Source: Cohnella abietis (lineage in GTDB: Bacteria; Bacillota; Bacilli; Paenibacillales; Paenibacillaceae). Taken from it: a stretch of DNA of 64,000 bases. This document shows, in pieces, positions 1 to 64,000 of this stretch. Within the stretch, counting starts at the first letter, position 1. Each line of letters opens with the position of its first letter. Below the pieces are notes generated by a model. The model made no database searches, was not told where the DNA came from, and was given only the letters and a program-made list of their open reading frames with translations. Location of the stretch: assembly GCF_004295585.1 (NCBI RefSeq), contig NZ_AP019400.1:2571501-2635500 (forward strand). Reading direction: 5' to 3'. The translations under genes and the position numbers were made by a program.

Positions 1-1
1 T

Positions 2-325
2 TTGCATGAAGCATGGGGACCATTGGGGCAGGGGAATAAGTCACTGTTTGAAAATGATACGCTAAAAACGATTGCCCGTAGCCACCAAAAGACTGTTGGA
101 CAAGTTGTATTACGTTGGCATTTAAATCGTGATACAATCATCATTCCGAAATCTTCAAATCCTCAGCGAATAAAGGAAAATATGGATGTATTTGATTTCA
201 ATTTGAGTGATGAGGAAATGCAGCAAATTGCTAAATTAGATACAGGAAAAAGATCCTCTGTAGATCCAAAGGGGTATCAAGTCAATCCGATTTTTGTTAG
301 ACTATCAAAACTCTTTTTAAAGTAG
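2..325 (+). CDS. Aldo/keto reductase, C-terminal part (5' end outside window)
   Basis: This is the C-terminal third of an NADPH-dependent aldo/keto reductase. The frame is already open at the window edge, so the TTG at position 2 is not a real start. The visible residues carry the family signatures: a W-x-P-L-G-Q-G strand, then QVVLRWHLNRD, then IIIPKSSNPQRIKEN, which is the cofactor-binding IPKS motif followed by the helix that contacts the 2'-phosphate of NADPH. The ending DVFDFNLSDEEMQQIAKLD is the usual last helix before a short tail. The substrate cannot be read from this part. A weak terminator follows, so it is probably not co-transcribed with the ABC operon downstream. Confidence 0.9.
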   Translation: MHEAWGPLGQGNKSLFENDTLKTIARSHQKTVGQVVLRWHLNRDTIIIPKSSNPQRIKENMDVFDFNLSDEEMQQIAKLDTGKRSSVDPKGYQVNPIFVRLSKLFLK

Positions 326-360
326 TATAAGCAATAGTTGAGAAAACGATAGTTCTTACC

Positions 361-391
361 AAGGCGCCTGAAAGAATGGCGTCTTATTTGT
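361..391 (+). terminator. Weak rho-independent terminator after the aldo/keto reductase
   Basis: AAGGCGCC at 361-368 pairs with GGCGTCTT at 378-385 (one G-T wobble) around a 9-nt loop. Only a short T-containing tail (ATTTGTG) follows. It separates the reductase from the ABC operon. Confidence 0.5.
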
Positions 392-521
392 GCGTCAGAA
401 AGTATAGCTCCCATCTTCCAAAAAAATGACACCAAACATGAAATATGACGACTTATGCCAGTTTTCGGCCTGCTCTATAATGAGTTATACATTCGAGATA
501 AACAAGGAGGAAGCGGCAAAA

Positions 522-1478
522 GTGGATGCGGCGGTGGAGACTGCGAAGAAGCCGGGAAACAAACAGACAAACCGGAGATGGCTGCGCAGATTTTATAAAC
601 AAAGATATTTGCAAATCATGGCTCTTCTCGGAGTAGCTTGGATTATTGTATTCAACTATGTTCCCATGTACGGAATTATTATTGCTTTCAAGGATTACGA
701 CATCATCGGTTCCATCTCAAGCGCACCTTGGGTGGGGCTGGACAATTTTAAGGAGTTTTTTGAGGACGAGAATCTAGCGTATGTTGTCAAAAATACGTTG
801 GGCATCAGCCTGCTGCGTCTCATTATAGGTTTCCCTCTTCCGATTTTGTTCGCTATTTTGCTCAACGAAATGCGTTCTGCCCGGTTAAAAAGAGGGGTGC
901 AGACGATTTCCTACCTTCCCTATTTTCTTTCATGGGTAATCCTTGGTGGAATCTTGAGCACTTGGCTAGCCGATGTCGGTATTATCAATCAGTTGCTACT
1001 CAAGCTGCATTTTATCAATGAACCGATCAGCTTTTTAGCCGAGCCAAGTTATTTCTGGGCGATTTCCATCATATCGAGCATTTGGAAAGAGCTGGGGTGG
1101 TCGGCGATCATTTATCTCGCGGCTATTGCGAGCATATCTCCAGAATTGCACGAAGCGGCCAAAATTGATGGAGCCGGGAGATTCCAGCGTATCCGCCATA
1201 TTACGCTTCCATCGATTGCCGGAACGATATCTATTTTGTTCATCTTGGCTGTCAGCGGACTACTGAACTCCAATTTCGACCAGATCATGGTGCTTCGCAA
1301 TTCTCTTAACGAAAGTGCTAGCAATGTCATTGACATCTACATCTACCAGACCGGTTTGCAATCTGCTCGTTTCTCCTATTCAACGGCGGTCGGGCTCGTC
1401 AAGTCGGTAATCGCGCTTGTATTGCTACTTGTGAGCAACAGTGTCACGAAGAAAATCAATAACACGTCGCTGTTCTAG
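522..1478 (+). CDS. Carbohydrate ABC transporter permease, LplB type
   Basis: Inner-membrane permease of a CUT1-type sugar importer, likely first gene of the operon. Hydrophobic helices begin at IMALLGVAWIIVF and continue to the C-terminal NNTSLF ending typical of LplB-like subunits. The EAA loop that contacts the ATPase is present near residue 210 (EAAKIDGAGRFQRI...LP). The open frame reaches back to 426, but the only good ribosome site, AAGGAGG at 504-510, lies inside that extension. The in-frame GTG at 522, 11 nt downstream of it, gives a 318-residue protein of normal family length, so I place the start there. No ATPase gene is encoded nearby, as is usual for this family, which shares an MsmX-type ATPase. 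The substrate is unknown, probably an oligosaccharide. Confidence 0.9.
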   Translation: MDAAVETAKKPGNKQTNRRWLRRFYKQRYLQIMALLGVAWIIVFNYVPMYGIIIAFKDYDIIGSISSAPWVGLDNFKEFFEDENLAYVVKNTLGISLLRLIIGFPLPILFAILLNEMRSARLKRGVQTISYLPYFLSWVILGGILSTWLADVGIINQLLLKLHFINEPISFLAEPSYFWAISIISSIWKELGWSAIIYLAAIASISPELHEAAKIDGAGRFQRIRHITLPSIAGTISILFILAVSGLLNSNFDQIMVLRNSLNESASNVIDIYIYQTGLQSARFSYSTAVGLVKSVIALVLLLVSNSVTKKINNTSLF

Positions 1479-1501
1479 GTCAGCCAAAGGAGAGGTATTA
1501 A

Positions 1502-2389
1502 ATGTTTCAACTCAAACGAAGGACCGTTCCCGAAGCATCGTTCGATCTAGGCAATAATCTGCTAATGTTATTGATCTGCTTCCTGACGTTGTATCCGGTA
1601 TGGTATGTAATCGTCAATTCTTTTAACGATGGAAAGGACGCGATGCTCGGTAATCTGTACTGGTGGCCTCGTGTATTCAGTCTCGATAGCTATAAGGCGG
1701 TCTTCAACAGCAACGGTATTATGCTCGCTATGGGCGTTACTGTAGCCAAGACAGTCATTGGGACATTCGTTCATGTCTTCTTTACCGCCATGGTTGCTTA
1801 CGCTTTGTCGAATAGGGATCTGCTCGGACGCAAGCTGTACATGACGCTTGGAACGATCACCCTCTTCTTTGGAGGCGGACTTATTCCTTCTTATTTGCTC
1901 ATTCGAGATCTCGGACTTCTGGATAGCTTCTGGGTGTATATTCTGCCGGCGGCTTTCAGCTTCTATGATCTCATCATTTTTATGGCATTTTTCCGTGAAA
2001 TTCCGACTGCATTAGAGGAAGCGGCCCAAATCGACGGAGCGAACGAGTTCAAAATCTTTATGAGAATCATTATTCCGGTATCTATGCCGGTCGTCGCTAC
2101 GATCGCGCTGTTCCATGGCGTATATCAATGGAATGATTATTTTGCGGGCGTCATCTATATCAACAATTCTAACTTGCAGCCGATTCAAACGTTTCTATAT
2201 CGGATTGTAGCAGAATCGAGTTCTAATCAGATGGTTTCGGCGATGGCTGGCAGCATTCAAAAGTCAGTGACTTCCCAATCCGTCAAGCTGGCAACGATGG
2301 TCGTGACGACTTTGCCGATCGTCCTCGTATATCCTTTCTTGCAAAAGTATTTTGTCAAAGGGATGATGATCGGCTCTATTAAAGGCTAA
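1502..2389 (+). CDS. Carbohydrate ABC transporter permease, LplC/YtcP type
   Basis: Second permease of the same importer, 295 residues, starting 23 nt after the first behind AAGGAGAGG. It has the family layout: an N-terminal helix at LLMLLICFLTLYPVWYVIV, the NSFNDG loop, about six membrane segments, and the EAA loop EEAAQIDGANEFKIFMRIIIP near residue 172. The conserved end is QKYFVKGMMIGSIKG. It would dimerise with the LplB-like subunit and receive sugar from the lipoprotein encoded next. The start is clear from the ribosome site and from the usual length. Confidence 0.92.
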   Translation: MFQLKRRTVPEASFDLGNNLLMLLICFLTLYPVWYVIVNSFNDGKDAMLGNLYWWPRVFSLDSYKAVFNSNGIMLAMGVTVAKTVIGTFVHVFFTAMVAYALSNRDLLGRKLYMTLGTITLFFGGGLIPSYLLIRDLGLLDSFWVYILPAAFSFYDLIIFMAFFREIPTALEEAAQIDGANEFKIFMRIIIPVSMPVVATIALFHGVYQWNDYFAGVIYINNSNLQPIQTFLYRIVAESSSNQMVSAMAGSIQKSVTSQSVKLATMVVTTLPIVLVYPFLQKYFVKGMMIGSIKG

Positions 2390-2496
2390 CGATGCCTATT
2401 ATGAGTTTGAGTAACTGGATTTTATTGGATCGCTTACAGCCCTTCAAATGAGAAGGTTTGATAAGATAAAATGATGAGAGAAATGGGGAAAGTACG

Positions 2497-4164
2497 ATGG
2501 TCAAAACTAAAAAAAGCTTGTCAATTCTGATGTCGATTGCTCTCGTGTCTGCACTGTCGGCTTGTGGAGATTCTGGCAATGGGGGAAACGACGGCAATAA
2601 GTCGAATTCTACTGCAAGCGCCGCTCCTTCTAGTTCGGCGAAGGCGGTTAATGCTGATGAGCCGGGCTGGAAAAGCAGCGCGGATCCGATTACTTTTAAT
2701 TGGTATTTGAATTATTCGTGGTTTGCGGACAAATGGGGCGTTGATAAAACGACGCAGTACATTACCAAAAAAACCGGCGTTAACATCAATTTCATCGTTC
2801 CGGCAGGGAACGAAAATGAAAAGATAAATACGATGATCGCATCCGGCAGTCTGCCAGATCTCATCACGCTAGACTGGAATTCCGATGCCGTTGACAAGAT
2901 GATTAAGGGTGGCTTGGTGCTCCCTCTCAACGAACTGGCCGAGCAGTATGATCCGTACTTCTTCAAGATTGCCGATTCAGCCAAGCTTAATTGGTATAAG
3001 CAAGAAAACGGCAACGTATATGGCTATCCGAATCAGTCCAGCTCTCCGTCTGACTTCAAAAAATACGGGGATAACTTCACTTCCAATAACACTTTCCTAG
3101 TGCGTAAGGATATTTACGAAGCCATTGGAAGTCCCGACATGCGTACGCCGGAAGGGTTCCTGAATGCGCTAAAGGCTGCCAAGGAGAAATTCTCGGACGT
3201 CAATGGCCAACCGCTCATCCCGCTTGGTGCCCAAGAATTTACGAATACGGGGAATGGTTCGTTTGAAAATAGTCTATTGGACTTCTTGGCTATCCCGAAT
3301 GAAAAAGACGGCAAGCTTTATGATCGTACCACAGATGCTGAATATATCCGTTGGTTGAAGGTTTTACGTGAAGCGAATTCACAAGGTCTAATTTCCAAGG
3401 ACATCTTAATTGACAAGCGTCCGCAAGTCGAAGAAAAAATATTGCAGGGCAGATATTTCGCGATGATGTTCCCGCGTTCGGATATACAGAACCAGAACGT
3501 CACCCGTTACCAGCAGGATCCGAATTCGGTGTATATCGCGGTTGATGGACCGGCGAATTCAAAGCTGGATCAGCCTAAGCTGAGCGGACCATCCATAGCC
3601 GGCTGGACGCTGACTCTGATTTCCAAAAACGTGAAGGACAAGCAAAGAGCGATCCAATTCCTGACGTATTTGATTAGCGAGGAAGGCAACAAGGATCTTT
3701 TCTTCGGCGAGAAGGGCGTTACTTATGATACGATTGACGGCAAAGATCAATTTCTTCCCGACGCGCTCAATATGTACAACAATGATCGTTCTTCCTTTGC
3801 CAAAACATACGGCGCATCCTATACATTCTGGATGATGATGGACCCTTCGCTTAACTTGAAATGGGCTCCAGCTTCCGTTGAACCAATTAAGGAGCCGGAA
3901 GATTGGACTCGTGGCAAGGTGGTCGACAATACAATTTACTCGAACCTGAATCCAGCTGCCTCTTCGCCGGAAGGGATCGCGCTCGGCAAAATCAACAACC
4001 AGTGGGGCAAAATACTCCCTAAGCTGATTTTGTCAAAATCGGAAGCTGATTTTGATGATACGTGGAACGACTTCCAGAAGTATCGCACCCAGCATGATCT
4101 GGACAAAATCCAGGCTTTCCAGGACGCGGCGTTCAAGCGTAACGCAGAAAAGCTCAAAGAGTAG
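2497..4164 (+). CDS. Extracellular solute-binding lipoprotein (LplA-like)
   Basis: Sugar-capture lipoprotein of the importer, 555 residues. A signal peptide ends in the lipobox LSAC (Cys23), followed by a low-complexity G/N/S/A linker that spaces the domain from the membrane. The long mature domain, rich in aromatic residues (YFFKIADSAKLNWYKQENG, SGPSIAGWTLTLISK), fits the large binding proteins that accompany LplB/YtcP permeases and probably bind oligosaccharides. The start ATG at 2497 lies behind GGGGAAAG. The gene is followed by a GC-rich hairpin, so the downstream kinase/regulator genes may be transcribed at a lower level or from their own promoter. Confidence 0.9.
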   Translation: MVKTKKSLSILMSIALVSALSACGDSGNGGNDGNKSNSTASAAPSSSAKAVNADEPGWKSSADPITFNWYLNYSWFADKWGVDKTTQYITKKTGVNINFIVPAGNENEKINTMIASGSLPDLITLDWNSDAVDKMIKGGLVLPLNELAEQYDPYFFKIADSAKLNWYKQENGNVYGYPNQSSSPSDFKKYGDNFTSNNTFLVRKDIYEAIGSPDMRTPEGFLNALKAAKEKFSDVNGQPLIPLGAQEFTNTGNGSFENSLLDFLAIPNEKDGKLYDRTTDAEYIRWLKVLREANSQGLISKDILIDKRPQVEEKILQGRYFAMMFPRSDIQNQNVTRYQQDPNSVYIAVDGPANSKLDQPKLSGPSIAGWTLTLISKNVKDKQRAIQFLTYLISEEGNKDLFFGEKGVTYDTIDGKDQFLPDALNMYNNDRSSFAKTYGASYTFWMMMDPSLNLKWAPASVEPIKEPEDWTRGKVVDNTIYSNLNPAASSPEGIALGKINNQWGKILPKLILSKSEADFDDTWNDFQKYRTQHDLDKIQAFQDAAFKRNAEKLKE

Positions 4165-4195
4165 CACTGAAAGAAAGCCTCTTGATTGAACTGCC

Positions 4196-4242
4196 TGGAC
4201 AAGTCCGGCCTTAGCGCCGGGCTTGTCTGGGTTTCTTCTTTA
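4196..4242 (+). terminator. Hairpin terminator or attenuator after the binding protein
   Basis: GACAAGTCCGGC (4198-4209) pairs with GCCGGGCTTGTC (4216-4227), with one internal mismatch, and is followed by a T-rich stretch (GGGTTTCTTCTTTAT). This gives strong or partial termination between the importer genes and the sensor kinase. Confidence 0.75.
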
Positions 4243-4276
4243 TCATTCAACTTAGATGGAAGCGGGTAGAACATCG

Positions 4277-6196
4277 ATGAGAAAACTTATTGTCAGTGCA
4301 AAAAGGTCTATAGACGGCCTTTTTGGTCAACTTTCTATTCGAGCAAAGCTGATTCTGATGTATGTTCTCGTCATTCTAATCCCGACCATCGTTTTTTCAA
4401 GCTATCTTCTTGGAGCCAACTATCGTGACAATATCACGAGTATCGTCAATAAAAACGCCTATTTTCTCGGCACGGAGAAGAACAATATTCTTAACAACAT
4501 GGAGGGGATGGAGCGGACGGCACAGCTGACGCTGGCAGATCGCGACGTGCTGAATTATCTTCTCAACGATTATGACATCAGTGCAGAGGAACTACTTAAT
4601 TTCAATGCTGGCCCGTATAACCATCTTCAACATATTTTGTACAACAATCCGAACATCAGCAATTTACGAATATTTACGGATAATAAGTTTGCACATGAGA
4701 TCTGGCCTATTATTTTTAAGGAAAGTCGGATTGTCGGCGAAGAGTGGGTGAAGAAATATTATGCCCATCCTGAATCCTCTTGGTGGACGATTTATACGGG
4801 GGCGGATAATCCTCTCGTTACGGAATCGCGGGGAAATAGCGGGAATTACACTTTCGTCAGCTTAATTCAAGAAATCAAATATCCGCTTGAACGTCATCTG
4901 GGCCTGTTACAAGTTAATATGAGGTTGGATGTGTTCTTCTCCAAAATATACGGCGACCTCCAGGATAATTCTTCACAGCTGATGGCGATTGATCGCGAAT
5001 CTCATTTGTATTACAACGGAACATCCCTTTTCTATGAGAAGATTACACCCGAAGAAATCAAGCGGGAGTTCAATCGAAAGACGCGGGGAGAGGAGGGCAG
5101 CTTCCAATTTAGTCATAACGGGATTCCTTATTTGTGCGTGTATACGAATCTGGATCGACTTGATAGCCACTTGCTGACCGTGGTTTCGCTAGAATCCTCC
5201 TATAACGACATGAACAAAACGAGGCTAGCCATCATAGGCTCCACACTGCTATTAGTTATCATTCTATCAATCATTACTTATAAGCTGCTGTCCGTTATTC
5301 TAAAACGACTTCATCTGCTGCGAGAATCGATGAAGAAGGTTCGCCAAGGGGACTTCAATGTGGAAATTCCTCATCTTGGGGGAGACGAGGTAGGGGAGCT
5401 GGGCAGTCAATTCCGTCAGATGCTGAAAAAAATGAACGAGCTGATCATCGTGGCGGTCAACAAGCAAGCGATATCGCAGGAAGCGGAGCTCAATTCCTTA
5501 AGGAATCAAATAGATGCTCACTTTCTGTATAATACGCTGGAAAATCTGAAGATGATGGCAGAAGTCGAGGGCCAGCTGGTCATCTCAGATACATTGACTT
5601 CGTTAGGCGGCATGATGCGTTACAATTTTCATTGGACCCATCATTATGTTCATCTCTATGAGGAAATTCAGCATATTCAAAACTATGTCTCTATCATGAA
5701 TATCCGTTATAGCGGAAGACTGGATTTACGTATTAAGCTGTCTGAGCAGCTGCAGCAGCAGGAGATTCTAAAAATGTCGCTCCAGCCGATCGTGGAAAAT
5801 GCAATTAAGCACGGGATGAACTCTTCGAGAATTCGTAAGCGCAGCTTGATTATCGAAATTACCGCTTATGAGAGAGATGGATTTATCCATATTGTCATCA
5901 GAGACAATGGGGCTGGCATTACGGACAAACGCGTGCAAGAAATTAATGATCTCTTCCAGCAGGACTCCATTAACGCGGAGGCATCCATTGGCGGCGGGAG
6001 CGGTTATGAGTTAATCGGTAAACGCGATGGTTCAGTTCATGCAGGCAGTGGCATCGGATTGCGCAATGTCAATTTACGTATTCGGCTTCACTATGGTCAG
6101 GGCAGTGGGATTCACATTGCCAGCATAGAGGGAGAGTATACGGAAGTCACGATTACAATCCCCTATTTAATCCTATCAGGAGGGCTGGCTGAATGA
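4277..6196 (+). CDS. Sensor histidine kinase, YesM family
   Basis: Membrane sensor kinase that probably reports extracellular sugar and phosphorylates the next gene product. Visible layout: transmembrane helix at LILMYVLVILIPTIVFSSYLL, an extracellular dCache-like region, and a second helix near LAIIGSTLLLVIILSIITY. A HAMP region follows, then the His_kinase box with the phospho-acceptor His415 in DAHFLYNTLENLK. The ATPase N box is LQPIVENAIKHG and the G box is GSGIGLRNVNLRI. The insertion rich in Gly/Ser before the G box (SIGGGSGYELIGKRDGSVHAGSG) is unusual. The frame also has an ATG at 4256; I prefer 4277 because a weak GGAAG lies about 10 nt ahead of it. The stop overlaps the regulator start (ATGA). 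Confidence 0.9.
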   Translation: MRKLIVSAKRSIDGLFGQLSIRAKLILMYVLVILIPTIVFSSYLLGANYRDNITSIVNKNAYFLGTEKNNILNNMEGMERTAQLTLADRDVLNYLLNDYDISAEELLNFNAGPYNHLQHILYNNPNISNLRIFTDNKFAHEIWPIIFKESRIVGEEWVKKYYAHPESSWWTIYTGADNPLVTESRGNSGNYTFVSLIQEIKYPLERHLGLLQVNMRLDVFFSKIYGDLQDNSSQLMAIDRESHLYYNGTSLFYEKITPEEIKREFNRKTRGEEGSFQFSHNGIPYLCVYTNLDRLDSHLLTVVSLESSYNDMNKTRLAIIGSTLLLVIILSIITYKLLSVILKRLHLLRESMKKVRQGDFNVEIPHLGGDEVGELGSQFRQMLKKMNELIIVAVNKQAISQEAELNSLRNQIDAHFLYNTLENLKMMAEVEGQLVISDTLTSLGGMMRYNFHWTHHYVHLYEEIQHIQNYVSIMNIRYSGRLDLRIKLSEQLQQQEILKMSLQPIVENAIKHGMNSSRIRKRSLIIEITAYERDGFIHIVIRDNGAGITDKRVQEINDLFQQDSINAEASIGGGSGYELIGKRDGSVHAGSGIGLRNVNLRIRLHYGQGSGIHIASIEGEYTEVTITIPYLILSGGLAE

Positions 6197-7791
6197 AACG
6201 AACTCTGTTGATCGTGGATGATGAGGAATTTATTCGGTTTGGGATTCGGGCGATGCTCGAGCGTGAGTTTCCCGACTGTTATGAATTTTATTTTGCAGAA
6301 GATGGCGAAGAAGCTTTGGAGATTCTTGGCTCGAATGTAATAGATATTATGATGACGGACATCCGGATGCCGATTATGGACGGAATTACGCTCATCGGGC
6401 TTTTGCAGCAGCTTGAACGAAGGCCGGCCGTCGTCATCGTTAGCGGCCACGATGATTTCGAATACGCCAAGCAAGCGATTCGGTATGAGGTTCGAGATTA
6501 CTTGTTAAAGCCGATTGTAAGAGGTGAGCTTCATCAAACGTTCTCCCGTCTGGAGCATGAGCTGAAGCGAGACGAGGAAATACACGGCATGCTCAGTGCA
6601 GCAGTCTTAAAGGAAGAAGCATACCGGCAGAGTGAAATCCAATATGTGCTGTTAAACGATGGAATGAGCGGCCAAGAAGTAGCTGCAAGGCTGGAGAAAT
6701 CCGGAATAACGGAGCTTCAAGCCGGCTATTGCCTAGGTCTTGTGCAGGCGGTGGAGCTGGAAGGACGCGCGGAGGGAAATGTCTTGCTGCAAACGCGCAT
6801 AGATGAATTTCTACGTAGTACCGGCCGGCCCGGCGAATGGCGCTTTACGGACAAGGAGAATCGAAGCCTCGTTCTGTTCCGGGATGAGCGGCGACTAAAC
6901 GAGCTGCTGGATCATCTTGGTCAAGGACGCTTGAAATCCTGCCAGATGGGGGTTAGCGATTGGACGGGGGATGCTGAACAGTTCAGGCAAGCCTACCTTC
7001 AAGCGCTTAAGGCGCTGAGGTATTTCTTCCTTAAATCAGCTCCAGGGATAATTCGTTATAGCCAGATCAAAGATAAGCCGCTTGGCGGGGAAATACCGAA
7101 GGAAGTAATCATCAAAATCGGTAATATGCTTGGAACTGGGCGAGAGCAGGAGATCAAATCTTTGCTCGTCAAGGTACTGGAATATCCGAAAATATTGCGG
7201 TACGACATCTCATATATGGAGGAAATCAGCAAAGCCATTAACGAGCTGATTTTTGACCGAGTGTTCTTCGTATATGGCGAGGAGGCTGTCGAAATTCTCA
7301 AGCTTTATCGGCAGATCGGCAGCTTATATCAATCGCCCAATTTTCACAGCTACTATCATGGTGTAGAAAATCTGTTGGAACGATTGAACGATTTTATCCG
7401 AGAAGTGAAATCGACTCATCTTAACCAAAAGGAAATGCGAGCAGCGATGGATTTTATAGATAGTAATTATGAACGTATGGATCTTAATCTGGCGATGGTC
7501 TCTAACCATGTCTCGTTTAACTACTCGTATTTTAGTTCCGTTTTCAAGGAGTATACGGGCATGAGCTTCATTCAATATATTAAGAAGCTTAGGCTGACCA
7601 AGGCTAAGGAATTACTAGATCACAGCTTGCTAAAAATTTATGAAATCAGTGCGAAGGTCGGTTTCGAGAACCCGAAGCATTTCAACAAAGTTTTCCGCGA
7701 GGCCGAGGGGATATCCCCGATGGAATACCGTACGCGGACGGTGATTGTACAGGCTCCAAGTGTTGTAAACAAGGAGGAGAATATCGATTGA
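6193..7791 (+). CDS. Response regulator, YesN family (receiver plus AraC DNA-binding domain)
   Basis: Partner of the upstream YesM-type kinase, overlapping it by 4 nt, so translation is coupled. The N-terminal receiver has the acidic pair DD near residues 9-10, phospho-acceptor Asp56 in MMTDIRMP, and Lys in LLKPI. A long middle region of unknown fold follows. The C-terminal AraC/XylS double helix-turn-helix spans about the last 100 residues (SFNYSYFSSVFKEYTGMSF, then KIYEISAKVGFENPKHFNKVFR). In this family the usual target is the promoter of the adjacent ABC importer; that target is inferred here. The downstream glycosidase begins inside this gene's last codons. Confidence 0.92.
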   Translation: MKRTLLIVDDEEFIRFGIRAMLEREFPDCYEFYFAEDGEEALEILGSNVIDIMMTDIRMPIMDGITLIGLLQQLERRPAVVIVSGHDDFEYAKQAIRYEVRDYLLKPIVRGELHQTFSRLEHELKRDEEIHGMLSAAVLKEEAYRQSEIQYVLLNDGMSGQEVAARLEKSGITELQAGYCLGLVQAVELEGRAEGNVLLQTRIDEFLRSTGRPGEWRFTDKENRSLVLFRDERRLNELLDHLGQGRLKSCQMGVSDWTGDAEQFRQAYLQALKALRYFFLKSAPGIIRYSQIKDKPLGGEIPKEVIIKIGNMLGTGREQEIKSLLVKVLEYPKILRYDISYMEEISKAINELIFDRVFFVYGEEAVEILKLYRQIGSLYQSPNFHSYYHGVENLLERLNDFIREVKSTHLNQKEMRAAMDFIDSNYERMDLNLAMVSNHVSFNYSYFSSVFKEYTGMSFIQYIKKLRLTKAKELLDHSLLKIYEISAKVGFENPKHFNKVFREAEGISPMEYRTRTVIVQAPSVVNKEENID

Positions 7792-9365
7792 AATTTATTA
7801 TTAAGCCATCCTCGCGTATGCGCGAAATCGCAGAACATTGGGATTTTCGCAGATTGCTGAATCAAGTGTGCTGTCCGACCAACGTTCAAGCCGGAACATC
7901 GGCTTCGGAATTTGGGGCTATGTTTTTCTTTGCGGGGGAAGAGGAGCCCTTAAGCGCGGAAATATCCTCTTTTCGCTCTACCTGCGAGATTCCGCCTTTT
8001 ATAGTCACAGATCTAGAGAATGGTCCGGGCGAAATGATTCACGGTTCGCAGCGGTTTCCCCAGATGATGGGGTTCGGTCAGGCCGATTCCACAGAGCTGG
8101 TTTATGAGATTGGGAAATCTACAGCCTTACTCGCCGGAGCATGCGGATTCAATTGGAATTTCTCCCCAGTCGTTGATCTTGCCGTCCATCCGGACAGTCC
8201 GGTCGTCTCCGGTCGCAGTGCGGGACAACGGTCGGAACAAGTGATCAAGATCGCCGGAGCTTATATGCGCGGGCTGCAAGACACTGGCATGATGGCTACG
8301 ATTAAGCATTTCCCGGGTGACGGATCGGATACATATGACCAGCATTTGACAACGCCGGTTAACCCGCTATCAATGGAAGAGTGGCATGATGGGCCGGGAC
8401 GGGTGTTCAAAGAGCTTATCGAGGCAGGGGCGATGGCAGTGATGCCGGGACATATTGCGTTGCCGGCCTACGACAAGCCTGATGAGCGGGGGCTCTATCC
8501 TCCGGCGACCGTATCACGGCCTCTTTTACAAGATCTTCTGCGCGGTGAGCTTGATTTCCAAGGCTTAATCGTTTCGGATGCAGTCAACATGGGCGGATTG
8601 GTTGGCTATATGAATTACTATGATGCTTGTGCCGCAGCGCTGGAGAGCGGATGCGACATGCTGTTGTTCCCCCACATTGATGAGCGCTTCTACGTGGAGA
8701 TGGAACGCCGACATGCTGAAGGTAAGCTAAGCCGGGAGACGCTGCTGGATCGTGCCAGCCGGGTGCTATCCCTGAAGGAACAGATGGGGCTTATGGCAGG
8801 AAATTTACCCGAGCATACGCGACCAAACCGTGTAGAGATGGCTCAATTAGCTGAACGCGTAACTAAGGAAAGCTTGACACTGGTGCGAGATCGGGAGGGA
8901 CTTGTTCCGTTTCCACTGCGTCGCGGAATGCGGGTTTTGCATGTCGTGATCATGAACAAGGCTGATCAATATAGAGACTTATATGCACGGATCCATGCGG
9001 AATTGGAGCGATATTGCGACAATGTCGATCAGTGGGTCGATCCGGGGCCTGACAAGCTATTCCATGCGGCGATATCTGGAACATATGACTTGATCCTCTG
9101 CTCCATAGGCAGCCGTCAGGATTATGGCCTTAATGTCGCACGGCTACATGGCGAGGTTGCCCGCAACATGATGGGAGGATGGATGAGATTGGGTACTCCA
9201 GTCATCTTCGTGTCCCATTTCCACCCATTTGTTCATAAAGAGTATGAGGCCCCTATCGATACGCTGATCAATACTTATGGCGATATTGAGTTTACCGCAC
9301 GATTGCTAATCGATGCGATCGCCGGCCAATTTGAAATCCGTCGCCAACTATCGGCACATGACTAA
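7788..9365 (+). CDS. Glycoside hydrolase family 3, beta-N-acetylhexosaminidase (NagZ) type
   Basis: Intracellular family 3 glycosidase, 525 residues, with no signal peptide. The TTG start at 7788 overlaps the regulator stop and sits behind AAGGAGGAG. The N-terminal TIM barrel carries KHFPGDGSDTYDQH at residues 173-186, a variant of the KHFPGHGxTxxDSH loop that supplies the Asp-His acid/base dyad of NagZ-like enzymes. The nucleophile is Asp264 in VSDAVNM. A C-terminal alpha/beta domain follows. Its place at the end of an importer plus two-component operon suggests that imported beta-hexosaminides or related glycosides are cleaved in the cytoplasm. Exact specificity (N-acetylglucosaminide or another beta-glycoside) is inference. 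Confidence 0.88.
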   Translation: MKFIIKPSSRMREIAEHWDFRRLLNQVCCPTNVQAGTSASEFGAMFFFAGEEEPLSAEISSFRSTCEIPPFIVTDLENGPGEMIHGSQRFPQMMGFGQADSTELVYEIGKSTALLAGACGFNWNFSPVVDLAVHPDSPVVSGRSAGQRSEQVIKIAGAYMRGLQDTGMMATIKHFPGDGSDTYDQHLTTPVNPLSMEEWHDGPGRVFKELIEAGAMAVMPGHIALPAYDKPDERGLYPPATVSRPLLQDLLRGELDFQGLIVSDAVNMGGLVGYMNYYDACAAALESGCDMLLFPHIDERFYVEMERRHAEGKLSRETLLDRASRVLSLKEQMGLMAGNLPEHTRPNRVEMAQLAERVTKESLTLVRDREGLVPFPLRRGMRVLHVVIMNKADQYRDLYARIHAELERYCDNVDQWVDPGPDKLFHAAISGTYDLILCSIGSRQDYGLNVARLHGEVARNMMGGWMRLGTPVIFVSHFHPFVHKEYEAPIDTLINTYGDIEFTARLLIDAIAGQFEIRRQLSAHD

Positions 9366-9370
9366 TTTGA

Positions 9371-9413
9371 AAGTTCATAAATTTGCTCTTGTAGCAATTT
9401 ATGAACTTTTTTT
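9371..9413 (+). terminator. Rho-independent terminator after the GH3 gene (repeated hairpin family)
   Basis: AAGTTCATAAATT pairs perfectly with AATTTATGAACTT around TGCTCTTGTAGC, followed by TTTTTTT. The loop and inner stem recur, with compensating changes, at 20091-20130. Confidence 0.9.
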
Positions 9414-9419
9414 GTGACA

Positions 9420-9464
9420 ATAACGAACATTGTACTTTACGAACACTGTTCGTTATGATATAAA
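9420..9464 (+). promoter_or_regulatory. Promoter with palindromic TetR-type operator for the efflux cassette
   Basis: ACGAACA-C-TGTTCGT at 9439-9453 is a perfect 15-bp palindrome. A further half-site, ATAACGAACA at 9420-9429, is the exact inverted complement of TGTTCGTTAT at 9447-9456. The palindrome sits in the 17-bp spacer between a candidate -35 TTTACG (9436-9441) and -10 TATAAA (9459-9464), the usual place for a TetR-family repressor site. The likely ligand is the TetR encoded at 13011. Confidence 0.75.
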
Positions 9465-9521
9465 TAAAGTGTCCTAGGGAAACGAATATCAATACTTACA
9501 CGGAAAAGGAGAGTGAATTTT

Positions 9522-10931
9522 TTGACTGATCAAGCAAAGCCCATTCCATCGACGTTTTCGATCAGACAGATTCTTCCGACATTGTTGGCCATTGCCTGCG
9601 GAATGTTTCTGGTCATATTGGATAGCACAGTAATGAATGTTGCAATTCCCAAGCTTGTCTCCCATTTCGGAACCACGCTTGGAACCATTCAGTGGGTCAT
9701 TACCGCATACACACTCGCCCTTGCGGCAGTCATTCCATTGGCTGGATGGTTTTCAGACCGATTCGGGGCGAAAAGAGTATTCTTGTCTAGCCTCGTGCTG
9801 TTTGTAATTGGTTCTTTATTGTGCACGCTTGCCCAAACTCCTGAGCAGCTCATTATTTATCGGATCATTCAGGGGTTAGGCGGAGGAATGATTGCTCCCA
9901 TCGGTATTGCGACAACCTTTCGAATAGCTCCAGCTGAAAAACGGGGATCGATAATGGGGATATTAGGCATTCCGATGCTTCTTGCTCCTATCCTGGGTCC
10001 CATTTTATCCGGTTCATTGATTGAGTACGTTAATTGGCATTGGATCTTCATTATTAATCTGCCCGTCGGTATCCTTGCATTCTTCATGGCGTACAAGTTT
10101 CTTCCGGCAACAAGCCCTAGCAAGGAGATGAAATTGGATGTGAAAGGAGCGCTTCTTGCCCCTGTAGCATTTGCCTCGCTAGTATTCAGTATTCATCAAG
10201 CAGGCGAAAAGGGCTGGTCAGATGGGCTGGCCCTAGGTACGCTGGCGATTGGTGTTACGACGCTCATCCTTTTTATCATCGTTGAATTCAGACAAAAGCA
10301 GCCGCTGCTAGAGCTTCGTGTCTTCCGTTCAGTTCCGTTTTTTCACGGAGCGATTGTTGCCTGGCTCAATCAAATCGCCTTGTTCGGAAGCTTGCTTCTG
10401 TTCCCGTTGTATCTTCAGCAGGTTAAAGGATTGTCTCCATTCGAGGCTGGCTTGTACGTTATTCCTCAAGCCATTATGTCCACTATAGGGATTAATATTG
10501 GGGGCAAGCTGTTTGACAAATATGGCGCCCGTCCAGTAGTCATCGCGGGAATAACTTCATTGTTGGGAGCCTTACTCGCCCTGACGCAGATTTCAGCCGA
10601 AACCGGATCCATTTATATTTTGATTAGCTTTGCTTTTGTCGGTCTTGGTCAAGGCTTGACGCTGATGCAAATTAACTCCCATATTCTGAAGCTTGCACCG
10701 CGGGAGCTGGTCAGTCGTGTGACACCAATTACGACTTCGGCCCAGCAGATTATGTCCTCCTTTGGTATTACGATTACGATGGCGTTCTTGTCCAGGCAGC
10801 TCAAGCATCTGTCTAACGATGTATCGGCTGACCTAGGTATAGCATTCGGGAATACGTTTTGGATCACAGCCGGAGTAGCCGGACTGGCATTATTGTTAAG
10901 TTTTTTCATCCAAAAAGAAAAAAAGCGTTAA
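9522..10931 (+). CDS. MFS multidrug efflux transporter, DHA2 (EmrB/QacA) family
   Basis: A 14-helix drug/proton antiporter of about 469 residues. The first helix carries the DHA2 motif LDSTVMNVAIPKL. The loop between helices 2 and 3 is GWFSDRFGAKRVF, and helix 5 contains the antiporter-type GIPMLLAPILGPILSGSLIE. A GTG at 9513 is in frame, but AAGGAG at 9506-9511 would be only 1 nt away from it. The TTG at 9522 is 10 nt from that site and gives MTDQAKPIP, so I use it. It heads a four-gene cassette with a TetX-like monooxygenase, a metallo-hydrolase and a TetR regulator, controlled from the palindromic promoter just upstream. The exported drug is not known. Confidence 0.9.
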   Translation: MTDQAKPIPSTFSIRQILPTLLAIACGMFLVILDSTVMNVAIPKLVSHFGTTLGTIQWVITAYTLALAAVIPLAGWFSDRFGAKRVFLSSLVLFVIGSLLCTLAQTPEQLIIYRIIQGLGGGMIAPIGIATTFRIAPAEKRGSIMGILGIPMLLAPILGPILSGSLIEYVNWHWIFIINLPVGILAFFMAYKFLPATSPSKEMKLDVKGALLAPVAFASLVFSIHQAGEKGWSDGLALGTLAIGVTTLILFIIVEFRQKQPLLELRVFRSVPFFHGAIVAWLNQIALFGSLLLFPLYLQQVKGLSPFEAGLYVIPQAIMSTIGINIGGKLFDKYGARPVVIAGITSLLGALLALTQISAETGSIYILISFAFVGLGQGLTLMQINSHILKLAPRELVSRVTPITTSAQQIMSSFGITITMAFLSRQLKHLSNDVSADLGIAFGNTFWITAGVAGLALLLSFFIQKEKKR

Positions 10932-10994
10932 ATTTCACATGCTTCAATATGCAGTGGGGAAAATAGAACAAACCAACTTTGGGAGTGATGACAA

Positions 10995-12155
10995 ATGAAC
11001 AATCTATCGAAACGAATTGCTATTATCGGCGCAGGACCTGGTGGACTTACACTTGCCCGTGTGTTACAAGAGGCTGGGTATAACCCTGTTGTATATGAAG
11101 GCGAAGCTTCTCGTAATGAGCGTCAGCAGGGAGGAACACTCGATCTAGAAACGGATTCCGGTCAAAAAGCGTTGCAATTAGCCGGACTGCTCGAATCGTT
11201 TTACCAAGTATGCCGGTTTGAAGGGCAAAGCACCAAAATCGTTGATAAGAGCGGCAAGGTCTATCAAGATGACACGGCGGATGAAGTTCCCGGTGAAGAT
11301 CATTATTCTCGTCCCGAGATTGACCGCACTGTCCTCCGCGACTTATTGCTTGATTCACTGCGGCCAGATACGATTCAATGGGGATACAAATGTTTGGAAG
11401 CGACCCCTGTTGATGATCACCGATTTGAACTTCATTTTGAGAACGGAAAGACGGATGTCGTTGACCTGGTCGTGGCAGCAGATGGGGCATTCTCCCGCAT
11501 TCGGCCGTTGGTGAGCGAGGAAAAGGCGGAATATTCCGGTGTCAGTATGATCGAACTGAACATTTTGGATGCGGCGAATGAGTCTCCAGAGCTTACTGCT
11601 TATAACGGCCCGGGTACTGTTTATGCATTGGATGACCATAAAGGAATCATGGCACAGATGAATGGAGACGGGCGGATTCGTGTGTATTTAGGCTTTCAAG
11701 CAGGACGCGATTTTTTGGAGAGCTTGGATATTCCATACGACGAGCCGGAGAAAGCGAAGCCTAAGCTGGTAGCCTTGTTTGCGGACTGGGCGGATGAGCT
11801 GCAAAAGTATATTACTAGTGCAAATGATGTCATCACGCCAAGGCGAATTTATATGTTACCCGTATCTCATACATGGGAGAGCAGAGCGGGTGTTACATTG
11901 ATCGGAGACGCCGCGCATCTCATGTCGCCATTTGCCGGCGCCGGCGCCAATTTGGCGATGCTGGATGGTGCTGAGCTTGCGCTTTCCATAATTAACAATG
12001 ACGATCTCGATACGGCTGTCCGGCAGTATGAACTGAAAATGTTCGAATACGCTGGAGCCACAGCAGCGGAAACGAAGGAGAACATGGAGCTCTTCTTTTC
12101 CGACAACGCCGCTGCTAGGCTGGGTGAGTTAATGAATTCCTTTGCAGAGCAATAA
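10995..12155 (+). CDS. FAD-dependent monooxygenase, TetX-like
   Basis: Class A flavoprotein monooxygenase of 386 residues. The FAD dinucleotide fold GAGPGG is at residues 12-17, then the arginine-bearing region RNERQQGGTLDLETDSGQ, the DG-type motif LVVAADGAFS, and the GD motif GDAAHLMSPFAGAGANLAML near residue 304. The order and wording of GTLDL...SGQ...AGLL, PEI.R..LR.LLL.SL and GDAAHLM.PFAG.G.N resemble the tetracycline-inactivating TetX group more than generic phenol hydroxylases; this is pattern recognition, not a search result. Linkage to a DHA2 pump and a TetR repressor supports a drug-modifying role. The real substrate could be another polyketide or aromatic compound. ATG 10995 lies behind GGGAGTG. 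Confidence 0.85.
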   Translation: MNNLSKRIAIIGAGPGGLTLARVLQEAGYNPVVYEGEASRNERQQGGTLDLETDSGQKALQLAGLLESFYQVCRFEGQSTKIVDKSGKVYQDDTADEVPGEDHYSRPEIDRTVLRDLLLDSLRPDTIQWGYKCLEATPVDDHRFELHFENGKTDVVDLVVAADGAFSRIRPLVSEEKAEYSGVSMIELNILDAANESPELTAYNGPGTVYALDDHKGIMAQMNGDGRIRVYLGFQAGRDFLESLDIPYDEPEKAKPKLVALFADWADELQKYITSANDVITPRRIYMLPVSHTWESRAGVTLIGDAAHLMSPFAGAGANLAMLDGAELALSIINNDDLDTAVRQYELKMFEYAGATAAETKENMELFFSDNAAARLGELMNSFAEQ

Positions 12156-12195
12156 TCGTTCATTAACCTTGTACGAAGAGGAGGGAAGCTGGCAG

Positions 12196-12360
12196 CATGC
12201 CCTGTGAAATAATTGCGGTTGCCGCCAGCGAAAAAAATGACAATGAAAACAAAATTGACAGCACTCAGCTTGAGTGTGCCTGTGCCTGGGATGCCCGGCG
12301 GAGGGCTATGGACCATTACGCCAACGTTGATCTCATCAGGAGATACCCATTACCTAGTTG
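12196..12360 (+). other. Out-of-frame mini-ORF with the best ribosome site before the metallo-hydrolase
   Basis: GAGGAGGG at 12178-12185 is ideally placed for the ATG at 12196, which opens a 54-codon frame (MPCEIIAVAASEKN...) not in frame with the metallo-hydrolase. At codons 12-14 the frame reads GAA AAA AAT, a run of seven A. There a -1 slip would enter the hydrolase frame exactly at its ATG 12237. Whether this is a leader peptide, frameshifting, or an accidental site cannot be decided from sequence alone. Confidence 0.35.
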
Positions 12361-12956
12361 ATACGGGAATGCCGGGGATGATGGAAGATTTGGTAGCACA
12401 GCTGTCGTCTAACGGCGTTTCGCTGGAGATGCTGACTGGCATTATTATCACCCATCAAGACATCGATCATATCGGTAATCTCTCACGGATACTGGAGATA
12501 AATTCGCGAATCAAGGTTTTTGCTCATTCTGACGATGCACCTTATATTGAAGGAAAGATTCCGCTGCTCAAGCCTCTGCCCAAAATGATTGAAGCGTTCG
12601 GGGCTAACTTCTCAAGAAACGGTAATCGCATCGATCATTCGGTTGCTGATGGTGAACAATTAGATGTCGCCGGAAGATTCATAGTCATCCATACGCCAGG
12701 GCATACTGCCGGCCATATCAGTCTTTATCATCCAGATAGCAAGACGCTGATCGCTGGCGATGCGATGGTCGTTCGGGGCGATCAGTTACTAGGACCGAAT
12801 GAAGCGCAAACGCCCGATTTGCCAGAAGCTTACCGTTCACTAGCGAAATTGACCTCATATGATATTCAGAAGATTATTTGTTTTCATGGCGGCATATTTG
12901 ACACGGACGCCAACCAATGGATTTCCAAGCTCGCTTCGCATGTAGAGGATGACTAA
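12237..12956 (+). CDS. Metallo-beta-lactamase-fold hydrolase
   Basis: Cytoplasmic MBL-fold hydrolase of about 239 residues. Metal-binding motifs are THQDIDHIG (the H-x-D-x-D-H variant common in Bacillus hydrolases such as YflN-like proteins), HTPGHTAGHIS, GDAMV, and a late His in CFHGG. The conserved N terminus is likely MTMKTKLTALSLSVPVPGMPGG at 12237, or ATG 12243, since upstream codons in frame look non-coding. Neither ATG has its own Shine-Dalgarno, while a strong one serves the out-of-frame ATG at 12196. It may hydrolyse a lactone or ester drug or a by-product of the flavoenzyme. The gene is 41-57 nt from the next stop or start on either side of its cassette, consistent with one operon. 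Confidence 0.85.
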   Translation: MTMKTKLTALSLSVPVPGMPGGGLWTITPTLISSGDTHYLVDTGMPGMMEDLVAQLSSNGVSLEMLTGIIITHQDIDHIGNLSRILEINSRIKVFAHSDDAPYIEGKIPLLKPLPKMIEAFGANFSRNGNRIDHSVADGEQLDVAGRFIVIHTPGHTAGHISLYHPDSKTLIAGDAMVVRGDQLLGPNEAQTPDLPEAYRSLAKLTSYDIQKIICFHGGIFDTDANQWISKLASHVEDD

Positions 12957-13010
12957 ATTGCTTGCTGGATTTGATTTTACTAATAAGAGCAAACATGGTA
13001 TAAGAAAACT

Positions 13011-13691
13011 ATGAACAATACTAATCGTACCATTATCAGCCGTCGTGCTCGGCCCGCGAAGGAGCCGCTCAGTCAGGAAGCCATTGTCGAACAAGCATTT
13101 CTTTTGTTAAGAGAGGAGGGTATCTCGGGTCTTACTATGCGTAAGGTGGCCAAAGCCTTAGACACCGGGGCGTCCTCACTTTATGTTTATGTAAAGGATT
13201 TGCAGGAATTAAGCTCCTATGTGCTGGACTATGGCCTGGCCAATGTCGAATTATCCGATTCGGATGACGGGACATGGAAGAGCAACCTGTTTGCAGCTCT
13301 TATCTCTTACCAGCAAGTGCTCTATAAGGACCCCGGTATAGCCGAGCTTGCCTTGACAACGATGCCACTTGGTCCCCATTCAATGGCTCTATCGGAGTAC
13401 TTGCTGAAGCAGTTAACGGCCAGTGGCATCCAGCCCGTATCAGCAGCCTGGGGGATGGATTTGTTATTGATGCACGTTGCTTCCTCTGCTTTTGAGCATG
13501 TCTCGTGGTCCAAAAATGAGAAACGATCGTTCACGTTGATGAAAGAAGCTTATTTAGCTGCTGACGCTTCGCGGTTCCCGTTCATCCATTCGTATAAGAA
13601 CGATTTGTTTTCCGGCGATGCTTCGAAGAATGAGCGTTTTCTTTGGGGCTTGGAGGCTATTTTGCAGGGGATATTAAAGCTGGATCATTGA
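13011..13691 (+). CDS. TetR/AcrR family regulator with tetracycline-repressor-type C domain
   Basis: Probable repressor of the cassette it closes. The N-terminal helix-turn-helix is SQEAIVEQAFLLLREEGISGLTMRKVAKALDTGASSLYVYVKDLQEL (residues about 24-70), with the recognition helix around TGASSLYVYV. The remainder is an all-helical ligand/dimer domain of the TetR_C type, which suits control of an efflux/modification operon by a drug. No clear Shine-Dalgarno precedes ATG 13011 (only AAGAAAAC), so translation may be weak. It is a plausible binder of the 15-bp palindrome at 9439-9453; that link is inference. Confidence 0.85.
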   Translation: MNNTNRTIISRRARPAKEPLSQEAIVEQAFLLLREEGISGLTMRKVAKALDTGASSLYVYVKDLQELSSYVLDYGLANVELSDSDDGTWKSNLFAALISYQQVLYKDPGIAELALTTMPLGPHSMALSEYLLKQLTASGIQPVSAAWGMDLLLMHVASSAFEHVSWSKNEKRSFTLMKEAYLAADASRFPFIHSYKNDLFSGDASKNERFLWGLEAILQGILKLDH

Positions 13692-13721
13692 ATGGTTAAC
13701 AAAAAGTGTTCAACCTATCGC

Positions 13722-13763
13722 AAGAAGACAAGCCTCTTTAAGACGAGCTTGTCTTCTTTTTAT
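13722..13763 (+). terminator. Rho-independent terminator of the efflux cassette
   Basis: AAGAAGACAAGC (13722-13733) pairs with GCTTGTCTTCTT (13747-13758), followed by a T-rich tail. It ends the transcript containing the TetR gene. Confidence 0.9.
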
Positions 13764-13779
13764 TTTCCTCAATAAGAAT

Positions 13780-13814
13780 GAAGGTATACCAAAGTCGACC
13801 ATTACTATACCTTC
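13780..13814 (+). promoter_or_regulatory. Inverted repeat, probable operator of the copper/cupredoxin group
   Basis: GAAGGTATA at 13780-13788 and TATACCTTC at 13806-13814 are perfect 9-bp inverted arms with a 17-bp spacer. It lies 75 nt ahead of the DUF2269 start. The arrangement fits a dimeric regulator site; no T-run follows, so it is not a terminator. Confidence 0.5.
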
Positions 13815-13888
13815 GGATAATAGGATGCGCGAAAAAGAGATGGTATTGTAAGGGTTATCATATGAAAGGCTTGGAGAAAGGAGGGAAT

Positions 13889-14350
13889 ATGGTAATGAAG
13901 TGGTTGGTGTTGGTTCATGTGTTATCGGCGCTTATCGGGATCGGTCCTACATTTTTCGGACACGTGCTGCTCAGAAACAACCAAACGCTAGAACAATTGA
14001 GGCACTCCATGAAGCTGGCAGGCAGGCTAGATTTTTTTCCGAAAATTGGGGGCACCATTGCGGTAATAACAGGTATTTTGCTCATTTGTCTAAACGACTA
14101 CGGTCCTGTTACGCAGCTATGGCTGATCGGATCGCTTGTGCTCTATGTTCTGATTCAAATCGTCGTTATCGGGTTTATGGCTCCAACGCAAAAACGTCTC
14201 GCAAAATGGGTGTTTGATGCCTCGAACTTGAGCAAAGTCGAGCTTCCGCAGGAGCAGAGGGCCATTCTCTCAAGAGCGAATTCACTGTATTATGTTGCGT
14301 CAGCAATGGGCTTGTTATTATTTGTGTTTATGATTATTAAACCTAATTAA
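13889..14350 (+). CDS. DUF2269 family integral membrane protein
   Basis: Small membrane protein with four predicted helices: LVLVHVLSALIGIGPTFFG, IGGTIAVITGILLICL, WLIGSLVLYVLIQIVVIGF, and YYVASAMGLLLFVFMII. His and Gly residues in the first helix and the AGRLDFFPKIGG loop are typical of DUF2269. Function is unknown; members often sit beside copper or heme-related genes, and here cupredoxin genes follow. The frame is open back to 13778, but GGAGG at 13880-13884 lies inside it. The start is therefore ATG 13889 (4-nt spacing) or ATG 13895 (10-nt spacing), and I give the first. Confidence 0.75.
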   Translation: MVMKWLVLVHVLSALIGIGPTFFGHVLLRNNQTLEQLRHSMKLAGRLDFFPKIGGTIAVITGILLICLNDYGPVTQLWLIGSLVLYVLIQIVVIGFMAPTQKRLAKWVFDASNLSKVELPQEQRAILSRANSLYYVASAMGLLLFVFMIIKPN

Positions 14351-14395
14351 TCGAGAAAATGAAGTGGAATAATTCCATTTATGAGGAGATTTGAA

Positions 14396-15673
14396 ATGAA
14401 GAAAACTGCAACTGTATTGTTACTTACTTTTACCGCTGTTTGGATGTTAATAAGCTCCGTATTTGCCGCTGATAATGCAGCGACACCAGACACTTGGCAA
14501 GTGTCCGTTGGTAAAGAAACCCCGGCTGCTTCACTTGATTCCATGTTCCCTAAAGTCATATTTATTCATGAAGGAGATAAAGTCGTATTCACGAACGGTG
14601 CTATTGCAACCCCGCATACCGTAACGTTCCTAGCCGGCCAAACGCCTCTTACGACTCAAGATCCAACTCACGCGATTCCCACTGAACCAAGTGGTGGAAG
14701 CTGGGATGGCAAGGCGCTGCTGAACTCAGGCATTTTGGTTCCAAAGCAATCCTATGAAGTTACCTTTACGACTAGCGGGGCTTATTCCTATTATTGCGTA
14801 CTCCATCCAATGATGGTCGGTACGGTAGTCGTGCTGCCGAAGGGCCAGCCGATTCCTTCGAAAGTAGAGCAAGCCGCAGCCGCAAAGGCACAGGAAAATG
14901 ATCTGATATTCCAAGCGAGCTTGCTGGAAGGTTCTCATGAAGCCCAATATGCAGTAAACAAAGATGGTTCTTTGACCTATAAGATAGCACTTGGTTCGGG
15001 AAATTCCACTTTCTCTCATAACCGCATGGTCCCTGAGACGGTAATTGTAAACCAAGGAGATTCTATTACCTGGACCAACCTTAGCCCTTATGAGCCCCAC
15101 TTTGTTACCTTTAACAAGCCCGCAGACCTGAATTTCTTCACAGAAAAAGGCGAGTTCAATCCTAAGTTTATGCCGCCGTCTGGCGCCAAGGAGTTTAACG
15201 GCACTGGCTTCACCAATTCGGGTATTCTCTTGAACACGCAGTCGTATAATCTGAAATTTACGAAGGTGGGAACCTTTACTTATGAATGCTACTTGCATTC
15301 GGGTTCCAAGATGAGGGGCACCGTAGTTGTTATTCCAAAGGGTGCAATCAAGCTGGTAGTAAACGGCAATGCAATTGCTAATTCTGCAGGCGCACAATGG
15401 AAAAATGAAGATCTGAACGTCGATGTTGTGTCCTTCACCAAAGCTTTGGGCGGTAAGCTCGTAATCGATAAAAAAACCAATAAATATACGATCACAGCAA
15501 ACGGAAAATCGGTTGGAACGGTTGGAACTACGCTAAAAGGCACAGTGTATGTTTCTGCAGAAAAAATCGTACATGGTTTGGGTGGAACTTATACCTGGAA
15601 TGGAGCAACACAATCCTTAACGGTTACGGTCGGTGCAAAAGCCGCTGCTGCTTCTACTAGTCACTCGCATTAA
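14396..15673 (+). CDS. Secreted two-cupredoxin protein with stalk domain
   Basis: Exported copper protein of 425 residues. The signal peptide ends near VFAADNA. Cupredoxin domain 1 has a type-1 site: His in TPHTVTF, then C-x-x-H-x-x-M in YYCVLHPMMVG. Domain 2 has EPHFVTF and YECYLHSGSKMRG, again Cys, His and a Met-bearing loop. The last 100 residues (KLVVNGNAIANSAG...YTWNGATQSLTVTVG) are a 'copper amine oxidase N-terminal-like' stalk domain common in Paenibacillus surface proteins. A probable role is periplasm/wall-side electron transfer or copper handling with the oxidase encoded next. Start ATG 14396 follows GAGGAG at the proper distance; the frame also contains an ATG at 14381. Confidence 0.88.
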   Translation: MKKTATVLLLTFTAVWMLISSVFAADNAATPDTWQVSVGKETPAASLDSMFPKVIFIHEGDKVVFTNGAIATPHTVTFLAGQTPLTTQDPTHAIPTEPSGGSWDGKALLNSGILVPKQSYEVTFTTSGAYSYYCVLHPMMVGTVVVLPKGQPIPSKVEQAAAAKAQENDLIFQASLLEGSHEAQYAVNKDGSLTYKIALGSGNSTFSHNRMVPETVIVNQGDSITWTNLSPYEPHFVTFNKPADLNFFTEKGEFNPKFMPPSGAKEFNGTGFTNSGILLNTQSYNLKFTKVGTFTYECYLHSGSKMRGTVVVIPKGAIKLVVNGNAIANSAGAQWKNEDLNVDVVSFTKALGGKLVIDKKTNKYTITANGKSVGTVGTTLKGTVYVSAEKIVHGLGGTYTWNGATQSLTVTVGAKAAAASTSHSH

Positions 15674-15701
15674 AGCTTGATGCTTATAAATTTCATACGA
15701 C

Positions 15702-15742
15702 AATAGAAAGGGAGTTTAATGACTCCCTTTCTATTCATTTTT
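15702..15742 (+). terminator. Rho-independent terminator between the cupredoxin gene and the oxidase
   Basis: AATAGAAAGGGAGT pairs perfectly with ACTCCCTTTCTATT around a 6-nt loop, followed by CATTTTTA. The oxidase downstream must have its own promoter or depend on read-through. Confidence 0.85.
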
Positions 15743-15764
15743 ACCCCTCGAGAGGAAGAATACG

Positions 15765-17534
15765 ATGATTAACAATACCTTTTTACAGCGTGGAATGAAA
15801 AAGCTTTTACTGGCGACATGGGTCATGACGATTATTTTAGCTATTCCTTTGTCCTCCGCAGCAGCCGAACCCACAACGATAAAGAAATTTCAGCTCTATG
15901 CGACCGATGGCTATATGACGCTGCCTGATGGTGTCCAATTATATATTTGGGGGTATAGCTTTACGAACGAGCCTGGGAGCGCGACCTTTCCCGCCCCTGC
16001 ATTGGAAGTGAACGAAGGGGATCAGGTTGAAATTACCCTTACGAACATCGGACCCAAGAAATCGGGAATTAAACGGCTTGCCCATACGATTCATTTTCAC
16101 GGATTGGATACCGACCAGCAGAACGACGGAGTTCCACATACTTCACCAGCTATTCAAGTTGGGGGAAGCTTCAAATACCAATTTACGGCCAAGCATGCGG
16201 GCTCTTATTTTTATCATTGCCATGTAGATACGATTGAGCATTTGCAAATGGGGATGTATGGAGCATTCATTGTGAAAGCCAAGAACGGCATTAATCAAGC
16301 TTGGACGGGTGGTCCGTCCTTTGATAAAGACTATGTGTTAGTGGTAAACGAAATCGATCCTGTATGGCATAAAGCGGTAGAGGAAGGAAAGCCGTATGAC
16401 AGGACGGATTTCCGCCCTAAATACTGGACGATCAACGGTAAAGCTTACCCGGATACAGAAAAAGACCCCACGAGCTATATTGATGGAGTAGTCGGAGAGA
16501 CAGTCCTCGTTCGGTTGATCAATTCGGGGTACGAGCCGCACAGCTTTCATATGCATGGCTATCACTTTCAGATCATTGCTTCAGATGGCAGGCCGCTGCC
16601 TGAGCCAGTGACGAAAGATACCGTATTGATCGGGCCCGGCGAGAGGTATGACCTTCTCGTTACCTTCGATCAGTCGGGGATGTTCCCTTTCCACAGCCAT
16701 AATATCGTGGACAATACGAATAACGGCACATATCCTGGTGGTTTACACACGATGATCGATGTCAAGGAAAATACGCCTGATTCTTCGCCTATGCTGATGA
16801 CCATTCGTTTGAAAGCGGGTCGTAATTCGGTAACGGTGAACGGCGAGTCCATGCAGCTACCTCATTCGCCTGTCGTGTTGAAAGGAACAACCTATATTCC
16901 CGCCCGGTTTATCGGGGAGATGTTAGGTGCAGAGGTGAAATGGCTGCCAAAGGAGAAGTCGATTATTTATGCAACGGATAAAACGACGATTCAGTTATGG
17001 GTGAACAGCAGCCAGGCTAAAGTGAACGGCAGACTTGTTTCCTTGCTCGCTCCTCCCAAGGAGATCAAGGGAACAACAATGGTGCCTCTCCGTTTTATTG
17101 CCGACCAATTAGGAGCAAAGCTCAGTAAGGATAGCAAGACGGGAGAGATCATCTTTACGGGGGCGATGAGTGCTGCACCAGCGCCGTCACACCAATCTCA
17201 TACCGAGGGGGGAACCTCGGGCGGTGAGACCAACGGGAACAGCGAGAACAGCGGTACGGACAGTGTGGATCAGCCAACGAACTCCGATCCGTTGACCGTC
17301 AATATCACCACCTCTTTCATGCCTACGAAGCTGACGATCAAGAAGGGGCAAACTGTCAAATGGGTGAATAAGGATACACAAATCCATACGGTTTACGATC
17401 TTGAGGACAAATTCAATAGTCCCAACATCCTTCCTAATGCCGAATTTTCTTATACCTTTAAGGAAACGGGAACTTACACGTATTATTGCTCCACCCATCC
17501 GAGCATGGTGGGAGAAATTACTGTGACTGACTAG
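15765..17534 (+). CDS. Modular multicopper oxidase: two-domain laccase core, stalk domain, C-terminal cupredoxin
   Basis: Exported oxidase of 589 residues. After a signal peptide (residues about 11-34), oxidase domain 1 holds HFH at 110-112 and YHCHVDTIEHLQMGM at 150-164. That region supplies trinuclear ligands plus the type-1 Cys152, His159 and a Met. Oxidase domain 2 holds FHMHG at 261-265 and FHSH at 309-312 but no Cys, so only domain 1 can host a type-1 copper. A stalk domain like that of the preceding gene follows (about 346-465), then a Ser/Gly/Asn linker, then another cupredoxin (IHTVYD... YYCSTHPSMVG). Length and architecture exceed ordinary two-domain laccases. Likely work: copper detoxification or phenolic oxidation at the cell surface. 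Start ATG 15765 follows GAGAGGAAG. Confidence 0.88.
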   Translation: MINNTFLQRGMKKLLLATWVMTIILAIPLSSAAAEPTTIKKFQLYATDGYMTLPDGVQLYIWGYSFTNEPGSATFPAPALEVNEGDQVEITLTNIGPKKSGIKRLAHTIHFHGLDTDQQNDGVPHTSPAIQVGGSFKYQFTAKHAGSYFYHCHVDTIEHLQMGMYGAFIVKAKNGINQAWTGGPSFDKDYVLVVNEIDPVWHKAVEEGKPYDRTDFRPKYWTINGKAYPDTEKDPTSYIDGVVGETVLVRLINSGYEPHSFHMHGYHFQIIASDGRPLPEPVTKDTVLIGPGERYDLLVTFDQSGMFPFHSHNIVDNTNNGTYPGGLHTMIDVKENTPDSSPMLMTIRLKAGRNSVTVNGESMQLPHSPVVLKGTTYIPARFIGEMLGAEVKWLPKEKSIIYATDKTTIQLWVNSSQAKVNGRLVSLLAPPKEIKGTTMVPLRFIADQLGAKLSKDSKTGEIIFTGAMSAAPAPSHQSHTEGGTSGGETNGNSENSGTDSVDQPTNSDPLTVNITTSFMPTKLTIKKGQTVKWVNKDTQIHTVYDLEDKFNSPNILPNAEFSYTFKETGTYTYYCSTHPSMVGEITVTD

Positions 17535-17548
17535 TTCTTGCTATGTCT

Positions 17549-17768
17549 ATCGATTATAGTTTTTGCGGGGAAGTATCTCCTTACGGTTGTTTGCTCCACC
17601 CCGTAAAGTGAAGATAAGCTTTGTAGTCAATTCCGATTACTTTACGGGGACCCCGGGTTGAGATCGTGAAATCTGAATGGGTAAACTCGTAACAAGGAAA
17701 TTTCACGATCTCAAAGACAAACGCTTCGCTCCTACAGGAGATACTTCCCCTCTTTTTCTCATCGATTA
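17549..17768. repeat. Nested inverted-repeat element (one outer and two inner stems) with flanking 8-bp direct repeats
   Basis: An outer 14-bp stem, GGGGAAGTATCTCC at 17567-17580 with its exact complement at 17737-17750, encloses two perfect hairpins. The first is CCCCGTAAAGT (17599-17609) with ACTTTACGGGG (17639-17649). The second is TTGAGATCGTGAAAT (17658-17672) with its complement at 17700-17714. ATCGATTA occurs directly at 17549-17556 and 17761-17768, each 10 nt outside the outer stem. The right arm runs into TCTTTTTCTC. It could be a small non-autonomous mobile element, a structured RNA, or an elaborate terminator. No open frame of note lies inside. Confidence 0.75.
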
Positions 17769-17784
17769 CGGTTAGTAAAAATAC

Positions 17785-17849
17785 AAAAAGAAACCTCTCT
17801 TTGTTAAATGGAAGTGTCGAGCAACCATTTAAGAGATGAGGTTTCTTTG
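17785..17849. terminator. Long bidirectional terminator between convergent genes
   Basis: AAAGAAACCTC pairs with GAGGTTTCTTT, and the stem continues with TTAAATGG/CCATTTAA. Runs of A on the left and T on the right allow use from both the oxidase side and the ytaF-like gene side. Confidence 0.85.
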
Positions 17850-17878
17850 TACATTCAGGCGATTAACGATGTGGCTAC

Positions 17879-18457
17879 TCAGTCTACAAACGCCAAGTAA
17901 GCAACCAGCAATAACAATACTCCACTGATAAGTGTTCCAAATTGTCCAACATTGAATTTTCCGATGCGGATATGACTCATTTTTGCTCCAAAGACAACAC
18001 CAGCCCAAACCGTTACAAAGCTACCTATTGCAGCTAATACGGATAATAAGAGTGGCGAAAATCCAAGCAGACCTGCTCCAATTCCATTCGTTAAAGCATT
18101 TGCCGAAAGAGCGACTCCTAGAACAATGGACTCAAGCAAACTAATACTTATAACCTGGTCTGACATGGCGATTCCTTGCGCCTGGTTTTTTCGTGGAACG
18201 GCCAACAAAATAATACGAAGACCAATAATGACCAAGATGAAGGCACTAAGTACCACGGGAAATATCCCAGGTAGTATTTTGGAAATCCACATCCCGAAAT
18301 AGATACCGCACACGCTGAAGAGAACACAAATTACCGAAATCAACATGTTTGAATAATGACTGATGCGGATATTACGTATGCCATAAGACAATCCTACACC
18401 CAAATTATCAATGCTCGATGAAAATGTTAAAGCTGCAATAATAAGCCATGATGCCAT
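17879..18457 (-). CDS. YtaF-like sporulation membrane protein (MntP-related)
   Basis: Membrane protein of 192 residues with six predicted helices in two halves, the MntP/YtaF fold. Helix 1 is MASWLIIAALTFSSSIDNLGVGLSYGI, with the family's conserved Asp-Asn-Leu; the second half repeats it as LGVALSANALTNGIGAGLLG. YtaF is known as a sporulation-associated membrane protein, and distant relatives export manganese. The substrate is unknown. An upstream in-frame TTG exists at 18475, but GGAGG overlaps it, so the ATG at 18457, 10 nt from GGAGG, is the likely start. I saw no yybP-ykoY-like manganese riboswitch in its leader. Confidence 0.8.
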   Translation of the reverse strand: MASWLIIAALTFSSSIDNLGVGLSYGIRNIRISHYSNMLISVICVLFSVCGIYFGMWISKILPGIFPVVLSAFILVIIGLRIILLAVPRKNQAQGIAMSDQVISISLLESIVLGVALSANALTNGIGAGLLGFSPLLLSVLAAIGSFVTVWAGVVFGAKMSHIRIGKFNVGQFGTLISGVLLLLVAYLAFVD

Positions 18458-18714
18458 AATACTCAACACCTCCAAAGTTTTAATTTATCTCAAAGCATTA
18501 TATTAGGTATGTTGAAGAAAGTGCTTGCCCTTAACTAATTTTGTTGAAAAAAATGAAACATTCGAATTCATTCCGTTGAGGTTCTTTAAGTGGGGCACTT
18601 AATGTGTTGATATTTCATCAACGTTTTGATGAATAAATGGCACACCTCCTCAACAGTTGAATAAAGTGTTAGAAAATCTAAGACTTTCATTCAGCTTAGG
18701 GCGGAGGCCATAAT

Positions 18715-18744
18715 ATGGAGTATGTTAAAGCTTTCTTTGAATAA
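18715..18744 (+). CDS. Possible micro-ORF, peptide MEYVKAFFE
   Basis: A 9-codon frame, ATG at 18715 and TAA ending 18744, has GGAGG exactly 7 nt upstream, a spacing as good as any in the window. It ends 5 nt before a terminator hairpin. The peptide has no recognisable family. Its aromatic and acidic composition does not resemble an amino-acid attenuator peptide enriched in one residue. It could be a leader peptide, a tiny secreted or membrane-active peptide, or chance. Confidence 0.35.
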   Translation: MEYVKAFFE

Positions 18745-18749
18745 TGGAA

Positions 18750-18783
18750 AAATCTAATCCTAACCCGGATTAGATTTTTTTTG
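18750..18783 (+). terminator. Rho-independent terminator
   Basis: AATCTAATCC pairs perfectly with GGATTAGATT around TAACCC, followed by eight T. It insulates the tautomerase promoter just downstream and ends whatever is transcribed from 18600-18750. Confidence 0.9.
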
Positions 18784-18787
18784 CTCA

Positions 18788-18833
18788 TTGACTATGACGA
18801 CCGTCATAATATATGATTATGACGGTCATCATA
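18788..18833 (+). promoter_or_regulatory. Promoter with two tandem palindromic operators
   Basis: TATGACG-AC-CGTCATA at 18793-18808 is a perfect palindrome, and TATGACGGTCATCATA at 18818-18833 is the same site with one mismatch. They overlap TTGACT (18788-18793) and TATGAT (18812-18817), an 18-bp-spaced promoter for the tautomerase gene. The likely repressor is the TetR-type protein encoded convergently at 19421-19999. Confidence 0.75.
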
Positions 18834-18861
18834 ATTGTGTTCAGAAAAAGGAGAATTAACT

Positions 18862-19320
18862 ATGCCAATGATCGATGTGTACACACCAGAAAATCTCTTC
18901 CCTGCAGATGCAGAAAAGGAATTAGGAACAGCTTTGGCTCATGCCGTTCTTAGGGCAGAAGGCGTTGCTTCACCTAGTCCATTTCATCTGGACAATACAG
19001 CAGTTTTTATTCATCGGCTTAAAGCAACGGACATTCATACTGGAAGTACAAACTCAGCGAATAATGTACGAATACAAATTATTACACCACCTGGTGCACT
19101 TAATCGGGAGGGACAGAAGCAAATTACGAAGGAAGCGACAGAAATTGTCGCGCGGATTTCTGGTGATGAGACGCTTTTCAAGCGTACCTGGGTCATACTT
19201 ACCGAAGCTTCCGAAGGTGGGTGGGGATTGCAGGGAACCGCTTTTGGGGTTGAAGAATTTAGTGCGCTGGCCGCTCGTGCAGCCGCTGCTAAGGCGGCAC
19301 AAGAAGCCATAAAGGAGTAA
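18862..19320 (+). CDS. Tautomerase-superfamily protein
   Basis: Small enzyme-like protein of 152 residues. It begins Met-Pro-Met-Ile-Asp-Val-Tyr, so removal of Met would expose the catalytic N-terminal proline of the 4-oxalocrotonate tautomerase/MIF superfamily. The length suits a fused two-unit tautomerase. The C terminus is an Ala-rich helix. GTG 18835 is in frame, but AAAGGAGAA stands correctly before ATG 18862. Expression should be controlled by the double palindrome overlapping its promoter. The substrate is unknown, perhaps a keto-enol product of quinone or aromatic stress, as the neighbours include an NAD(P)H oxidoreductase and two regulators of that type. Confidence 0.75.
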   Translation: MPMIDVYTPENLFPADAEKELGTALAHAVLRAEGVASPSPFHLDNTAVFIHRLKATDIHTGSTNSANNVRIQIITPPGALNREGQKQITKEATEIVARISGDETLFKRTWVILTEASEGGWGLQGTAFGVEEFSALAARAAAAKAAQEAIKE

Positions 19321-19342
19321 GGGATTCAAATAAAATATCGTG

Positions 19343-19400
19343 GCCTGTAAAACTGCGTGTTCCTTTATGGAACTGTAGAGATTACAGGCTATGTTTCTTT
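19343..19400 (+). terminator. Probable terminator between convergent tautomerase and TetR genes
   Basis: GCCTGTAA (19343-19350) pairs with TTACAGGC (19382-19389), with an inner GTTCC/GGAAC stem; TATGTTTCTTTT follows. Confidence 0.6.
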
Positions 19401-19420
19401 TAGAGCAGGAGAGACCTACA

Positions 19421-19999
19421 TTATTTGGTTTCCTGATGTGGGTTAGATACGCTCTTTATCATTATAAGTAATTGCTCCGCTACCATATCGAACGTATCGA
19501 ACGATTTTTGCGCTCGACTGATGGCTACTGCGCCCTCGCAGGAAGCGATAATGACATTCGCTAGCCCCTTTGCTTTTGCTAGGTCCAGACCACCAGCATT
19601 AAGCAGTGCGGTTAAATGGTCACTCCATTGCTGGAACACAGCTGCGGCTTGTTCCAACAAGTCTGACGAGTCCGATTCTACAGTCACCGCAAGCACAGAG
19701 CAGCCCATTTCAAAATTAGAGTGACTTAACAGCATTCTCCATAGCGAGATGAACTTCTCAGCGACGATTTCAGCGGGTTGACCTTCAAGGGTGTTTAGAA
19801 AGCTTATAGCACGTTTTCCAGCTAGTTCAACTGCTTCTTTGACAAGCTGATCTTTACCTTCAGGAAAGTGGTGGTAGATTGAACCTCTAGGTGCTCCAGT
19901 GGCTTTCATAATTTCAGTAAATGAGGCGGCATGCACCCCTCGTTGGCCGAGGAGCTTTACGGCACCTTCGATCATTAGCTCTCGAGATTTTAGAGTCAT
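19421..19999 (-). CDS. TetR/AcrR family regulator, LmrA/YxaF type
   Basis: Repressor of 192 residues. The N-terminal helix-turn-helix (MIEGAVKLLGQRGVHAASFTEIMKATGAPRGSIYHHFPEGKDQL) has the GAPRGSIYHHFPEGK recognition segment typical of the LmrA/YxaF group, followed by a helical ligand domain with LSHSNFEMGCSVLAVTVE. In B. subtilis, LmrA and YxaF repress a drug pump and a quercetin dioxygenase in response to flavonoids. Here the nearest candidate target is the tautomerase promoter with two 16-bp palindromes at 18793-18833. The start ATG at 19999 lies behind AGGAAGG. Convergent with the tautomerase. Confidence 0.88.
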   Translation of the reverse strand: MTLKSRELMIEGAVKLLGQRGVHAASFTEIMKATGAPRGSIYHHFPEGKDQLVKEAVELAGKRAISFLNTLEGQPAEIVAEKFISLWRMLLSHSNFEMGCSVLAVTVESDSSDLLEQAAAVFQQWSDHLTALLNAGGLDLAKAKGLANVIIASCEGAVAISRAQKSFDTFDMVAEQLLIMIKSVSNPHQETK

Positions 20000-20090
20000 A
20001 TTTACACCTTCCTATTGCCTAAGCGCATCTGGCTTACAAGATTCTATAGTAACGATTGTACATTTCAAATATGCAAACGTACAGATAAAA

Positions 20091-20130
20091 GCTCGTAAAT
20101 TTGCTCTCGTGGCAGTTTGCGAGTTTTTTA
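20091..20130 (+). terminator. Hairpin with T-run, same family as 9371-9413
   Basis: GCTCGTAAATTTGC pairs, partly by G-T wobble, with GCAGTTTGCGAG across TCTCGTG, followed by TTTTTT. It stands between the divergent TetR and HxlR genes with no plus-strand gene before it, so it may be a mobile or orphan terminator. Confidence 0.65.
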
Positions 20131-20222
20131 TATGTAATTGCAATCTCTACGCTACCTATCTCCAAACTAGGCTGTTCGCTTTACTTCTCAGCTGTTGGAT
20201 TGTAGAATTCAATTAATCATAT

Positions 20223-20243
20223 GTAAATTATGCGCATTTACTT
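20223..20243 (+). promoter_or_regulatory. Putative HxlR site upstream of the hxlR-like gene
   Basis: GTAAAT-N7-ATTTAC is an inverted repeat overlapping TGCGCATTTACTT (20231-20243). That sequence recurs as TGCGTACTTACTT at 20731-20743 before the oxidoreductase gene. The shared word suggests a common regulator. Confidence 0.45.
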
Positions 20244-20272
20244 CATATACTTACCAAAAAGGGAGTGTACTT

Positions 20273-20626
20273 GTGAACACCGAGAATTGCGTTACAACTG
20301 ACCTGAATCTTAAAAACACAGGCTTTGGATACACTTTATCACTAATAGGTGGTAAATATAAAATAGTTATTATTTATTGGTTAGCGGAACATAAAGTTAT
20401 GCGGCACAATGAGCTCAAAAGATGTATAGGAACGATTTCATTCAAAACGTTAAGCATTATGCTCAAAGAACTTGAAGCTGACGGTATCATTCACCGTGAG
20501 GAGTATCCGCAAATTCCTCCCAAGGTGGAATATTCATTGTCTGAAAGGGGACGCTCCCTTGTCCCTGTACTCGATATGATGTGTCAGTGGGGAGAAAATA
20601 ATCGTCCAGTCCTCGCGTTTAAGTAA
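20273..20626 (+). CDS. HxlR/YodB family winged-helix regulator
   Basis: Regulator of 117 residues with a winged helix: FGYTLSLIGGKYKIVIIYWLAEH, then RHNELKRCIGTISFKTLSIMLKELEADGIIHREEYPQIPPKVEYSLSERG, which is the canonical HxlR signature ending in the PPKVEYSLT wing. Cys near residue 5 (TENCVT) sits where redox-sensing HxlR proteins such as YodB carry their reactive cysteine. That makes a quinone/diamide sensor plausible and fits the oxidoreductase target downstream. The frame is open to 20195, but AAGGGAG stands 8 nt before GTG 20273, which I take as start. Shared sequence words before this gene and the next suggest autoregulation. Confidence 0.85.
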   Translation: MNTENCVTTDLNLKNTGFGYTLSLIGGKYKIVIIYWLAEHKVMRHNELKRCIGTISFKTLSIMLKELEADGIIHREEYPQIPPKVEYSLSERGRSLVPVLDMMCQWGENNRPVLAFK

Positions 20627-20652
20627 CCTTTTATTTATATTGACTCACCTAT

Positions 20653-20679
20653 GCGACCCCGAGCAGGTCGCTTTTTTTA
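20653..20679 (+). terminator. Rho-independent terminator after hxlR-like gene
   Basis: GCGACC pairs with GGTCGC around CCGAGCA-type loop sequence, then seven T. Confidence 0.85.
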
Positions 20680-20716
20680 TTCTCATATCATCAATAACAC
20701 TCTCTTATACGTTCAT

Positions 20717-20743
20717 TACTTACCTAAATGTGCGTACTTACTT
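20717..20743 (+). promoter_or_regulatory. Putative HxlR-controlled promoter region of the oxidoreductase
   Basis: TACTTAC occurs twice, once within TGCGTACTTACTT (20731-20743), the same word found before the hxlR-like gene. It is about 65 nt from the oxidoreductase start. Confidence 0.4.
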
Positions 20744-20807
20744 AATTAAAGTTTGTAATATATACTCGATCTCAGAAGAAAAATAGATAAAGAGAGTGGT
20801 TGATTCC

Positions 20808-21335
20808 ATGAAAACATTAATCGTTGCTGCACATCCAACTATAGAAAGTTCATTTATTCACAAAAGATGGTTGGAAGAGCTGAGGAAGTATCCGGAAGAG
20901 TTTACGGTTCATGAGTTATATAAAGAATATCCTGATGAAAAGATCGATGTTAAGAGGGAACAAGAGCTGGTCGATGCTCATGATCATTTAATTTTACAGT
21001 TCCCCATTTTCTGGTTTAATTCCCCACCGTTTCTTAAGAAATGGTTAGACGATGTATTTTTAAGTGGATGGGCTTTCGGTAAGGGTGGAGACAAGCTAAA
21101 GGATAAGAAAATCAGTTTTGCTGTTTCTGCTGGCATTAAATCCGAAGATTTTTCTTCCACGGGCAAATATAAGTACACTTTAGAGGAGATATTACGTCCT
21201 TTTGAAGTGACTTGCCATTATATTGAAGCAGACTATAGACCGTTCTATGCATTCTATGGAGCGGAGCATAATCCATCAGTTGAAGAAGTTGGCGTAAGTG
21301 CTGAAGAATATGTTCAGTTTGTTAGATCTTTGTGA
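20808..21335 (+). CDS. NAD(P)H oxidoreductase, KefF/YwrO (MdaB-like) flavodoxin-fold family
   Basis: Flavin-dependent quinone reductase of 175 residues. The N-terminal flavodoxin fold MKTLIVAAHPTIESSF binds FMN/FAD. LILQFPIFWFNSPPFLKKWLDDVF is the family signature (FP.YW...P..LK.W.D.V). The third segment, FAVSAG, and the C-terminal YGAEH complete it. It would carry out two-electron reduction of quinones or nitro compounds in the cytoplasm. ATG 20808 lies behind GAGAG; a GTG at 20796 is less likely. Neighbouring HxlR and TetR regulators support a role in electrophile or drug stress. Confidence 0.88.
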   Translation: MKTLIVAAHPTIESSFIHKRWLEELRKYPEEFTVHELYKEYPDEKIDVKREQELVDAHDHLILQFPIFWFNSPPFLKKWLDDVFLSGWAFGKGGDKLKDKKISFAVSAGIKSEDFSSTGKYKYTLEEILRPFEVTCHYIEADYRPFYAFYGAEHNPSVEEVGVSAEEYVQFVRSL

Positions 21336-21356
21336 TTTCCTGCTTGAGTGAAAATT

Positions 21357-21399
21357 AAACCTCCAAACATCCATTTTCTTAGTGGGTTTGGAGGTTTTT
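21357..21399. terminator. Bidirectional terminator between the oxidoreductase and the SCO gene
   Basis: AAACCTCCAAAC pairs with GTTTGGAGGTTT, flanked by A-rich and T-rich stretches (TTTTTTT on the plus side). Confidence 0.9.
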
Positions 21400-21410
21400 T
21401 TACTTGTCTC

Positions 21411-22040
21411 TTATGAGTTTTCGTTTTTCTTTTCTGAGAGAAGGGAAACAATATCAGCCATGATCACTTCATTGTTCATTTCATCGCCCATACTGTAAAC
21501 TTTGCGCACTTTTTGCTCAGAATCAATCAAATTAAGCGAAGTAACGGTATGTACGAATTGACCATCGCCCATATTTTGAACCATAACACCGTATTGCTTG
21601 GCAATCTCCTTCGTCGCTTCTTCTTCTCCCCGAAGCACATGCCAGCCGGACATATCCATTTTCATCCTATCCGCGTACTTCTTCAACATTTCAGGTGTAT
21701 CCTGCTTAGGATCGAAGGTGATTGCGACGAACTGTACTTCATTCCCAAACAAACCTTGCTCCTTTAATTGCTCCTGAAGCTGCACCATTTTATACGTCGT
21801 TAGAGGACAGATATCGGGACAGCTTGTAAACATAAACTCCATCAGAACGATTTTGCCCTTGTTATCGCTTGCGTTCACCTGCTGGCCGTCCAAATTCGTT
21901 AATGCAAATTCAGGTGCAGACTGTACTACTGGTAACGCGGTTTCTCTATCCTTTGAGCTGTACAAGAAATAAACAATTAGCACTAACATAAGGACAGACA
22001 GCAGTAATGGAAAAAAATAGCTCTTTAATTTTGTGCTCAG
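21411..22040 (-). CDS. SCO1/SenC copper chaperone for cytochrome oxidase, probable CTG start
   Basis: Membrane-anchored thioredoxin-fold protein. It contains the copper/redox motif CPDICP after FMFTS, the family Asp-Pro segment FDPKQDTPEML, and the distal His in FVHTVTSLNLID. It loads CuA of cytochrome c oxidase, facing outside. The first ATG in frame (21989) would cut the anchor helix in half. Upstream in the same frame CTG at 22040 has AGGAGG 9 nt before it and would give LSTKLKSYFFPLLLSVLM before the rest of the helix. I therefore place the start at CTG 22040 (209 residues). No ATG, GTG or TTG lies between the ribosome site and 21989 in frame. It follows the cytochrome c gene on the minus strand by 38 nt. 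Confidence 0.85.
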   Translation of the reverse strand: MSTKLKSYFFPLLLSVLMLVLIVYFLYSSKDRETALPVVQSAPEFALTNLDGQQVNASDNKGKIVLMEFMFTSCPDICPLTTYKMVQLQEQLKEQGLFGNEVQFVAITFDPKQDTPEMLKKYADRMKMDMSGWHVLRGEEEATKEIAKQYGVMVQNMGDGQFVHTVTSLNLIDSEQKVRKVYSMGDEMNNEVIMADIVSLLSEKKNENS

Positions 22041-22078
22041 TGAAGGGCACCTCCTGAATCCATTTCCTTGGTAGGACG

Positions 22079-22441
22079 TTATTGATGAGATGCTAGCCAG
22101 GTTGTGACTGTAATAAGCTCATCCTCAGATAGACGTTTCTCAAAAGAAGGCATTCCTCTTCTACCATTTTTAATCGTTTTGAAAAGCTGCTCTTTCGTCA
22201 GAGATGACCCGATGTGGGCTAGCTCAGGTCCGATTGCGCCTTGCAATTCGGCTCCGTGGCATGAAATACACATGCTTTGATAAATCTGTTCGGAAGTCGC
22301 GGCATCCACTGCTCGCTCTGGAACGGTAAATGCAGTGCCTTCTTTAGCCTGCTCTTCCTTGTCTGGCAATCCTGTCAACAATAAATAGACTCCAAATATA
22401 CACGCACAGGCAACCAATCCGGACATCATCCACTTCGACAT
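22079..22441 (-). CDS. Membrane-anchored class I c-type cytochrome
   Basis: Small cytochrome of 120 residues with an N-terminal helix (MSGLVACACIFGVYLLLTG) acting as anchor, a short linker and one heme c domain. Heme is attached through C58-I-S-C61-H62, and the axial Met97 lies in RRGMPSF, as in Bacillus c-550/c-551 proteins. It would shuttle electrons to an oxidase on the outer face. The frame stays open to 22573, but GGAGG immediately precedes ATG 22441, which gives the right signal anchor. The SCO gene follows on the same strand, pairing an electron donor with an oxidase assembly factor. Confidence 0.9.
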   Translation of the reverse strand: MSKWMMSGLVACACIFGVYLLLTGLPDKEEQAKEGTAFTVPERAVDAATSEQIYQSMCISCHGAELQGAIGPELAHIGSSLTKEQLFKTIKNGRRGMPSFEKRLSEDELITVTTWLASHQ

Positions 22442-22575
22442 GTTGTTCCTCCTCACAATTAATTTCATCCTCCATATTAACAAGGGATAATTCCACTCGC
22501 TATAGCTCTTAAGAGTCAGACCCGTAGAAATCACATTCACATAGTTGTCATTCGTATGCCACGGATCGGACACGT

Positions 22576-22597
22576 TAATGACTCGTTGGAGTCATTA
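22576..22597. promoter_or_regulatory. Perfect palindrome in the cytochrome c / cydA divergent region
   Basis: TAATGACTC and GAGTCATTA are perfect 9-bp arms with loop GTTG. It overlaps the region where the cydA -35 should be. A small TCCC-GAAA-GGGA hairpin follows at once. Possible operator; the regulator is unknown. Confidence 0.5.
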
Positions 22598-22616
22598 TTC
22601 CCGAAAGGGACTTAGA

Positions 22617-22649
22617 TATAATAATGGCATGAATGTGATTAATTTCACA
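22617..22649 (+). promoter_or_regulatory. cydA promoter with Rex/Fnr-type site
   Basis: TATAAT at 22617-22622 is a consensus -10. TGTGATTAATTTCACA at 22634-22649 is a near-perfect inverted repeat matching the Fnr (TGTGA-N6-TCACA) and, with one mismatch, the Rex (TGTGAA-N4-TTCACA) consensus. Its position just downstream of the predicted transcription start favours repression, as known for Rex on B. subtilis cydABCD. Confidence 0.7.
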
Positions 22650-22671
22650 TTAAGAAAGAAGGGATAACGCA

Positions 22672-24075
22672 ATGGATATTGTTGATTTGGCCAGACTCCA
22701 ATTTGCTCTTACCACCGTTTTACACTTTGTATTTGTTCCTATTTCGATTGGTTTATCGCTGCTTATTGCCATTATGGAAACCTTGTATGTAGTTAAAAAG
22801 AATGAGCTGTACAAAAAAATGGCGAGGTTCTGGGGGAATTTTCTCCTTATTAATTTTGCTGTAGGAATCGTAACCGGCATTTTACAGGAATTTCAATTCG
22901 GAATGAACTGGTCCGATTTCTCCAGATTTGTCGGAGATGTGTTTGGAGCACCATTGGCTATTGAAGCGCTGCTGGCTTTTTTCCTAGAATCTACTTTTAT
23001 TGGTTTATGGGTCTTCGGTTGGGAACGATTGTCGAAAAGGGTGCATCTCGCGTGTATGTGGCTAGTATCTATCGGTACGATGCTGTCTGCCCTCTGGATT
23101 CTGGCAGCCAACTCGTTCATGCAGCGACCTGTTGGATATGTAATCAATAACGGTCGGGCCGAGATGACGGATATTATGGCATTGCTTACGAATGGGCAGC
23201 TGCTATGGGAATTTCCACATACATTGTTTGCAGCATTTGCAACAGGTGCTTTTCTGGTCACAGGAATCAGTGCATGGAAGCTGGTGCGTAAGCAGGAAGT
23301 CGCATTTTTCACTTCCTCCTTCAAGATCGGTATAACGGTTGCGCTAATTTCCTCGCTTGCAATTGCGCAGTTTGGGCATGGGCAGGCGCAGTACTTGGTG
23401 GAAACGCAGCCGATGAAGATGGCGGCTAGTGAAGGTTTATGGGAAACAAGCGATGATCCAGCTGCATGGACGGTAATTGCCTCAATTAATCCTGAGGATC
23501 AGACCAACAGCTATGAATTAAAGATTCCATATATTCTAAGCTTCTTATCTTATAGCAAGTTTTCGGGAGCTGTGCCTGGTATGAAGGATTTGCAGGCAGA
23601 ATACGAGCAGACATATGGACCGGGCAACTACATTCCACCTGTACGGACGACATTTTGGAGCTTCCGCATTATGATCGCAAGCGGAAGTATGATGATTGTG
23701 TTGGGGCTGTACGGTGCATATTTGGCAATCCGTCGAAAGCTCGGAAATCCGAACAAGCTGTTTATGCGACTTATGTTTGCAGCCATTGCTCTGCCGTTCA
23801 TCGGCAATACGGCAGGATGGGTGATGACGGAAGTGGGACGACAGCCATGGACGGTATTTGGTTTGCTGCGTACGGAGGATTCCGTATCTCTGAATGTGTC
23901 TTCAGGGCAGCTGTTGTTTTCAGTCATTTCGTTCACAACGGTCTATCTTCTACTGCTCTGCCTGACAGCATATTTATTCGCTCGTGTTGCCCGTAAAGGT
24001 ACGATTGAAGAACATCAAGAGCGGGATAAAGACGATCCGTTCGATCAAGGAGATGATTCCATTGCCCTTAAATGA
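22672..24075 (+). CDS. cydA: Cytochrome bd quinol oxidase subunit I
   Basis: Heme-bearing subunit of the bd-type quinol oxidase, 467 residues, about nine membrane helices. Heme ligands are recognisable: His18 in the first helix (VLHFVFVP), His183 in LLWEFPHTLFAAF, and Met385 in GWVMTEVGRQPW. The GRQPW signature of the family follows. The hydrophilic Q loop is present but short (residues about 245-310), as in Bacillus-type enzymes. It reduces oxygen at low tension without proton pumping. ATG 22672 lies behind AAGGGA. First gene of cydABCD; all four genes overlap or abut, and a Rex/Fnr-type site overlaps the leader. Confidence 0.97.
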   Translation: MDIVDLARLQFALTTVLHFVFVPISIGLSLLIAIMETLYVVKKNELYKKMARFWGNFLLINFAVGIVTGILQEFQFGMNWSDFSRFVGDVFGAPLAIEALLAFFLESTFIGLWVFGWERLSKRVHLACMWLVSIGTMLSALWILAANSFMQRPVGYVINNGRAEMTDIMALLTNGQLLWEFPHTLFAAFATGAFLVTGISAWKLVRKQEVAFFTSSFKIGITVALISSLAIAQFGHGQAQYLVETQPMKMAASEGLWETSDDPAAWTVIASINPEDQTNSYELKIPYILSFLSYSKFSGAVPGMKDLQAEYEQTYGPGNYIPPVRTTFWSFRIMIASGSMMIVLGLYGAYLAIRRKLGNPNKLFMRLMFAAIALPFIGNTAGWVMTEVGRQPWTVFGLLRTEDSVSLNVSSGQLLFSVISFTTVYLLLLCLTAYLFARVARKGTIEEHQERDKDDPFDQGDDSIALK

Positions 24076-25075
24076 ACTGTGGTTTGTGCTGATTGCAGTA
24101 TTGTTCACCGGTTTTTTCTTTCTGGAAGGGTTTGATTTTGGCGTAGGCATGGCTACCCTTTTACTCCCGCGGAGCGATGGGGAGAAGCGAATCCTGATCA
24201 ATTCGATTGGTCCATTCTGGGATGCTAATGAGGTATGGCTTATTACAGCGGCAGGTGCGATGTTCGCCGCATTCCCGCATTGGTATGCGACCTTGTTTAG
24301 CGGATACTATGTCCTGCTTACCTTCCTATTACTAGCCCTCATTTTTCGTGGAGTGGCCTTTGAATTCCGGGGTAAAGTGGATAAGCAAAGCTGGCGGAAA
24401 ATGTGGGATGCGGCTATTGTGATCGGGAGCGCCGTGCCTCCATTGTTGTTTGGCTTATTGTTTGCCAGCATGATCAAAGGTGTCCCAATCGGACCCGATA
24501 TGGAGATGACAGCTGGCTTTACTGATATTGTAAATGGTTATTCGATTGCAGGAGGTGTGACCTTGGTAGGGCTTTGTTTGCTACATGGGTTCACCTTTAT
24601 CACCCTGAGGGTCGAAGGAGAAATGCGCGTGCAAGCTCGGAGATGGGCTGAAAGGCTTTTACCCATCGTAGCGGGACTCCTGGCTTTATTTACAGGATGG
24701 ACATTTGTAGTAACGGACCTATTCGAGCATCGTGGCAATATGCTTCTTCCTTTGGTCATCCTCGGTTCGATTGTTTGTGTGCTGGCTGCTATCTTTCTCA
24801 GAAAAGGCAGGGAAGGATGGGCTTTCGGCATGACAGGCTCGCTTATTGTTCTCACCTTTGTATCGATGTTCGTTGGCTTGGCTCCGAGATTGATGGTGAG
24901 CTCGATTCAAAGTGCTTATGCTTTAACGATTCAGAATGCTGCTTCAAGCGAATATACGCTCAAAGTCATGACGGTAGTTGCAGCAGCGCTACTGCCGTTC
25001 GTACTGGCCTACCAGGCATGGAGCTATTTTATCTTTCATAAACGAATTACTAACAAGGATCATCTGGAATACTGA
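24062..25075 (+). CDS. cydB: Cytochrome bd quinol oxidase subunit II
   Basis: Partner of CydA, about 337 residues with eight or more helices. The N-terminal LNELWFVLIAVLFTGFFFLEGFDFGVG is the family hallmark. The frame extends back to 23984 inside cydA. AAGGAG at 24047-24052 would touch an ATG at 24053 but is 9 nt from TTG 24062. That TTG gives MPLNELWFVLI, matching the normal CydB beginning, so I choose it. The coding region then overlaps the end of cydA by 14 nt, indicating coupling. The C terminus YFIFHKRITNKDHLEY is short. The stop shares a base with the next start (TGATG). Confidence 0.95.
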   Translation: MPLNELWFVLIAVLFTGFFFLEGFDFGVGMATLLLPRSDGEKRILINSIGPFWDANEVWLITAAGAMFAAFPHWYATLFSGYYVLLTFLLLALIFRGVAFEFRGKVDKQSWRKMWDAAIVIGSAVPPLLFGLLFASMIKGVPIGPDMEMTAGFTDIVNGYSIAGGVTLVGLCLLHGFTFITLRVEGEMRVQARRWAERLLPIVAGLLALFTGWTFVVTDLFEHRGNMLLPLVILGSIVCVLAAIFLRKGREGWAFGMTGSLIVLTFVSMFVGLAPRLMVSSIQSAYALTIQNAASSEYTLKVMTVVAAALLPFVLAYQAWSYFIFHKRITNKDHLEY

Positions 25076-26838
25076 TGGACAAAAACTGGTTTCAACTAAA
25101 GGGATTCCGTCCCGCTATGCTGCTACTGAGCGGGATGTCTCTCCTTCAGGGAGTGCTGATTGCTTTACAGGCGGTATTGCTGGCCCGGGCTATTGCCTTG
25201 TTATTCGAAGGAAAGGCTGTCCATCAATCTTACGATTTCCTTGCCTTGTTCTTACTAGCATTTGGAGCGAGACATACCGTAGTTTGGTTGCAGCGCAAAA
25301 TTGCCGGTCGTTTCGCAGAAACAGAAAGCATATCGGCAAGGCAGCTACTGGTGGAACAACTGTTCGAACGTGGACCGACCTTTGCTGCTAAGGAAGGAAG
25401 CGGAAAGCTAGTTACGCTGGCTCTGGAAGGCATCGACCGATTTCGCAGCTATCTTGAACTGTCAATTCCTCGAACATTGGATATGCTGTTCGTCACATTA
25501 ATTCTCCTAGTCGTCGTGTATTGTCTTGACGTTGTATCAGGGTTGATTTTGACCGTTGCTATGCCTGTACTGATCGGTTTTTTTATTCTACTTGGCTTGG
25601 CAGCCAGAAAAAAGGCGGACAAGCAGTGGCAATCCTACCGTATGCTTTCGCAGCATTTTGTGGATTCCTTGCGCGGACTGGAAACGCTGAAATTTCTAGG
25701 GCGTAGCCGTGCGCATGGGAAAACGGTGGAGCAGGTTGCAGATCGTTACCGCATCTCTACAATGCGCACGTTGCGGGTCGCATTCTTGTCTTCTCTCTCA
25801 CTCGATATGTTCAGCATGCTATCCATAGCATCTGTGGCAGTTGGCTTAGGGCTTCGGCTAATTAACGGCGGGATTGGGCTGGAGGCTGCGTTGGTTGTTT
25901 TACTTCTAGCACCAGAATATTTTCTTCCCGTAAGGATGCTTGGGACTGACTATCATGCTTCCCTTGATGGGAAGGAGGCGTGGGACACAATTCGTAAGGT
26001 AAGCAGTGAACAACCAGTTCCTGAGTCTCAGGAAACGGAGAGTTATAAGTGTTCGGAGATAGGCTCTGATATTCGCTTAGTACCTATAGAATTGTCCCGT
26101 GTGCAGGTGAATGGCGAGGATGGGAAACAGTTGCTCAAAAATATATCGGTGCAACTCAAACCGCATCATAACCTTATCGGCATTGTTGGCGCAAGCGGAG
26201 CAGGGAAATCGACGTTGCTTGGTGTACTGGGCGGATTTATTAGACCCGACAGGGGCGAACTTAACCTCGATGCCGTACGAATAGAAGAAAGTAATCAAAC
26301 AAAAATTCAGCAGCAGATCGCGTATATTCCGCAGCATCCGTATCTTTTTAGTTCGACTCTGTTGGAAAATGTCCGGTTTTATGAACCGGATGCTACGGAG
26401 GCGGAGGCAGTTCTGGCTATTGAAATGGCAGGATTAAGCGAGGTTGTAAGGGACCTTCCGCATGGCATCTTTGAAAGGATAGGAGAAGGAGGTCGGGCGC
26501 TTAGTGGCGGACAAGCTCAGCGAGTCGCTTTAGCTCGTGCGCTTCTAGGCAAACGGCCGATTATGCTACTGGACGAGCCAACCGCACATCTCGATATTGA
26601 GACGGAATGGGAATTAAAGCAAACGATACAGTCGATCTGGCGCGACAAGAGAGTATTTTTGGCGACCCATCGGTTGCATTGGATGAAGGAAATGGATGTC
26701 ATTTGGGTTCTGCACGAGGGCTGTCTTGTGGAGGTCGGGACGCATGAGGAGCTTGTTGCTCAAAAAGGCGTATACAATGAGCTTTTAATGGCAGGCAGCG
26801 GGGGAAGGGGAGGCAATTATGCTGGATACGAGGAATAA
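25075..26838 (+). CDS. cydD: ABC exporter half for cytochrome bd assembly (CydD-like)
   Basis: First half of the heterodimeric CydDC exporter that moves glutathione/cysteine-type thiols and is needed for bd oxidase assembly. 587 residues: six-helix exporter domain to about residue 310, then an ATPase with Walker A GASGAGKST, signature LSGGQAQRVALARALL, Walker B IMLLDEPTAHLD and the switch His in ATHRL. The start ATG overlaps the cydB stop. Naming follows position and the E. coli order; in B. subtilis this third gene is called cydC. Confidence 0.92.
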   Translation: MDKNWFQLKGFRPAMLLLSGMSLLQGVLIALQAVLLARAIALLFEGKAVHQSYDFLALFLLAFGARHTVVWLQRKIAGRFAETESISARQLLVEQLFERGPTFAAKEGSGKLVTLALEGIDRFRSYLELSIPRTLDMLFVTLILLVVVYCLDVVSGLILTVAMPVLIGFFILLGLAARKKADKQWQSYRMLSQHFVDSLRGLETLKFLGRSRAHGKTVEQVADRYRISTMRTLRVAFLSSLSLDMFSMLSIASVAVGLGLRLINGGIGLEAALVVLLLAPEYFLPVRMLGTDYHASLDGKEAWDTIRKVSSEQPVPESQETESYKCSEIGSDIRLVPIELSRVQVNGEDGKQLLKNISVQLKPHHNLIGIVGASGAGKSTLLGVLGGFIRPDRGELNLDAVRIEESNQTKIQQQIAYIPQHPYLFSSTLLENVRFYEPDATEAEAVLAIEMAGLSEVVRDLPHGIFERIGEGGRALSGGQAQRVALARALLGKRPIMLLDEPTAHLDIETEWELKQTIQSIWRDKRVFLATHRLHWMKEMDVIWVLHEGCLVEVGTHEELVAQKGVYNELLMAGSGGRGGNYAGYEE

Positions 26839-28561
26839 AGGTTGGATTGCGCCCTACTGCAGGAAGTATGCCGGGCTTCTCGGAGCTGCAGCATTGCTAG
26901 GGATAGCTGCTGTGTTAAGTGCGGCTGCGCTGCTGTTCACATCTGGCTATTTGATCTCTCGATCCGCGTTACGACCGGAAAATGTGCTGATGGTCTATGT
27001 CCCGATCGTGCTTGTACGGGCGTTCGGATTCGGAAAAGCTGCCTTGCAGTATGCAGAACGATTGGTTGGGCATCACGCCGTTCTGCGGATTTTGTCGACG
27101 ATGCGTGCAAGATTATATCGCCAGCTTGAGCCTCAAGCGCTGTGGCTGAGAAGCCGGTTTCGAAGTGGGGATCTGCTGGGGCTTGTAGCCGAGGATATCG
27201 AACAATTACAGAACGTGTACCTTCGGATCGTATTGCCTGCCGTGTCTGCGCTGTTTGTTTATGCGTTAAGTATTACTCTATTAGTAAGAATAGATGCTAC
27301 GTTTGCCGGGTTGATGGCGCTCTATGCAGGATTTTGGCTATTTGTCGTCCCGATCATATCTTTACGGATTTCTGCTTCAAGGAGACGTCACTTCAAACTA
27401 CTGAAGAAAAGCCATTATCAAGAGCTAACGGATGCGATCTTCGGCTTGGAGGATTGGGTGCTAAGCGGTCGGCTCGGAAAATGGTTAGAAAATTATCGAC
27501 AACAGCAGGCTGTGACCGCGCAAATCGAAAAAAAGCTGCGCCGCAGAGAGTGGCGTATGCAATGGTTCTCGCGCTGTGCTACAGGAGGAGCAGTCGTTAT
27601 GCTGGTGATTTGGGCCGGAGGGCTTGCAGATCAAGGTAGAATCGACGTTACCTGGATTGCGGCGCTTGGGCTGGTAGCTTTTCCACTAATGGAGTCGATC
27701 GTCCGCGTAACAGAGGTAATGAACAGAATACCGGATTACGAGGATTCCATTGAAAGGCTCAATGAGATCGGGGATATTGTGGAACCGCAGCAAGCAGCTT
27801 CGAGTCAGTGTTTGGAAGCTGCTGCGCTAATGCTAGAGAAGCCCCCCATCGATTTAAAGATGGATTCCGTTAATTTTAGTTATCCTGGGGCCCTGAATCC
27901 GGCCGTTCATAATCTTTCCTTGCATGTTCCGCAGGGAGGCAAGCTCGCAGTACTCGGTAGAAGCGGCGCTGGAAAGTCCACGCTACTGCACTTAATTTTG
28001 GGCGAGCTGCAGCCGGATCAAGGGCAGGTGACGGTCAATGGCCAGTCTATTCAAGAGAACACCGCTCTTTTTTCGGTATTGAACCAGAAGCCCTATTTAT
28101 TCAATACAACGGTAGCGAACAATATAAGGCTCGGAAGAAGCGAAGCCTCCGATGAGGAAGTCCGTTATGCGGCAGAACAGGTGGGATTGCATGCGATGAT
28201 TGAATCACTGTCGGGCGGCTACGATACTCGTATGGAGGAAGCAGGCCGACGGTTCTCAGGCGGAGAGCGACAGCGTATTGCGCTGGCGCGTGTCCTTCTG
28301 CAGAACCTTCCCATTGTTGTGCTTGATGAGCCGGCTGTTGGTTTGGATCCGATTACTGAAGCCAAGCTACTGGAGACGATATTTCGTGTGCTGAAAGGAA
28401 AAACGCTTATCTGGGTTACGCATCATTTGCTTGGTGTAGAGCAAATGGATGAGATCATTTTTATGAATAAAGGTGCTGTGAGTATGCGGGGAACGCATAC
28501 TGAACTGCTACGTCATCATGAAGCGTATCGGCGGCTGTATGAGCTAGATCATATTGAGTAA
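26819..28561 (+). CDS. cydC: ABC exporter half for cytochrome bd assembly (CydC-like)
   Basis: Second half of the exporter, 580 residues, starting 20 nt inside the preceding gene behind GGGGAGGC. The exporter domain starts with LLGAAALLGIAAVLSAAALLFTSGYLISRSA, whose SGYLISRSA element is characteristic of CydC. The ATPase has GRSGAGKST, FSGGERQRIALARVLL, VVLDEPAVGLD and VTHHL. The D loop VGLDPIT differs from its partner. Last gene of cydABCD; a response regulator gene follows after 62 nt. Confidence 0.92.
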   Translation: MLDTRNKGWIAPYCRKYAGLLGAAALLGIAAVLSAAALLFTSGYLISRSALRPENVLMVYVPIVLVRAFGFGKAALQYAERLVGHHAVLRILSTMRARLYRQLEPQALWLRSRFRSGDLLGLVAEDIEQLQNVYLRIVLPAVSALFVYALSITLLVRIDATFAGLMALYAGFWLFVVPIISLRISASRRRHFKLLKKSHYQELTDAIFGLEDWVLSGRLGKWLENYRQQQAVTAQIEKKLRRREWRMQWFSRCATGGAVVMLVIWAGGLADQGRIDVTWIAALGLVAFPLMESIVRVTEVMNRIPDYEDSIERLNEIGDIVEPQQAASSQCLEAAALMLEKPPIDLKMDSVNFSYPGALNPAVHNLSLHVPQGGKLAVLGRSGAGKSTLLHLILGELQPDQGQVTVNGQSIQENTALFSVLNQKPYLFNTTVANNIRLGRSEASDEEVRYAAEQVGLHAMIESLSGGYDTRMEEAGRRFSGGERQRIALARVLLQNLPIVVLDEPAVGLDPITEAKLLETIFRVLKGKTLIWVTHHLLGVEQMDEIIFMNKGAVSMRGTHTELLRHHEAYRRLYELDHIE

Positions 28562-28623
28562 CTATACGTGATTATGGAGTATGTTGACGTGACTTTGTTA
28601 TAGATTCAAAAGGGGGACGAACT

Positions 28624-29277
28624 GTGATTACGTCGAGTTTCCGTGTGCTTATCGTCGATGACAATGATCAGGCGAGGGAAGGTATTCGCACCATCCTCAG
28701 CGCAGATCCAGTATTTGAAGTTGTGGCTGAAGGGAAAAGCGGGATGGAGGCTCTTGCTTTAACGGAGCAATGGATGCCGGATTTGATTTTAATGGATATT
28801 CGTATGCCTGGGATGGATGGTCTGGAAGCAACGAAACAAGTCAAAGAAAAGTACCCCTATGTGAAAATAGTGATGGTTACGGTTTCGGATGACATTGCTC
28901 ATTTGTTCGAGGCACTTAAGAAAGGCGCTCAGGGGTATTTGTTGAAAAATTTGACTCCCAAGTCATGGCGCGAATATTTGAAAGCGATCGCTGTAGACGA
29001 AGCCCCCATGACAAGGGAGCTGGCTTTTCGAATTCTTAAAGAATTCTCACAAGTCGATAAACCTCCAACAGGATCTGATCCTTTAACCGCACGTGAAAGG
29101 GAGATCCTTGGTCTTGTTGCCAAGGGACTGTCAAATCGTGATATTTCTTCAGGATTGGATATATCGGAGCATACGGTAAAAAACCATTTGAAAAACATTC
29201 TACAAAAGCTTCATCTGGAAAATCGGGTGCAGCTAGCTCGCTATGCATTCGAGCATGGCTGGATGGGGAAGAAATAA
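28624..29277 (+). CDS. NarL/LuxR-type response regulator, orphan
   Basis: Two-domain regulator of 217 residues. The receiver has DD near 12-13, phospho-acceptor Asp58 in ILMDIRMPGMDG and Lys in LLKNLTP. The C-terminal LuxR helix-turn-helix is LTAREREILGLVAKGLSNRDISSGLDISEHTVKNHLKNILQKL. No histidine kinase is encoded beside it, so it is an orphan here, possibly serving a remote kinase or co-transcribed with cydABCD for oxygen or redox control. Start GTG 28624 follows AAAGGGGGAC. The stop codon lies within the first copy of the 51-bp repeat array that begins immediately downstream. Confidence 0.92.
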   Translation: MITSSFRVLIVDDNDQAREGIRTILSADPVFEVVAEGKSGMEALALTEQWMPDLILMDIRMPGMDGLEATKQVKEKYPYVKIVMVTVSDDIAHLFEALKKGAQGYLLKNLTPKSWREYLKAIAVDEAPMTRELAFRILKEFSQVDKPPTGSDPLTAREREILGLVAKGLSNRDISSGLDISEHTVKNHLKNILQKLHLENRVQLARYAFEHGWMGKK

Positions 29278-29792
29278 AGCACTGAGGGCTACTAAGGGAG
29301 CCGCAAAAACTGGTCCACGGTCGAAATAACGCACTGAGGGCTACTAAGGGAGCCGCAAAAATTCGTCCGCGCTCGAATAACGCACTGAGGGCTACTAAGG
29401 GAGCCGCAAAAACTCGTCCTCGGTCGAATAACGCACTGAGGGCTACTAAGGGAGCCGTAAAAACTCGTCCGCGGTCGAATAACGCACTGAGGGCTACTAA
29501 GGGAGCCGCAAAAACTCGTTCGCGCTCGAATAACGCACTGAGGGCTACTAAGGAAGCCGCAAAAACTCGTCCGCGGCCGAATAACGCACTGAGGGCTACT
29601 AAGGGAGCCGCAAAAACTCGTTCGCGCTCGAATAACGCACTGAGGGCTACTAAGGGAGCCGCAAAAACTCGTCCGCGCTCGAATAACGCACTGAGGGCTA
29701 CTAAGAGAAGCGAAATCGGCTACCTGCGTCGAAATAACGCACTGAGGGCTACTAAGAGAAGCGAATTCGGCCATCTGCGCCGAAATAACGCA
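29273..29792. repeat. Tandem array A: ten copies of a 51-bp unit
   Basis: The word GCACTGAGGGCTACTAAG recurs ten times at about 51-bp spacing (29278, 29330, 29381 and so on to 29739), ending in a truncated eleventh copy. Each unit continues with (A/G)GGAGCCGCAAAAA and a CG-rich CTCGTCCGCGxTCG end; the last two units instead carry AAGCGAA and TCTGCG. Units one and nine are 52 bp. All copies are directly joined without spacers, so this is not a CRISPR. The array starts in the stop codon of the NarL-type gene. Both strands read open through the units because 51 is a multiple of three, but no ribosome site supports translation. Confidence 0.9.
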
Positions 29793-29927
29793 ATGGATGT
29801 GAAACAATTTTTGCATTTAATTCGTTTATTTACCAAGATAGGAAAGAGTGGGTTGGTTAAAACAGCAATCATTCGGTTGATTTTAGTTTCGTAACAACGT
29901 AATTAACTGAACAGGGGATGTTTTGAA

Positions 29928-30464
29928 TTGAGGATTAAAGTGACATTAATTTTAATGTTGTGTCTTTCGTTCACAGCTTTAACTGCTTGCGGGAAAAGAA
30001 ATACGCCTGAGAATAGTTCAATTGCTCCTGCATCACAAGACAACAGTGAAACGAGCATAATCGAGGTGAAAAAAGAAGAAATAGTAACACAACTCTACTC
30101 GATCAATCTAAAGGATTATGACAATGGAGATGTAAGCCTGATTCCTCAATATCATAGGGGAGCAATTGCGCACATAACGCAAGAAAATATTCATTCTTAT
30201 CACGGAGGGCATCATCCATGGCTCGGAGATTCCGAGTCGTACATTGCAACTGAAGCTTCCAACTTGGTTCCAGACGAATACAAGAGGGAGGATGGAATAA
30301 AGATAGAATATCTTAAAGTTTTTAAAAAATCAGACACTCTCGGCATAGCAACAATCAAGTTTAATGACGATTTCTTTTATGAAGTAAAGGTTGAGAGCTC
30401 AGATCTTACTGGGGGCATCTTCATAATAACCCAAATTGACCTGCACACGTTTGTAAAGAAATAA
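29928..30464 (+). CDS. Small lipoprotein of unknown function
   Basis: Predicted lipoprotein of 178 residues. The signal peptide MRIKVTLILMLCLSFTALTAC ends in lipobox LTAC, followed by a hydrophilic Asn/Ser/Glu linker. The mature domain has alternating hydrophobic residues and conserved-looking acidic and aromatic positions (HHPWLGDSESYIATEASN, FNDDFFYEVKVES), suggestive of a small beta-rich lipoprotein. I do not recognise a family. Start TTG 29928 sits behind CAGGGGAT. It stands alone between the repeat array and a convergent LysR gene. Confidence 0.65.
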   Translation: MRIKVTLILMLCLSFTALTACGKRNTPENSSIAPASQDNSETSIIEVKKEEIVTQLYSINLKDYDNGDVSLIPQYHRGAIAHITQENIHSYHGGHHPWLGDSESYIATEASNLVPDEYKREDGIKIEYLKVFKKSDTLGIATIKFNDDFFYEVKVESSDLTGGIFIITQIDLHTFVKK

Positions 30465-30493
30465 TAGCAATAAATGATTATGTTAATGATTGA

Positions 30494-30529
30494 TGCCCCT
30501 TCACAGATCACTCTGCGGAGGGGCATTCT
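30494..30529. terminator. Terminator between lipoprotein and LysR genes
   Basis: TGCCCCT (30494-30500) pairs with AGGGGCA (30519-30525), followed by TTCTT. It can serve both converging genes. Confidence 0.75.
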
Positions 30530-31428
30530 TAGTCAGCTAGTAAGGCAAAGCTTTTCACGATTTCTGCAAAATTCTCAACCTGTGCAGCCTCATTGCTACG
30601 AAGTCGGCAAATAGCGAATTGTATAGTAAACATCGAATCCATCAGCGGAATATAGGTGATGTCATTAGCGAACAGCTTGCTCATGCAGCTGACCACGAGG
30701 GCAATTCCAACTCCGGCAGCTACGAGACCGATTACGGCCTGGTCATTGGCGACCTCTTGTACGATATGCGGACTAAAGCCGGCTTGTCGGCACGAGAGGA
30801 CGAAATAGTCGAACAGAACAGGCGAATTGTTGCGGTTTAGGATGACAAAGGGCTCATTGGCCAAATCAGACAAGATAAGCTCCTTTTTTCCAGACAGGTG
30901 ATGTTGTTTGGGCAGAGCGACGACGATAGACTCTGTTGAGAAAGGAAGCCAATTCATACTCAATTCACTATGCTTATCGTTCAAATAAACGGAAAAGCCA
31001 ATATCGATTTCCCCTTGCTGTAGCTTATTCTCCAGCTGGTGGGGATCCAACTCTTGTAACACGATCTCAACTTCGGGATAACGCTCGCGATAAAGGCGAA
31101 CAGCACTCGGAAGAATACTGTACAGCATAATGCCGAAATAACCGATAGTAAGCCGGCCTCTTCCTCCGCATTCTGCTCGGATCGCTTCATCCACTCCTTT
31201 TTGCAAATGCTTGAATACAAGGTGAACCTGCTCTAACAAAGCCTCACCTGCCAAAGTCAATTCAACCTTGCGCGTCGTTCGCTTGAATAATCGAACGCCA
31301 AGCTCTCCCTCCAATTGGCCAATCTGATGGCTTACCGATTGCTGAGAGGCATGTAGACGCTCAGCAGCTCGGCCGAAATGCAAGTGATTGGCTACTTCTG
31401 CAAAGTATTTAAGCTGCTGAAGCTCCAT
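30529..31428 (-). CDS. LysR family transcriptional regulator
   Basis: Regulator of 299 residues. The N-terminal winged helix MELQQLKYFAEVANHLHFGRAAERLHASQQSVSHQIGQLEGELGVRLFKRT is the LysR signature. The C-terminal periplasmic-binding-like effector domain follows (GRGRLTIGYFGIMLYSILPSAV...). It is divergent from the MFS pump at 31586, which is the probable target. The intergenic inverted repeat ATGTAT-N9-ATACAT fits a LysR T-N11-A type box. The inducer is unknown. Confidence 0.92.
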   Translation of the reverse strand: MELQQLKYFAEVANHLHFGRAAERLHASQQSVSHQIGQLEGELGVRLFKRTTRKVELTLAGEALLEQVHLVFKHLQKGVDEAIRAECGGRGRLTIGYFGIMLYSILPSAVRLYRERYPEVEIVLQELDPHQLENKLQQGEIDIGFSVYLNDKHSELSMNWLPFSTESIVVALPKQHHLSGKKELILSDLANEPFVILNRNNSPVLFDYFVLSCRQAGFSPHIVQEVANDQAVIGLVAAGVGIALVVSCMSKLFANDITYIPLMDSMFTIQFAICRLRSNEAAQVENFAEIVKSFALLAD

Positions 31429-31460
31429 ATTGTTTATCTCCTCATAGGCTTGTATCGTTT

Positions 31461-31481
31461 ATGTATTTCCGTATTATACAT
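31461..31481. promoter_or_regulatory. LysR-type box in divergent promoter region
   Basis: ATGTAT (31461-31466) and ATACAT (31476-31481) form an inverted repeat with 9-nt spacer; an outer TGTAT (31451-31455) also matches. It lies between the LysR and MFS starts. Confidence 0.5.
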
Positions 31482-31585
31482 TTCTGATTGTTAATCGACA
31501 AATTATTAGCTCTTTTTATAGTAAATCATCCTCACCTATACTTTGTTAAGGACAACAAGATATTTCGTATAGGGGGGACAGCAAA

Positions 31586-33040
31586 GTGATCGCAGGAGGA
31601 AGTACACAAGCAAAAGTAGATTTAAGCGCAATAAAGAGAGGCCCTATCATAGTGGCTTTGATCATCGGTGCTTTTGTAGCGATTCTGAATGAAACGCTAA
31701 TCGGCATTGCATTTCCGGATTTAATGAAGGAGTTTGGGGTAGAAACCTCAACTATTCAATGGCTGTCAACCGTCTATTTGTTGGTTATCGGCATACTAGT
31801 TCCAGTGACGGCATTGCTTCAGCAATGGTTTACGACAAGACAGATGTTTTTATCCGCGATGCTTCTATTCCTTGTTGGGACGGTTACATGTGGATTTTCT
31901 GGTTCATTTGAGCTTTTGTTAATTGGAAGAATCGTACAAGCAGCAGGAACTGGATTGTTAATTCCTGTCATGATGAACACGATTCTTATCGTGTATCCAC
32001 CTAATAACCGTGGAGCGGCGATGGGGATGATTGGTCTTGTACTGATGTTTGGTCCGGCAATCGGTCCAACCTTATCTGGGCTCATTATTGATTCGTTGTC
32101 ATGGCATTGGCTGTTTTTTCTCGTCATACCGTTAGTGTTGCTCTCCATTGTATTTGGTTTTATCTATTTAAGAAATGTTTCTGATATTACAAAACCAAAG
32201 GTAGATGTGCTGTCGATCATTCTATCAACCATCGGGTTTGGTGGAATTGTGTTTGGTTTCAGCAAGGCGGGTGAGGTCTCGTGGTCGGAGCAAGAGGTCA
32301 TCTGGTCAATTGTCGCAGGAGGGGTGTCTATCTTACTATTCATCTGGCGCCAATTGGTTGTTAAGGAGCCGATGATGGATTTGCGGGCCTTCAAGTATCC
32401 CATGTTTGCGCTGACGATCGGGCTTATGATTGTAATGACAATGACGTTGTTCTCGACGACAATGATACTGCCCCTATATATGCAAAATGCTTTAATGATG
32501 ACGGCATTCTCGGCAGGATTGACCTTAATGCCAGGAGGCATCGTTAACGGAATCATGTCTCCAGTGTCAGGCAAGCTCTTCGATAAATTTGGTCCTAGAG
32601 TGCTCATCTTACCAGGGCTCATCATAATGGCGATTGCACTCTTTTTCATTTCCGAAGTCGATCTTGATACAACGAAAGGTACATTAATTACGCTGCATGT
32701 CATTCTGATGTTCGGAATTTCAATGATTATGATGCCAGCGCAAACGACGGGATTGAATCAGCTACCCAAGAGGTTATATCCTCACGGGACGGCTATCATG
32801 AATACGATGCAGCAGGTTTCGGGCGCAATTGGAATGGCATTGTTTATTAGTATTTTTTCAAATGGGACAAAAAAATATTTGCAATCGTCTGTGGATCCTT
32901 CAGTGTTGGAGGAATCGGCGAAGGGGCTTGTATTCGGGATGCAGGGGGCTTTCCAAATTGCCTTTTACATTAGTCTCCTTGCTATAGTGCTAGGTATTTT
33001 CGTCAAGCGGACCAAAGCGCCAGAAGAAGGACGGAGTTAG
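31586..33040 (+). CDS. MFS drug efflux transporter, DHA2 (EmrB/QacA) family
   Basis: A 14-helix exporter of 484 residues. Helix 1 includes LNETLIGIAFPDLMKEF, a Glu-containing variant of the DHA2 LD.T..N.A.P motif. Helix 4 is LLIGRIVQAAGTGLLIPV, and the antiporter motif C region is GLVLMFGPAIGPTLSGLII. GTG 31586 follows GGGGGGA. It is divergently transcribed from the LysR gene and probably controlled by it. It is distinct in sequence from the pump at 9522, so the two are not recent duplicates. Substrate unknown, typically cationic drugs or lipophilic toxins. Confidence 0.9.
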   Translation: MIAGGSTQAKVDLSAIKRGPIIVALIIGAFVAILNETLIGIAFPDLMKEFGVETSTIQWLSTVYLLVIGILVPVTALLQQWFTTRQMFLSAMLLFLVGTVTCGFSGSFELLLIGRIVQAAGTGLLIPVMMNTILIVYPPNNRGAAMGMIGLVLMFGPAIGPTLSGLIIDSLSWHWLFFLVIPLVLLSIVFGFIYLRNVSDITKPKVDVLSIILSTIGFGGIVFGFSKAGEVSWSEQEVIWSIVAGGVSILLFIWRQLVVKEPMMDLRAFKYPMFALTIGLMIVMTMTLFSTTMILPLYMQNALMMTAFSAGLTLMPGGIVNGIMSPVSGKLFDKFGPRVLILPGLIIMAIALFFISEVDLDTTKGTLITLHVILMFGISMIMMPAQTTGLNQLPKRLYPHGTAIMNTMQQVSGAIGMALFISIFSNGTKKYLQSSVDPSVLEESAKGLVFGMQGAFQIAFYISLLAIVLGIFVKRTKAPEEGRS

Positions 33041-33084
33041 GTGTTATACCCTAAAGCCGTCCGAAGGCTTGGGTGGACAAGGGG

Positions 33085-34299
33085 CTAGTGATCTTCTCCA
33101 ATTAAACGATTACGCCCAGCAGCGACACCAAACATAAGCATCAGGATGACTATGACAAGAAGTACAATTAGTGGTACATTCCACCCGTTGGTCAAATCAT
33201 GCAAATAACCGAAGAGTATGGGGCCTAACGCAGCCAGTAGATATCCTACGGATTGAGACATCCCGGATAGCTCGGCTGCGTCTTGTCCGCTTGTTGTTCG
33301 TAGTCCGAATAATATCATAGCAAGACTGAATGAACATCCTGAACCAATCCCTATTAAAATCGTCCATAGAAGAACCAGATGATTTCCGGAAAGTAGCCCT
33401 CCAATCCCAATGAAGAAAAAGAGAGACGTTATAATCATAAGAGAAATTTGATTTTTCATGCGCCCAGCTAGAATAGGTACGATGAAGGTAACTGGAAGTA
33501 TAGCGAGCTGCATAAGGGAAAGTGTCCAGCCCGCTAAATCTGAGCTTATTCCTTGAGTTTTGAGAATATCTGGGAGCCATGAAATGACTACATAAAAAAG
33601 CATGGATTGAAGCCCCATAAATAGGGTCACTTGCCAAGCGAGAGAGGATTTCCACAAATTCGTACGTTTTTCATTAAGCATGGCTGTTTTCGCTTTTTGT
33701 TGCTGGCGTCCCAATTGAGGAATCCAAATGAGAAGGGCTATAACTGCCAATCCCCCCCACAGACTCAAAGCGCCCTTCCAGCCTAAACCTGGTTGATTAG
33801 CCAACGGTACACTGATTCCTGATGCAATAGCACCGCTAAGATTCATCGCGACGGAATAAAGGCCAATCATAATTCCGATTTTCAAAGGATACTTTTCTTT
33901 GATCAGGCTTGGCATCAATACATTGCAAATGGATATCGCAAGACCCAGAACGACCGTTCCGATTAGCAGTGAACCGATATTCCAAGATGAACGTAATGCA
34001 ATGCCGATGACCAGCAGGAGTAGCGACCCAAATAGAACCGGTGACATTCCATATCTGCGAGCTAGCTTCGGCGCTAGCGGCGACAATAAAGCAAATGCAA
34101 TTAAAGGAAGAGTGGTTATTAAGCCTGCTAATGTATTCGAAATGCCTAAATCTTCCCGAATGGTCCCTATTAAAGGACCTACCGAAGTTAAAGGGGCACG
34201 TAAATTAGCCGCAATCAAAATAATGCCAAGGAGAAGTAGCCAGCCTGTAGAGTTAGAACCCGCTTTTGTTGAGTTGATTCTAAGTTGCTCGGGTTCCAT
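33085..34299 (-). CDS. MFS transporter, CynX/NimT family
   Basis: Twelve-helix MFS protein of 404 residues. The first helix ends in IILIAANLRAPLTSVGPLIG, the NLRxPxTSVGP hallmark of the CynX/NimT (cyanate, 2-nitroimidazole) group; later helices include GLQSMLFYVVISWLPDIL. Substrate is uncertain; members act as importers or exporters of small anions and drugs. Its start overlaps the end of the sensor kinase gene by 20 nt, with GGAGG before ATG, so the two genes belong to one operon. That pairing of a two-component system with a CynX-type carrier suggests export or uptake of the signal sensed. Confidence 0.85.
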   Translation of the reverse strand: MEPEQLRINSTKAGSNSTGWLLLLGIILIAANLRAPLTSVGPLIGTIREDLGISNTLAGLITTLPLIAFALLSPLAPKLARRYGMSPVLFGSLLLLVIGIALRSSWNIGSLLIGTVVLGLAISICNVLMPSLIKEKYPLKIGIMIGLYSVAMNLSGAIASGISVPLANQPGLGWKGALSLWGGLAVIALLIWIPQLGRQQQKAKTAMLNEKRTNLWKSSLAWQVTLFMGLQSMLFYVVISWLPDILKTQGISSDLAGWTLSLMQLAILPVTFIVPILAGRMKNQISLMIITSLFFFIGIGGLLSGNHLVLLWTILIGIGSGCSFSLAMILFGLRTTSGQDAAELSGMSQSVGYLLAALGPILFGYLHDLTNGWNVPLIVLLVIVILMLMFGVAAGRNRLIGEDH

Positions 34300-35629
34300 T
34301 TACATTTCCTCCATCTCGATGACCATAACTATTTTTAGGTAAATTAATAAGCACATTGAATTGATCCCCATGAACTTCGATTTTGATATTCCCGCCATGC
34401 AGCTCAACAATACTTTTAACAATGGCTAGACCTAGCCCAGAGCCTTCGGTGTGACGTGATTCGTCTGCTCTTTTGAATCGCTCGAACAACTCTTCCGCTG
34501 TAAAATCGATCTCATAGGACGTCGTGTTTTGTATTTTGAAGAGAACGCTATCTTCAGATTCATCCAAATAAATAAAAATTCTTGTACCCTGAAGGGAGTA
34601 TTTTTTGGCGTTGCCGATCAAATTCTCGAATACACGCCAAATTTTATTGCCGTCTAAATTCGCATAAATATGTGACTTAGCTATTCTTTCTCTTACCTCA
34701 AGGGAAGAATCATCAAAATTATGGCTAAACTCAGCAATGGCCTGCGTTAGCAATGTAGAAACATCGATATATTGAATATCTAGTTCAATTGCACCGCTGG
34801 TCATTTTGGACACTTCGAAAAGGTCTTCAATTAATATTTTGAGCCTTAAAGATTTTCGGTCTAGAACTTCAATATAAGCTTGTGCTTTTTCTGACAGATG
34901 CTCTTCCTTCTTTAACAAATCTACGTAGTTAATAATTGAAGTTAGTGGTGTTTTTAAATCATGTGACACATTAGTAACGAGCTCGGTCTTTAATCGCTCG
35001 CTTCTCATTTGATTTTCCAACGCATTTTGATATCCAAGCTTCATATTATTAATGTAGCCTGCCAGCTTGGACAGAGGGCCAGACCCAGTTTGTTGAATCG
35101 CAAATTGAATGTTTCCTTCGGATATTTTCTTAGTTCCGTGAATGAGCTCAAGGAACCGCCGGAATCTGCTAATGACATAAGGAATGACAAGTAAAACATA
35201 CAATACCTCATAGAGAATGAGTCCAGCGCTTTCATTACTATTACGATAAGTAACTGATCTCCAGACACAAATCCCTAGTACAGCTGTTAATATGAAAATA
35301 ATGATTATTCTAAGTGTGACTTTTCTATCGTTTATTCCACCGTTCCACCATTGAAAATAAGATGAAACGATACTTACTCGCCAAAGATCTCGTTTATTAA
35401 AGCCATGAGTCAACATGTAAAATCCCTTACTCACAATAATTAAGAAAATAATTGTAGGTATAAAAAAATTTGAGAATCTCTGTATTTGGTATCCTGAGTA
35501 ATAGCCTGCAATGAAGAAGGGAATATCGGTAAAGTAGATAAAATTCCATAATGCTATCGCGACTAATATGACACTAGCATCAACAGGAATCCGTATGCGT
35601 AATTTATTTTTTTTCAATTTTGTATCCAA
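34280..35629 (-). CDS. Membrane sensor histidine kinase
   Basis: Kinase of 449 residues with four or five hydrophobic segments in the first 155 residues (ILVAIALWNFIYF, FIPTIIFLIIV, IIIIFILTAVLGICVW, LILYEVLYVLLVIPYVI) and only short external loops. It may therefore sense a membrane-embedded ligand. The phospho-acceptor His223 is in VSHDLKTPLTSI. The ATPase has N box NLIGNAKKYS and G boxes ending GSGLGLAIVKSIVELHGG. The overall pattern resembles VanS/intramembrane-type kinases paired with OmpR regulators. Its start overlaps the regulator stop by 26 nt. It may respond to envelope or antibiotic stress, judged only from layout. Confidence 0.9.
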   Translation of the reverse strand: MDTKLKKNKLRIRIPVDASVILVAIALWNFIYFTDIPFFIAGYYSGYQIQRFSNFFIPTIIFLIIVSKGFYMLTHGFNKRDLWRVSIVSSYFQWWNGGINDRKVTLRIIIIFILTAVLGICVWRSVTYRNSNESAGLILYEVLYVLLVIPYVISRFRRFLELIHGTKKISEGNIQFAIQQTGSGPLSKLAGYINNMKLGYQNALENQMRSERLKTELVTNVSHDLKTPLTSIINYVDLLKKEEHLSEKAQAYIEVLDRKSLRLKILIEDLFEVSKMTSGAIELDIQYIDVSTLLTQAIAEFSHNFDDSSLEVRERIAKSHIYANLDGNKIWRVFENLIGNAKKYSLQGTRIFIYLDESEDSVLFKIQNTTSYEIDFTAEELFERFKRADESRHTEGSGLGLAIVKSIVELHGGNIKIEVHGDQFNVLINLPKNSYGHRDGGNVNGTRAT

Positions 35630-36314
35630 TTCCCCATACCACCTTTAAATATTTTGGATCCTTGGGATTAATCTCAATTTTCTCGCGAATTTTTCTTACA
35701 TGTACAGCAACGGTATTATCTGAGGCAAAGATGGGCTCATTCCAAACCCTCTCATAAATCTCTTCGATCGAGAATACTTTTCCTTTATTATCCATGAGCA
35801 GCTCGAGAATTTTATACTCCTTCGGTGTGAGTCTGACGTCCTCGCCATCGACTTCAACTGTTTTGGAGCTTTTATTCAAGACAAGTCCCCTTACTTGGAT
35901 GATCTCTTCCTCATTCGTCTGATCATTCATCCGAAAGGCTCCTAAATTAGTAAACCTTCTTAATTGAGATCGAACTCTTGCGACTAGCTCTAACGGATCA
36001 AATGGTTTTGTTATATAGTCGTCTGCTCCCACATTGAGTCCGAGAATTTTATCGTTGGCTTCCGACTTGGCCGAAAGCATAATAATCGGTATATTTTTAC
36101 TTTCTCTAATAATAAAAGTGGTCTTGATACCATCCATTTGTGGCATCATGACGTCCATTATGATCAGATGGATCGTCTCTTTTTCTAATATTTCAAGAGC
36201 TTCTGCGCCATTGGAGGCTGTAAAAACGTCGACACTGTCGCTTTTTAAATAAATAACTAATGCTTCTCTTATTTCCAATTCATCGTCCACGATCAGAATG
36301 TTACTTTTAGACAT
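35604..36314 (-). CDS. OmpR/PhoB-type response regulator
   Basis: Regulator of 236 residues paired with the kinase downstream. The receiver has acidic DD at 10-11, phospho-acceptor Asp54 in IIMDVMMPQMDG and Lys in YITKPFDP. The C-terminal winged helix is RLTPKEYKILELLMDNKGKVFSIEEIYERVWNEPIFASDNTVAVHVRKIREKIE. The DNA site is unknown; likely targets are this operon's own promoter or the GDPD-like gene. It starts 27 nt after the GDPD-like gene ends, so the four genes are probably one transcript. Confidence 0.93.
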   Translation of the reverse strand: MSKSNILIVDDELEIREALVIYLKSDSVDVFTASNGAEALEILEKETIHLIIMDVMMPQMDGIKTTFIIRESKNIPIIMLSAKSEANDKILGLNVGADDYITKPFDPLELVARVRSQLRRFTNLGAFRMNDQTNEEEIIQVRGLVLNKSSKTVEVDGEDVRLTPKEYKILELLMDNKGKVFSIEEIYERVWNEPIFASDNTVAVHVRKIREKIEINPKDPKYLKVVWGIGYKIEKK

Positions 36315-36341
36315 TATTATCCACCTTCATAATGATAGTGC

Positions 36342-37259
36342 TTATACTAACCCGTGTAGTGAAAATGTATTCCAAAAGCTGACGTTGTTAGTCTTGGCCA
36401 CCTTAAGTGCTAGTTTATCTGGGGAAATCTCTAAATCCGTATAAAACCCATGTACCCCGAAGCTTTGCAATAATTTCATTTGGGGTTTGTCATTAATCGT
36501 GTGAACGTAGCTTTTTATACCTAGTTTATTTAATGAGTGAACGAGATTTGGATTTAGAAATACGCGATACGCAGGCATGGCCACCACAGAAAACTGCTTG
36601 TCCTTCACAAAATCAATGATGCTTGCTGCTGAAGCTCCAGATTTATATAACGAATAAATTTTATTAGGAAAGGGGTATACCTTCATAATAACATCGTACA
36701 TGTCTGGATTATAAATTTCAGGAATTATTCGTTCTAATAGAGAAGAATCTATAAGGGTAGCTTGCTTTACTATAAATTCAAATTGCTGCTGAATTTTCTC
36801 TTTGCTTGTTTCCTTAGTGTCTATAATCAAATGAAAATCAGGATATTGCTGCATCAATTGAAGGATGTCGATTAATGAAAGTGGATGAAATTTACCTAAT
36901 ATAGGTGAACTCTTAAATTGTGACATCGTTAAGGTATGACTAGTTTTGTTAAGCATATCAGGTTGTAGCCGTGGGGACCAATCATGTCTTGCGACAAACT
37001 CGCCATCGGCTGTTTCTAAGAGATCTACTTCGAATAAGCGATATCCTCTGTCATAGTTGGCTATGAATGCCTCATAGGAGTTAGTTTTGCTTGCACCATC
37101 TATCCCTCCTAAAGCATGCGCAATAAATTCATTTTTCTCCCAAGCGCTTGTATGATTTGCTGGAGCCTGCTTATCCCCCATGGACCAGATAAAACCCCAT
37201 CCCAACCAGATCATACAAACAACGATTAATAAGCTTAGGCACACTATTTTTTTATTCAT
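36342..37259 (-). CDS. Membrane-anchored glycerophosphodiester-phosphodiesterase-like protein
   Basis: Protein of 305 residues with an N-terminal anchor/signal helix (KIVCLSLLIVVCMIWLGWGFIW) and a GDPD/PI-PLC TIM barrel outside the cell. Motifs: IAHALGGIDG replaces the usual HRG loop. EVDLLETADGEFVARHD keeps the acidic metal ligands and the second His. DFHLIIDTK and YVHTINDK follow later in the barrel. The altered HRG loop is typical of the polysaccharide-cluster GDPD-like proteins, whose substrate is not settled. The frame runs back to 37379, but GAGGAG precedes ATG 37259. First gene of an operon with a two-component system and a CynX-type carrier, so it may release the signal that the kinase detects. 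Confidence 0.82.
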   Translation of the reverse strand: MNKKIVCLSLLIVVCMIWLGWGFIWSMGDKQAPANHTSAWEKNEFIAHALGGIDGASKTNSYEAFIANYDRGYRLFEVDLLETADGEFVARHDWSPRLQPDMLNKTSHTLTMSQFKSSPILGKFHPLSLIDILQLMQQYPDFHLIIDTKETSKEKIQQQFEFIVKQATLIDSSLLERIIPEIYNPDMYDVIMKVYPFPNKIYSLYKSGASAASIIDFVKDKQFSVVAMPAYRVFLNPNLVHSLNKLGIKSYVHTINDKPQMKLLQSFGVHGFYTDLEISPDKLALKVAKTNNVSFWNTFSLHGLV

Positions 37260-37365
37260 TGTTATGCTCCTCTCAAATGCCGATGTATGCAATACTACAG
37301 GGCTGATCTTAAGAGGGAGTGGAGAAAAAACGAATGAAAGTATGAAGTTTATTGAAGTGAAAACT

Positions 37366-37412
37366 AAAAAACCCGCCAAAGCCCTTGATTATACAAGGAT
37401 TTTGACGGGTTG
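37366..37412 (-). terminator. Terminator of the FN3-like exported protein gene
   Basis: On the minus strand AACCCGTCAAAATCCTTG pairs with CAAGGGCTTTGGCGGGTT, followed by TTTTTAG. The inner bulge has mismatches but the ends are complementary. Confidence 0.8.
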
Positions 37413-37425
37413 TGATTGATTCGAA

Positions 37426-38250
37426 TTAATAAGAGCCGATTGATGCGCCAGAGGTGGTCGCGGATTGGGAAGTTAAAACAGCCTTGTAAGTGCCGAGTGG
37501 TTGACCCGTCGCGATCGGATACCAGCCACCGACCGATTGATTTGCACCGATGGAAACCGATGTGCTGCCGACGTAGACGTCACCCGATCCAGTTACACGA
37601 TAGAGCGCGATGTTCATCGAAGTCGGGGAAGTCGGGTTCGAATTAGTAAAAGCGCCGCCGACTCGAATATTTCCGGACAGGTTATCTTGAACGAAGGTAG
37701 CAGTGAAGGTTTGTGTAGTCGCCGAAATGGTTGTCTGTGCGGTAGCCCCAGTACCATTCTTAGCAACGATCTTGATCTGGAAGGTTTGCCCTGCCCCTGC
37801 GCCAACTGAATAAGTCGTGTCCGACGTCGTCGCGTATAGAGAGCCGTTTTTGTAAATATCGTAGCTAACGGCGTTCGTCGCTGTCCAGCTCAGGTCAATC
37901 GATGACACGGTAGTCGTGTACGTAATAGCTGGAGCCGTCGGGCAGCCTAACGTAGTGACGTTCGTAGATGAGCTACCGAAGCCAGAACCAACTACGTTAA
38001 AATTGTAGGATGTGCAGGGTGTTAAGCTTGTGACGTCGAGCACGTTGTAGCCAGCTCTCGAATCCAGATAGACGTTGTTTTTGTAAATTTGCACGAAGCT
38101 TTCTCCGGGCTGGAACGTCCAAGTTAATCTGAGGGATGTTTCTGTAATGTTCGACGCGGTCGTGTTAGTGGCTGCATGGGCGGTAAATGCGGGAACGAGT
38201 GATAAGGCCAGCGAGAAACAGAGCAACCATTTTGTGAAACGATTACGCAT
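37426..38250 (-). CDS. Exported protein with fibronectin-type-III-like domains
   Basis: Secreted protein of about 274 residues. The signal peptide is KWLLCFSLALSLVPAFTAHAA. It is followed by two beta-sandwich repeats with FN3 phrasing (SLRLTWTFQPGESFVQIYKN..., then SIDLSWTATNAVSYDIYKNGSLYAT...) and a third beta-rich domain (FVQDNLSGNIRVGGAF...YRVTGSGDVYVGS). Thr/Ser-rich throughout. It lacks a catalytic motif, so carbohydrate binding or surface coating is the likely role. AAGGATGG stands ahead of ATG 38250; an upstream GTG at 38265 overlaps that site and is rejected. The gene is monocistronic with its own terminator. Confidence 0.72.
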   Translation of the reverse strand: MRNRFTKWLLCFSLALSLVPAFTAHAATNTTASNITETSLRLTWTFQPGESFVQIYKNNVYLDSRAGYNVLDVTSLTPCTSYNFNVVGSGFGSSSTNVTTLGCPTAPAITYTTTVSSIDLSWTATNAVSYDIYKNGSLYATTSDTTYSVGAGAGQTFQIKIVAKNGTGATAQTTISATTQTFTATFVQDNLSGNIRVGGAFTNSNPTSPTSMNIALYRVTGSGDVYVGSTSVSIGANQSVGGWYPIATGQPLGTYKAVLTSQSATTSGASIGSY

Positions 38251-38265
38251 GAGTAAATACACCAT

Positions 38266-38759
38266 CCTTTTTCGATTTAATTGTGTTTGTCATACCCTCT
38301 ATCACTTTTACTCCATTACACAATCCCGCGCAGATGCGCGTCTTCCAATTATCAATTTCCCTCCCTTACCTTTTTATGGGTGATTCAACATGAGATTACC
38401 ACTAGCTAGAGGGGGCAACAAGATAGCGGAAAACAATCCGTAATAACGAGCATTATTCCCGTTGTAGAGCACATCTTTCGTCAACTGTGAGAAGCTCTGT
38501 TGTGCAGACCATTTCTTATTAAGGTACTATTGACGATGTTGGTTTACATGTTTAATATTTCTATAAAAGATATTGGTTAAATTAGGGGTTGATTAAGGCC
38601 TGAAATGGAAGCGCTTCATTATGCGACCTATTGTGGAAAATGCGTTCGTCCATGGGGTGAACTCAATTAGCTATGGGAGTGTTGTGGGACGAGGATCGTC
38701 ATTAGAGTTCCAGCTAAACTGTAATTTCGCGAATGTTATATATAGAAGGAGGAGCGCAA
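38266..38759. other. Intergenic stretch before the GH95 gene
   Basis: About 490 nt without an intact gene. Visible items: CGCG-N6-CGCG near 38330, the kinase-like remnant at 38597-38661, a GAAGCGCTTC palindrome at 38609-38618, and AAGGAGGAG at 38746 serving the fucosidase. I saw no clear terminator or riboswitch. Confidence 0.5.
38597..38661 (+). pseudogene. Remnant of a YesM-type sensor kinase (ATPase N-box region)
   Basis: Frame 38597-38661 reads KRFIMRPIVENAFVHGVNS, which is the N box of YesM-type kinases (consensus LQPIVENAIKHG, as in the intact kinase at 4277). The frame has a stop just upstream and drifts into non-homologous sequence downstream, so only a fossil remains. It implies a kinase once stood before the fucosidase gene. 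Confidence 0.6.
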
Positions 38760-41141
38760 ATGCGTCTAAAGTATACTTCCCCAGCACAGGTGTGGACAGA
38801 GGCAATTCCGGTAGGAAACGGTCGTCTTGGCGCGATGGTTTCTGGCAAGGTAGAGAAAGAGAGTATTTCATTTAACGAGGATACGCTGTGGTCAGGCTTT
38901 CCGAATGATGGCAACAATCCACAATCGAAGGAGCAGCTTCCCGAAATGCGCAGACTTGTGCAAGAGGAGCGCTACGAAGAAGCAGATTTACTAGGTAAAA
39001 AAATGATGGGCGCCTATACGCAGTCTTATTTGCCTATGGGCGATCTACATATTTGCTATGAACATGGAGATATTTGCGATAATTATACGAGGGAGCTTGA
39101 TCTTGAGAAGGGCATCACTCGCATCGAATATACAATTGGCAAGGTGCAGTATATACGAGAAATTTATACTTCTCACCGCCATCAGTCGATTGTGATGAGA
39201 ATGTCGGCGAGTGTTCCCGGAGCGCTTAACTTTCATGCTCGGATGGATAGCTCCCTTAGGCATACAACCTTGGCGGATGGGCAGCATTTTGTGATGAAGG
39301 GGACAGCTCCAGAATATGTAGCTCCTAATTATTTTGATGTTGATCATCCTATTGTATATGGGGATGTCGAGCAGAATCGTGCGATGAGCTTTGAGACCAG
39401 AATGGCTGTAACGGAGCATGATGGCGAAGTAAGGGTAGATCATACTGGTATTCATGTATATGGGGCAAGTCACGCCACTTTGCTTTTGGCAGCAGCGACA
39501 AGCTTTAAGAGCTTTAACCAATTTCCCAGCAAAGCGGAAGAAGCAACCTTGGCGGCAGTTAAACAGTTAGAAGCGGCGATTGATTGCTCTTATGAGGAAC
39601 TGTACAAGGCTCACGTTGAGGACTATGGGATGCTATATAAAAGAATGGATTTGCAGTTGGAAGAAGAGGATCCATCCTACTCCGATATGACGACAGATTC
39701 GAGAATTGAGCTCAACGGAGCGAACGATTCTGGGCTGGTGACCTTGCTATTTCACTATGGTCGTTACTTGATGATTAGTAGCTCGAGGGAAGGTACTCAG
39801 GCGGCAAATCTACAAGGAATATGGAATAAGGATACACGTGCTCCATGGAGCAGCAACTGGACGCTGAACATTAATGCGCAAATGAACTATTGGCCAGCGG
39901 AAATTTGTAATCTGACAGAGTTACATGAGCCACTATTGCAACTGATTGAGAACTTATCTGTTACCGGCAGTGAAACAGCCCGGATTCATTATGGCACACG
40001 GGGATGGACAGCACATCATAATGCTGACATCTGGGCGCATACCGCTCCGGTTGGCAATTACGGCGATGGAGATGCGGGCTGGGCATTGTGGCCGATGGGA
40101 GGAGTATGGCTATGCCAGCACTTGTGGGAGCACTTTGCCTTTAATCGTGACATCGATTATCTAAGGAACAAAGCTTACCCTGTCATGAAGGAGGCAGCGT
40201 TGTTTTGTCTAGACTGGCTGATTAAGAATGATGAAGGGTTATGGATTACCTCTCCTTCGACATCGCCAGAGCATAAGTTTAGAACCTCCACAGGAACGGC
40301 TTCCGTTAGTGCGGCAACGACGATGGATATGTCCTTGATTTGGGATTTGTTCACTAATTGTATAGAAGCAATTGATATTTTGGACATAGATCATTCCTTC
40401 CGAGAAGAGCTTGCTGGGGTTAAGGAAAAGCTTTATCCGCTGCAAATCGGTAAGTATGGGCAGCTGCAAGAGTGGTATCGGGATTTTGAAGACGAGGATG
40501 TTAATCACCGTCATGTTTCGCATCTCTTTGGCGTATATCCGGGACGACAGATTACGGAACGCACATCGCCGGAAATGTTCGCTGCAGCTAGACAATCGTT
40601 GGAGCGTCGCGGCGATGAGGGGACAGGCTGGAGCCTTGGCTGGAAGATCGCGCTATGGGCTCGATTCAAGGATGGCAATAGAGCTCATCGATTAATTGAC
40701 CAATTTTTGAAGCTTGTCAAAGACGGTGAAGCAGACAATTATCATCATGGTGGGGTTTATGCCAATTTGCTCTGTGCGCATCCACCCTTTCAGATTGACG
40801 GTAATTTTGCGGTTACAGCTGCCATTGCAGAGATGCTGCTGCAATCTCATGAAGGCTATCTGGAGCTGCTTCCCGCATTGCCGGATCAATGGGCCAAAGG
40901 TGCTGTTAGTGGACTGAGAGGTCGGGGTGGGTTTGAAGTTAGCATAAAATGGAGTAATGGTCAGCTGAAGGAAGCGGAAATAGTGTCACTTGATGGGGAG
41001 CCGTGCTCTGTATTGGCACAGCAGACTTTACGTATTATGGAGGACGGTCGACCAGTTGCAATCGTAGCCGATGATGCAGGTGTGTACCGCTTCCCGACAC
41101 AAAAAAATTCACGATATGAAATATATGCGGGAATGGAATAG
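38760..41141 (+). CDS. Glycoside hydrolase family 95 (alpha-L-fucosidase type)
   Basis: Large cytoplasmic hydrolase of 793 residues without a signal peptide. The family signatures are clear. The N-terminal domain has [17 protein letters not shown] and LWSG.P. The core barrel has ANLQGIWN, then [13 protein letters not shown], which carries the Asn pair needed in GH95 catalysis. Next is [18 protein letters not shown], bearing the general-acid Glu/Asp region and HRH.SHL, and a C-terminal [19 protein letters not shown]. Inverting alpha-1,2-L-fucosidase or, in some members, alpha-L-galactosidase. AAGGAGGAG sets the ATG at 38760. It would act on fucosylated oligosaccharides after uptake; neighbouring importers and GH42 fit that setting. 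Exact linkage is inferred. Confidence 0.9.
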
Positions 41142-41206
41142 GGGGAAATGTGATGAAGCATAATACGGGGTGAACCGTACCTAATTAAAGAAATGAGGCC
41201 AACAAT

Positions 41207-41725
41207 GTGGGGATTTTAAGTGGCAATCCTAAGGATGAGCCCATGCATTATGGTGAAATATCGAGCTTGTGGAGTGCTTCGACCGTCGCTAAAGGAATCG
41301 TATCCTTCTATCAAGGTTATCTAAACCACGCTGGAGATAAAGATCTCAAAAAATTGATTGTTGACTATATTGATCAAGCAAAGCAAGAAATTAAAGAAAT
41401 AGACGAAATACTTCAGGACAATGGTATCGTAGCAGCTCCAATGATGGCGGACAGGCCTAAAGTGAATCTTGAAGACATACCGGTGGGTGCACGATTCACT
41501 GACCAGGAAATAACGGCTGCTTTGTCTGCGGATACTGCGGTAGGGCTTGTTGCTTGTAGCGGGGCGATGGCAATGAGTATGCGCGAAGATATAGGTGTTT
41601 TATTCGCTAAGTATCATGTAGCTAGATCACTTCTTGGCAATAAGACCCTTAAGCTATTGAAGGAAAAGGGCTGGCTAATTCCACCACCTCTCCTTGTTAA
41701 ACGACCAGAGCCAGTGAAGGTTTGA
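41207..41725 (+). CDS. DUF3231 family protein
   Basis: Helical protein of 172 residues (ILSGNPKDEPMHYGEISSLWSASTVAKGIVSFYQGYLNHAGDKDLKKLIVDYIDQAKQEIKEI...), the ferritin-like DUF3231 fold found in spore-formers, often near sporulation or coat genes. His and Glu positions could bind metal but I cannot assign a reaction. This copy has one domain, whereas many relatives have two. Start GTG 41207 is behind ATGAGG. It stands alone and is unlikely to belong to the carbohydrate genes around it functionally. Confidence 0.7.
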   Translation: MGILSGNPKDEPMHYGEISSLWSASTVAKGIVSFYQGYLNHAGDKDLKKLIVDYIDQAKQEIKEIDEILQDNGIVAAPMMADRPKVNLEDIPVGARFTDQEITAALSADTAVGLVACSGAMAMSMREDIGVLFAKYHVARSLLGNKTLKLLKEKGWLIPPPLLVKRPEPVKV

Positions 41726-41737
41726 GATTAGTTTCTT

Positions 41738-41770
41738 TGTGGGGCCTCTAATTGGGGGCCTCATTTTTTG
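41738..41770 (+). terminator. Probable terminator after DUF3231 gene
   Basis: GGGGCCTC and GGGGGCCTC can form a stem through GGCC and GCCTC/GGGGGC pairing around TAATT, followed by six T at 41764-41769. Confidence 0.5.
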
Positions 41771-42026
41771 CGACCGCTCGTACCGCCATCTCAAGATATC
41801 CCATATACCGGGTACCAACATCCCACCACTTGCCTTATTCCACTACCGCATCCAACTGCCTACCACCCACATTCCGCTTTATCCCGCATATCCCCTCGCC
41901 AAGCAGAGAGTACAATTAAAAATATCGTAGTTTCGTAGGAGCCGCTGCAGCATATCATTTTTAGGACACAAGCCTTCATTAATATACCAATAGACTAATT
42001 CAATTGTTAAAAAAAGGGTGATTATG

Positions 42027-42086
42027 CCTGATTATAAGCCATAGTTCCTGATATAAGACTCTATTTCCAGTTATAGAACTTGTAAC
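42027..42086 (+). repeat. Three degenerate 20-bp direct repeats upstream of the AraC gene
   Basis: CCTGATTATAAGCCATAGTT (42027), CCTGATATAAGACTCTATTT (42047) and CCAGTTATAGAACTTGTAAC (42067) are head-to-tail 20-bp units, about two helical turns each. They could be a regulator array for the gene starting at 42152. Confidence 0.55.
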
Positions 42087-42151
42087 TTGAGGGCCTTCAA
42101 TTTATACTTTCCCGTGAGAGTGAACCCTAGAGGGTCAAGGGAGAGATACGA

Positions 42152-44392
42152 ATGGTGCGCTTTATACCCAGACAAAAATATATTCGTATTTTTCTAGTGC
42201 TGTGCATACTGTTTTCGCTAGTGTCGATTCCTTTTGTGTATATTATTACTCGGCAATTTTCTACGTATGCGATGAAACAGATCGACAAGGCGAACGAAAT
42301 TGAGGTTGTACATGCACAAGAGAATGCCCAGTTTCTGTTAAAGAAAATGATTGGATACGGTCTGAATATGTATCAGGACAAGAGCATCCAGGTTTGGCTA
42401 ACGGATAAGGTGCAAACGCCGGAGCATCAGATGGATGCGATGAAAGCGGCTGCCAACTATACGACGACTGAGCCCTTCATAGAAAATATTTATTTGTTTA
42501 ATATGCGCTCGGAGCATGCGATTAATCTAAAGTATGGGGTTACTTCGTTTGAGCTATTTTCTGATCAGGTTATTCTTGAGCTTGTTGGGCAGTCCAGAAA
42601 ATCCTATTTGAATTTCTTTACGTACGATACGAACGGACAGACGAAGCTGGCGCTGATCATTCCGACGGTGCCTTCTGGGCAAAAATCGTTCGGCTATTTG
42701 GTTATGCTCATGGACATTCAACTGCTTCAGCAATATTTGCTTAAAGACAACCAGTCATCGGGAACGAGGTCCTTTATTCTGGATCACAATGGGCAGGTTA
42801 TGCTTGGTTCAAGCGACTCGGATGAGCTGTATGCTGAGCTGGCCAAGAAATCGACTAAGGAGAAGGGGAGCTTCTCTTATAATGACAATGGTGAGCTGTG
42901 GTCTGTCCAATATGCGCAAATCGAGCCACAAGGATGGACCTTGTATCAAACGGCTAAGTATAATCTCATCATTGCGGATTTTAATTCTTTTAGAAATAAA
43001 ATGCTGCTATTCGTCGTGTCCTTCGTGGTCTTAATGTTGGGTATTCTGTTCTGGAATTCACGCCGTACTTACAAGCCGTTCTCCCAGCTTGCGGATCAGT
43101 TGGAGATGAAATTCGGTCTGCAGCTAAGAAGCGAGAGTAATGATGGTCCGAGGGAAGAATATAAGGTTATTCGTTATGGGATTGAGATGCTTGCTAATCA
43201 GGTTGATAAGATGGATACATCCATGCGAGAGCATAAAAGTGTAATCAAGCTCGAGTATTTAAGGCAGTGGATTGTTCAAGGTAAGCTCATTGCCCCTGTC
43301 GAGCAATATCTCCGTGAGCAGACGAAGTTGTTCGAAGGGGACGGTCTATATCTCAGTGTAATTAGAATTAACGGATATAGCCTTTTCGAGGACCAGTACA
43401 ATTTTGCTTCCAGAAAGCTGATGAAATACGCTATTGGCAACATCGCCGAAGAGATTATTAATCATTATGGACACTCGGCCTCTGTCGATTTGGGTGGAGA
43501 TCACTTAGCCCTGCTCATCTCTGGCTCAGATATTCCAATGAACAAGCTAGTGGAAACCCTTGAGGATGTCGGAAAACAAATCAACAAATGGACGCGGATA
43601 GACGTGACAATCGCTGTTAGTGGACAGTATCAATTTGGCGATGATCTGCGGAGTCTCTACAACCATATTCATGAATTAACGATGCTTAAATTTATATCCG
43701 GAGCAGATAAGATTTATTTGGAGCAGGATTTTGAGGCTTATATGGAGCGGGTTCAGCCGCTTCCCGATGACAAGCTGCTGGATGAGCTGATTAAGAGAGT
43801 TAGATTGGGGAAAACGGAAGAAGTTACAGCGAGCTTGGGACAAATTTTCGGACATATGCAGACCATGCACTATGCGGATAGTAAGTTTCAATTATCTTTG
43901 ATTTTGTACACGTTGTTCAAAACCTTCAATAAGCTGCCGTCTGTCGAATCCGTTGAAGGAGTCGAGAGTATTTTGGAGAGGTTCGATACACTGGGAGGAA
44001 TTAAGGGTTGGCTGGAGCAGGAGCTGTTTGAGATTATGGACGACCTAAACAACAAGAAGGGGTCCAGCCGCCGAGATGAAATTGTAACCGAAGTCGTGGA
44101 ATATGTGAAAACCCATCTACACGATCCGCTGTTGACGATTGAGGAGATTTCGGAGCATGTATCCTTGTCTACACGTTATATCCGCCAGCTATTTAAGGAA
44201 GTATTCGAGACGACGCTGTCCGATTACATTATGGAGGAACGCATCAACAAGGTTAAAGGTCTCCTAGAAACGACCAACTGGACAGTAACAGATATCGGCG
44301 AACGCTCCGGATTCCAGACCAAAAGTCACTTTTTTACAACATTTAAGAAAGCAACTGGCATGACTCCTAGCCAGTATCGGGATAAGTCATAA
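42152..44392 (+). CDS. Membrane-bound AraC family regulator (YesS/YtdP-like)
   Basis: Fused sensor-regulator of 746 residues. A helix at FLVLCILFSLVSIPFVYIITRQF opens an extracellular dCache-like domain. A second helix (LLFVVSFVVLMLGILFWNSRR) near residue 285 leads to the cytoplasm. A GGDEF-like-spaced middle part without the motif follows, and the last 100 residues are an AraC double helix-turn-helix (EEISEHVSLSTRYIRQLFKEVF; VTDIGERSGFQTKSHFFTTFKKATGMTPSQYR). In this family a sugar sensed outside switches on the neighbouring importer. Likely targets are the permease/SBP/GH42 genes at 45.7-52.2 kb. The start is behind AGGGAGAG; the 20-bp repeats upstream could be its own binding sites. Confidence 0.92.
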   Translation: MVRFIPRQKYIRIFLVLCILFSLVSIPFVYIITRQFSTYAMKQIDKANEIEVVHAQENAQFLLKKMIGYGLNMYQDKSIQVWLTDKVQTPEHQMDAMKAAANYTTTEPFIENIYLFNMRSEHAINLKYGVTSFELFSDQVILELVGQSRKSYLNFFTYDTNGQTKLALIIPTVPSGQKSFGYLVMLMDIQLLQQYLLKDNQSSGTRSFILDHNGQVMLGSSDSDELYAELAKKSTKEKGSFSYNDNGELWSVQYAQIEPQGWTLYQTAKYNLIIADFNSFRNKMLLFVVSFVVLMLGILFWNSRRTYKPFSQLADQLEMKFGLQLRSESNDGPREEYKVIRYGIEMLANQVDKMDTSMREHKSVIKLEYLRQWIVQGKLIAPVEQYLREQTKLFEGDGLYLSVIRINGYSLFEDQYNFASRKLMKYAIGNIAEEIINHYGHSASVDLGGDHLALLISGSDIPMNKLVETLEDVGKQINKWTRIDVTIAVSGQYQFGDDLRSLYNHIHELTMLKFISGADKIYLEQDFEAYMERVQPLPDDKLLDELIKRVRLGKTEEVTASLGQIFGHMQTMHYADSKFQLSLILYTLFKTFNKLPSVESVEGVESILERFDTLGGIKGWLEQELFEIMDDLNNKKGSSRRDEIVTEVVEYVKTHLHDPLLTIEEISEHVSLSTRYIRQLFKEVFETTLSDYIMEERINKVKGLLETTNWTVTDIGERSGFQTKSHFFTTFKKATGMTPSQYRDKS

Positions 44393-44407
44393 TAGGCAGA
44401 AACTGCA

Positions 44408-45450
44408 AATCTTAGTAGCCGTGAGTGCGTTATATGCTCGCGGCTGCTGGAATTCGCTGATCTTAGTAGCTCCCAGCGGCCCCCACCAATCTCCGTTTCC
44501 CCACCATTAGTCCGCTTCCAGCATCTTGCAGTCCAACAGTCCTCGATTTCCTCCAATTAGTCCGTTCTCAGCGGCTTGCAAGTCCTCCAACCCCGGTTTT
44601 CCACCAATTAGTCCGTTCTCAGCGGCTTGCAAGTCCTCCAACCCCGGTTTTCCACCAATTAGTCCGTTCTCAGCGGCTTGCAAGTCCACCAACCCCGTTT
44701 TTCCACCAATTAGTCCGTTCTCAGCGGCTTGCAAGTCCACCAACCCCGTTTTTCCACCAATTAGTCCGCTCCCAACGGCTTGCAACTCCTCCAACCCCGC
44801 TTTTCCACCAATTAGTCCGCTCCCAACGGCTTGCAAGTCCACCAACCCCGGTTTTCCACCAATTAGTCCGTTCTCAGCGGCTTGCAAGTCCTCCAACCCC
44901 GCTTTTCCACCAATTAGTCCGCTCCCAACGGCTTGCAAGTCCTCCAACCCCGCTTTTCCACCAATTAGTCCGCTCCCAACGGCTTGCAACTCCTCTGACT
45001 ACGTTTTTCCACCAATTAGTCCGTTCTCAGCGGCTTGCAAGTCCTCCAACCCCGTATTTCCACCAATTAGTCCGCTCCCAGCGTCTTGCAGCGCACCAAA
45101 CCTCGTCTTTCCACCAATTAGTCCGCTCCCAGCGTCTTGGAGCCCACGAATCCCCGTGTTTCAACCAATTAGTCCGCTCCCAGCGTCTTGCAGCCCACGA
45201 ATCCTCGTCTTTCCACCAATTAGTCCGTTCTCAGCGGCTTGCAAGTCCTCCAACCCCGGTTTTCCACCAATTAGTCCGTTCTCAGCGGCTTGCAAGTCCT
45301 CCAACCCCGCTTTTCCACCAATTAGTCCGCTCCCAACGGCTTGCAAGTCCTCCGACCGCGTCTTTCCACCAATTAGTCCGTTCTCAGCGGCTTGCAAGTC
45401 CTCCAACCGCGTTTTCCCACCAATTAGTCCGTTCTCAGCTTCTTGCAGCT
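44408..45450. repeat. Tandem array B: about 21 copies of a 51-bp unit related to array A
   Basis: The first two units, at 44411 and 44462, read CTTAGTAGC and carry GTGAGTGCGTTAT or CTCCCAGCGGC. The first is close to the reverse complement of array A. Then come about 19 units with the core (A)ATTAGTCCG, followed by TTCTCAGCGGC, CTCCCAACGGC or CTCCCAGCGTC, and CAAGTCCxCCAACCCCG-xTTTTCCACC, at 51-bp spacing (one of 44 and one of 50). The three subtypes are interspersed, showing block duplication. All copies are contiguous. Both strands are open (17-residue periods such as ISPFSAACKSSNPGFPP) but lack ribosome sites. The array starts 16 nt after the AraC gene ends. Confidence 0.9.
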
Positions 45451-45658
45451 TCTCGAACCCTGGTTACTTATCACTTGGCTTTTCCCAGCCCAATAAGGCT
45501 TTTTGCCGTTTTGGATACCTCATAACCGGAATAAGAACCTCTAATTTGGATCATTTCAACACCTATTACCCTGTATGAGAACTATACGCCGGGAAGTGCA
45601 GCCGCCTATGATTAAGCCACGAGAGGAACACACTATCTAACAGAAGCAGGTGGAGCCA

Positions 45659-46570
45659 ATGAGTTTTATTAGAGAGGTCACGAAAAATAAGTTCTTGTAT
45701 ATATTGGCGCTGCCCGGGCTGATGTTCTTGATCGTATTCGCTTATGTGCCGTTGAACGGACATTTGATCGCCTTCAAGAAATATCGGTTAGCAGATGGCC
45801 TATGGGGAAGCAAGTTCGTTGGATTCGATAATTTCAAATTTTTCTTCATGAGCGCCGACTGGTACAAGGTAACGTTTAATACGGCATTTCTTAACGGATT
45901 GTTCCTTGTATTCGGTTTAGGAATCGCTCTTGTACTTGCATTGTTTCTTAATGAAATTCGCCATGCACTCTTTAAGAGGCTAGCGCAGTCGTTTATCTTT
46001 ATGCCTTATTTCATCTCATGGTTGGTTGTGAGCATGATGGCGTTCGCTTTTCTAAACACGACGGATGGCGTGGTCAACCGAACTTTAGAAGCGTACGGGG
46101 CAGAAAGAATCAATTGGTATTTGAAAGCCGAAGTGTGGCCAGCCATTCTAACACTGATTTACGTATGGAAGTTTGCAGGCTATTATTCGATTATTTTTCT
46201 AGCTGCTATCACAGGCATCTCTGGTGAATTTTACGAGAGCGCACGGATTGATGGGGCAACGCGTTTTCAACAAATCATTCATATTACCATTCCGTTAATT
46301 AGAAGCGTCATTATCGTGCTTGGATTACTGGGTATCGGTCGTATTTTCTATGGTGACTTCGGAATGATTTATGGAATTATCGGCGACAATAGCGCCTTGT
46401 ATTCTACTACGGATGTTATTGACACCTACACGTATCGTTCACTTCGGGTATTGAGTGATTTCAGTAAATCCTCTGCCGTCGTCCTTTACCAGTCCGTTAT
46501 GGGATTAATTACAATCGTCATTTTCAATCTATTAGCCAAAAAAATCGACAAGGATTCTGGCTTGTTCTAA
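45659..46570 (+). CDS. Carbohydrate ABC transporter permease, LplB type
   Basis: First permease of a second CUT1-type importer, 303 residues. Membrane helices start at FLYILALPGLMFLIVFAYVPLNG. The EAA-like loop reads YESARIDGATRFQQIIHITIPLI, with the usual Glu/Ala/Gly-Ala spacing slightly altered (ESA instead of EAA). The terminal segment is KKIDKDSGLF. GTG 45650 is in frame, but AGGTGGAG overlaps it, so ATG 45659 is the likely start. It is followed after 15 nt by its partner permease and a binding lipoprotein; a GH42 beta-galactosidase completes the operon, hinting at a galactoside substrate. Confidence 0.9.
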   Translation: MSFIREVTKNKFLYILALPGLMFLIVFAYVPLNGHLIAFKKYRLADGLWGSKFVGFDNFKFFFMSADWYKVTFNTAFLNGLFLVFGLGIALVLALFLNEIRHALFKRLAQSFIFMPYFISWLVVSMMAFAFLNTTDGVVNRTLEAYGAERINWYLKAEVWPAILTLIYVWKFAGYYSIIFLAAITGISGEFYESARIDGATRFQQIIHITIPLIRSVIIVLGLLGIGRIFYGDFGMIYGIIGDNSALYSTTDVIDTYTYRSLRVLSDFSKSSAVVLYQSVMGLITIVIFNLLAKKIDKDSGLF

Positions 46571-46585
46571 GGAGGAGTAACACGA

Positions 46586-47482
46586 ATGAAAACGAAAGTC
46601 CGGGAAGATAAGTCCATACTGGAAAAAAGCTTTGTCATCGGCATTTACGTGTTCGTAGGGCTATTCGCCCTCCTATGCATCGTTCCGTTCTGGCTAGTTG
46701 TTATTAATTCGTTCGCTTCGGAGAGCAGCATCAAAATCCATGGTATGCAGCTATTTCCGAAGGAATTCTCATTATATTCCTATCAATATACAATGGCAGG
46801 CAAGCAAATTCTCAGCAGCTACATGGTTACCATTACCGTAACAGTCGTCGGAACTTGCTTGGCCGTACTAATTACGTCTATGTATGCCTATGTGCTAGCC
46901 CACCCTAAAGTGAAATACCGAAACATTTTATCCTTCATGACCTATTTTACGATGGTTTTCGGTGCTGGATTAGTCGGCTTCTATATTCTCATAGCGAACA
47001 CCCTTGGACTGAAGGATACGTTATGGGCGCTAATACTTCCTTATATGTTAAATCCCTTCTTTGCCTTTATTATGGTGTCGTTCTTTCGAACAATGCCTTA
47101 CGAGATTAACGAGGCAGCTACGATTGATGGAGCCAATGACCTGACCATCTTCTTTAGAATTATTTTGCCAATCTCGAAGCCCGTTATTGCCACTGTAAGC
47201 TTGTTCTACGCTCTCCAATACTGGAATGATTTCTATTTGGCGCTCTTGTTCATCGACAATCATAATCTTCACCCACTGCAAATTATGATTCGCCAAATCA
47301 TATCGAACGTTAATATCAGCTCCTATGTCGGAGGTAGTCAAACCTCGTATTCGCAAGCGGTGCCGACATATGGGGTGCAGCTGGCAACAGTATGCTTAAC
47401 GATCGGTCCTATCATTTTCTTATATCCTTTTGTGCAAAAATTTTTCGTCAAGGGGATTACAATTGGAGCGCTAAAAGGTTAG
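46586..47482 (+). CDS. Carbohydrate ABC transporter permease, LplC/YtcP type
   Basis: Second permease of this importer, 298 residues, behind AAGGAGGAG. Typical helices: FVIGIYVFVGLFALLCIVPFWLVVINSFASE, an inner-loop EINEAATIDGANDLTIFFRIILPISKP bearing the EAA motif, and the conserved end QKFFVKGITIGALKG. Its neighbours fix its role as the partner of the LplB-like subunit. It differs from the permease at 1502, so the two importers are separate systems rather than a recent duplication. Confidence 0.93.
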   Translation: MKTKVREDKSILEKSFVIGIYVFVGLFALLCIVPFWLVVINSFASESSIKIHGMQLFPKEFSLYSYQYTMAGKQILSSYMVTITVTVVGTCLAVLITSMYAYVLAHPKVKYRNILSFMTYFTMVFGAGLVGFYILIANTLGLKDTLWALILPYMLNPFFAFIMVSFFRTMPYEINEAATIDGANDLTIFFRIILPISKPVIATVSLFYALQYWNDFYLALLFIDNHNLHPLQIMIRQIISNVNISSYVGGSQTSYSQAVPTYGVQLATVCLTIGPIIFLYPFVQKFFVKGITIGALKG

Positions 47483-47549
47483 GCTTATCCCGGAGATATC
47501 CGGTTGAGCATAGATAACAGATCACAACAATCGGGAGGTTGAAGCAAGG

Positions 47550-49106
47550 ATGAAAAAGACACTCGCAGTAGGTTTATCGGTATTATTACTTATGCTTACA
47601 GTACTCGGATGTGGCTCCAAATCTGAAAACAAGGCTAATTCTGAAACAAATTCACCGTCGGCAAGCCCGTCGGCTAACTCCTCAGAAAAGCTTTCCCCGG
47701 TAACATTAAAGATTATTTTGCCTGGTGACCGTCCTGCGGATATGGATTTGATTATTGCGGAAGCGGAGAAAAGAATGGCAGACACGATTAATGTGAAGCT
47801 TAATCTTGTATTCGTACCTTGGTCTGATTTGGCCTCGAAGACGCAGGTTATGCTTGCATCCGGTGAGGACGTAGATCTAATCTTTGACGCCCCTTGGCTG
47901 CATATGGAGCAAATGATTGCTTCTGGTTACTACGAGCCGTTAGAGGATTTATTGGCGAAATACGGACAAGATGCGGTTGCGGTTAGATCCCAGCAAATGT
48001 TCGATGCTAACAAGTTTCTAGGAAATATCTATGCTCTCCCACTCGGAAACTCTCATCTTGCTGGAAGAACGTATTTAGTTCGCAAGGACCTCAGAGAGAA
48101 ATATGGCATACCGCCTATTAAATCTTACGAGGATTTGATTGCAATGGCCTATAAAATTAAGGAAAACGAGAAAAATATTATTCCGATTCTAGCCAAAGGC
48201 CAGCCTGGTCAGAAAGATTCGGCTTGGGGAGCATTCAGATCCTTCATGACCTTCCAGCCAGAAATTCTAAGATCGGATGCGCTAGGTCAAAGTATTATTC
48301 TTCATTACAAAAATAACGATGGAAAAGTATATAACCTATTTGACGAGATGGACCCAGTAGTCTGGTCATGGATTGAAGAAGCGCGCAAGCTGTATAACGA
48401 AGGCTTGATCCATCCAGACGTGCTTGCAATCAAAGACGCGGATACTGTGTTTGAATCGGGAAATGTAGCGATATACGCTACGAACGAATTCGGTGTGCCT
48501 ACGAAAATGATGACTTCTATTCCTAAGAACGTACCCGGTGGCGAGCTCGAAGCTGTAACCTTCATGCCTTTGGAAAAGGGTAAGGTCACAACAAACTTTA
48601 AACAAGCTAATTTCCAGGCTATCCCGAAAGTAAGCAAAAACAAGGAACGCGCCATGATGTTCTTGAACTGGACTGCTAAGAAGGAAAACTATGATCTGTT
48701 AGCGTACGGAATCGAAGGTCGGAATTACGAAGCAATCGGAGATGACCAATATCAAAGTCTTCCAGATAGCAAATACGCGTTTTTCCCGTATGCGTGGATT
48801 TGGAATCCGACATTGGATCGCTTGAACGCTGGCTTCGACCCTGAAGCGATTGAGCATTACAAATTTAATGCTAGTGCAGACAATTTGATTACAAGCGCAC
48901 TAACTGGCTTCTCTTTCAATCCGGAGCCTGTAGCGAACGAGGTTTCCTTATATAGCGCAATCGAAGATAAGTATTATTCCTCTTTATTCAATGGAGTGTC
49001 TGATCCGCAGAAAACCTGGGACAAGCTGAAATCCGAAGGCGAAGGTTATCTGAAAAAAATCCAAATCGAGCTGCAGAAGCAAATCGACGAGTTCTTGAAA
49101 AAATAA
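47550..49106 (+). CDS. Extracellular solute-binding lipoprotein
   Basis: Sugar receptor of the importer, 518 residues. Signal peptide MKKTLAVGLSVLLLMLTVLGC with lipobox VLGC, then a Ser/Asn-rich linker (SENKANSETNSPSASPSANSSEK). The domain continues with VTLKIILPGDRPADMDLIIAEAEKRM, the family-1 opening. The body has Trp/Tyr-rich stretches (FPYAWIWNPTLDRL) that could stack sugar rings. ATG 47550 is behind GGGAGGTTGA. It is followed by a hairpin that may protect the upstream mRNA and lower expression of the hydrolase genes. Confidence 0.9.
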   Translation: MKKTLAVGLSVLLLMLTVLGCGSKSENKANSETNSPSASPSANSSEKLSPVTLKIILPGDRPADMDLIIAEAEKRMADTINVKLNLVFVPWSDLASKTQVMLASGEDVDLIFDAPWLHMEQMIASGYYEPLEDLLAKYGQDAVAVRSQQMFDANKFLGNIYALPLGNSHLAGRTYLVRKDLREKYGIPPIKSYEDLIAMAYKIKENEKNIIPILAKGQPGQKDSAWGAFRSFMTFQPEILRSDALGQSIILHYKNNDGKVYNLFDEMDPVVWSWIEEARKLYNEGLIHPDVLAIKDADTVFESGNVAIYATNEFGVPTKMMTSIPKNVPGGELEAVTFMPLEKGKVTTNFKQANFQAIPKVSKNKERAMMFLNWTAKKENYDLLAYGIEGRNYEAIGDDQYQSLPDSKYAFFPYAWIWNPTLDRLNAGFDPEAIEHYKFNASADNLITSALTGFSFNPEPVANEVSLYSAIEDKYYSSLFNGVSDPQKTWDKLKSEGEGYLKKIQIELQKQIDEFLKK

Positions 49107-49132
49107 ACAGCTTTAATTCGAGGGACATCTAC

Positions 49133-49161
49133 AGGGTATTCAGCTTATAGCTGGATACCCT
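49133..49161 (+). other. Intercistronic hairpin after the binding-protein gene
   Basis: AGGGTAT-T-CAGC pairs with GCTG-G-ATACCCT around TTATA. No T-run follows, so it probably stabilises the mRNA 3' end of the binding-protein gene rather than terminating. Confidence 0.6.
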
Positions 49162-49191
49162 CCTTCATACACAAAGAGGTGACACATTCAT

Positions 49192-51240
49192 ATGAAAAGC
49201 AAGAAGCTTCAGTCCCAAGTGTTATATGGAGCTGACTATAATCCCGAGCAATGGCCGATTGAGGTCATAGAACGGGATGTCGTGCTCATGAAAGAGGCAG
49301 GAATCAATGCAGTGACTCTAAATGTATTCGGCTGGGGAATGATTGAACCGGTGGAAAACTGTTACGATTTCAATAAGCTGGACTATGTGTTCGACTTGCT
49401 CGAGCATAATGGGATCGGCGTTGTATTGGCTACTCCGACAGCCGCACCTCCTTCTTGGATGTTCCAGAAGGATCCCACGATGCTGAAAGTAAATGAGAAT
49501 GGTCAAAGGGTCGAGCATTGGAGCCGGCAGGCTTACTGTCCTAACCACTCTTTATATAGAGAGAACATTCGCAATATGGCAAGAGTGCTAGCGGAACGAT
49601 ATGGGAAGAGATCTAATCTACTGCTGTGGCATATTAACAACGAATGTATTTTGCATTGCTATTGCGATTGCTGTGCAGCTGAATTTAGAACTTGGCTGCG
49701 CAATAAGTATGAAACGTTCGAACGCTTGAATGACTCTTGGCAGCTGCAACAGTGGAGTCTCGCCAAAACAGACTGGGAGCAAATCAGACCCCCAATCGGA
49801 GGGATGACTCACACGAGCGCAAGCCTGGATTATCAGCGATTTATGTCAGACAGCAATATGCAGGGCTTTCTAGCAGAGAAGGAAGAGATCATTCGGATTA
49901 CGCCGGATATCCCTATCACAACCAATTTCTATTCCATTGATTTTCTCGGACAAATCCATCATCAATGGGCGCCACACTTGGACGTTATTTCTTGGGATTC
50001 TTATCCACCGCACAGGGATTATGCAGTATGGGCAGCATTTCAGCACGATTATTTTCGTAGCTTGAAGCAAGCTCCTTTTCTTCTTATGGAGCAAGCCTCC
50101 AGTAACGTGAATTGGAAGCCTTATAACCCAGCTAAGCGGCCCGGAATGATGAGCTTGCAAAGCTATCAGGCGGTTGCCCGTGGGGCCGAGGCTATTATGT
50201 ATTTTCAGTTCCGACAAAGCCGCGGGGGTGTAGAGAAATATCATAGCTCGCTCGTAAGTCATGGTACGGAATCTGACAATCGGGTATTTCGGGAAATCAG
50301 TAAGCTTGGCCATGAGCTGGAAAAGCTAGACAAGGTTCTTCAGACTCGTATTCATGCTCGAGTAGCCGTCCTATTCGATATTACATTGATGTGGCTGGTG
50401 AACTGGAACAAGACAAGTCAGGACATCGATTACCGTAGCACCGTGACCGCATTCTATAGACCTCTGTATGAAGCAAACATTGCGGTGGACATCGTTCATC
50501 CGTTGGAAGACTTGTCGGGCTACGACGTTATTGTAGCACCAATGCTTTATATGTTCGAAGAGGGCGTTCCGGACAATTTGCGTTCGTATGTGGAACAGGG
50601 CGGCAAGCTAGTCATGAGCTACAACAGCGGAATGGTCAACGGCTGTGACGTTGTGGAATATGGCGGTTTTCTTCGTCCAATTGACGACGTATTCGGAATC
50701 ATCGTTGAAGAAGCTGATGCGTTAGAGCCTAATATGTCCAATCGGATTGAGTGGAGGGGCAAGAGTCATATTGACAGCTCAAAGAGTTCAACTAGTTCAA
50801 CTCGCTCAGAGATTTACCGCACCGATAAGTGGGGCGAGGTCGTTCGCTTGAACGGAGCGGAGGCGATTGCCGTATATCTGGAAGACTATTATGCTGGGCA
50901 GCCAGCTGTGACGCGGAATGGCTATGGACAGGGAGAAGCTTATTATGTTTCTGCGCATCCCGAGGACAGCTTTATACGGGAGCTGTTGTTGGACGTCTGT
51001 TCTACTGCGGAAGTAGAGCCACTATGCCCCAAAGCTCCAAAAGGAGTGGAAATTACCATTCGAGAGGATGAGGGACAACGGTTTATGTTTGTTCTGAACC
51101 ATCATGCGGCTCCAATTGAGATAGATGTGGGTTGGCTAGAGGGTGCGGCTTGGAAGGATATGCTACAACAGACTAGCATTAGCGGAAAAGTTACTATAGA
51201 CGCTTACAGCACACTCATTCTAGAGGAAGAGCAGGGCTGA
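49192..51240 (+). CDS. Glycoside hydrolase family 42 beta-galactosidase
   Basis: Cytoplasmic beta-galactosidase of 682 residues. The N-terminal YGADYNPEQWP and VTLNVFGWGMIEP strands are characteristic. The acid/base Glu151 lies in LLWHINNEC, and the nucleophile Glu300 in LLMEQASSN. Cysteines 116, 152, 156, 158, 160 and 161 form the zinc-type cluster seen in many GH42 enzymes. A trimerisation domain and a small C-terminal beta domain follow. It releases galactose from short galactosides that the importer brings in. Start ATG 49192 after AAGAGGTGA. The next gene, an epimerase-like protein, may handle the released sugar. Confidence 0.93.
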   Translation: MKSKKLQSQVLYGADYNPEQWPIEVIERDVVLMKEAGINAVTLNVFGWGMIEPVENCYDFNKLDYVFDLLEHNGIGVVLATPTAAPPSWMFQKDPTMLKVNENGQRVEHWSRQAYCPNHSLYRENIRNMARVLAERYGKRSNLLLWHINNECILHCYCDCCAAEFRTWLRNKYETFERLNDSWQLQQWSLAKTDWEQIRPPIGGMTHTSASLDYQRFMSDSNMQGFLAEKEEIIRITPDIPITTNFYSIDFLGQIHHQWAPHLDVISWDSYPPHRDYAVWAAFQHDYFRSLKQAPFLLMEQASSNVNWKPYNPAKRPGMMSLQSYQAVARGAEAIMYFQFRQSRGGVEKYHSSLVSHGTESDNRVFREISKLGHELEKLDKVLQTRIHARVAVLFDITLMWLVNWNKTSQDIDYRSTVTAFYRPLYEANIAVDIVHPLEDLSGYDVIVAPMLYMFEEGVPDNLRSYVEQGGKLVMSYNSGMVNGCDVVEYGGFLRPIDDVFGIIVEEADALEPNMSNRIEWRGKSHIDSSKSSTSSTRSEIYRTDKWGEVVRLNGAEAIAVYLEDYYAGQPAVTRNGYGQGEAYYVSAHPEDSFIRELLLDVCSTAEVEPLCPKAPKGVEITIREDEGQRFMFVLNHHAAPIEIDVGWLEGAAWKDMLQQTSISGKVTIDAYSTLILEEEQG

Positions 51241-51259
51241 TTTTAGGAGGAGCTAGAGA

Positions 51260-52246
51260 ATGAACCGTCCTTGCACCGCTATTGAAATTCAAGTCAATGG
51301 CATTCAAGCTGTTGTGTTGGAAAATGAATGGCTAAGAGCTGTTATTCTGGTGGGAAAAGGTACTGATATTTGGGAAATCGTCTATAAGCCGCTGAAGCTT
51401 GAATTGTTGATGAAGACAACAGCGGGTTTAGCCGTCTATGAAGGAAGGGACTTTAAGAAGAACAGACTCGCTCATTATGCGGACGGCTATCCAGGAGGCT
51501 GGCAGGAAATTATTCCGAACAGAGCTTCTTTCAGCAGCGGAGAAGTGGGTCAGAGAGAAGAAGGAGAATCGGCTGGCGTCCCCTGGGACTATTCAATTGA
51601 ACAAGGAGACGATCAAAGCGTAACGCTGCGTTGCTCGCTTTCTCTTCCCTATACCCCTCTGACTGTGGAAAAAACGATACGATTGTTGGCGGGAGAGAGT
51701 ACGCTGTTTATTTCGGAACGGATCGTGAATACGGGGATAAACACTGTTCATTTTATATGGACGCATCATCCGGCATTCGGAGGTCCGCTTGTTAATGAGC
51801 AGGCTCAGGTTATTCTCCCTGAGGGTAGTGTAGCGTTTAATATTTTACGTTACGAGGAGGATAGGGAGGGGGCGTTAGTAAGCTTCGAAGAGGAGCCGAC
51901 TTCCGTCCTTCTGCCTAACGGCGATAGGAAAAGCCTGCTTAAGATTGATCCGCGCAAGTCTATCGGGCAATCATGCTACATCCCTCTTAAAGGATTCCAA
52001 GAGGGTGTTGCAGGAATCTATAATCCGAGTTTGAATGTGAAGCTACTGCTTGAATGGGATCACGAGACTTTCCCTTGCCTACGCTATTGGTCCAACAACG
52101 ACGAAGAGATATATACTTTAGCTTTGGAGCCTTCCAGCTCATGGTTCTCGGATATTCACGACTGCATCCGACATGACAATTGTATTTCCTTAAAGCCAAT
52201 GGAAGAAAAACGACTATGGATCAACCTCCGTGTGGAGCAGTCTTAG
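51260..52246 (+). CDS. Aldose-1-epimerase-like (DUF4432) protein
   Basis: Galactose-mutarotase-fold protein of 328 residues. The mutarotase-like segments are WEIVYKPLKLELLMKT, FIWTHHPAFGGPL (metal/sugar-binding His pair), and a late PSSSWFSD. It fits the DUF4432/COG2017 side branch, which has fewer than the full catalytic set, so the exact activity (mutarotase or sugar binding/epimerase) is uncertain. It follows the GH42 gene by 20 nt behind AGGAGGAG, so it would convert the beta-galactose released there. A GntR regulator gene and another operon start downstream. Confidence 0.75.
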   Translation: MNRPCTAIEIQVNGIQAVVLENEWLRAVILVGKGTDIWEIVYKPLKLELLMKTTAGLAVYEGRDFKKNRLAHYADGYPGGWQEIIPNRASFSSGEVGQREEGESAGVPWDYSIEQGDDQSVTLRCSLSLPYTPLTVEKTIRLLAGESTLFISERIVNTGINTVHFIWTHHPAFGGPLVNEQAQVILPEGSVAFNILRYEEDREGALVSFEEEPTSVLLPNGDRKSLLKIDPRKSIGQSCYIPLKGFQEGVAGIYNPSLNVKLLLEWDHETFPCLRYWSNNDEEIYTLALEPSSSWFSDIHDCIRHDNCISLKPMEEKRLWINLRVEQS

Positions 52247-52366
52247 CATGCGGAGGCTGTACCTGAACTCTTAAAGATAAAGCGTTTTCAGATTTTAGCT
52301 ACAAATGCTAAATAGGTGCTTGACTTTCGGCTAGCTAACTATTAAGATATCCATATAAACATCCTA

Positions 52367-52388
52367 ATGTAATGACATTATGACGTTG
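52367..52388 (+). promoter_or_regulatory. GntR-type operator, copy 1 (before the gntR-like gene)
   Basis: ATGTAATGACAT at 52367-52378, extended by TATGACGTTG. The core TAATGACATTA is palindromic. The same 12-mer stands at 53205 and 57135, and a variant at 62649. Points to autoregulation by the GntR protein. Confidence 0.75.
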
Positions 52389-52420
52389 AGATAAGGGAAC
52401 AACACAAAGGGGATTATGCG

Positions 52421-53173
52421 ATGACCGACCTGTTTAGCAAAACGTTAAACAAAGAGGTTCCAATTCCGTATTATTACCAGCTTAAGGAGATTTTGCTGGA
52501 CTATATAAAGAATCATCATGAAGGCCGGGATCGTCCGATTCCAACGGAAGTGGAAATTAGTGCACATTTTAATATAAGCAGGCCGACCGTACGTCAAGCG
52601 ATCAATGAACTCGTTGTTGAAGGCTATCTTATCCGCCAGAAGGGTAAGGGCACGTTCGTTACGAAGCCGAAGATCAGCCAGGCATTCTTGCAGGTGCTTG
52701 ACAGCTTTAATAACGAGATGATTAAGAAGGGGCTTGAGCCTTCGACTAAGATTCTTGGTTTGGAAGTTGTCGAGTGCGATGAGAAGACGGGCGAAGCATT
52801 AGGAATTCCGATGGGCAGTCGAACAATTCAATTGAGACGCCTTCGTTTTGCTAATGGAGAACCTATCGTCTATGTCGTCACTTATCTACCGTATGACCGC
52901 TGTCATCCGATACTAGACAAGAATCTCGAGTACGAGTCACTGTATGAAATATTACGACAGGTTTGTGGTCTTTCCCTACTGAAGGCCGTTCGTAATCTTG
53001 AAGCGGTGCTGGCGAACGAATACGAAGCCAAAATATTGGAGATAGATAAAGGTGCTCCAATTCAGTACATCAAAAGTGTCACTTATTTGGCCGATGAATC
53101 ACCGATAGAATACTCTCTAGCCAAATATCGTGGGGATAGAAGTCAATTCACGTTCGAGCTTGGAATCAGGTGA
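52421..53173 (+). CDS. GntR/HutC family regulator with UTRA domain
   Basis: Repressor of 250 residues. The GntR winged helix is ISAHFNISRPTVRQAINELVVEGYLIRQKGKGTFVTKP; the C-terminal UTRA ligand domain begins at LQVLDSFNNEMIKKGLEPSTKILGLEVVE. Ligands of this branch are sugars or phosphorylated sugars. It is the natural controller of the cluster, because its own promoter and three others carry the operator ATGTAATGACAT-like word. Start ATG 52421 behind AAAGGGGA. Transcribed in the same direction as the cluster, ahead of the GH105 operon. Confidence 0.92.
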   Translation: MTDLFSKTLNKEVPIPYYYQLKEILLDYIKNHHEGRDRPIPTEVEISAHFNISRPTVRQAINELVVEGYLIRQKGKGTFVTKPKISQAFLQVLDSFNNEMIKKGLEPSTKILGLEVVECDEKTGEALGIPMGSRTIQLRRLRFANGEPIVYVVTYLPYDRCHPILDKNLEYESLYEILRQVCGLSLLKAVRNLEAVLANEYEAKILEIDKGAPIQYIKSVTYLADESPIEYSLAKYRGDRSQFTFELGIR

Positions 53174-53204
53174 GCGACAGTAGCTCACTTCCGTTTTGTG
53201 TCAT

Positions 53205-53228
53205 ATGTAATGACATAATAACGTATTA
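53205..53228 (+). promoter_or_regulatory. GntR-type operator, copy 2 (before GH105 operon)
   Basis: ATGTAATGACAT at 53205-53216 followed by AATAACGTATTAC, close to a T-rich stretch. The same 12-mer as copies 1 and 3. Confidence 0.75.
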
Positions 53229-53253
53229 CTTTTTTTGCAGGATGGTGTAAAAA

Positions 53254-54192
53254 ATGAAAAATAAAGTTGAAACTGTAAAACGTGCTATGTTGGGGATGCA
53301 GAGGCAATCTTGGGAGCAAGGAGTTGCTGCCCAGGCTTTAATAGAAAGCGGATACACGGAGGATGCGATCTTGTTGGCGCATGATGCCGTAGTTCGTCAG
53401 GATGAATCTGGTCGCCTTGGCGTTACGGGTGATGAGAAAGCGGTTACGGATGCTGCTTCGAATGGAGAGCCTGTACTCTTCGCTTGGCAGCAAACGGGAG
53501 ATCAGCAATACAAGCTCGCTGCCGACAAAATGGCAAATTATTTGCTTCATATCGCTCCGCGAACGGAGAACGGAGCATTGTCACATGTGAATCATCTTAG
53601 TCAGGTTTGGGTAGATTCTTTTTACATGGCACCGCCGTTTTTAGCAGTAGCTGGGCATCCTGAAGAAGCAGTTGCACAAGTTGAACGATTCCGCGAGCTA
53701 TTGTTGATTAAAGAGAAGGGTATGCACGGACATATCTGGAACGATGGTGAAAAACGATTTGACCGAGCAGATTGCTGGGGAGTAGGAAATGGATGGGCTG
53801 CAGCTGGTTTAGTAAGAGTGATTCGCACTCTTCCTGAGTCAATGAACGCAGATAAGGAACGCTTTATCGGCTATCTGCGCGATCTACTGGATTCCTGCTT
53901 GCGTTATCAGCGAGAGGATGGACTGTTTCACGATGTTCTTGACCGCCCGGATACATTCGTTGAGACGAATGCTGCGCAAATGTTCGCTTATTCGATCTAT
54001 TCAGCAGTTAAAGCAGGCTGGTTGGATGCAAGCTATTTGAGCAGTGCGGATCGAATGAGAAAAGCGGTGCAGGATAAAGTTGATGATTATGGATTCGTTA
54101 GAGGTGTATGTGGATCACCGATGTTTGATAGATCTGGAACGGCAACGGAAGGTCAGGCCTTTTACTTGCTGATGGAAGCGGTTGCTCATTAA
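53254..54192 (+). CDS. Glycoside hydrolase family 105-like unsaturated uronyl hydrolase
   Basis: Enzyme of 312 residues with an (alpha/alpha)6-type barrel. It contains WVDSFYMAPPFLA, the catalytic Asp121 region of YteR-like enzymes, and the late WGVGNGWAAAGLVRVI motif (WARGNGW in relatives). GH105 hydrolases remove unsaturated uronic acid from rhamnogalacturonan or similar oligosaccharides left by lyases, by adding water across the double bond. This copy is shorter than YteR (about 373 residues), lacking some C-terminal or loop segments, so a different substrate is possible. Start ATG 53254; the ribosome site GCAGGATGG is weak. The PfkB gene follows after 33 nt. Confidence 0.82.
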   Translation: MKNKVETVKRAMLGMQRQSWEQGVAAQALIESGYTEDAILLAHDAVVRQDESGRLGVTGDEKAVTDAASNGEPVLFAWQQTGDQQYKLAADKMANYLLHIAPRTENGALSHVNHLSQVWVDSFYMAPPFLAVAGHPEEAVAQVERFRELLLIKEKGMHGHIWNDGEKRFDRADCWGVGNGWAAAGLVRVIRTLPESMNADKERFIGYLRDLLDSCLRYQREDGLFHDVLDRPDTFVETNAAQMFAYSIYSAVKAGWLDASYLSSADRMRKAVQDKVDDYGFVRGVCGSPMFDRSGTATEGQAFYLLMEAVAH

Positions 54193-54225
54193 TTGCAATA
54201 GAACGATGCAGAGGGGGACAAAGGG

Positions 54226-55209
54226 ATGAGCCCTGAAATTCTTTGTTTGGGAGAATTACTAATCGATTTCGTATCGGTTGATGCAGATAAGTCTTTAGCT
54301 GATTCCAGCGGATTTGCCAAAGCGCCAGGCGGCGCGCCTGCCAATGTAGCGGCTGGGCTATCGAGGCTGGGAAGAAAATCCGGTTTTATCGGCAAGGTTG
54401 GAAGAGACCCGTTCGGTGAATACTTAAAGCAAGTGCTAGAGGATGTTGGAATTGACGTCAGTGGTATGAGCTTCGATGAAGAGGCTCGCACAACGCTATC
54501 CTTCGTAGCTAACCGTTCTGATGGAGTAAGAGATTGCATGTTCTACAGAAATCCCGGCGCTGATATGAGGCTTACTCCGGAGGATTTGGATGAATCCATG
54601 TTTGCCAACGCAAAGGTATTTCATTTTGGCTCAATTAGTCTCGGATGTGAGCCAGTTCGCACCGCGACAATGCAAGCGCTTGAGTGGGCTAAACGTCATG
54701 GTTTGTTAGTGTCTTACGATCCTAATCTTAGACTGAGCCTGTGGAATGATGAAGAACTAGCAAAGCAGGAAATTCGAGCAGCATTCCGCTACGCCGATGT
54801 TGTGAAGATAAGCGAGGAAGAGATGGAATTCGTCACAGGAGCCCATACTCTCGAAGAAAGCGCTTCCTATATATTGAATCAAGGTCCGAAGCTAGTCGTT
54901 ATTACTAAGGGCGGAGACGGTTGCTTCTATACAGATGGACATACTAGCGGTAGCTTTGAAGGACATCAGATGAATGTAGTAGAAACGACAGGAGCAGGAG
55001 ACGCTTTTGTTGCGGGACTACTTACACGATTGTTGGAGCGAAGAGATCGCCTAGGTCGATTCGAGCTAGCAGTAGATGAGGAAACGATTGCAGCAATCAA
55101 GTTTGCCAACGCGGCCGGCGCACTAGCAACTACACGAGTCGGAGCGATTCCTGCTATGCCGACGCCTGATGAGGTGCAGACGCTACTTGGAGAGGAGATC
55201 GTACGATGA
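54226..55209 (+). CDS. PfkB family sugar kinase (fructokinase-like)
   Basis: Ribokinase-fold kinase of 327 residues. The N-terminal signature is PGGAPANVAAGLSRLGRKSGFIGKVGRDPFG; the C-terminal signature ETTGAGDAFVAGLL contains the catalytic base Asp259. Substrate could be fructose or a 2-keto-3-deoxy-sugar acid, both common for this fold; fructokinase-type wording is nearer. It phosphorylates the sugar from the GH105 step or its isomerisation product. ATG 54226 follows GAGGGGGA. Stop overlaps the next start by 4 nt. Confidence 0.88.
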   Translation: MSPEILCLGELLIDFVSVDADKSLADSSGFAKAPGGAPANVAAGLSRLGRKSGFIGKVGRDPFGEYLKQVLEDVGIDVSGMSFDEEARTTLSFVANRSDGVRDCMFYRNPGADMRLTPEDLDESMFANAKVFHFGSISLGCEPVRTATMQALEWAKRHGLLVSYDPNLRLSLWNDEELAKQEIRAAFRYADVVKISEEEMEFVTGAHTLEESASYILNQGPKLVVITKGGDGCFYTDGHTSGSFEGHQMNVVETTGAGDAFVAGLLTRLLERRDRLGRFELAVDEETIAAIKFANAAGALATTRVGAIPAMPTPDEVQTLLGEEIVR

Positions 55210-56039
55210 GACTTGGAGGTTATGTCAAATCGGCTTTCGACGGACCTGAGCAATGGGCGAACGAGGTTCTCCGTCACGGTTACCGGGCAACACCATGTCC
55301 CATTGATTATAAGGCAGACGATGCAACGGTTACAGCCTATAAAGAAATAGCACAACGCTCCGACATCGTAATCTCTGAGGTGGGAGCGTGGGGTAACCCG
55401 ATCAGTCCAGATGCTTCCTTACGCGCTACTGCGATCGAGTTTGCACAGAAGCAGCTGGAGCTGGCTGATCGGATAGAAGCCCGAGTATGTGTCAATATTA
55501 CTGGCTCCAAAAGCGCGCAGTGGGATGGACCACACTCAGATAACTTTACGGACGATACATTCGCACTCATTGTCGATTCTATTAGAGAGATTATTGATGC
55601 TGTGAAGCCTACTCGCACATTTTATGCTTTGGAAACGATGCCTTGGGCATTTCCAGATTCGGCGGATTCTTATTTACAGCTTCTGAGTGCCGTTGATCGG
55701 CCCCAGCTTGCCGTTCACTTTGATCCCGTCAATATGATTAGCTCACCACGTGTTCTTTATCGTAATGGACATATGATTCGGGATTTTATCGCTAAGCTCG
55801 GGCCTCATATTCGGAATTGCCATGCTAAGGATATCTCAATAGGTAGTAAGCTGACGGTTCATTTAGAGGAAACATTACCTGGGACGGGGCAGCTTGATTA
55901 TGTCACCTTTTTAACTGAGCTGAGTCGACTTGATCCTGATCTTCCACTGCTTATAGAGCATCTGGACCGAGAGGAAGATTATTTACAGGCGTTCTCTTAC
56001 ATTAAAGGAACTGCTGTGGAGCTTGGAATACCTTGCTGA
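55206..56039 (+). CDS. Sugar phosphate isomerase/epimerase, TIM-barrel family
   Basis: Xylose-isomerase-like TIM barrel of 277 residues. Metal-binding residues are suggested by the Glu in FYALETMPWAFPDSADS, the Asp-Pro in LAVHFDPVNMI, the His in IRNCHAKDI, and the Glu in LPLLIEHLDREEDYLQAF. It begins MRLGGYVKSAFDGPEQW, whose opening resembles the hydroxypyruvate-isomerase/tagatose-epimerase side of the superfamily. Its overlap with the kinase suggests that its product or substrate is the same sugar. Reaction not assigned. Confidence 0.82.
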   Translation: MRLGGYVKSAFDGPEQWANEVLRHGYRATPCPIDYKADDATVTAYKEIAQRSDIVISEVGAWGNPISPDASLRATAIEFAQKQLELADRIEARVCVNITGSKSAQWDGPHSDNFTDDTFALIVDSIREIIDAVKPTRTFYALETMPWAFPDSADSYLQLLSAVDRPQLAVHFDPVNMISSPRVLYRNGHMIRDFIAKLGPHIRNCHAKDISIGSKLTVHLEETLPGTGQLDYVTFLTELSRLDPDLPLLIEHLDREEDYLQAFSYIKGTAVELGIPC

Positions 56040-56052
56040 GAGGAGAAGCCCA

Positions 56053-57123
56053 ATGACAAACGGCGAGAACATAAGACTTGGATTCGTTGGAGCGGGAACG
56101 ATGGGATTACTCCATATGGAAACGTTCGGACGAATTACTGGTGTAGAAATGAAAGCGGTAGCAGACGTGTCAGCCATTCGTGCACAGGCAGCAGCAACTG
56201 ATTATGGTTTGGAGAGAGCGTATACAGATAGTTTAGAGCTCATTGAGGCTCCGGATATAGATGCCATAGTCATTAGTGTACCGAACGCTTTCCATGCAGA
56301 GCTTGCTTGCTCTGCTCTCCGTGCCGGTAAACACGTGCTTCTTGAAAAACCGATGGCTATGAATGCAGAAGAAGCTCGTCAAGTTCTTCATGCGGAGAAA
56401 GAGTCTGGCAAGACACTCATGATCGGGCATCAAATGCGCTGGAAATGGCCATTCCCGGAGGTGAAGCGTCAGATTGCTGAAGGTAAGCTCGGTCAGATTT
56501 ACTACGTGAAGACGGGCTGGCTGCGGCGAAAAGGAATTCCTGGTTGGGGATCTGCTTATACCTCACAGGCAATGATGGGCGGAGGAAGCGCAGTTGATAT
56601 TGGTGTTCATATGCTTGATATAGCCCTTTATCTATGTAGCTCAAGTAAGCCAGTCGGCGTGTATGGCGCATCTTTCGGTGAGATCGGCAAGCAGCGTAAA
56701 GGAATGGGAACGTGGGGAATTCCGAATCTTGCAGGAAAATTCGACGTAGACGATTTGGCTGTGGCGATGATTCGAATGGAAGACGGTGCGGTGATTCATC
56801 TAGAGGTTAGTTGGGCAGCGTTCACTGACGGAGAAGAGAATGGACCTTATGTTCACCTGATGGGGAACCAAGGCGGTGTATCTATCCGAGACAGCGGAAG
56901 CCACTGGATGACTGAATGCTTCGATGATTCGGTCGATATACCGGTAGCAGGCGCAGAGGAGCGTGGAGACGAACGGCTAAATCTTGCTGAACATTTTCTA
57001 CACTGTGTGCGTACGGGTTCAACCCCGATAACGGATGGAAGAAGCGGATTCGTTAACCAAACGATAATAGATGCCTTGTATCTGTCTTCGAAAACCGGCA
57101 AAGAAGTACAATTGGAGCTTTAA
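56053..57123 (+). CDS. Gfo/Idh/MocA family oxidoreductase
   Basis: NAD(P)-dependent sugar dehydrogenase-like protein of 356 residues. Rossmann motif LGFVGAGTMGLLHMETF; the conserved Lys in HVLLEKPMAMN; a C-terminal half with GGGSAVDIGVHMLDIALYL, including the His used in catalysis. Typical members oxidise C3 of sugars or inositols, or hydrolyse by redox chemistry. Start ATG 56053 follows GAGAGGAG; a longer frame from 56023 overlaps the preceding gene. Ends the first GntR-controlled transcript; the binding protein operon follows behind the next operator. Confidence 0.9.
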   Translation: MTNGENIRLGFVGAGTMGLLHMETFGRITGVEMKAVADVSAIRAQAAATDYGLERAYTDSLELIEAPDIDAIVISVPNAFHAELACSALRAGKHVLLEKPMAMNAEEARQVLHAEKESGKTLMIGHQMRWKWPFPEVKRQIAEGKLGQIYYVKTGWLRRKGIPGWGSAYTSQAMMGGGSAVDIGVHMLDIALYLCSSSKPVGVYGASFGEIGKQRKGMGTWGIPNLAGKFDVDDLAVAMIRMEDGAVIHLEVSWAAFTDGEENGPYVHLMGNQGGVSIRDSGSHWMTECFDDSVDIPVAGAEERGDERLNLAEHFLHCVRTGSTPITDGRSGFVNQTIIDALYLSSKTGKEVQLEL

Positions 57124-57134
57124 TCACCTTAACA

Positions 57135-57155
57135 ATGTAATGACATACTTACGTG
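57135..57155 (+). promoter_or_regulatory. GntR-type operator, copy 3 (before importer operon)
   Basis: ATGTAATGACAT at 57135-57146 then ACTTACGTG. Identical 12-mer to copies 1 and 2; about 130 nt before the binding-protein gene. Confidence 0.75.
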
Positions 57156-57280
57156 ATTAATGATAATAATTACTGGGAAAATAGTAAAACCTATTTAAGG
57201 AGGTGGTCCGGCCAGATCGGGTTTGAACGGATGAAGAAGTGCAAACTAAAACGCAGTTACCATTTTCAGGAGGGGTTCAC

Positions 57281-58624
57281 TTGAAAACAAAAAACGCAGG
57301 AACGAAGTTTATGGCACTTATTTTGACTTTTTCGATCATCTTGGCAGGATGCGGAGGCAACAAAAACAACTCTGCGAGTGAGAGTCCATCAGCTAGCCCG
57401 TCCGGCAGTCCTACTGCTTCTTCTGGCGGAGAGAAATCACCGGCGGATTACAAAGGCGAAGTTACGTTCTGGGCATGGGGCGACTACGAAAGCAAGCTCA
57501 TTCCTGAGTTCAACAAAGAATATCCGAATATCAAAGTTAACGTAGTTGTTGTTCCTAATGCTGACTACGGCAAAAAGCTACAAACGACAATCGCTTCGAA
57601 GGGTAATATGCCGGACGTTGTTTTGTTCGAAAGCAGCGTACGTGGTCAATTCCTAACGCTTGATGCTTGGGAAAACCTCGAAAAGGCACCTTACAACGTT
57701 AACCGTGCGGACATCGTTGATTTCGCAATTCCACTCAACGAGAATGAAAAAGGCGAGATCGTAACGCTTCAGGAAGATGCAACAATGGCGGGAATTGCGT
57801 ACAAGCGCGATCTTGCTAAAGAATATTTTGGCACAGACGATCCAGATGAAATCGAAAAGATGTTTACTTCATGGGACGATTTCATTGCAAAAGGTAAAGA
57901 GGTTTATGCAAAAAGCGGCGGTAAAGTTACATTGATGGATGGCATTTTGGAAGGCGGTTTCAAGCTTGTCAGCGGTGAGTACACTGAGCCGTTCGTTAAA
58001 GACGGTAAGCTAAATCTCGAATCCACATTCCTTCCAACGTACAAAACGCTTGAAAAAATGGTTGCAAACAACACTGTAGGTAAATACGAAACTTGGTCCG
58101 CTCCTTGGAATGCGAGCTTCTCGAGCAACACTGTTATTTTCTACGCGTGCCCTACTTGGTTTGTTCCGTTCGGTATCAAGCCTAACGACAAGAACGGAAC
58201 GGGTAACTATGGTCTTATCCGCGCTCCAATTGGCGGCTACTCATGGGGTGGAACGAGCATGTCCATTCCGAAGGAAGCGAAGAACAAGGAATTGGCTTGG
58301 CAGTTCGTTAAATGGGTAACGTTGTCTGAAAGCGGAGCTACTGCATTCAAAAACTTAAACAATACAGCTACTCTGTACAAACCAGTATTTGAGCGTGAAG
58401 GCTTCTACACAGACAAAGATCCATACTTCGGTGGTCAGGACATTATGGCTAAGTTCACTCAGCTAGGTAAAGAAGCTAAAGTTCGTCCGATTACGAAATA
58501 CGATGACGCCATCCTCTCCTCTAACACAGTTGTTATGAAGATGATGATGCAAGGAGCATCAGCTGAGAAAGCCTATGATGCACTCGTTAAGGATGTTCTG
58601 AAAAAAGCACCTGAACTGAAATAG
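57281..58624 (+). CDS. CUT1-type extracellular sugar-binding lipoprotein
   Basis: Family-1 binding protein of 447 residues. Signal peptide with lipobox LAGC (FSIILAGCGGN), then a Ser/Pro/Gly linker and YKGEVTFWAWGDYESKLIPEFNKEYPNIKVNVVV, the MalE-like opening. Later PIGGYSWGGTSMSIPKEAKNKELAWQFVKW is the family's hinge segment. The frame is open from 57239, but AGGAGGGG stands ahead of TTG 57281, giving the correct signal peptide. It delivers the cluster's sugar to the two permeases that follow. Its shorter length than the 47550 and 2497 proteins indicates a mono- or disaccharide-size ligand, by inference. Confidence 0.92.
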   Translation: MKTKNAGTKFMALILTFSIILAGCGGNKNNSASESPSASPSGSPTASSGGEKSPADYKGEVTFWAWGDYESKLIPEFNKEYPNIKVNVVVVPNADYGKKLQTTIASKGNMPDVVLFESSVRGQFLTLDAWENLEKAPYNVNRADIVDFAIPLNENEKGEIVTLQEDATMAGIAYKRDLAKEYFGTDDPDEIEKMFTSWDDFIAKGKEVYAKSGGKVTLMDGILEGGFKLVSGEYTEPFVKDGKLNLESTFLPTYKTLEKMVANNTVGKYETWSAPWNASFSSNTVIFYACPTWFVPFGIKPNDKNGTGNYGLIRAPIGGYSWGGTSMSIPKEAKNKELAWQFVKWVTLSESGATAFKNLNNTATLYKPVFEREGFYTDKDPYFGGQDIMAKFTQLGKEAKVRPITKYDDAILSSNTVVMKMMMQGASAEKAYDALVKDVLKKAPELK

Positions 58625-58643
58625 TCATTAAAGAGCAAGTGAT

Positions 58644-58670
58644 CGCGGTGAGGCGCAAGCCTCTCCCGCG
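58644..58670 (+). other. Intercistronic hairpin after the binding-protein gene
   Basis: CGCGG-TGAGGC pairs with GCCTC-TCCCGCG around GCAA. No T-run; likely mRNA stabiliser ensuring more binding protein than permease. Confidence 0.65.
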
Positions 58671-58715
58671 TTCATCTTGTGAAAGCTAAGCGGATAGAGA
58701 AAGCAGGTGAGTTTG

Positions 58716-59633
58716 ATGAATTCTTTGACAAAGGCGCGCAAAGCGCAACGGTGGGCGCCCTATTTTTTTGTTTCTCCTTTTTTTCTGATCTTCGGGCTTT
58801 TTTCGTTGTTTCCCATTTTGTTTACTCTTTATATCAGCTTGACCGATTGGAGCTTAAACGGAGCGTCTAATTTCATCGGCTTCGGTAACTATGCGGAAGT
58901 ACTACAGGACAGCCGGTTCTACGACGCGCTGCTCAACACAGTTATATTCATGATTATGATCATTCCTCCCCAAATCATTATTGCCTTGTTTATCAGCGTA
59001 TTGCTGACTAGTGGCAAAGTGCCATTCGTGGGAGCCTTCAGGCTAATCAACTTCTTGCCGTATATTACGACTTCAGTAGCAGTTGGACTCATCTTTGGTA
59101 TCCTGTTCGACTGGAATTTTGGTACCGTTAATACACTGCTCCAAAATCTCGGCGTCTCACAGGAGAAGATCAACTGGCTTGGCCAACCGGGACCAGCTCG
59201 AATTGTTGTTAGCTTGGTGACGGTATGGAAATATTTTGGCTACACAGCTGTTATGTTTCTAGTAGGGATTACGGGTATCAGCCGCCAGCTTTACGAGGCA
59301 TCTGATCTAGACGGCGCGACCAAGATACAGCAATTCCGCTACATTACATTGCCAATGCTTCGTCCCGTTATGTTATTCGTCGTCATGACGACAATGATCG
59401 GGTGCTTCCAAATTTTCGACGAGCCTTACATGCTGTTTACAGGAATGGGAAGCTCACTCATTGGTGGTCCAGAGGGCTCTGCCTTGACCGGAACTTGGCT
59501 CATTTATGATAATGTATTTGGTAGCTTATCACGGTTTGGTTATGGATCTGCTATTGCGTACGTACTCTTTCTCTTTATATGTATGGTATCGTTCGTAACG
59601 TTCAGAATGATGAATAAGGGGGAGGAAGAATGA
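58716..59633 (+). CDS. CUT1-type sugar ABC permease, MalF-like
   Basis: Permease of 305 residues with six or more helices. It opens with APYFFVSPFFLIFGLFSLFPILFTLYISLTDW, typical of MalF-like proteins. The ATPase-contact loop is LYEASDLDGATKIQQFRYITLPMLRP. GTG 58707 overlaps the ribosome site AGGTGAG, so ATG 58716 is the more likely start. Next to the binding protein, with overlapping partner gene. No ATPase in sight; a shared MsmX/MsmK-type ATPase is expected elsewhere. Confidence 0.9.
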   Translation: MNSLTKARKAQRWAPYFFVSPFFLIFGLFSLFPILFTLYISLTDWSLNGASNFIGFGNYAEVLQDSRFYDALLNTVIFMIMIIPPQIIIALFISVLLTSGKVPFVGAFRLINFLPYITTSVAVGLIFGILFDWNFGTVNTLLQNLGVSQEKINWLGQPGPARIVVSLVTVWKYFGYTAVMFLVGITGISRQLYEASDLDGATKIQQFRYITLPMLRPVMLFVVMTTMIGCFQIFDEPYMLFTGMGSSLIGGPEGSALTGTWLIYDNVFGSLSRFGYGSAIAYVLFLFICMVSFVTFRMMNKGEEE

Positions 59634-60460
59634 GAAGCATCAGAAGAATGACCCCCGGATCGTGGATAGGCTTGCTCGTTATGCTCGTCATTTCCATCAT
59701 GGCTTTCTATCCGTTTTATTCGATGTTAATTATGAGCACCTATCAATCCAATGATCTGTACACAAGTATTAAGCTGCTTCCCGGCAACTATCTGGGTGAA
59801 AACTTTAAGACATTATTTTCAATAGATTTTCTGGCTTACTATAAAAACAGTATAATTGTAGCGATATCTACGACAGTACTGGGCGTGTTGGTTAGCGCTG
59901 CTGCTGGGTTTGCCTTCGGTAAGTACAAATTTCGATTTAAAAATGTACTGTTCGTAAGCGTCTTGTTGACCATGATGATTCCGATGCAATTCGGTATTGT
60001 GGCATTCGTTATTGAGATGCGGTGGTTTGGCTGGCTAGATACGCTGCTTCCACTCATCATTCCTCCTGCAGCTAACGCTTTCGGTGTCTTCTGGATGACG
60101 CAATTTGCCAGAAGTACGATTCCCGATGAAGTTATGGAGAGCGCCAGAATCGACGGTTGCGGTGAAACTAGCATTTTCTTCAAGATCGTGCTTCCGTTTC
60201 TGCGTCCTGCATTCATCACACTTGGTCTTCTGTTTTTCCTTTGGTCATGGAACAGCTTCTTCGTACCGCTGATCGTCCTGAGCACGGATTCACTTTATAC
60301 GATTCCGCTCGGTATTCGTGGGCTGGCTGGACAATTCCGTGCCGATAGCGCTGCACAGATTCTAGGTCTTACTATTGGAACAATTCCAGTACTCGTTTTC
60401 TTCGCTATTTTTTCTAAAAACTTGATTGAAGGGCTTGCTTCGTCCGCGGTAAAAGGTTAA
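59630..60460 (+). CDS. CUT1-type sugar ABC permease, MalG-like
   Basis: Partner permease, 276 residues, ATGA-overlapped with the MalF-like gene. Helices: LLVMLVISIMAFYPFYSMLIMSTYQSNDLY and others. The EAA loop is MESARIDGCGETSIFFKIVLPFLRPA, in which Cys replaces the usual Ala of the Gly-Ala pair. Ends in EGLASSAVKG. Completes the importer controlled by operator copy 3. Confidence 0.92.
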   Translation: MRSIRRMTPGSWIGLLVMLVISIMAFYPFYSMLIMSTYQSNDLYTSIKLLPGNYLGENFKTLFSIDFLAYYKNSIIVAISTTVLGVLVSAAAGFAFGKYKFRFKNVLFVSVLLTMMIPMQFGIVAFVIEMRWFGWLDTLLPLIIPPAANAFGVFWMTQFARSTIPDEVMESARIDGCGETSIFFKIVLPFLRPAFITLGLLFFLWSWNSFFVPLIVLSTDSLYTIPLGIRGLAGQFRADSAAQILGLTIGTIPVLVFFAIFSKNLIEGLASSAVKG

Positions 60461-60504
60461 TTGATCAGTCGCGAACACGAACAGGCCGCCAAGGAGGCCG
60501 CACC

Positions 60505-61551
60505 ATGAAAAGTCTTGTCACGGATGGCAAGGGCGGGCTAGACGTCGTTGAAGTAACCCGTCCTGCCTACAATGAATATCAGGCTCTCGTGAAGATGGAA
60601 AGCTGCGGTTTATGCCGTGGAACTGACACGAAGCTTATCCAAGGCAAGTTCAAAGGCTTCGATTCGTATCCGGCCATACTTGGTCACGAAGGAGTCGGTC
60701 GGGTCGTCGAGGTAGGAAACGCCGTCAAAAGCTTCAAAATCGGAGACTTGGTGCTGCTGCCTTTCGTTGAAGGAATGACAGAAGAGAAGTACCACTCCGG
60801 CTGGGGCGCATTCTCGGAGTACGCCGTCGTGGGCGATGCACAGGCACTGATTGCAGACGATAAAGGGCCGGGGAATTCTCTTTTCTCCGAGGCTTATTAT
60901 GCGCAACAGATTGTTCCGGATGATATTCCGGTAGTCGATGCTGCAATGATTGTTACATTCCGGGAGGTCCTCGCCGCTTGCCGCAGGTTCGGTTTTCAAG
61001 CAGGAGAGAGTATCGTTATTTTCGGAGCCGGACCGGTAGGACTTACCTTCGCGAAATTCGCTAAGCTGCTAGGGATGGCCCCTGTTGTTGTTTCCGTCAA
61101 TCGCGACGAGAAGCTCCAGGAGGCGCTTGATGCGGGTGCTGATTATGCTTTCAATAGTCGCAAAACGGACATTGTGAGTGAAGTTCGCAAGCTTTTTCCA
61201 AATGGAGTCGATTACGCGGTTGATGCGATTGGAGCGAATGAGGTTCTTGCCCAATCCATGAAGCTAGTGCGCAATGACGGTAAAATCTGCTGCTACGGAG
61301 TATCCTCTGAGCTGAAAATGGAGCTCGACTGGAGCAAAGCCGCCTATAACTGGTCACTACATTTCCTGCAATGGCCATCTAAGCTCGAAGAATCACAATG
61401 TCATGATCAGATCATTTCATGGATTCGTTCCGGAGAGCTAGTCCCAGCTGACTATATCTCTGATGTGCTGGATTTTTCCGATATCGGAGGCCTTGGCGAC
61501 TACTTAGAAAAAGGTCGAATTAACAAAAAAATGATAATCCGTTTTGGATAA
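60505..61551 (+). CDS. Zinc-dependent alcohol/polyol dehydrogenase
   Basis: Medium-chain dehydrogenase of 348 residues. Zinc and structural signatures: ESCGLCRGTDTKLIQG (Cys ligand), then LGHEGVGRVVEVG with His-Glu. It lacks the four-Cys structural zinc lobe, as sorbitol-type members may. The NAD fold is GAGPVGLTFAKFAKLLGM. It would oxidise a sugar or sugar-derived polyol. Start ATG 60505 behind CAAGGAGGC. It sits between the importer and a SMP-30 lactonase-like gene, so dehydrogenase then lactonase is a sensible order of steps. Confidence 0.9.
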   Translation: MKSLVTDGKGGLDVVEVTRPAYNEYQALVKMESCGLCRGTDTKLIQGKFKGFDSYPAILGHEGVGRVVEVGNAVKSFKIGDLVLLPFVEGMTEEKYHSGWGAFSEYAVVGDAQALIADDKGPGNSLFSEAYYAQQIVPDDIPVVDAAMIVTFREVLAACRRFGFQAGESIVIFGAGPVGLTFAKFAKLLGMAPVVVSVNRDEKLQEALDAGADYAFNSRKTDIVSEVRKLFPNGVDYAVDAIGANEVLAQSMKLVRNDGKICCYGVSSELKMELDWSKAAYNWSLHFLQWPSKLEESQCHDQIISWIRSGELVPADYISDVLDFSDIGGLGDYLEKGRINKKMIIRFG

Positions 61552-61569
61552 AAAAGGGGTATATTTCAT

Positions 61570-62571
61570 ATGATAACACCACAATTGTTCGCTAAATTGC
61601 CTGAGGATATTGCAGTTACCCCCGATGCTTTTGCAATCGATTCTCAAGGCCGTCTAATTCTGTCTTGTCCTAACTACGCAGATCCAACAAAGCAGGGCTG
61701 TCTGCTTCGGTTCAAAGAAGATCGGGTTCCCGTGAAATGGGCAGACGTTCCTCTTCACCCCGAAACAGGAAAAGCTCATCCAATGGGTATCGCTTTCGGT
61801 CCTGATGGTGACTTGTACGTCTGTGATAATCAAGGCTGGTCTGGAGCGCCTGAGCTTATGTTCAAAGGACGAATCCTGCGTCTTCGTATCAACGAGGAAG
61901 GCGAAGTTGTCCGCACGACGGTTGTAGCCTCTGATATGGAGCATCCAAACGGAATTCGAATTAGAGATGGCTATTTGTACGTGACTCAGAGCCTACTAAC
62001 TAAAGTTCAGGATCCAAGCGGGCTGCTCGTAAGCTGCGTCTACAAATTCGCTTTGGATGATGAGGATATTGTCGTTACAAATACGTTAGAGGATCCTAAC
62101 ATCTGGACAACATTCCTTACGCACAAGCTGGATTGCCAGTATGGAGCAGACGGTATCGTTTTTGATAAAGCCGGAGTCCTTTACGTTGGTAATTTCGGTG
62201 ATGGAGCTATTCATCGTATTGTCTCTAACGAGGACGGCACTGTACGCAGCAATGAGGTTTGGGCGCAGGATCAGGCTCAGCTTCAAAGCACGGACGGCAT
62301 GATTTTCGATGAAGCTGGCAATCTGTACATTGCTGATTTCTCAGCTAACGCTATTGGTACGGTTACGCCCGATGGTAAAGTATCCCGCCTGGCACAAAGC
62401 CCTGATACAGATGGTCTGAACGGAGAGCTTGATCAACCTGGTGAGCCGGTTGTATGGAATGGCATACTTGTTGTCTCATGCTTCAACTTAGTTACAGGAC
62501 CGGACAAAGTGAATACGAAGCATGAGCTTCCAGCTACGCTGTCCTTCTTGGATCTGTCGAAATTAGCATAG
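61570..62571 (+). CDS. SMP-30/gluconolactonase-like protein
   Basis: Six-bladed beta-propeller of 333 residues. Repeated blade motifs GDLYVCDNQGW, GYLYVTQSLL, GVLYVGNFGDGAIHRI and GNLYIADFSANAIG define the SMP-30/LRE family. Calcium-binding acidic residues recur in these blades. Such enzymes hydrolyse sugar lactones formed by an upstream dehydrogenase, here probably the neighbouring zinc enzyme. Start ATG 61570; ribosome site AAAAGGGG. No signal peptide, so cytoplasmic. The operon seems to end here: a hairpin and operator copy 4 follow. Confidence 0.88.
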   Translation: MITPQLFAKLPEDIAVTPDAFAIDSQGRLILSCPNYADPTKQGCLLRFKEDRVPVKWADVPLHPETGKAHPMGIAFGPDGDLYVCDNQGWSGAPELMFKGRILRLRINEEGEVVRTTVVASDMEHPNGIRIRDGYLYVTQSLLTKVQDPSGLLVSCVYKFALDDEDIVVTNTLEDPNIWTTFLTHKLDCQYGADGIVFDKAGVLYVGNFGDGAIHRIVSNEDGTVRSNEVWAQDQAQLQSTDGMIFDEAGNLYIADFSANAIGTVTPDGKVSRLAQSPDTDGLNGELDQPGEPVVWNGILVVSCFNLVTGPDKVNTKHELPATLSFLDLSKLA

Positions 62572-62590
62572 ACGCTAGGCTACGATTTTT

Positions 62591-62637
62591 ACGAAGAACG
62601 GCGACTCGCCAGGTGCGAGAAAACGTTTGTTCTTCGT
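62591..62637 (+). other. Hairpin between lactonase and dehydrogenase genes
   Basis: ACGAAGAAC (62591-62599) pairs with GTTCTTCGT (62629-62637); GGCGA-C-TCGCC is an inner hairpin directly after the left arm. No T-run, so weak terminator or regulatory stem beside operator copy 4. Confidence 0.55.
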
Positions 62638-62648
62638 ATTACATCCAT

Positions 62649-62670
62649 ATGTCATGACAAATTGACATTA
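62649..62670 (+). promoter_or_regulatory. GntR-type operator, copy 4 (before the hydroxyacid dehydrogenase)
   Basis: ATGTCATGACAA at 62649-62660 with TTGACATTA after it; inside, GTCATGAC is a perfect palindrome. It differs from the other copies at two of the 12 core positions, so it may be the weakest or a variant site. Confidence 0.6.
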
Positions 62671-62696
62671 GGACTGATTTGGAAGGTGGAAGTAAC

Positions 62697-63650
62697 ATGA
62701 ATAAAGTGCTCATAACTCCGAAATCTTATCATTATTACAAAGATAAAGCTTTTGAAATGCTGCGCGCCAAAGGGTATGAGCCGATTGAAAACCAAACTGG
62801 TCGCACACTGACCGAGGATGAAATCATCGAGCTTGCCAAGGAAGGCGTCGTTGGCGTCATTGTTGGAGTCGATCCGATGCCTGCACGTGTACTCGAGCAG
62901 CTGAAGGATGTACGGGCTGTCTCGAAATATGGAATGGGTGTCGACAATATTGACACTGGGCGTGCGGGTGAGCTTGGCATTCAGGTCCGGGCTGCGCAAG
63001 GAACGAACAATGTATCAGTTGCAGAGCTGGCAATCGGACTTATTTTCGCTGCATCGCGTCATTTACCAGCTATGAGTGCGAAGGTTAAGCAAGGAAGCTG
63101 GGATCGTATTCTAGGTCGGGAGCTCACAGGTAAAACTGTAGGGATTGTCGGCGGTGGTCAAATCGGCTTTGAGGTTGCTAAGCGGGCGCGCGGATTGGAG
63201 ATGGACGTGTCTGTGTATGACCCGTTCCTGAAGGATGATGCGTTCGCGGATCAGCCGGGCATTCGACTCGTTCGTGACTTAGATGCCTTATTCGCTAGCT
63301 CAGATTACATTTCACTTCACGTACCCGCAGTACCGGACACTTACCATCTGATTAATGCTCGGACTCTTGCTCTTATGAAGCCTTCCGCCATACTCATTAA
63401 TACTTCGCGTGGGGAGCTTATCGATGAGGAAGCACTATATGATGCTCTTGTAGATGGCAAGCTTTCTGGGGCGGCAGTTGATGTTTTCTCCAGTGAGCCT
63501 CCGCAGCCGGGTAATAAGCTCGTCGCTTTGGATCAATTTATTTTAACCTCCCATACGGGTGCGTTTACTTATGAAGCTATAGAGAAAATGGTCCTACGTT
63601 CGACGATCAACCTGCTCGATATGCTAGAGCAAAGTGAAGCGTTGGCTTAA
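62697..63650 (+). CDS. D-2-hydroxyacid dehydrogenase (phosphoglycerate-dehydrogenase type)
   Basis: NAD-dependent enzyme of 317 residues. Cofactor motif TVGIVGGGQIGFEVAKRA; catalytic Arg and Glu in NTSRGELIDEEAL; catalytic His in ILTSHTGAFTYEA. The N-terminal substrate lobe contains VSKYGMGVDNIDTGRA, typical of the phosphoglycerate/hydroxypyruvate group. A frame from 62679 is longer, but GGAAGGTGG precedes ATG 62697. It reduces a 2-keto acid, or oxidises a 2-hydroxy acid, derived from the cluster's sugar. Controlled by operator copy 4; the shikimate-dehydrogenase-like gene follows after 27 nt. Confidence 0.9.
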   Translation: MNKVLITPKSYHYYKDKAFEMLRAKGYEPIENQTGRTLTEDEIIELAKEGVVGVIVGVDPMPARVLEQLKDVRAVSKYGMGVDNIDTGRAGELGIQVRAAQGTNNVSVAELAIGLIFAASRHLPAMSAKVKQGSWDRILGRELTGKTVGIVGGGQIGFEVAKRARGLEMDVSVYDPFLKDDAFADQPGIRLVRDLDALFASSDYISLHVPAVPDTYHLINARTLALMKPSAILINTSRGELIDEEALYDALVDGKLSGAAVDVFSSEPPQPGNKLVALDQFILTSHTGAFTYEAIEKMVLRSTINLLDMLEQSEALA

Positions 63651-63677
63651 CGACCGAACCAAAGGAGAGATTCTCAT

Positions 63678-64000
63678 ATGATTTTACCTAACAAAGCGAC
63701 CCGCCCGACGATGTATTTCATTGGCGTGACGACGGGAAAATCGTCCATTATGAAGCTATTTCCAGAATGGGCGACAATCCTTGGACTCGAAGGTGCAGAA
63801 ATTAAAGGAATAGATATTGGCATTCATGCCGATCCCGAGGAATACCGCAAAGTTGTTGAGTTCATCCGGGACGATGAGCTGTCCATGGGTGCGCTAGTAA
63901 CTACGCATAAAATTGATTTGTATGACGCTGCCAAGGATTTGTTCGATGAGCTAGATCCTTACGCGACTATGTTCGGAGAGCTTTCCTCCATCTCGAAGGA
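63678..64000 (+). CDS. Shikimate dehydrogenase-like protein (3' end outside window)
   Basis: N-terminal 107 residues only. They match the substrate-binding domain of the shikimate/quinate dehydrogenase superfamily: YFIGVTTGKSSIMKLFPEW, then GALVTTHKIDLYD. The latter corresponds to the G..VT.P.K loop with the catalytic Lys78; here Thr-His replaces the usual Pro, so substrate preference may differ from shikimate. ATG 63678 has AAAGGAGAG ahead. Being co-directional with sugar-acid enzymes, it may act on a cyclic polyol or a branched keto acid rather than in aromatic synthesis. Confidence 0.78.
   Translation, partial: MILPNKATRPTMYFIGVTTGKSSIMKLFPEWATILGLEGAEIKGIDIGIHADPEEYRKVVEFIRDDELSMGALVTTHKIDLYDAAKDLFDELDPYATMFGELSSISK

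Follow-up and report, generated by a model that had tools for sequence, protein, structure and literature searches.

Gene content and operators of the cluster

The window analysed is a stretch of 64,000 nucleotides from Cohnella abietis; positions past its end are given in the same numbering. The genes at 52421-63650, together with the next genes, form a single GntR operon on the plus strand. The first gene codes for a GntR-UTRA regulator of the HutC type (52421..53173; PF00392 and PF07702) and lies just outside the segment 53254-64000 in which the cluster was first described. It is followed by a GH88/GH105-family hydrolase (53254..54192; PF07470, 155 bits), a PfkB kinase (54226..55209; PF00294), a xylose-isomerase-like TIM barrel (55206..56039; PF01261) and a Gfo/Idh/MocA dehydrogenase (56023..57123; PF01408). 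The last two are lineage-specific accessory genes: among 22 relatives, the TIM barrel and a close orthologue of the dehydrogenase were found at this position in loci L035 and L036 only. The CUT1-type importer consists of an extracellular sugar-binding protein (57239..58624; PF01547) and two permeases identified as open reading frames (58707..59633 and 59630..60460), with orthologues in L035, L036 and L038 that are 66-85% and 69-86% identical, respectively. A zinc-dependent medium-chain dehydrogenase, ZnB (60505..61551; PF00107 and PF08240), a β-propeller of the SMP-30/lactonase group (61570..62571; PF08450) and a D-2-hydroxyacid dehydrogenase of the phosphoglycerate dehydrogenase type (62679..63650; PF02826) come next, and an AroE-like dehydrogenase (63678..64000, continuing to 64619) crosses the window end.

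Open reading frames and Pfam matches confirm every gene listed in the first-pass annotation, all on the plus strand. Its expectation that the cluster runs on, with missing steps beyond the window, was also supported: behind the remainder of the AroE-like gene lie a phosphoglucose isomerase of the cupin type (64643-65233) and, starting at 65253, an aldo-keto reductase, the end of which falls in a stretch of N. The gene order is shared with relatives, and exact copies of a 12-bp operator lie nowhere else in the genome, which we take to be more than chance.

The 12-bp operator ATGTAATGACAT occurs in three exact copies in the 7.06-Mb genome, and each precedes a gene of this cluster. The copies, all on the plus strand, lie upstream of gntR (52367..52378), of the GH105-like gene (53205..53216) and of the transporter genes (57135..57146). 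The motif is also found upstream of gntR in L035, L036 and L038. A degenerate fourth site before the hydroxyacid dehydrogenase gene, ATGTCATGACAA (62649..62660, plus strand), has two mismatches and, taken alone, is not above chance. The proposed GntR control is thus supported by a dedicated operator with exact copies at this cluster only. Two sets of loci were compared with the cluster: homologous loci, which are the best 80 of at least 579 relatives of the AroE-like protein, and a separate set of 22 Paenibacillaceae loci. In 29 of the 80 homologous loci there is a relative of the GntR-UTRA regulator, with 28-83% identity across the aligned region.

The hydrolase and the genes of uronate catabolism

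The hydrolase shares its family and its catalytic residues with YteR, a GH105 unsaturated rhamnogalacturonyl hydrolase. Asp88, His132, Asp143 and His189 of YteR, as given in PMC4528949, align with Asp66, His111, Asp121 and His160, so that all four are kept. However, the two proteins differ in the pocket. The position of YteR Arg213 is Val177 in the window protein, with valine in all 14 rows of the clade (12 distinct proteins), while the position of Lys133 is Val112, with Val in 12 rows, Leu in one and Met in one. The loss of these two basic residues argues against a pectin route.

The first-pass annotation could not match the cluster to the classical uronate pathway, and this holds for the operon: KduI, KduD, KDG kinase and KDPG aldolase are all absent within the cluster. 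It had added that KduI, KduD or KDPG aldolase immediately downstream would make this a standard pectin-type pathway, which the operon does not bear out. The nearest candidates, a KDG-kinase-like gene and, at 9.6 kb, a KDPG aldolase, are found 8.6-10.3 kb past the window end in a separate transcription unit that begins with a GntR-FCD regulator (71929-74268). A divergent pectin-type route, in which the hydrolase frees an unsaturated uronate that is then processed by unorthodox enzymes, would agree with the GH88/GH105 family of the protein and with the nearness of this unit. We regard it as very unlikely, because the pocket residues are replaced, the kinase and aldolase unit carries a separate regulator and lacks an exact operator copy, and the single KduI gene (C1:2760703) is about 125 kb beyond the window end.

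The AroE-like protein and its companions

The AroE-like protein had no Pfam match at 1e-3, and its best NCBIfam AroE score, 55 bits, does not reach the curated cut-off of 413. Its structure has the SDH fold, with a Z-score of 27.5 to 3tnl, the best shikimate dehydrogenase, and of 26.4 to 5-ketofructose reductase. With shikimate and quinate dehydrogenases and 5-ketofructose reductase it has in common the fold, the catalytic Lys and Asp (K78 and D118, in 81/81 sequences) and the NADP-type motif (N in 76/81 and R in 79/81). However, it belongs to a separate family, with only 15-22% identity to these fold matches. Near the N-terminus the sequences mostly read VTTGQSS or VTTGKSS; the shikimate carboxylate site of AroE is Ser-x-Ser.

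This protein marks a conserved module, the core enzyme set of which recurs in very different bacteria. According to record titles, the best 80 of at least 579 relatives come from Firmicutes, Alphaproteobacteria, Planctomycetes and Atribacterota. Their neighbourhoods contain a 2-hydroxyacid dehydrogenase in 69/80, a cupin phosphoglucose isomerase in 66/80, a sugar kinase in 59/80 (mostly FGGY, compared with PfkB in the window operon) and a KDPG aldolase in 42/80 (within the operon in 41/80). Lactonase-type proteins from three unrelated families occur in 62/80 loci; PTE and SMP-30 types are found together in 10/80 and hence do not simply stand in for each other. This counts against the route proposed below, as do the loci in which no lactonase-type protein (18/80), no kinase (21/80) or no cupin (14/80) was seen within the neighbourhood stretch; the cupin is also missing from 4 of the 22 Paenibacillaceae loci. 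NagB, present in 9/80 loci, likewise counts against the route. In four annotated alphaproteobacterial plasmids, of 15 that carry the gene, the order is cupin phosphoglucose isomerase, eda, AroE-like, D-2-hydroxyacid dehydrogenase, metallo-β-lactamase-type protein, with an FGGY kinase nearby. The AroE-like gene is labelled shikimate dehydrogenase in 8/15 plasmid records, and its companions are annotated as phosphoglycerate dehydrogenase and glucose-6-phosphate isomerase. Against the route, the Marinovum plasmid has an IlvD/Edd gene close by, in the opposite orientation and next to a TRAP transporter.

The cupin matches archaeal phosphoglucose isomerase over nearly its full length (residues 12-195 of 196, E 3e-57). 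The His/His/Glu/His metal site of cupin phosphoglucose isomerases (H95, H97, E104 and H143) is retained by at least 93% of 83 aligned sequences. In 119 genomes of the order, this one included, all eight strong cupin genes are located less than 200 bp from an AroE-like match; for comparison, 12 genomes lacking a strong cupin gave no such match. In the D-2-hydroxyacid dehydrogenase, R244, E273 and H292 are likewise conserved in 93% or more of 83 aligned sequences. Its best PDB match is 1wwk, and its relatives include hydroxypyruvate/glyoxylate reductases. The propeller scores 44 bits against PF08450 (cut-off 26.3). Its model (pLDDT 89.8) gives a Z-score of 28.6 to both Drp35 and RPA3624, but 29.6-30.4 to two Diels-Alderases. 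The protein is only 14-20% identical to its fold matches, the Diels-Alderases among them, which counts against a lactonase step. It is proposed to be a putative lactonase.

The best PDB sequence match of the PfkB kinase is a fructokinase (187 bits), and it reaches 261 of the 450 bits required by the NCBIfam fructokinase model, below the cut-off. Homologous loci also contain a relative of phospho-sugar lactonases, and one cluster aldolase scores above the curated KDPG/KHG subfamily cut-offs. These sequence matches, to cupin phosphoglucose isomerase, fructokinase, phospho-sugar lactonase and KDPG aldolase, make phosphorylated hexoses the most likely intermediates. The oxidative route of the first-pass annotation is probably right, given the lactonase-type protein and the hydroxyacid dehydrogenase, but the suggested sugar acid or cyclic polyol is not supported. 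The case for a cyclitol (inositol-like) route, after Thermotoga IolG/IolM, is that these models are the top NCBIfam matches of the Gfo and zinc dehydrogenases, with 290 of 355 bits for the Gfo protein of one homologous locus and 201 of 450 for the zinc dehydrogenase of another. All scores are nevertheless below the curated cut-offs, the window proteins reach only 128 of 355 (IolG) and 95.5 of 450 (IolM), and the main Gfo cluster is present in only 20/80 loci. We regard this route as very unlikely.

In locus L075 a [FeFe]-hydrogenase fused to a pyridine-nucleotide oxidoreductase follows the AroE-like gene, and an 88% identical protein likewise follows it in L081. It may serve as a sink for NAD(P)H and is counted in favour of the route proposed below. 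The AroE-like enzyme could instead be a reductase of a ketosugar or ketosugar phosphate, like 5-ketofructose reductase, and the cluster would then be reductive at that point. The near-equal Z-scores agree with this, and 5-ketofructose reductases of both SDH-related and AKR type, as described in PMC7954740, have counterparts in kind in the window operon. However, the same paper reports a putative shikimate dehydrogenase from Clostridium pasteurianum as inactive on 5-ketofructose, and a ketosugar reductase leaves unexplained the pairing with phosphoglucose isomerase, the lactonase-type proteins, the KDPG aldolase and the hydrogenase. We consider this function quite unlikely.

A possible catabolic route and its relation to known systems

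The operon may serve the breakdown of an unusual neutral sugar, although we put this somewhat below an even chance. With similar reserve we propose that a 3-deoxyhexulose of the 3-deoxyfructose type is converted to pyruvate and glyceraldehyde 3-phosphate by a dehydratase-free chain. The gene families, their conserved catalytic residues, the linkage and the operators are observed; we infer the substrate, the order of steps and what the AroE-like enzyme and the propeller catalyse. A glycoside would be taken up by the importer and converted to a free ketohexose by the GH105-like hydrolase, the accessory dehydrogenases and the reductase. The fructokinase-like kinase, a proposed 3-deoxyhexulose 6-kinase, would form the ketohexose 6-phosphate, and the cupin isomerase the aldohexose 6-phosphate. 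C1 oxidation by the AroE-like NADP enzyme would give a 6-phospho-lactone, to be opened to the aldonate 6-phosphate by a lactonase. This role would fall to the SMP-30-like propeller in the window operon and to proteins of the PTE or metallo-β-lactamase type in other loci. The 2-hydroxyacid dehydrogenase would then oxidize C2 to a 2-keto acid, and a KDPG-type aldolase would release pyruvate and glyceraldehyde 3-phosphate. The window operon itself lacks an aldolase gene, which counts against the route, and the KDPG aldolase of the genome would act in trans. Every core step has its enzyme and every core enzyme its step, which is counted for the 3-deoxyhexulose route. C2 oxidation in place of the Entner-Doudoroff dehydratase is workable only if C3 carries no oxygen; a 3-deoxyhexulose is therefore proposed as the entry compound. 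It might originate, for example, from 3-deoxyglucosone.

The distribution of dehydratases bears on this proposal. With one blastp query, no ILVD/EDD-like open reading frame was found in the 80 and 22 loci, in spite of the KDPG aldolase in about half of the 80. Of 21 genomes with KDPG aldolase in their loci, only 4 gave a match over the Edd cut-off, and the C. abietis genome gave none. However, IlvD/Edd-family genes below the cut-off are present in all 21 and number five in C. abietis, and one or other of these could be a divergent Edd. In addition, KDPG aldolase was found in 46/46 genomes tested, whether the module was present or not, which lessens its weight for the route. The core might instead act on an ordinary, though unusual, hexose, any dehydration being due to an enzyme encoded elsewhere; the hydroxyacid dehydrogenase would form a 2-keto-aldonate 6-phosphate or, like its reductase relatives, reduce hydroxypyruvate or glyoxylate after the aldol step. 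Psicose-3-epimerase-type TIM barrels (17/80 loci; the one representative scanned is above the curated cut-off) and L-fucose isomerase (5/80) point the same way and count against a 3-deoxy sugar. Since a C3 epimerase makes no sense there, ordinary hexoses may be the substrates of part of the family. Given the scarcity of Edd matches, we think an ordinary hexose unlikely for the module.

An extension of the 3-deoxyhexulose proposal is a widespread, undescribed "deoxy-Entner-Doudoroff" pathway from 3-deoxyhexuloses to KDPG, which is speculative and rather unlikely. With its less basic pocket, the GH105-like enzyme would hydrate a 4,5-unsaturated neutral glycoside to a 4-deoxy-5-ketohexose. This, after reduction of the aldehyde and numbered from the opposite end, is a 3-deoxy-2-ketohexose, with which the core would begin. 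No bacterial gene cluster for catabolism of 3-deoxyglucosone-type sugars was found in the portions of the literature searched. If the 3-deoxyhexulose route is correct, soil, plant and gut bacteria would be able to break down 3-deoxy sugars, for example the 3-deoxyglucosone that arises from sugar degradation. A function would be provided for the AroE-like family, with its at least 579 relatives, and for its companions.

Among known systems, the cluster cupin resembles the phosphoglucose isomerases of Pyrococcus and Thermococcus in near full-length sequence and metal-site residues but, unlike them, adjoins an AroE-like dehydrogenase in one order in all eight strong cases. The kgu operon of Pseudomonas, for 2-ketogluconate, also groups a PfkB kinase, a TIM barrel and a 2-hydroxyacid dehydrogenase, the last running as a reductase. 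An isomerase, an AroE-like enzyme and a lactonase are not known from kgu. The Entner-Doudoroff pathway proceeds from hexose 6-phosphate through 6-phosphogluconolactone, 6-phosphogluconate and KDPG to pyruvate and glyceraldehyde 3-phosphate. As proposed, the module shares with it the steps through a hexose phosphate and a lactone, the opening by a lactonase and the KDPG-type aldolase, but it draws its isomerase, dehydrogenase and lactonases from different protein families, and a 2-hydroxyacid dehydrogenase takes the position of the Edd dehydratase. The module would thus be a further layout of phosphorylated sugar-acid routes, in which the lactone and KDPG chemistry is retained and oxidation replaces dehydration.

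Extent and regulation of the operon

The window is part of a single 7.06-Mb contig of Cohnella abietis (positions 2571501-2635500). The genes named in the first-pass annotation of the GntR-controlled sugar catabolic operon (+ strand, window 52421-63650 and onward) are present, with agreement between the ORF and Pfam searches; the two permeases are identified from ORFs and orthologues only. The annotation also had the cluster running past the window end, and the operon does continue there with an AroE-like gene (63678-64619, in window numbering carried past its end), a cupin carrying the PF06560 domain of phosphoglucose isomerases (64643-65233) and an aldo-keto reductase, which starts at 65253 and ends inside a stretch reading as N. 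Beyond lie unrelated genes, among them an M15-type peptidase, a Y-family polymerase and, on the opposite strand, an ORF that we read as a small spore protein gene. A unit of GntR-FCD, KDG-kinase-like and KDPG-aldolase genes (71929-74268) is located past unrelated genes and is separate from the operon, and the single KduI gene of the genome is about 125 kb away. The window operon would depend on a KDPG aldolase encoded in trans.

A near-palindrome, TAATGTAATGACATTA, is found upstream of gntR, and its core, ATGTAATGACAT, is repeated upstream of the GH105 gene and of the importer genes. Three exact copies of the 12-mer are present in the 7.06-Mb genome, all at this operon; the reversed control pattern occurs once. 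A weaker copy precedes the hydroxyacid dehydrogenase gene. When two mismatches are allowed, copies are no commoner in the window than chance would give (10 against 6.1 expected, with 10/100 shuffles reaching 10). By eye, the motif, either unaltered or with a single change, lies upstream of gntR and the GH105 gene in three loci from other genomes of the family (L035, L036 and L038), and also upstream of the importer in L036 and L038; none was seen upstream of the importer in L035, nor in L037. There is no exact copy at the KDPG-aldolase unit, which by this measure is therefore outside the regulon. Between the propeller gene and the hydroxyacid dehydrogenase gene (window 62571-62679) lies a weak copy of the operator, together with what looks by eye like repeat sequence; this is perhaps an internal promoter or attenuator.

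A second sugar cluster is located just upstream (window 45650-52246), with two permeases, a binding protein, a 682-aa protein that we read as resembling a GH42-type beta-galactosidase, and a DUF4432 protein; no exact operator copy is present in it. Two tandem arrays of different 51-bp units are found at window 29273-29756 (9.5 copies), overlapping a 174-aa ORF at 29292-29816 (-), and at 44547-45447 (17.7 copies), with long open frames in both directions. An Rfam search of window 42-64 kb gave no match at gathering scores.

Conservation of the AroE-like gene and its neighbours

A clear AroE-like orthologue (E 3e-93 or better) is found in 23/295 genomes of the family, C. abietis included; the remaining listed matches in the 295 genomes, at E 8e-12 or weaker, are presumably ordinary AroE. 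Neighbourhoods were fetched for the other 22 genomes. The whole order of GntR, GH105, PfkB kinase, xylose-isomerase-like TIM barrel, Gfo, importer binding protein and two permeases, zinc dehydrogenase, SMP-30-like propeller, hydroxyacid dehydrogenase, AroE-like enzyme, cupin and aldo-keto reductase is retained in two loci (L035 and L036), and in L038 without the TIM barrel and Gfo. Three loci (L039-L041) keep GH105, PfkB and the segment from zinc dehydrogenase to aldo-keto reductase. L043 keeps PfkB onward, and a GH105 gene of the clade is also present in its genome, in locus L078; L037 keeps GntR, PfkB and the segment from hydroxyacid dehydrogenase to aldo-keto reductase. The surroundings differ in the other 14 loci, and the cupin was not seen in 4/22. 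The TIM barrel and Gfo are regarded as accessory because the gene orders in these 22 loci mostly do without them. Association with a KDPG aldolase is uninformative within the family, since this enzyme is present in 46/46 genomes.

A contig scan with the family alignment gave at least 579 AroE-like relatives, of which the best 80, by record titles, belong to Firmicutes, Rhizobiales, Planctomycetes and Atribacterota. The ORFs of these 80 loci were clustered, and most clusters were named from a Pfam/NCBIfam scan of one representative, the others from similarity to window proteins or by our own reading; in drawing the neighbourhoods, ORFs containing 20 or more X and those of clusters that we took for shadow frames were removed before counting. 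All 80 loci contain the AroE-like gene. The hydroxyacid dehydrogenase is found in 69/80 (63 in a contiguous same-strand operon), the cupin in 66 (64), a PTE-family protein in 50 (45) and KDPG aldolase in 42 (41). An FGGY kinase is present in 53 loci and PfkB in 6 others, no kinase being seen in 21. Two clusters of zinc dehydrogenases occur in 42/80 and 20/80 loci, relatives of the window GntR in 29, Gfo in 20, a psicose-epimerase-like TIM barrel in 17, SMP-30 in 15, NagB in 9, GH105 in 7, a metallo-beta-lactamase type protein in 7 and fucose isomerase in 5. Of three unrelated lactonase-type families, 62/80 loci contain one or more and 18 contain none within the stretch covered; PTE and SMP-30 occur together in 10, with PTE far downstream in L066 and L068. 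These are not 80 independent observations, because the loci are ranked by similarity, include related genomes and have 12 genomes in common with the 22 family loci.

The AroE-like gene is also found in 15 plasmid records, four of which were examined. All four have the order cupin, eda, AroE-like gene, hydroxyacid dehydrogenase, metallo-beta-lactamase hydrolase, followed by a regulator gene whose annotation is either transcriptional regulator or SIS domain protein. An FGGY kinase lies near the cluster in each (two annotated pieces in Marinovum). Sinorhizobium meliloti Ak57 has a deoC-annotated aldolase within the same gene run (L143:12636-13382), and a DeoC-family protein is also found in L131.

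A linkage test that does not rest on the AroE search took the cupin as its starting point and covered 119 genomes of the order. A strong PF06560 cupin (>100 bits) is present in 8, C. abietis included, and only weaker ones in 3. When the AroE-like profile (E 1e-10) was run on these 11 genomes and on 9 without any cupin, all eight strong cupins were less than 200 bp from a family match, against 0/12 genomes with a match where no strong cupin is present. The isomerase and the AroE-like enzyme therefore very probably function together. The converse linkage is looser, the cupin not being seen in 14/80 AroE-like loci.

Putative roles of the enzymes

Residues 12-195 of the 196 in the cupin align with archaeal phosphoglucose isomerase (E 3e-57), and the metal residues are conserved. 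The PfkB kinase is closest to fructokinases, yet is under the curated fructokinase cut-off; the FGGY representative is closest to xylulose and gluconate kinases. The predicted model of the AroE-like protein (pLDDT 92) shares its fold with shikimate dehydrogenase (Z 27.5) and 5-ketofructose reductase (Z 26.4). Its family retains the catalytic Lys and Asp in 81/81 sequences and an NADP-type NR motif, with N in 76/81 and R in 79/81. The hydroxyacid dehydrogenase keeps the family Arg, Glu and His and is closest to phosphoglycerate dehydrogenases. The propeller model (pLDDT 89.8) is closest in fold to two Diels-Alderases, SMP-30-type proteins and lactonases (Z 28-30). The closest sequence to the PTE representative is 3pnz, a phosphorylated sugar lactonase, and the NCBIfam phospho-furanose lactonase match of the representative reaches 150 of 630 bits. 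The one PTE gene of C. abietis was not counted, because its identity to the PTEs of the clusters is about 29% at most and it adjoins other amidohydrolase-like ORFs. One cluster aldolase is above the curated KDPG/KHG subfamily cut-offs.

In the GH105 clade (14 alignment rows, 12 distinct proteins, the window protein included), the catalytic residues are kept (D88, H132, D143 and H189 in the numbering of the GH105 enzyme YteR). Val occupies the position of YteR Arg213 in 14/14 rows and that of Lys133 in 12, the remaining two rows having Leu and Met there; four GH105 proteins outside the clade keep the Arg in the same alignments. According to PMC4528949, the pocket residues include YteR Lys133 and CA_C0359 Arg200, the counterpart of YteR Arg213, and the substrate's negative end is linked to the positive charge of the pocket. 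The loss of these basic residues therefore makes a neutral substrate likely for the window enzyme. The classical pectin route was rejected: the operon has no Kdu genes, the basic pocket residues are lost and the kinase/aldolase unit has no exact operator. A cyclitol route was also rejected, its scores being under the cut-offs.

A proposed route to KDPG

Our main proposal is a dehydratase-free route for a 3-deoxyhexulose. Kinase, isomerase, dehydrogenase and lactonase would together give an aldonate 6-phosphate, and a normal aldonate would require a dehydratase to reach KDPG. With a single query protein from C. abietis, no ILVD/EDD-like ORF was found in the 80 and 22 loci; the C. abietis genome itself has no gene above the cut-off for the Entner-Doudoroff dehydratase Edd and five weaker relatives. 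In 21 genomes, representing 21 of the 42 KDPG-aldolase loci, a match above the Edd cut-off is present in 4, all alphaproteobacteria by record title, and weaker IlvD/Edd relatives in all 21. Operon ORFs without an assigned family numbered 116, of which 102 were of suitable length, and 73 were scanned with Pfam, with the first 25 of 79 families covered. A rescan of the 40 of these 73 that belong to KDPG-aldolase loci, covering every family at 1e-8, matched no dehydratase family, unless one glycyl-radical enzyme is counted.

In Lactonifactor longoviformis (L125:6651-9862), the AroE-like gene is immediately preceded by a glycyl-radical enzyme of the PFL2/glycerol dehydratase class and its activase. 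This enzyme has the Cys within YGCNDP, and the C-x-E motif of the dehydratases was not found in it. It would suit the deoxysugar idea; it was set aside as support because it occurs in 1/80 loci and has no such motif.

The AroE-like gene of a Clostridia MAG adjoins a gene for a fusion of an [FeFe]-hydrogenase with a pyridine-nucleotide oxidoreductase (L075:11159-14578), and a protein 88% identical to this fusion has the same place in L081. This suggests surplus NAD(P)H, in line with two oxidations. However, the psicose-epimerase-type and fucose-isomerase genes of some loci are a better match for ordinary hexoses, and NagB, in 9 loci, is not explained by the 3-deoxy scheme. The need for an aldolase in trans and the still putative lactonase role of the propeller also count against it.

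No title or abstract in the literature searched describes this gene set; since most subscription papers are outside that coverage, this is weak evidence of its novelty. The proposed 3-deoxy substrate is inferred from the chemistry. The proposed route would resemble the Entner-Doudoroff pathway, with the 2-hydroxyacid dehydrogenase in the place of the dehydratase and giving KDPG directly, provided that C3 carries no oxygen.
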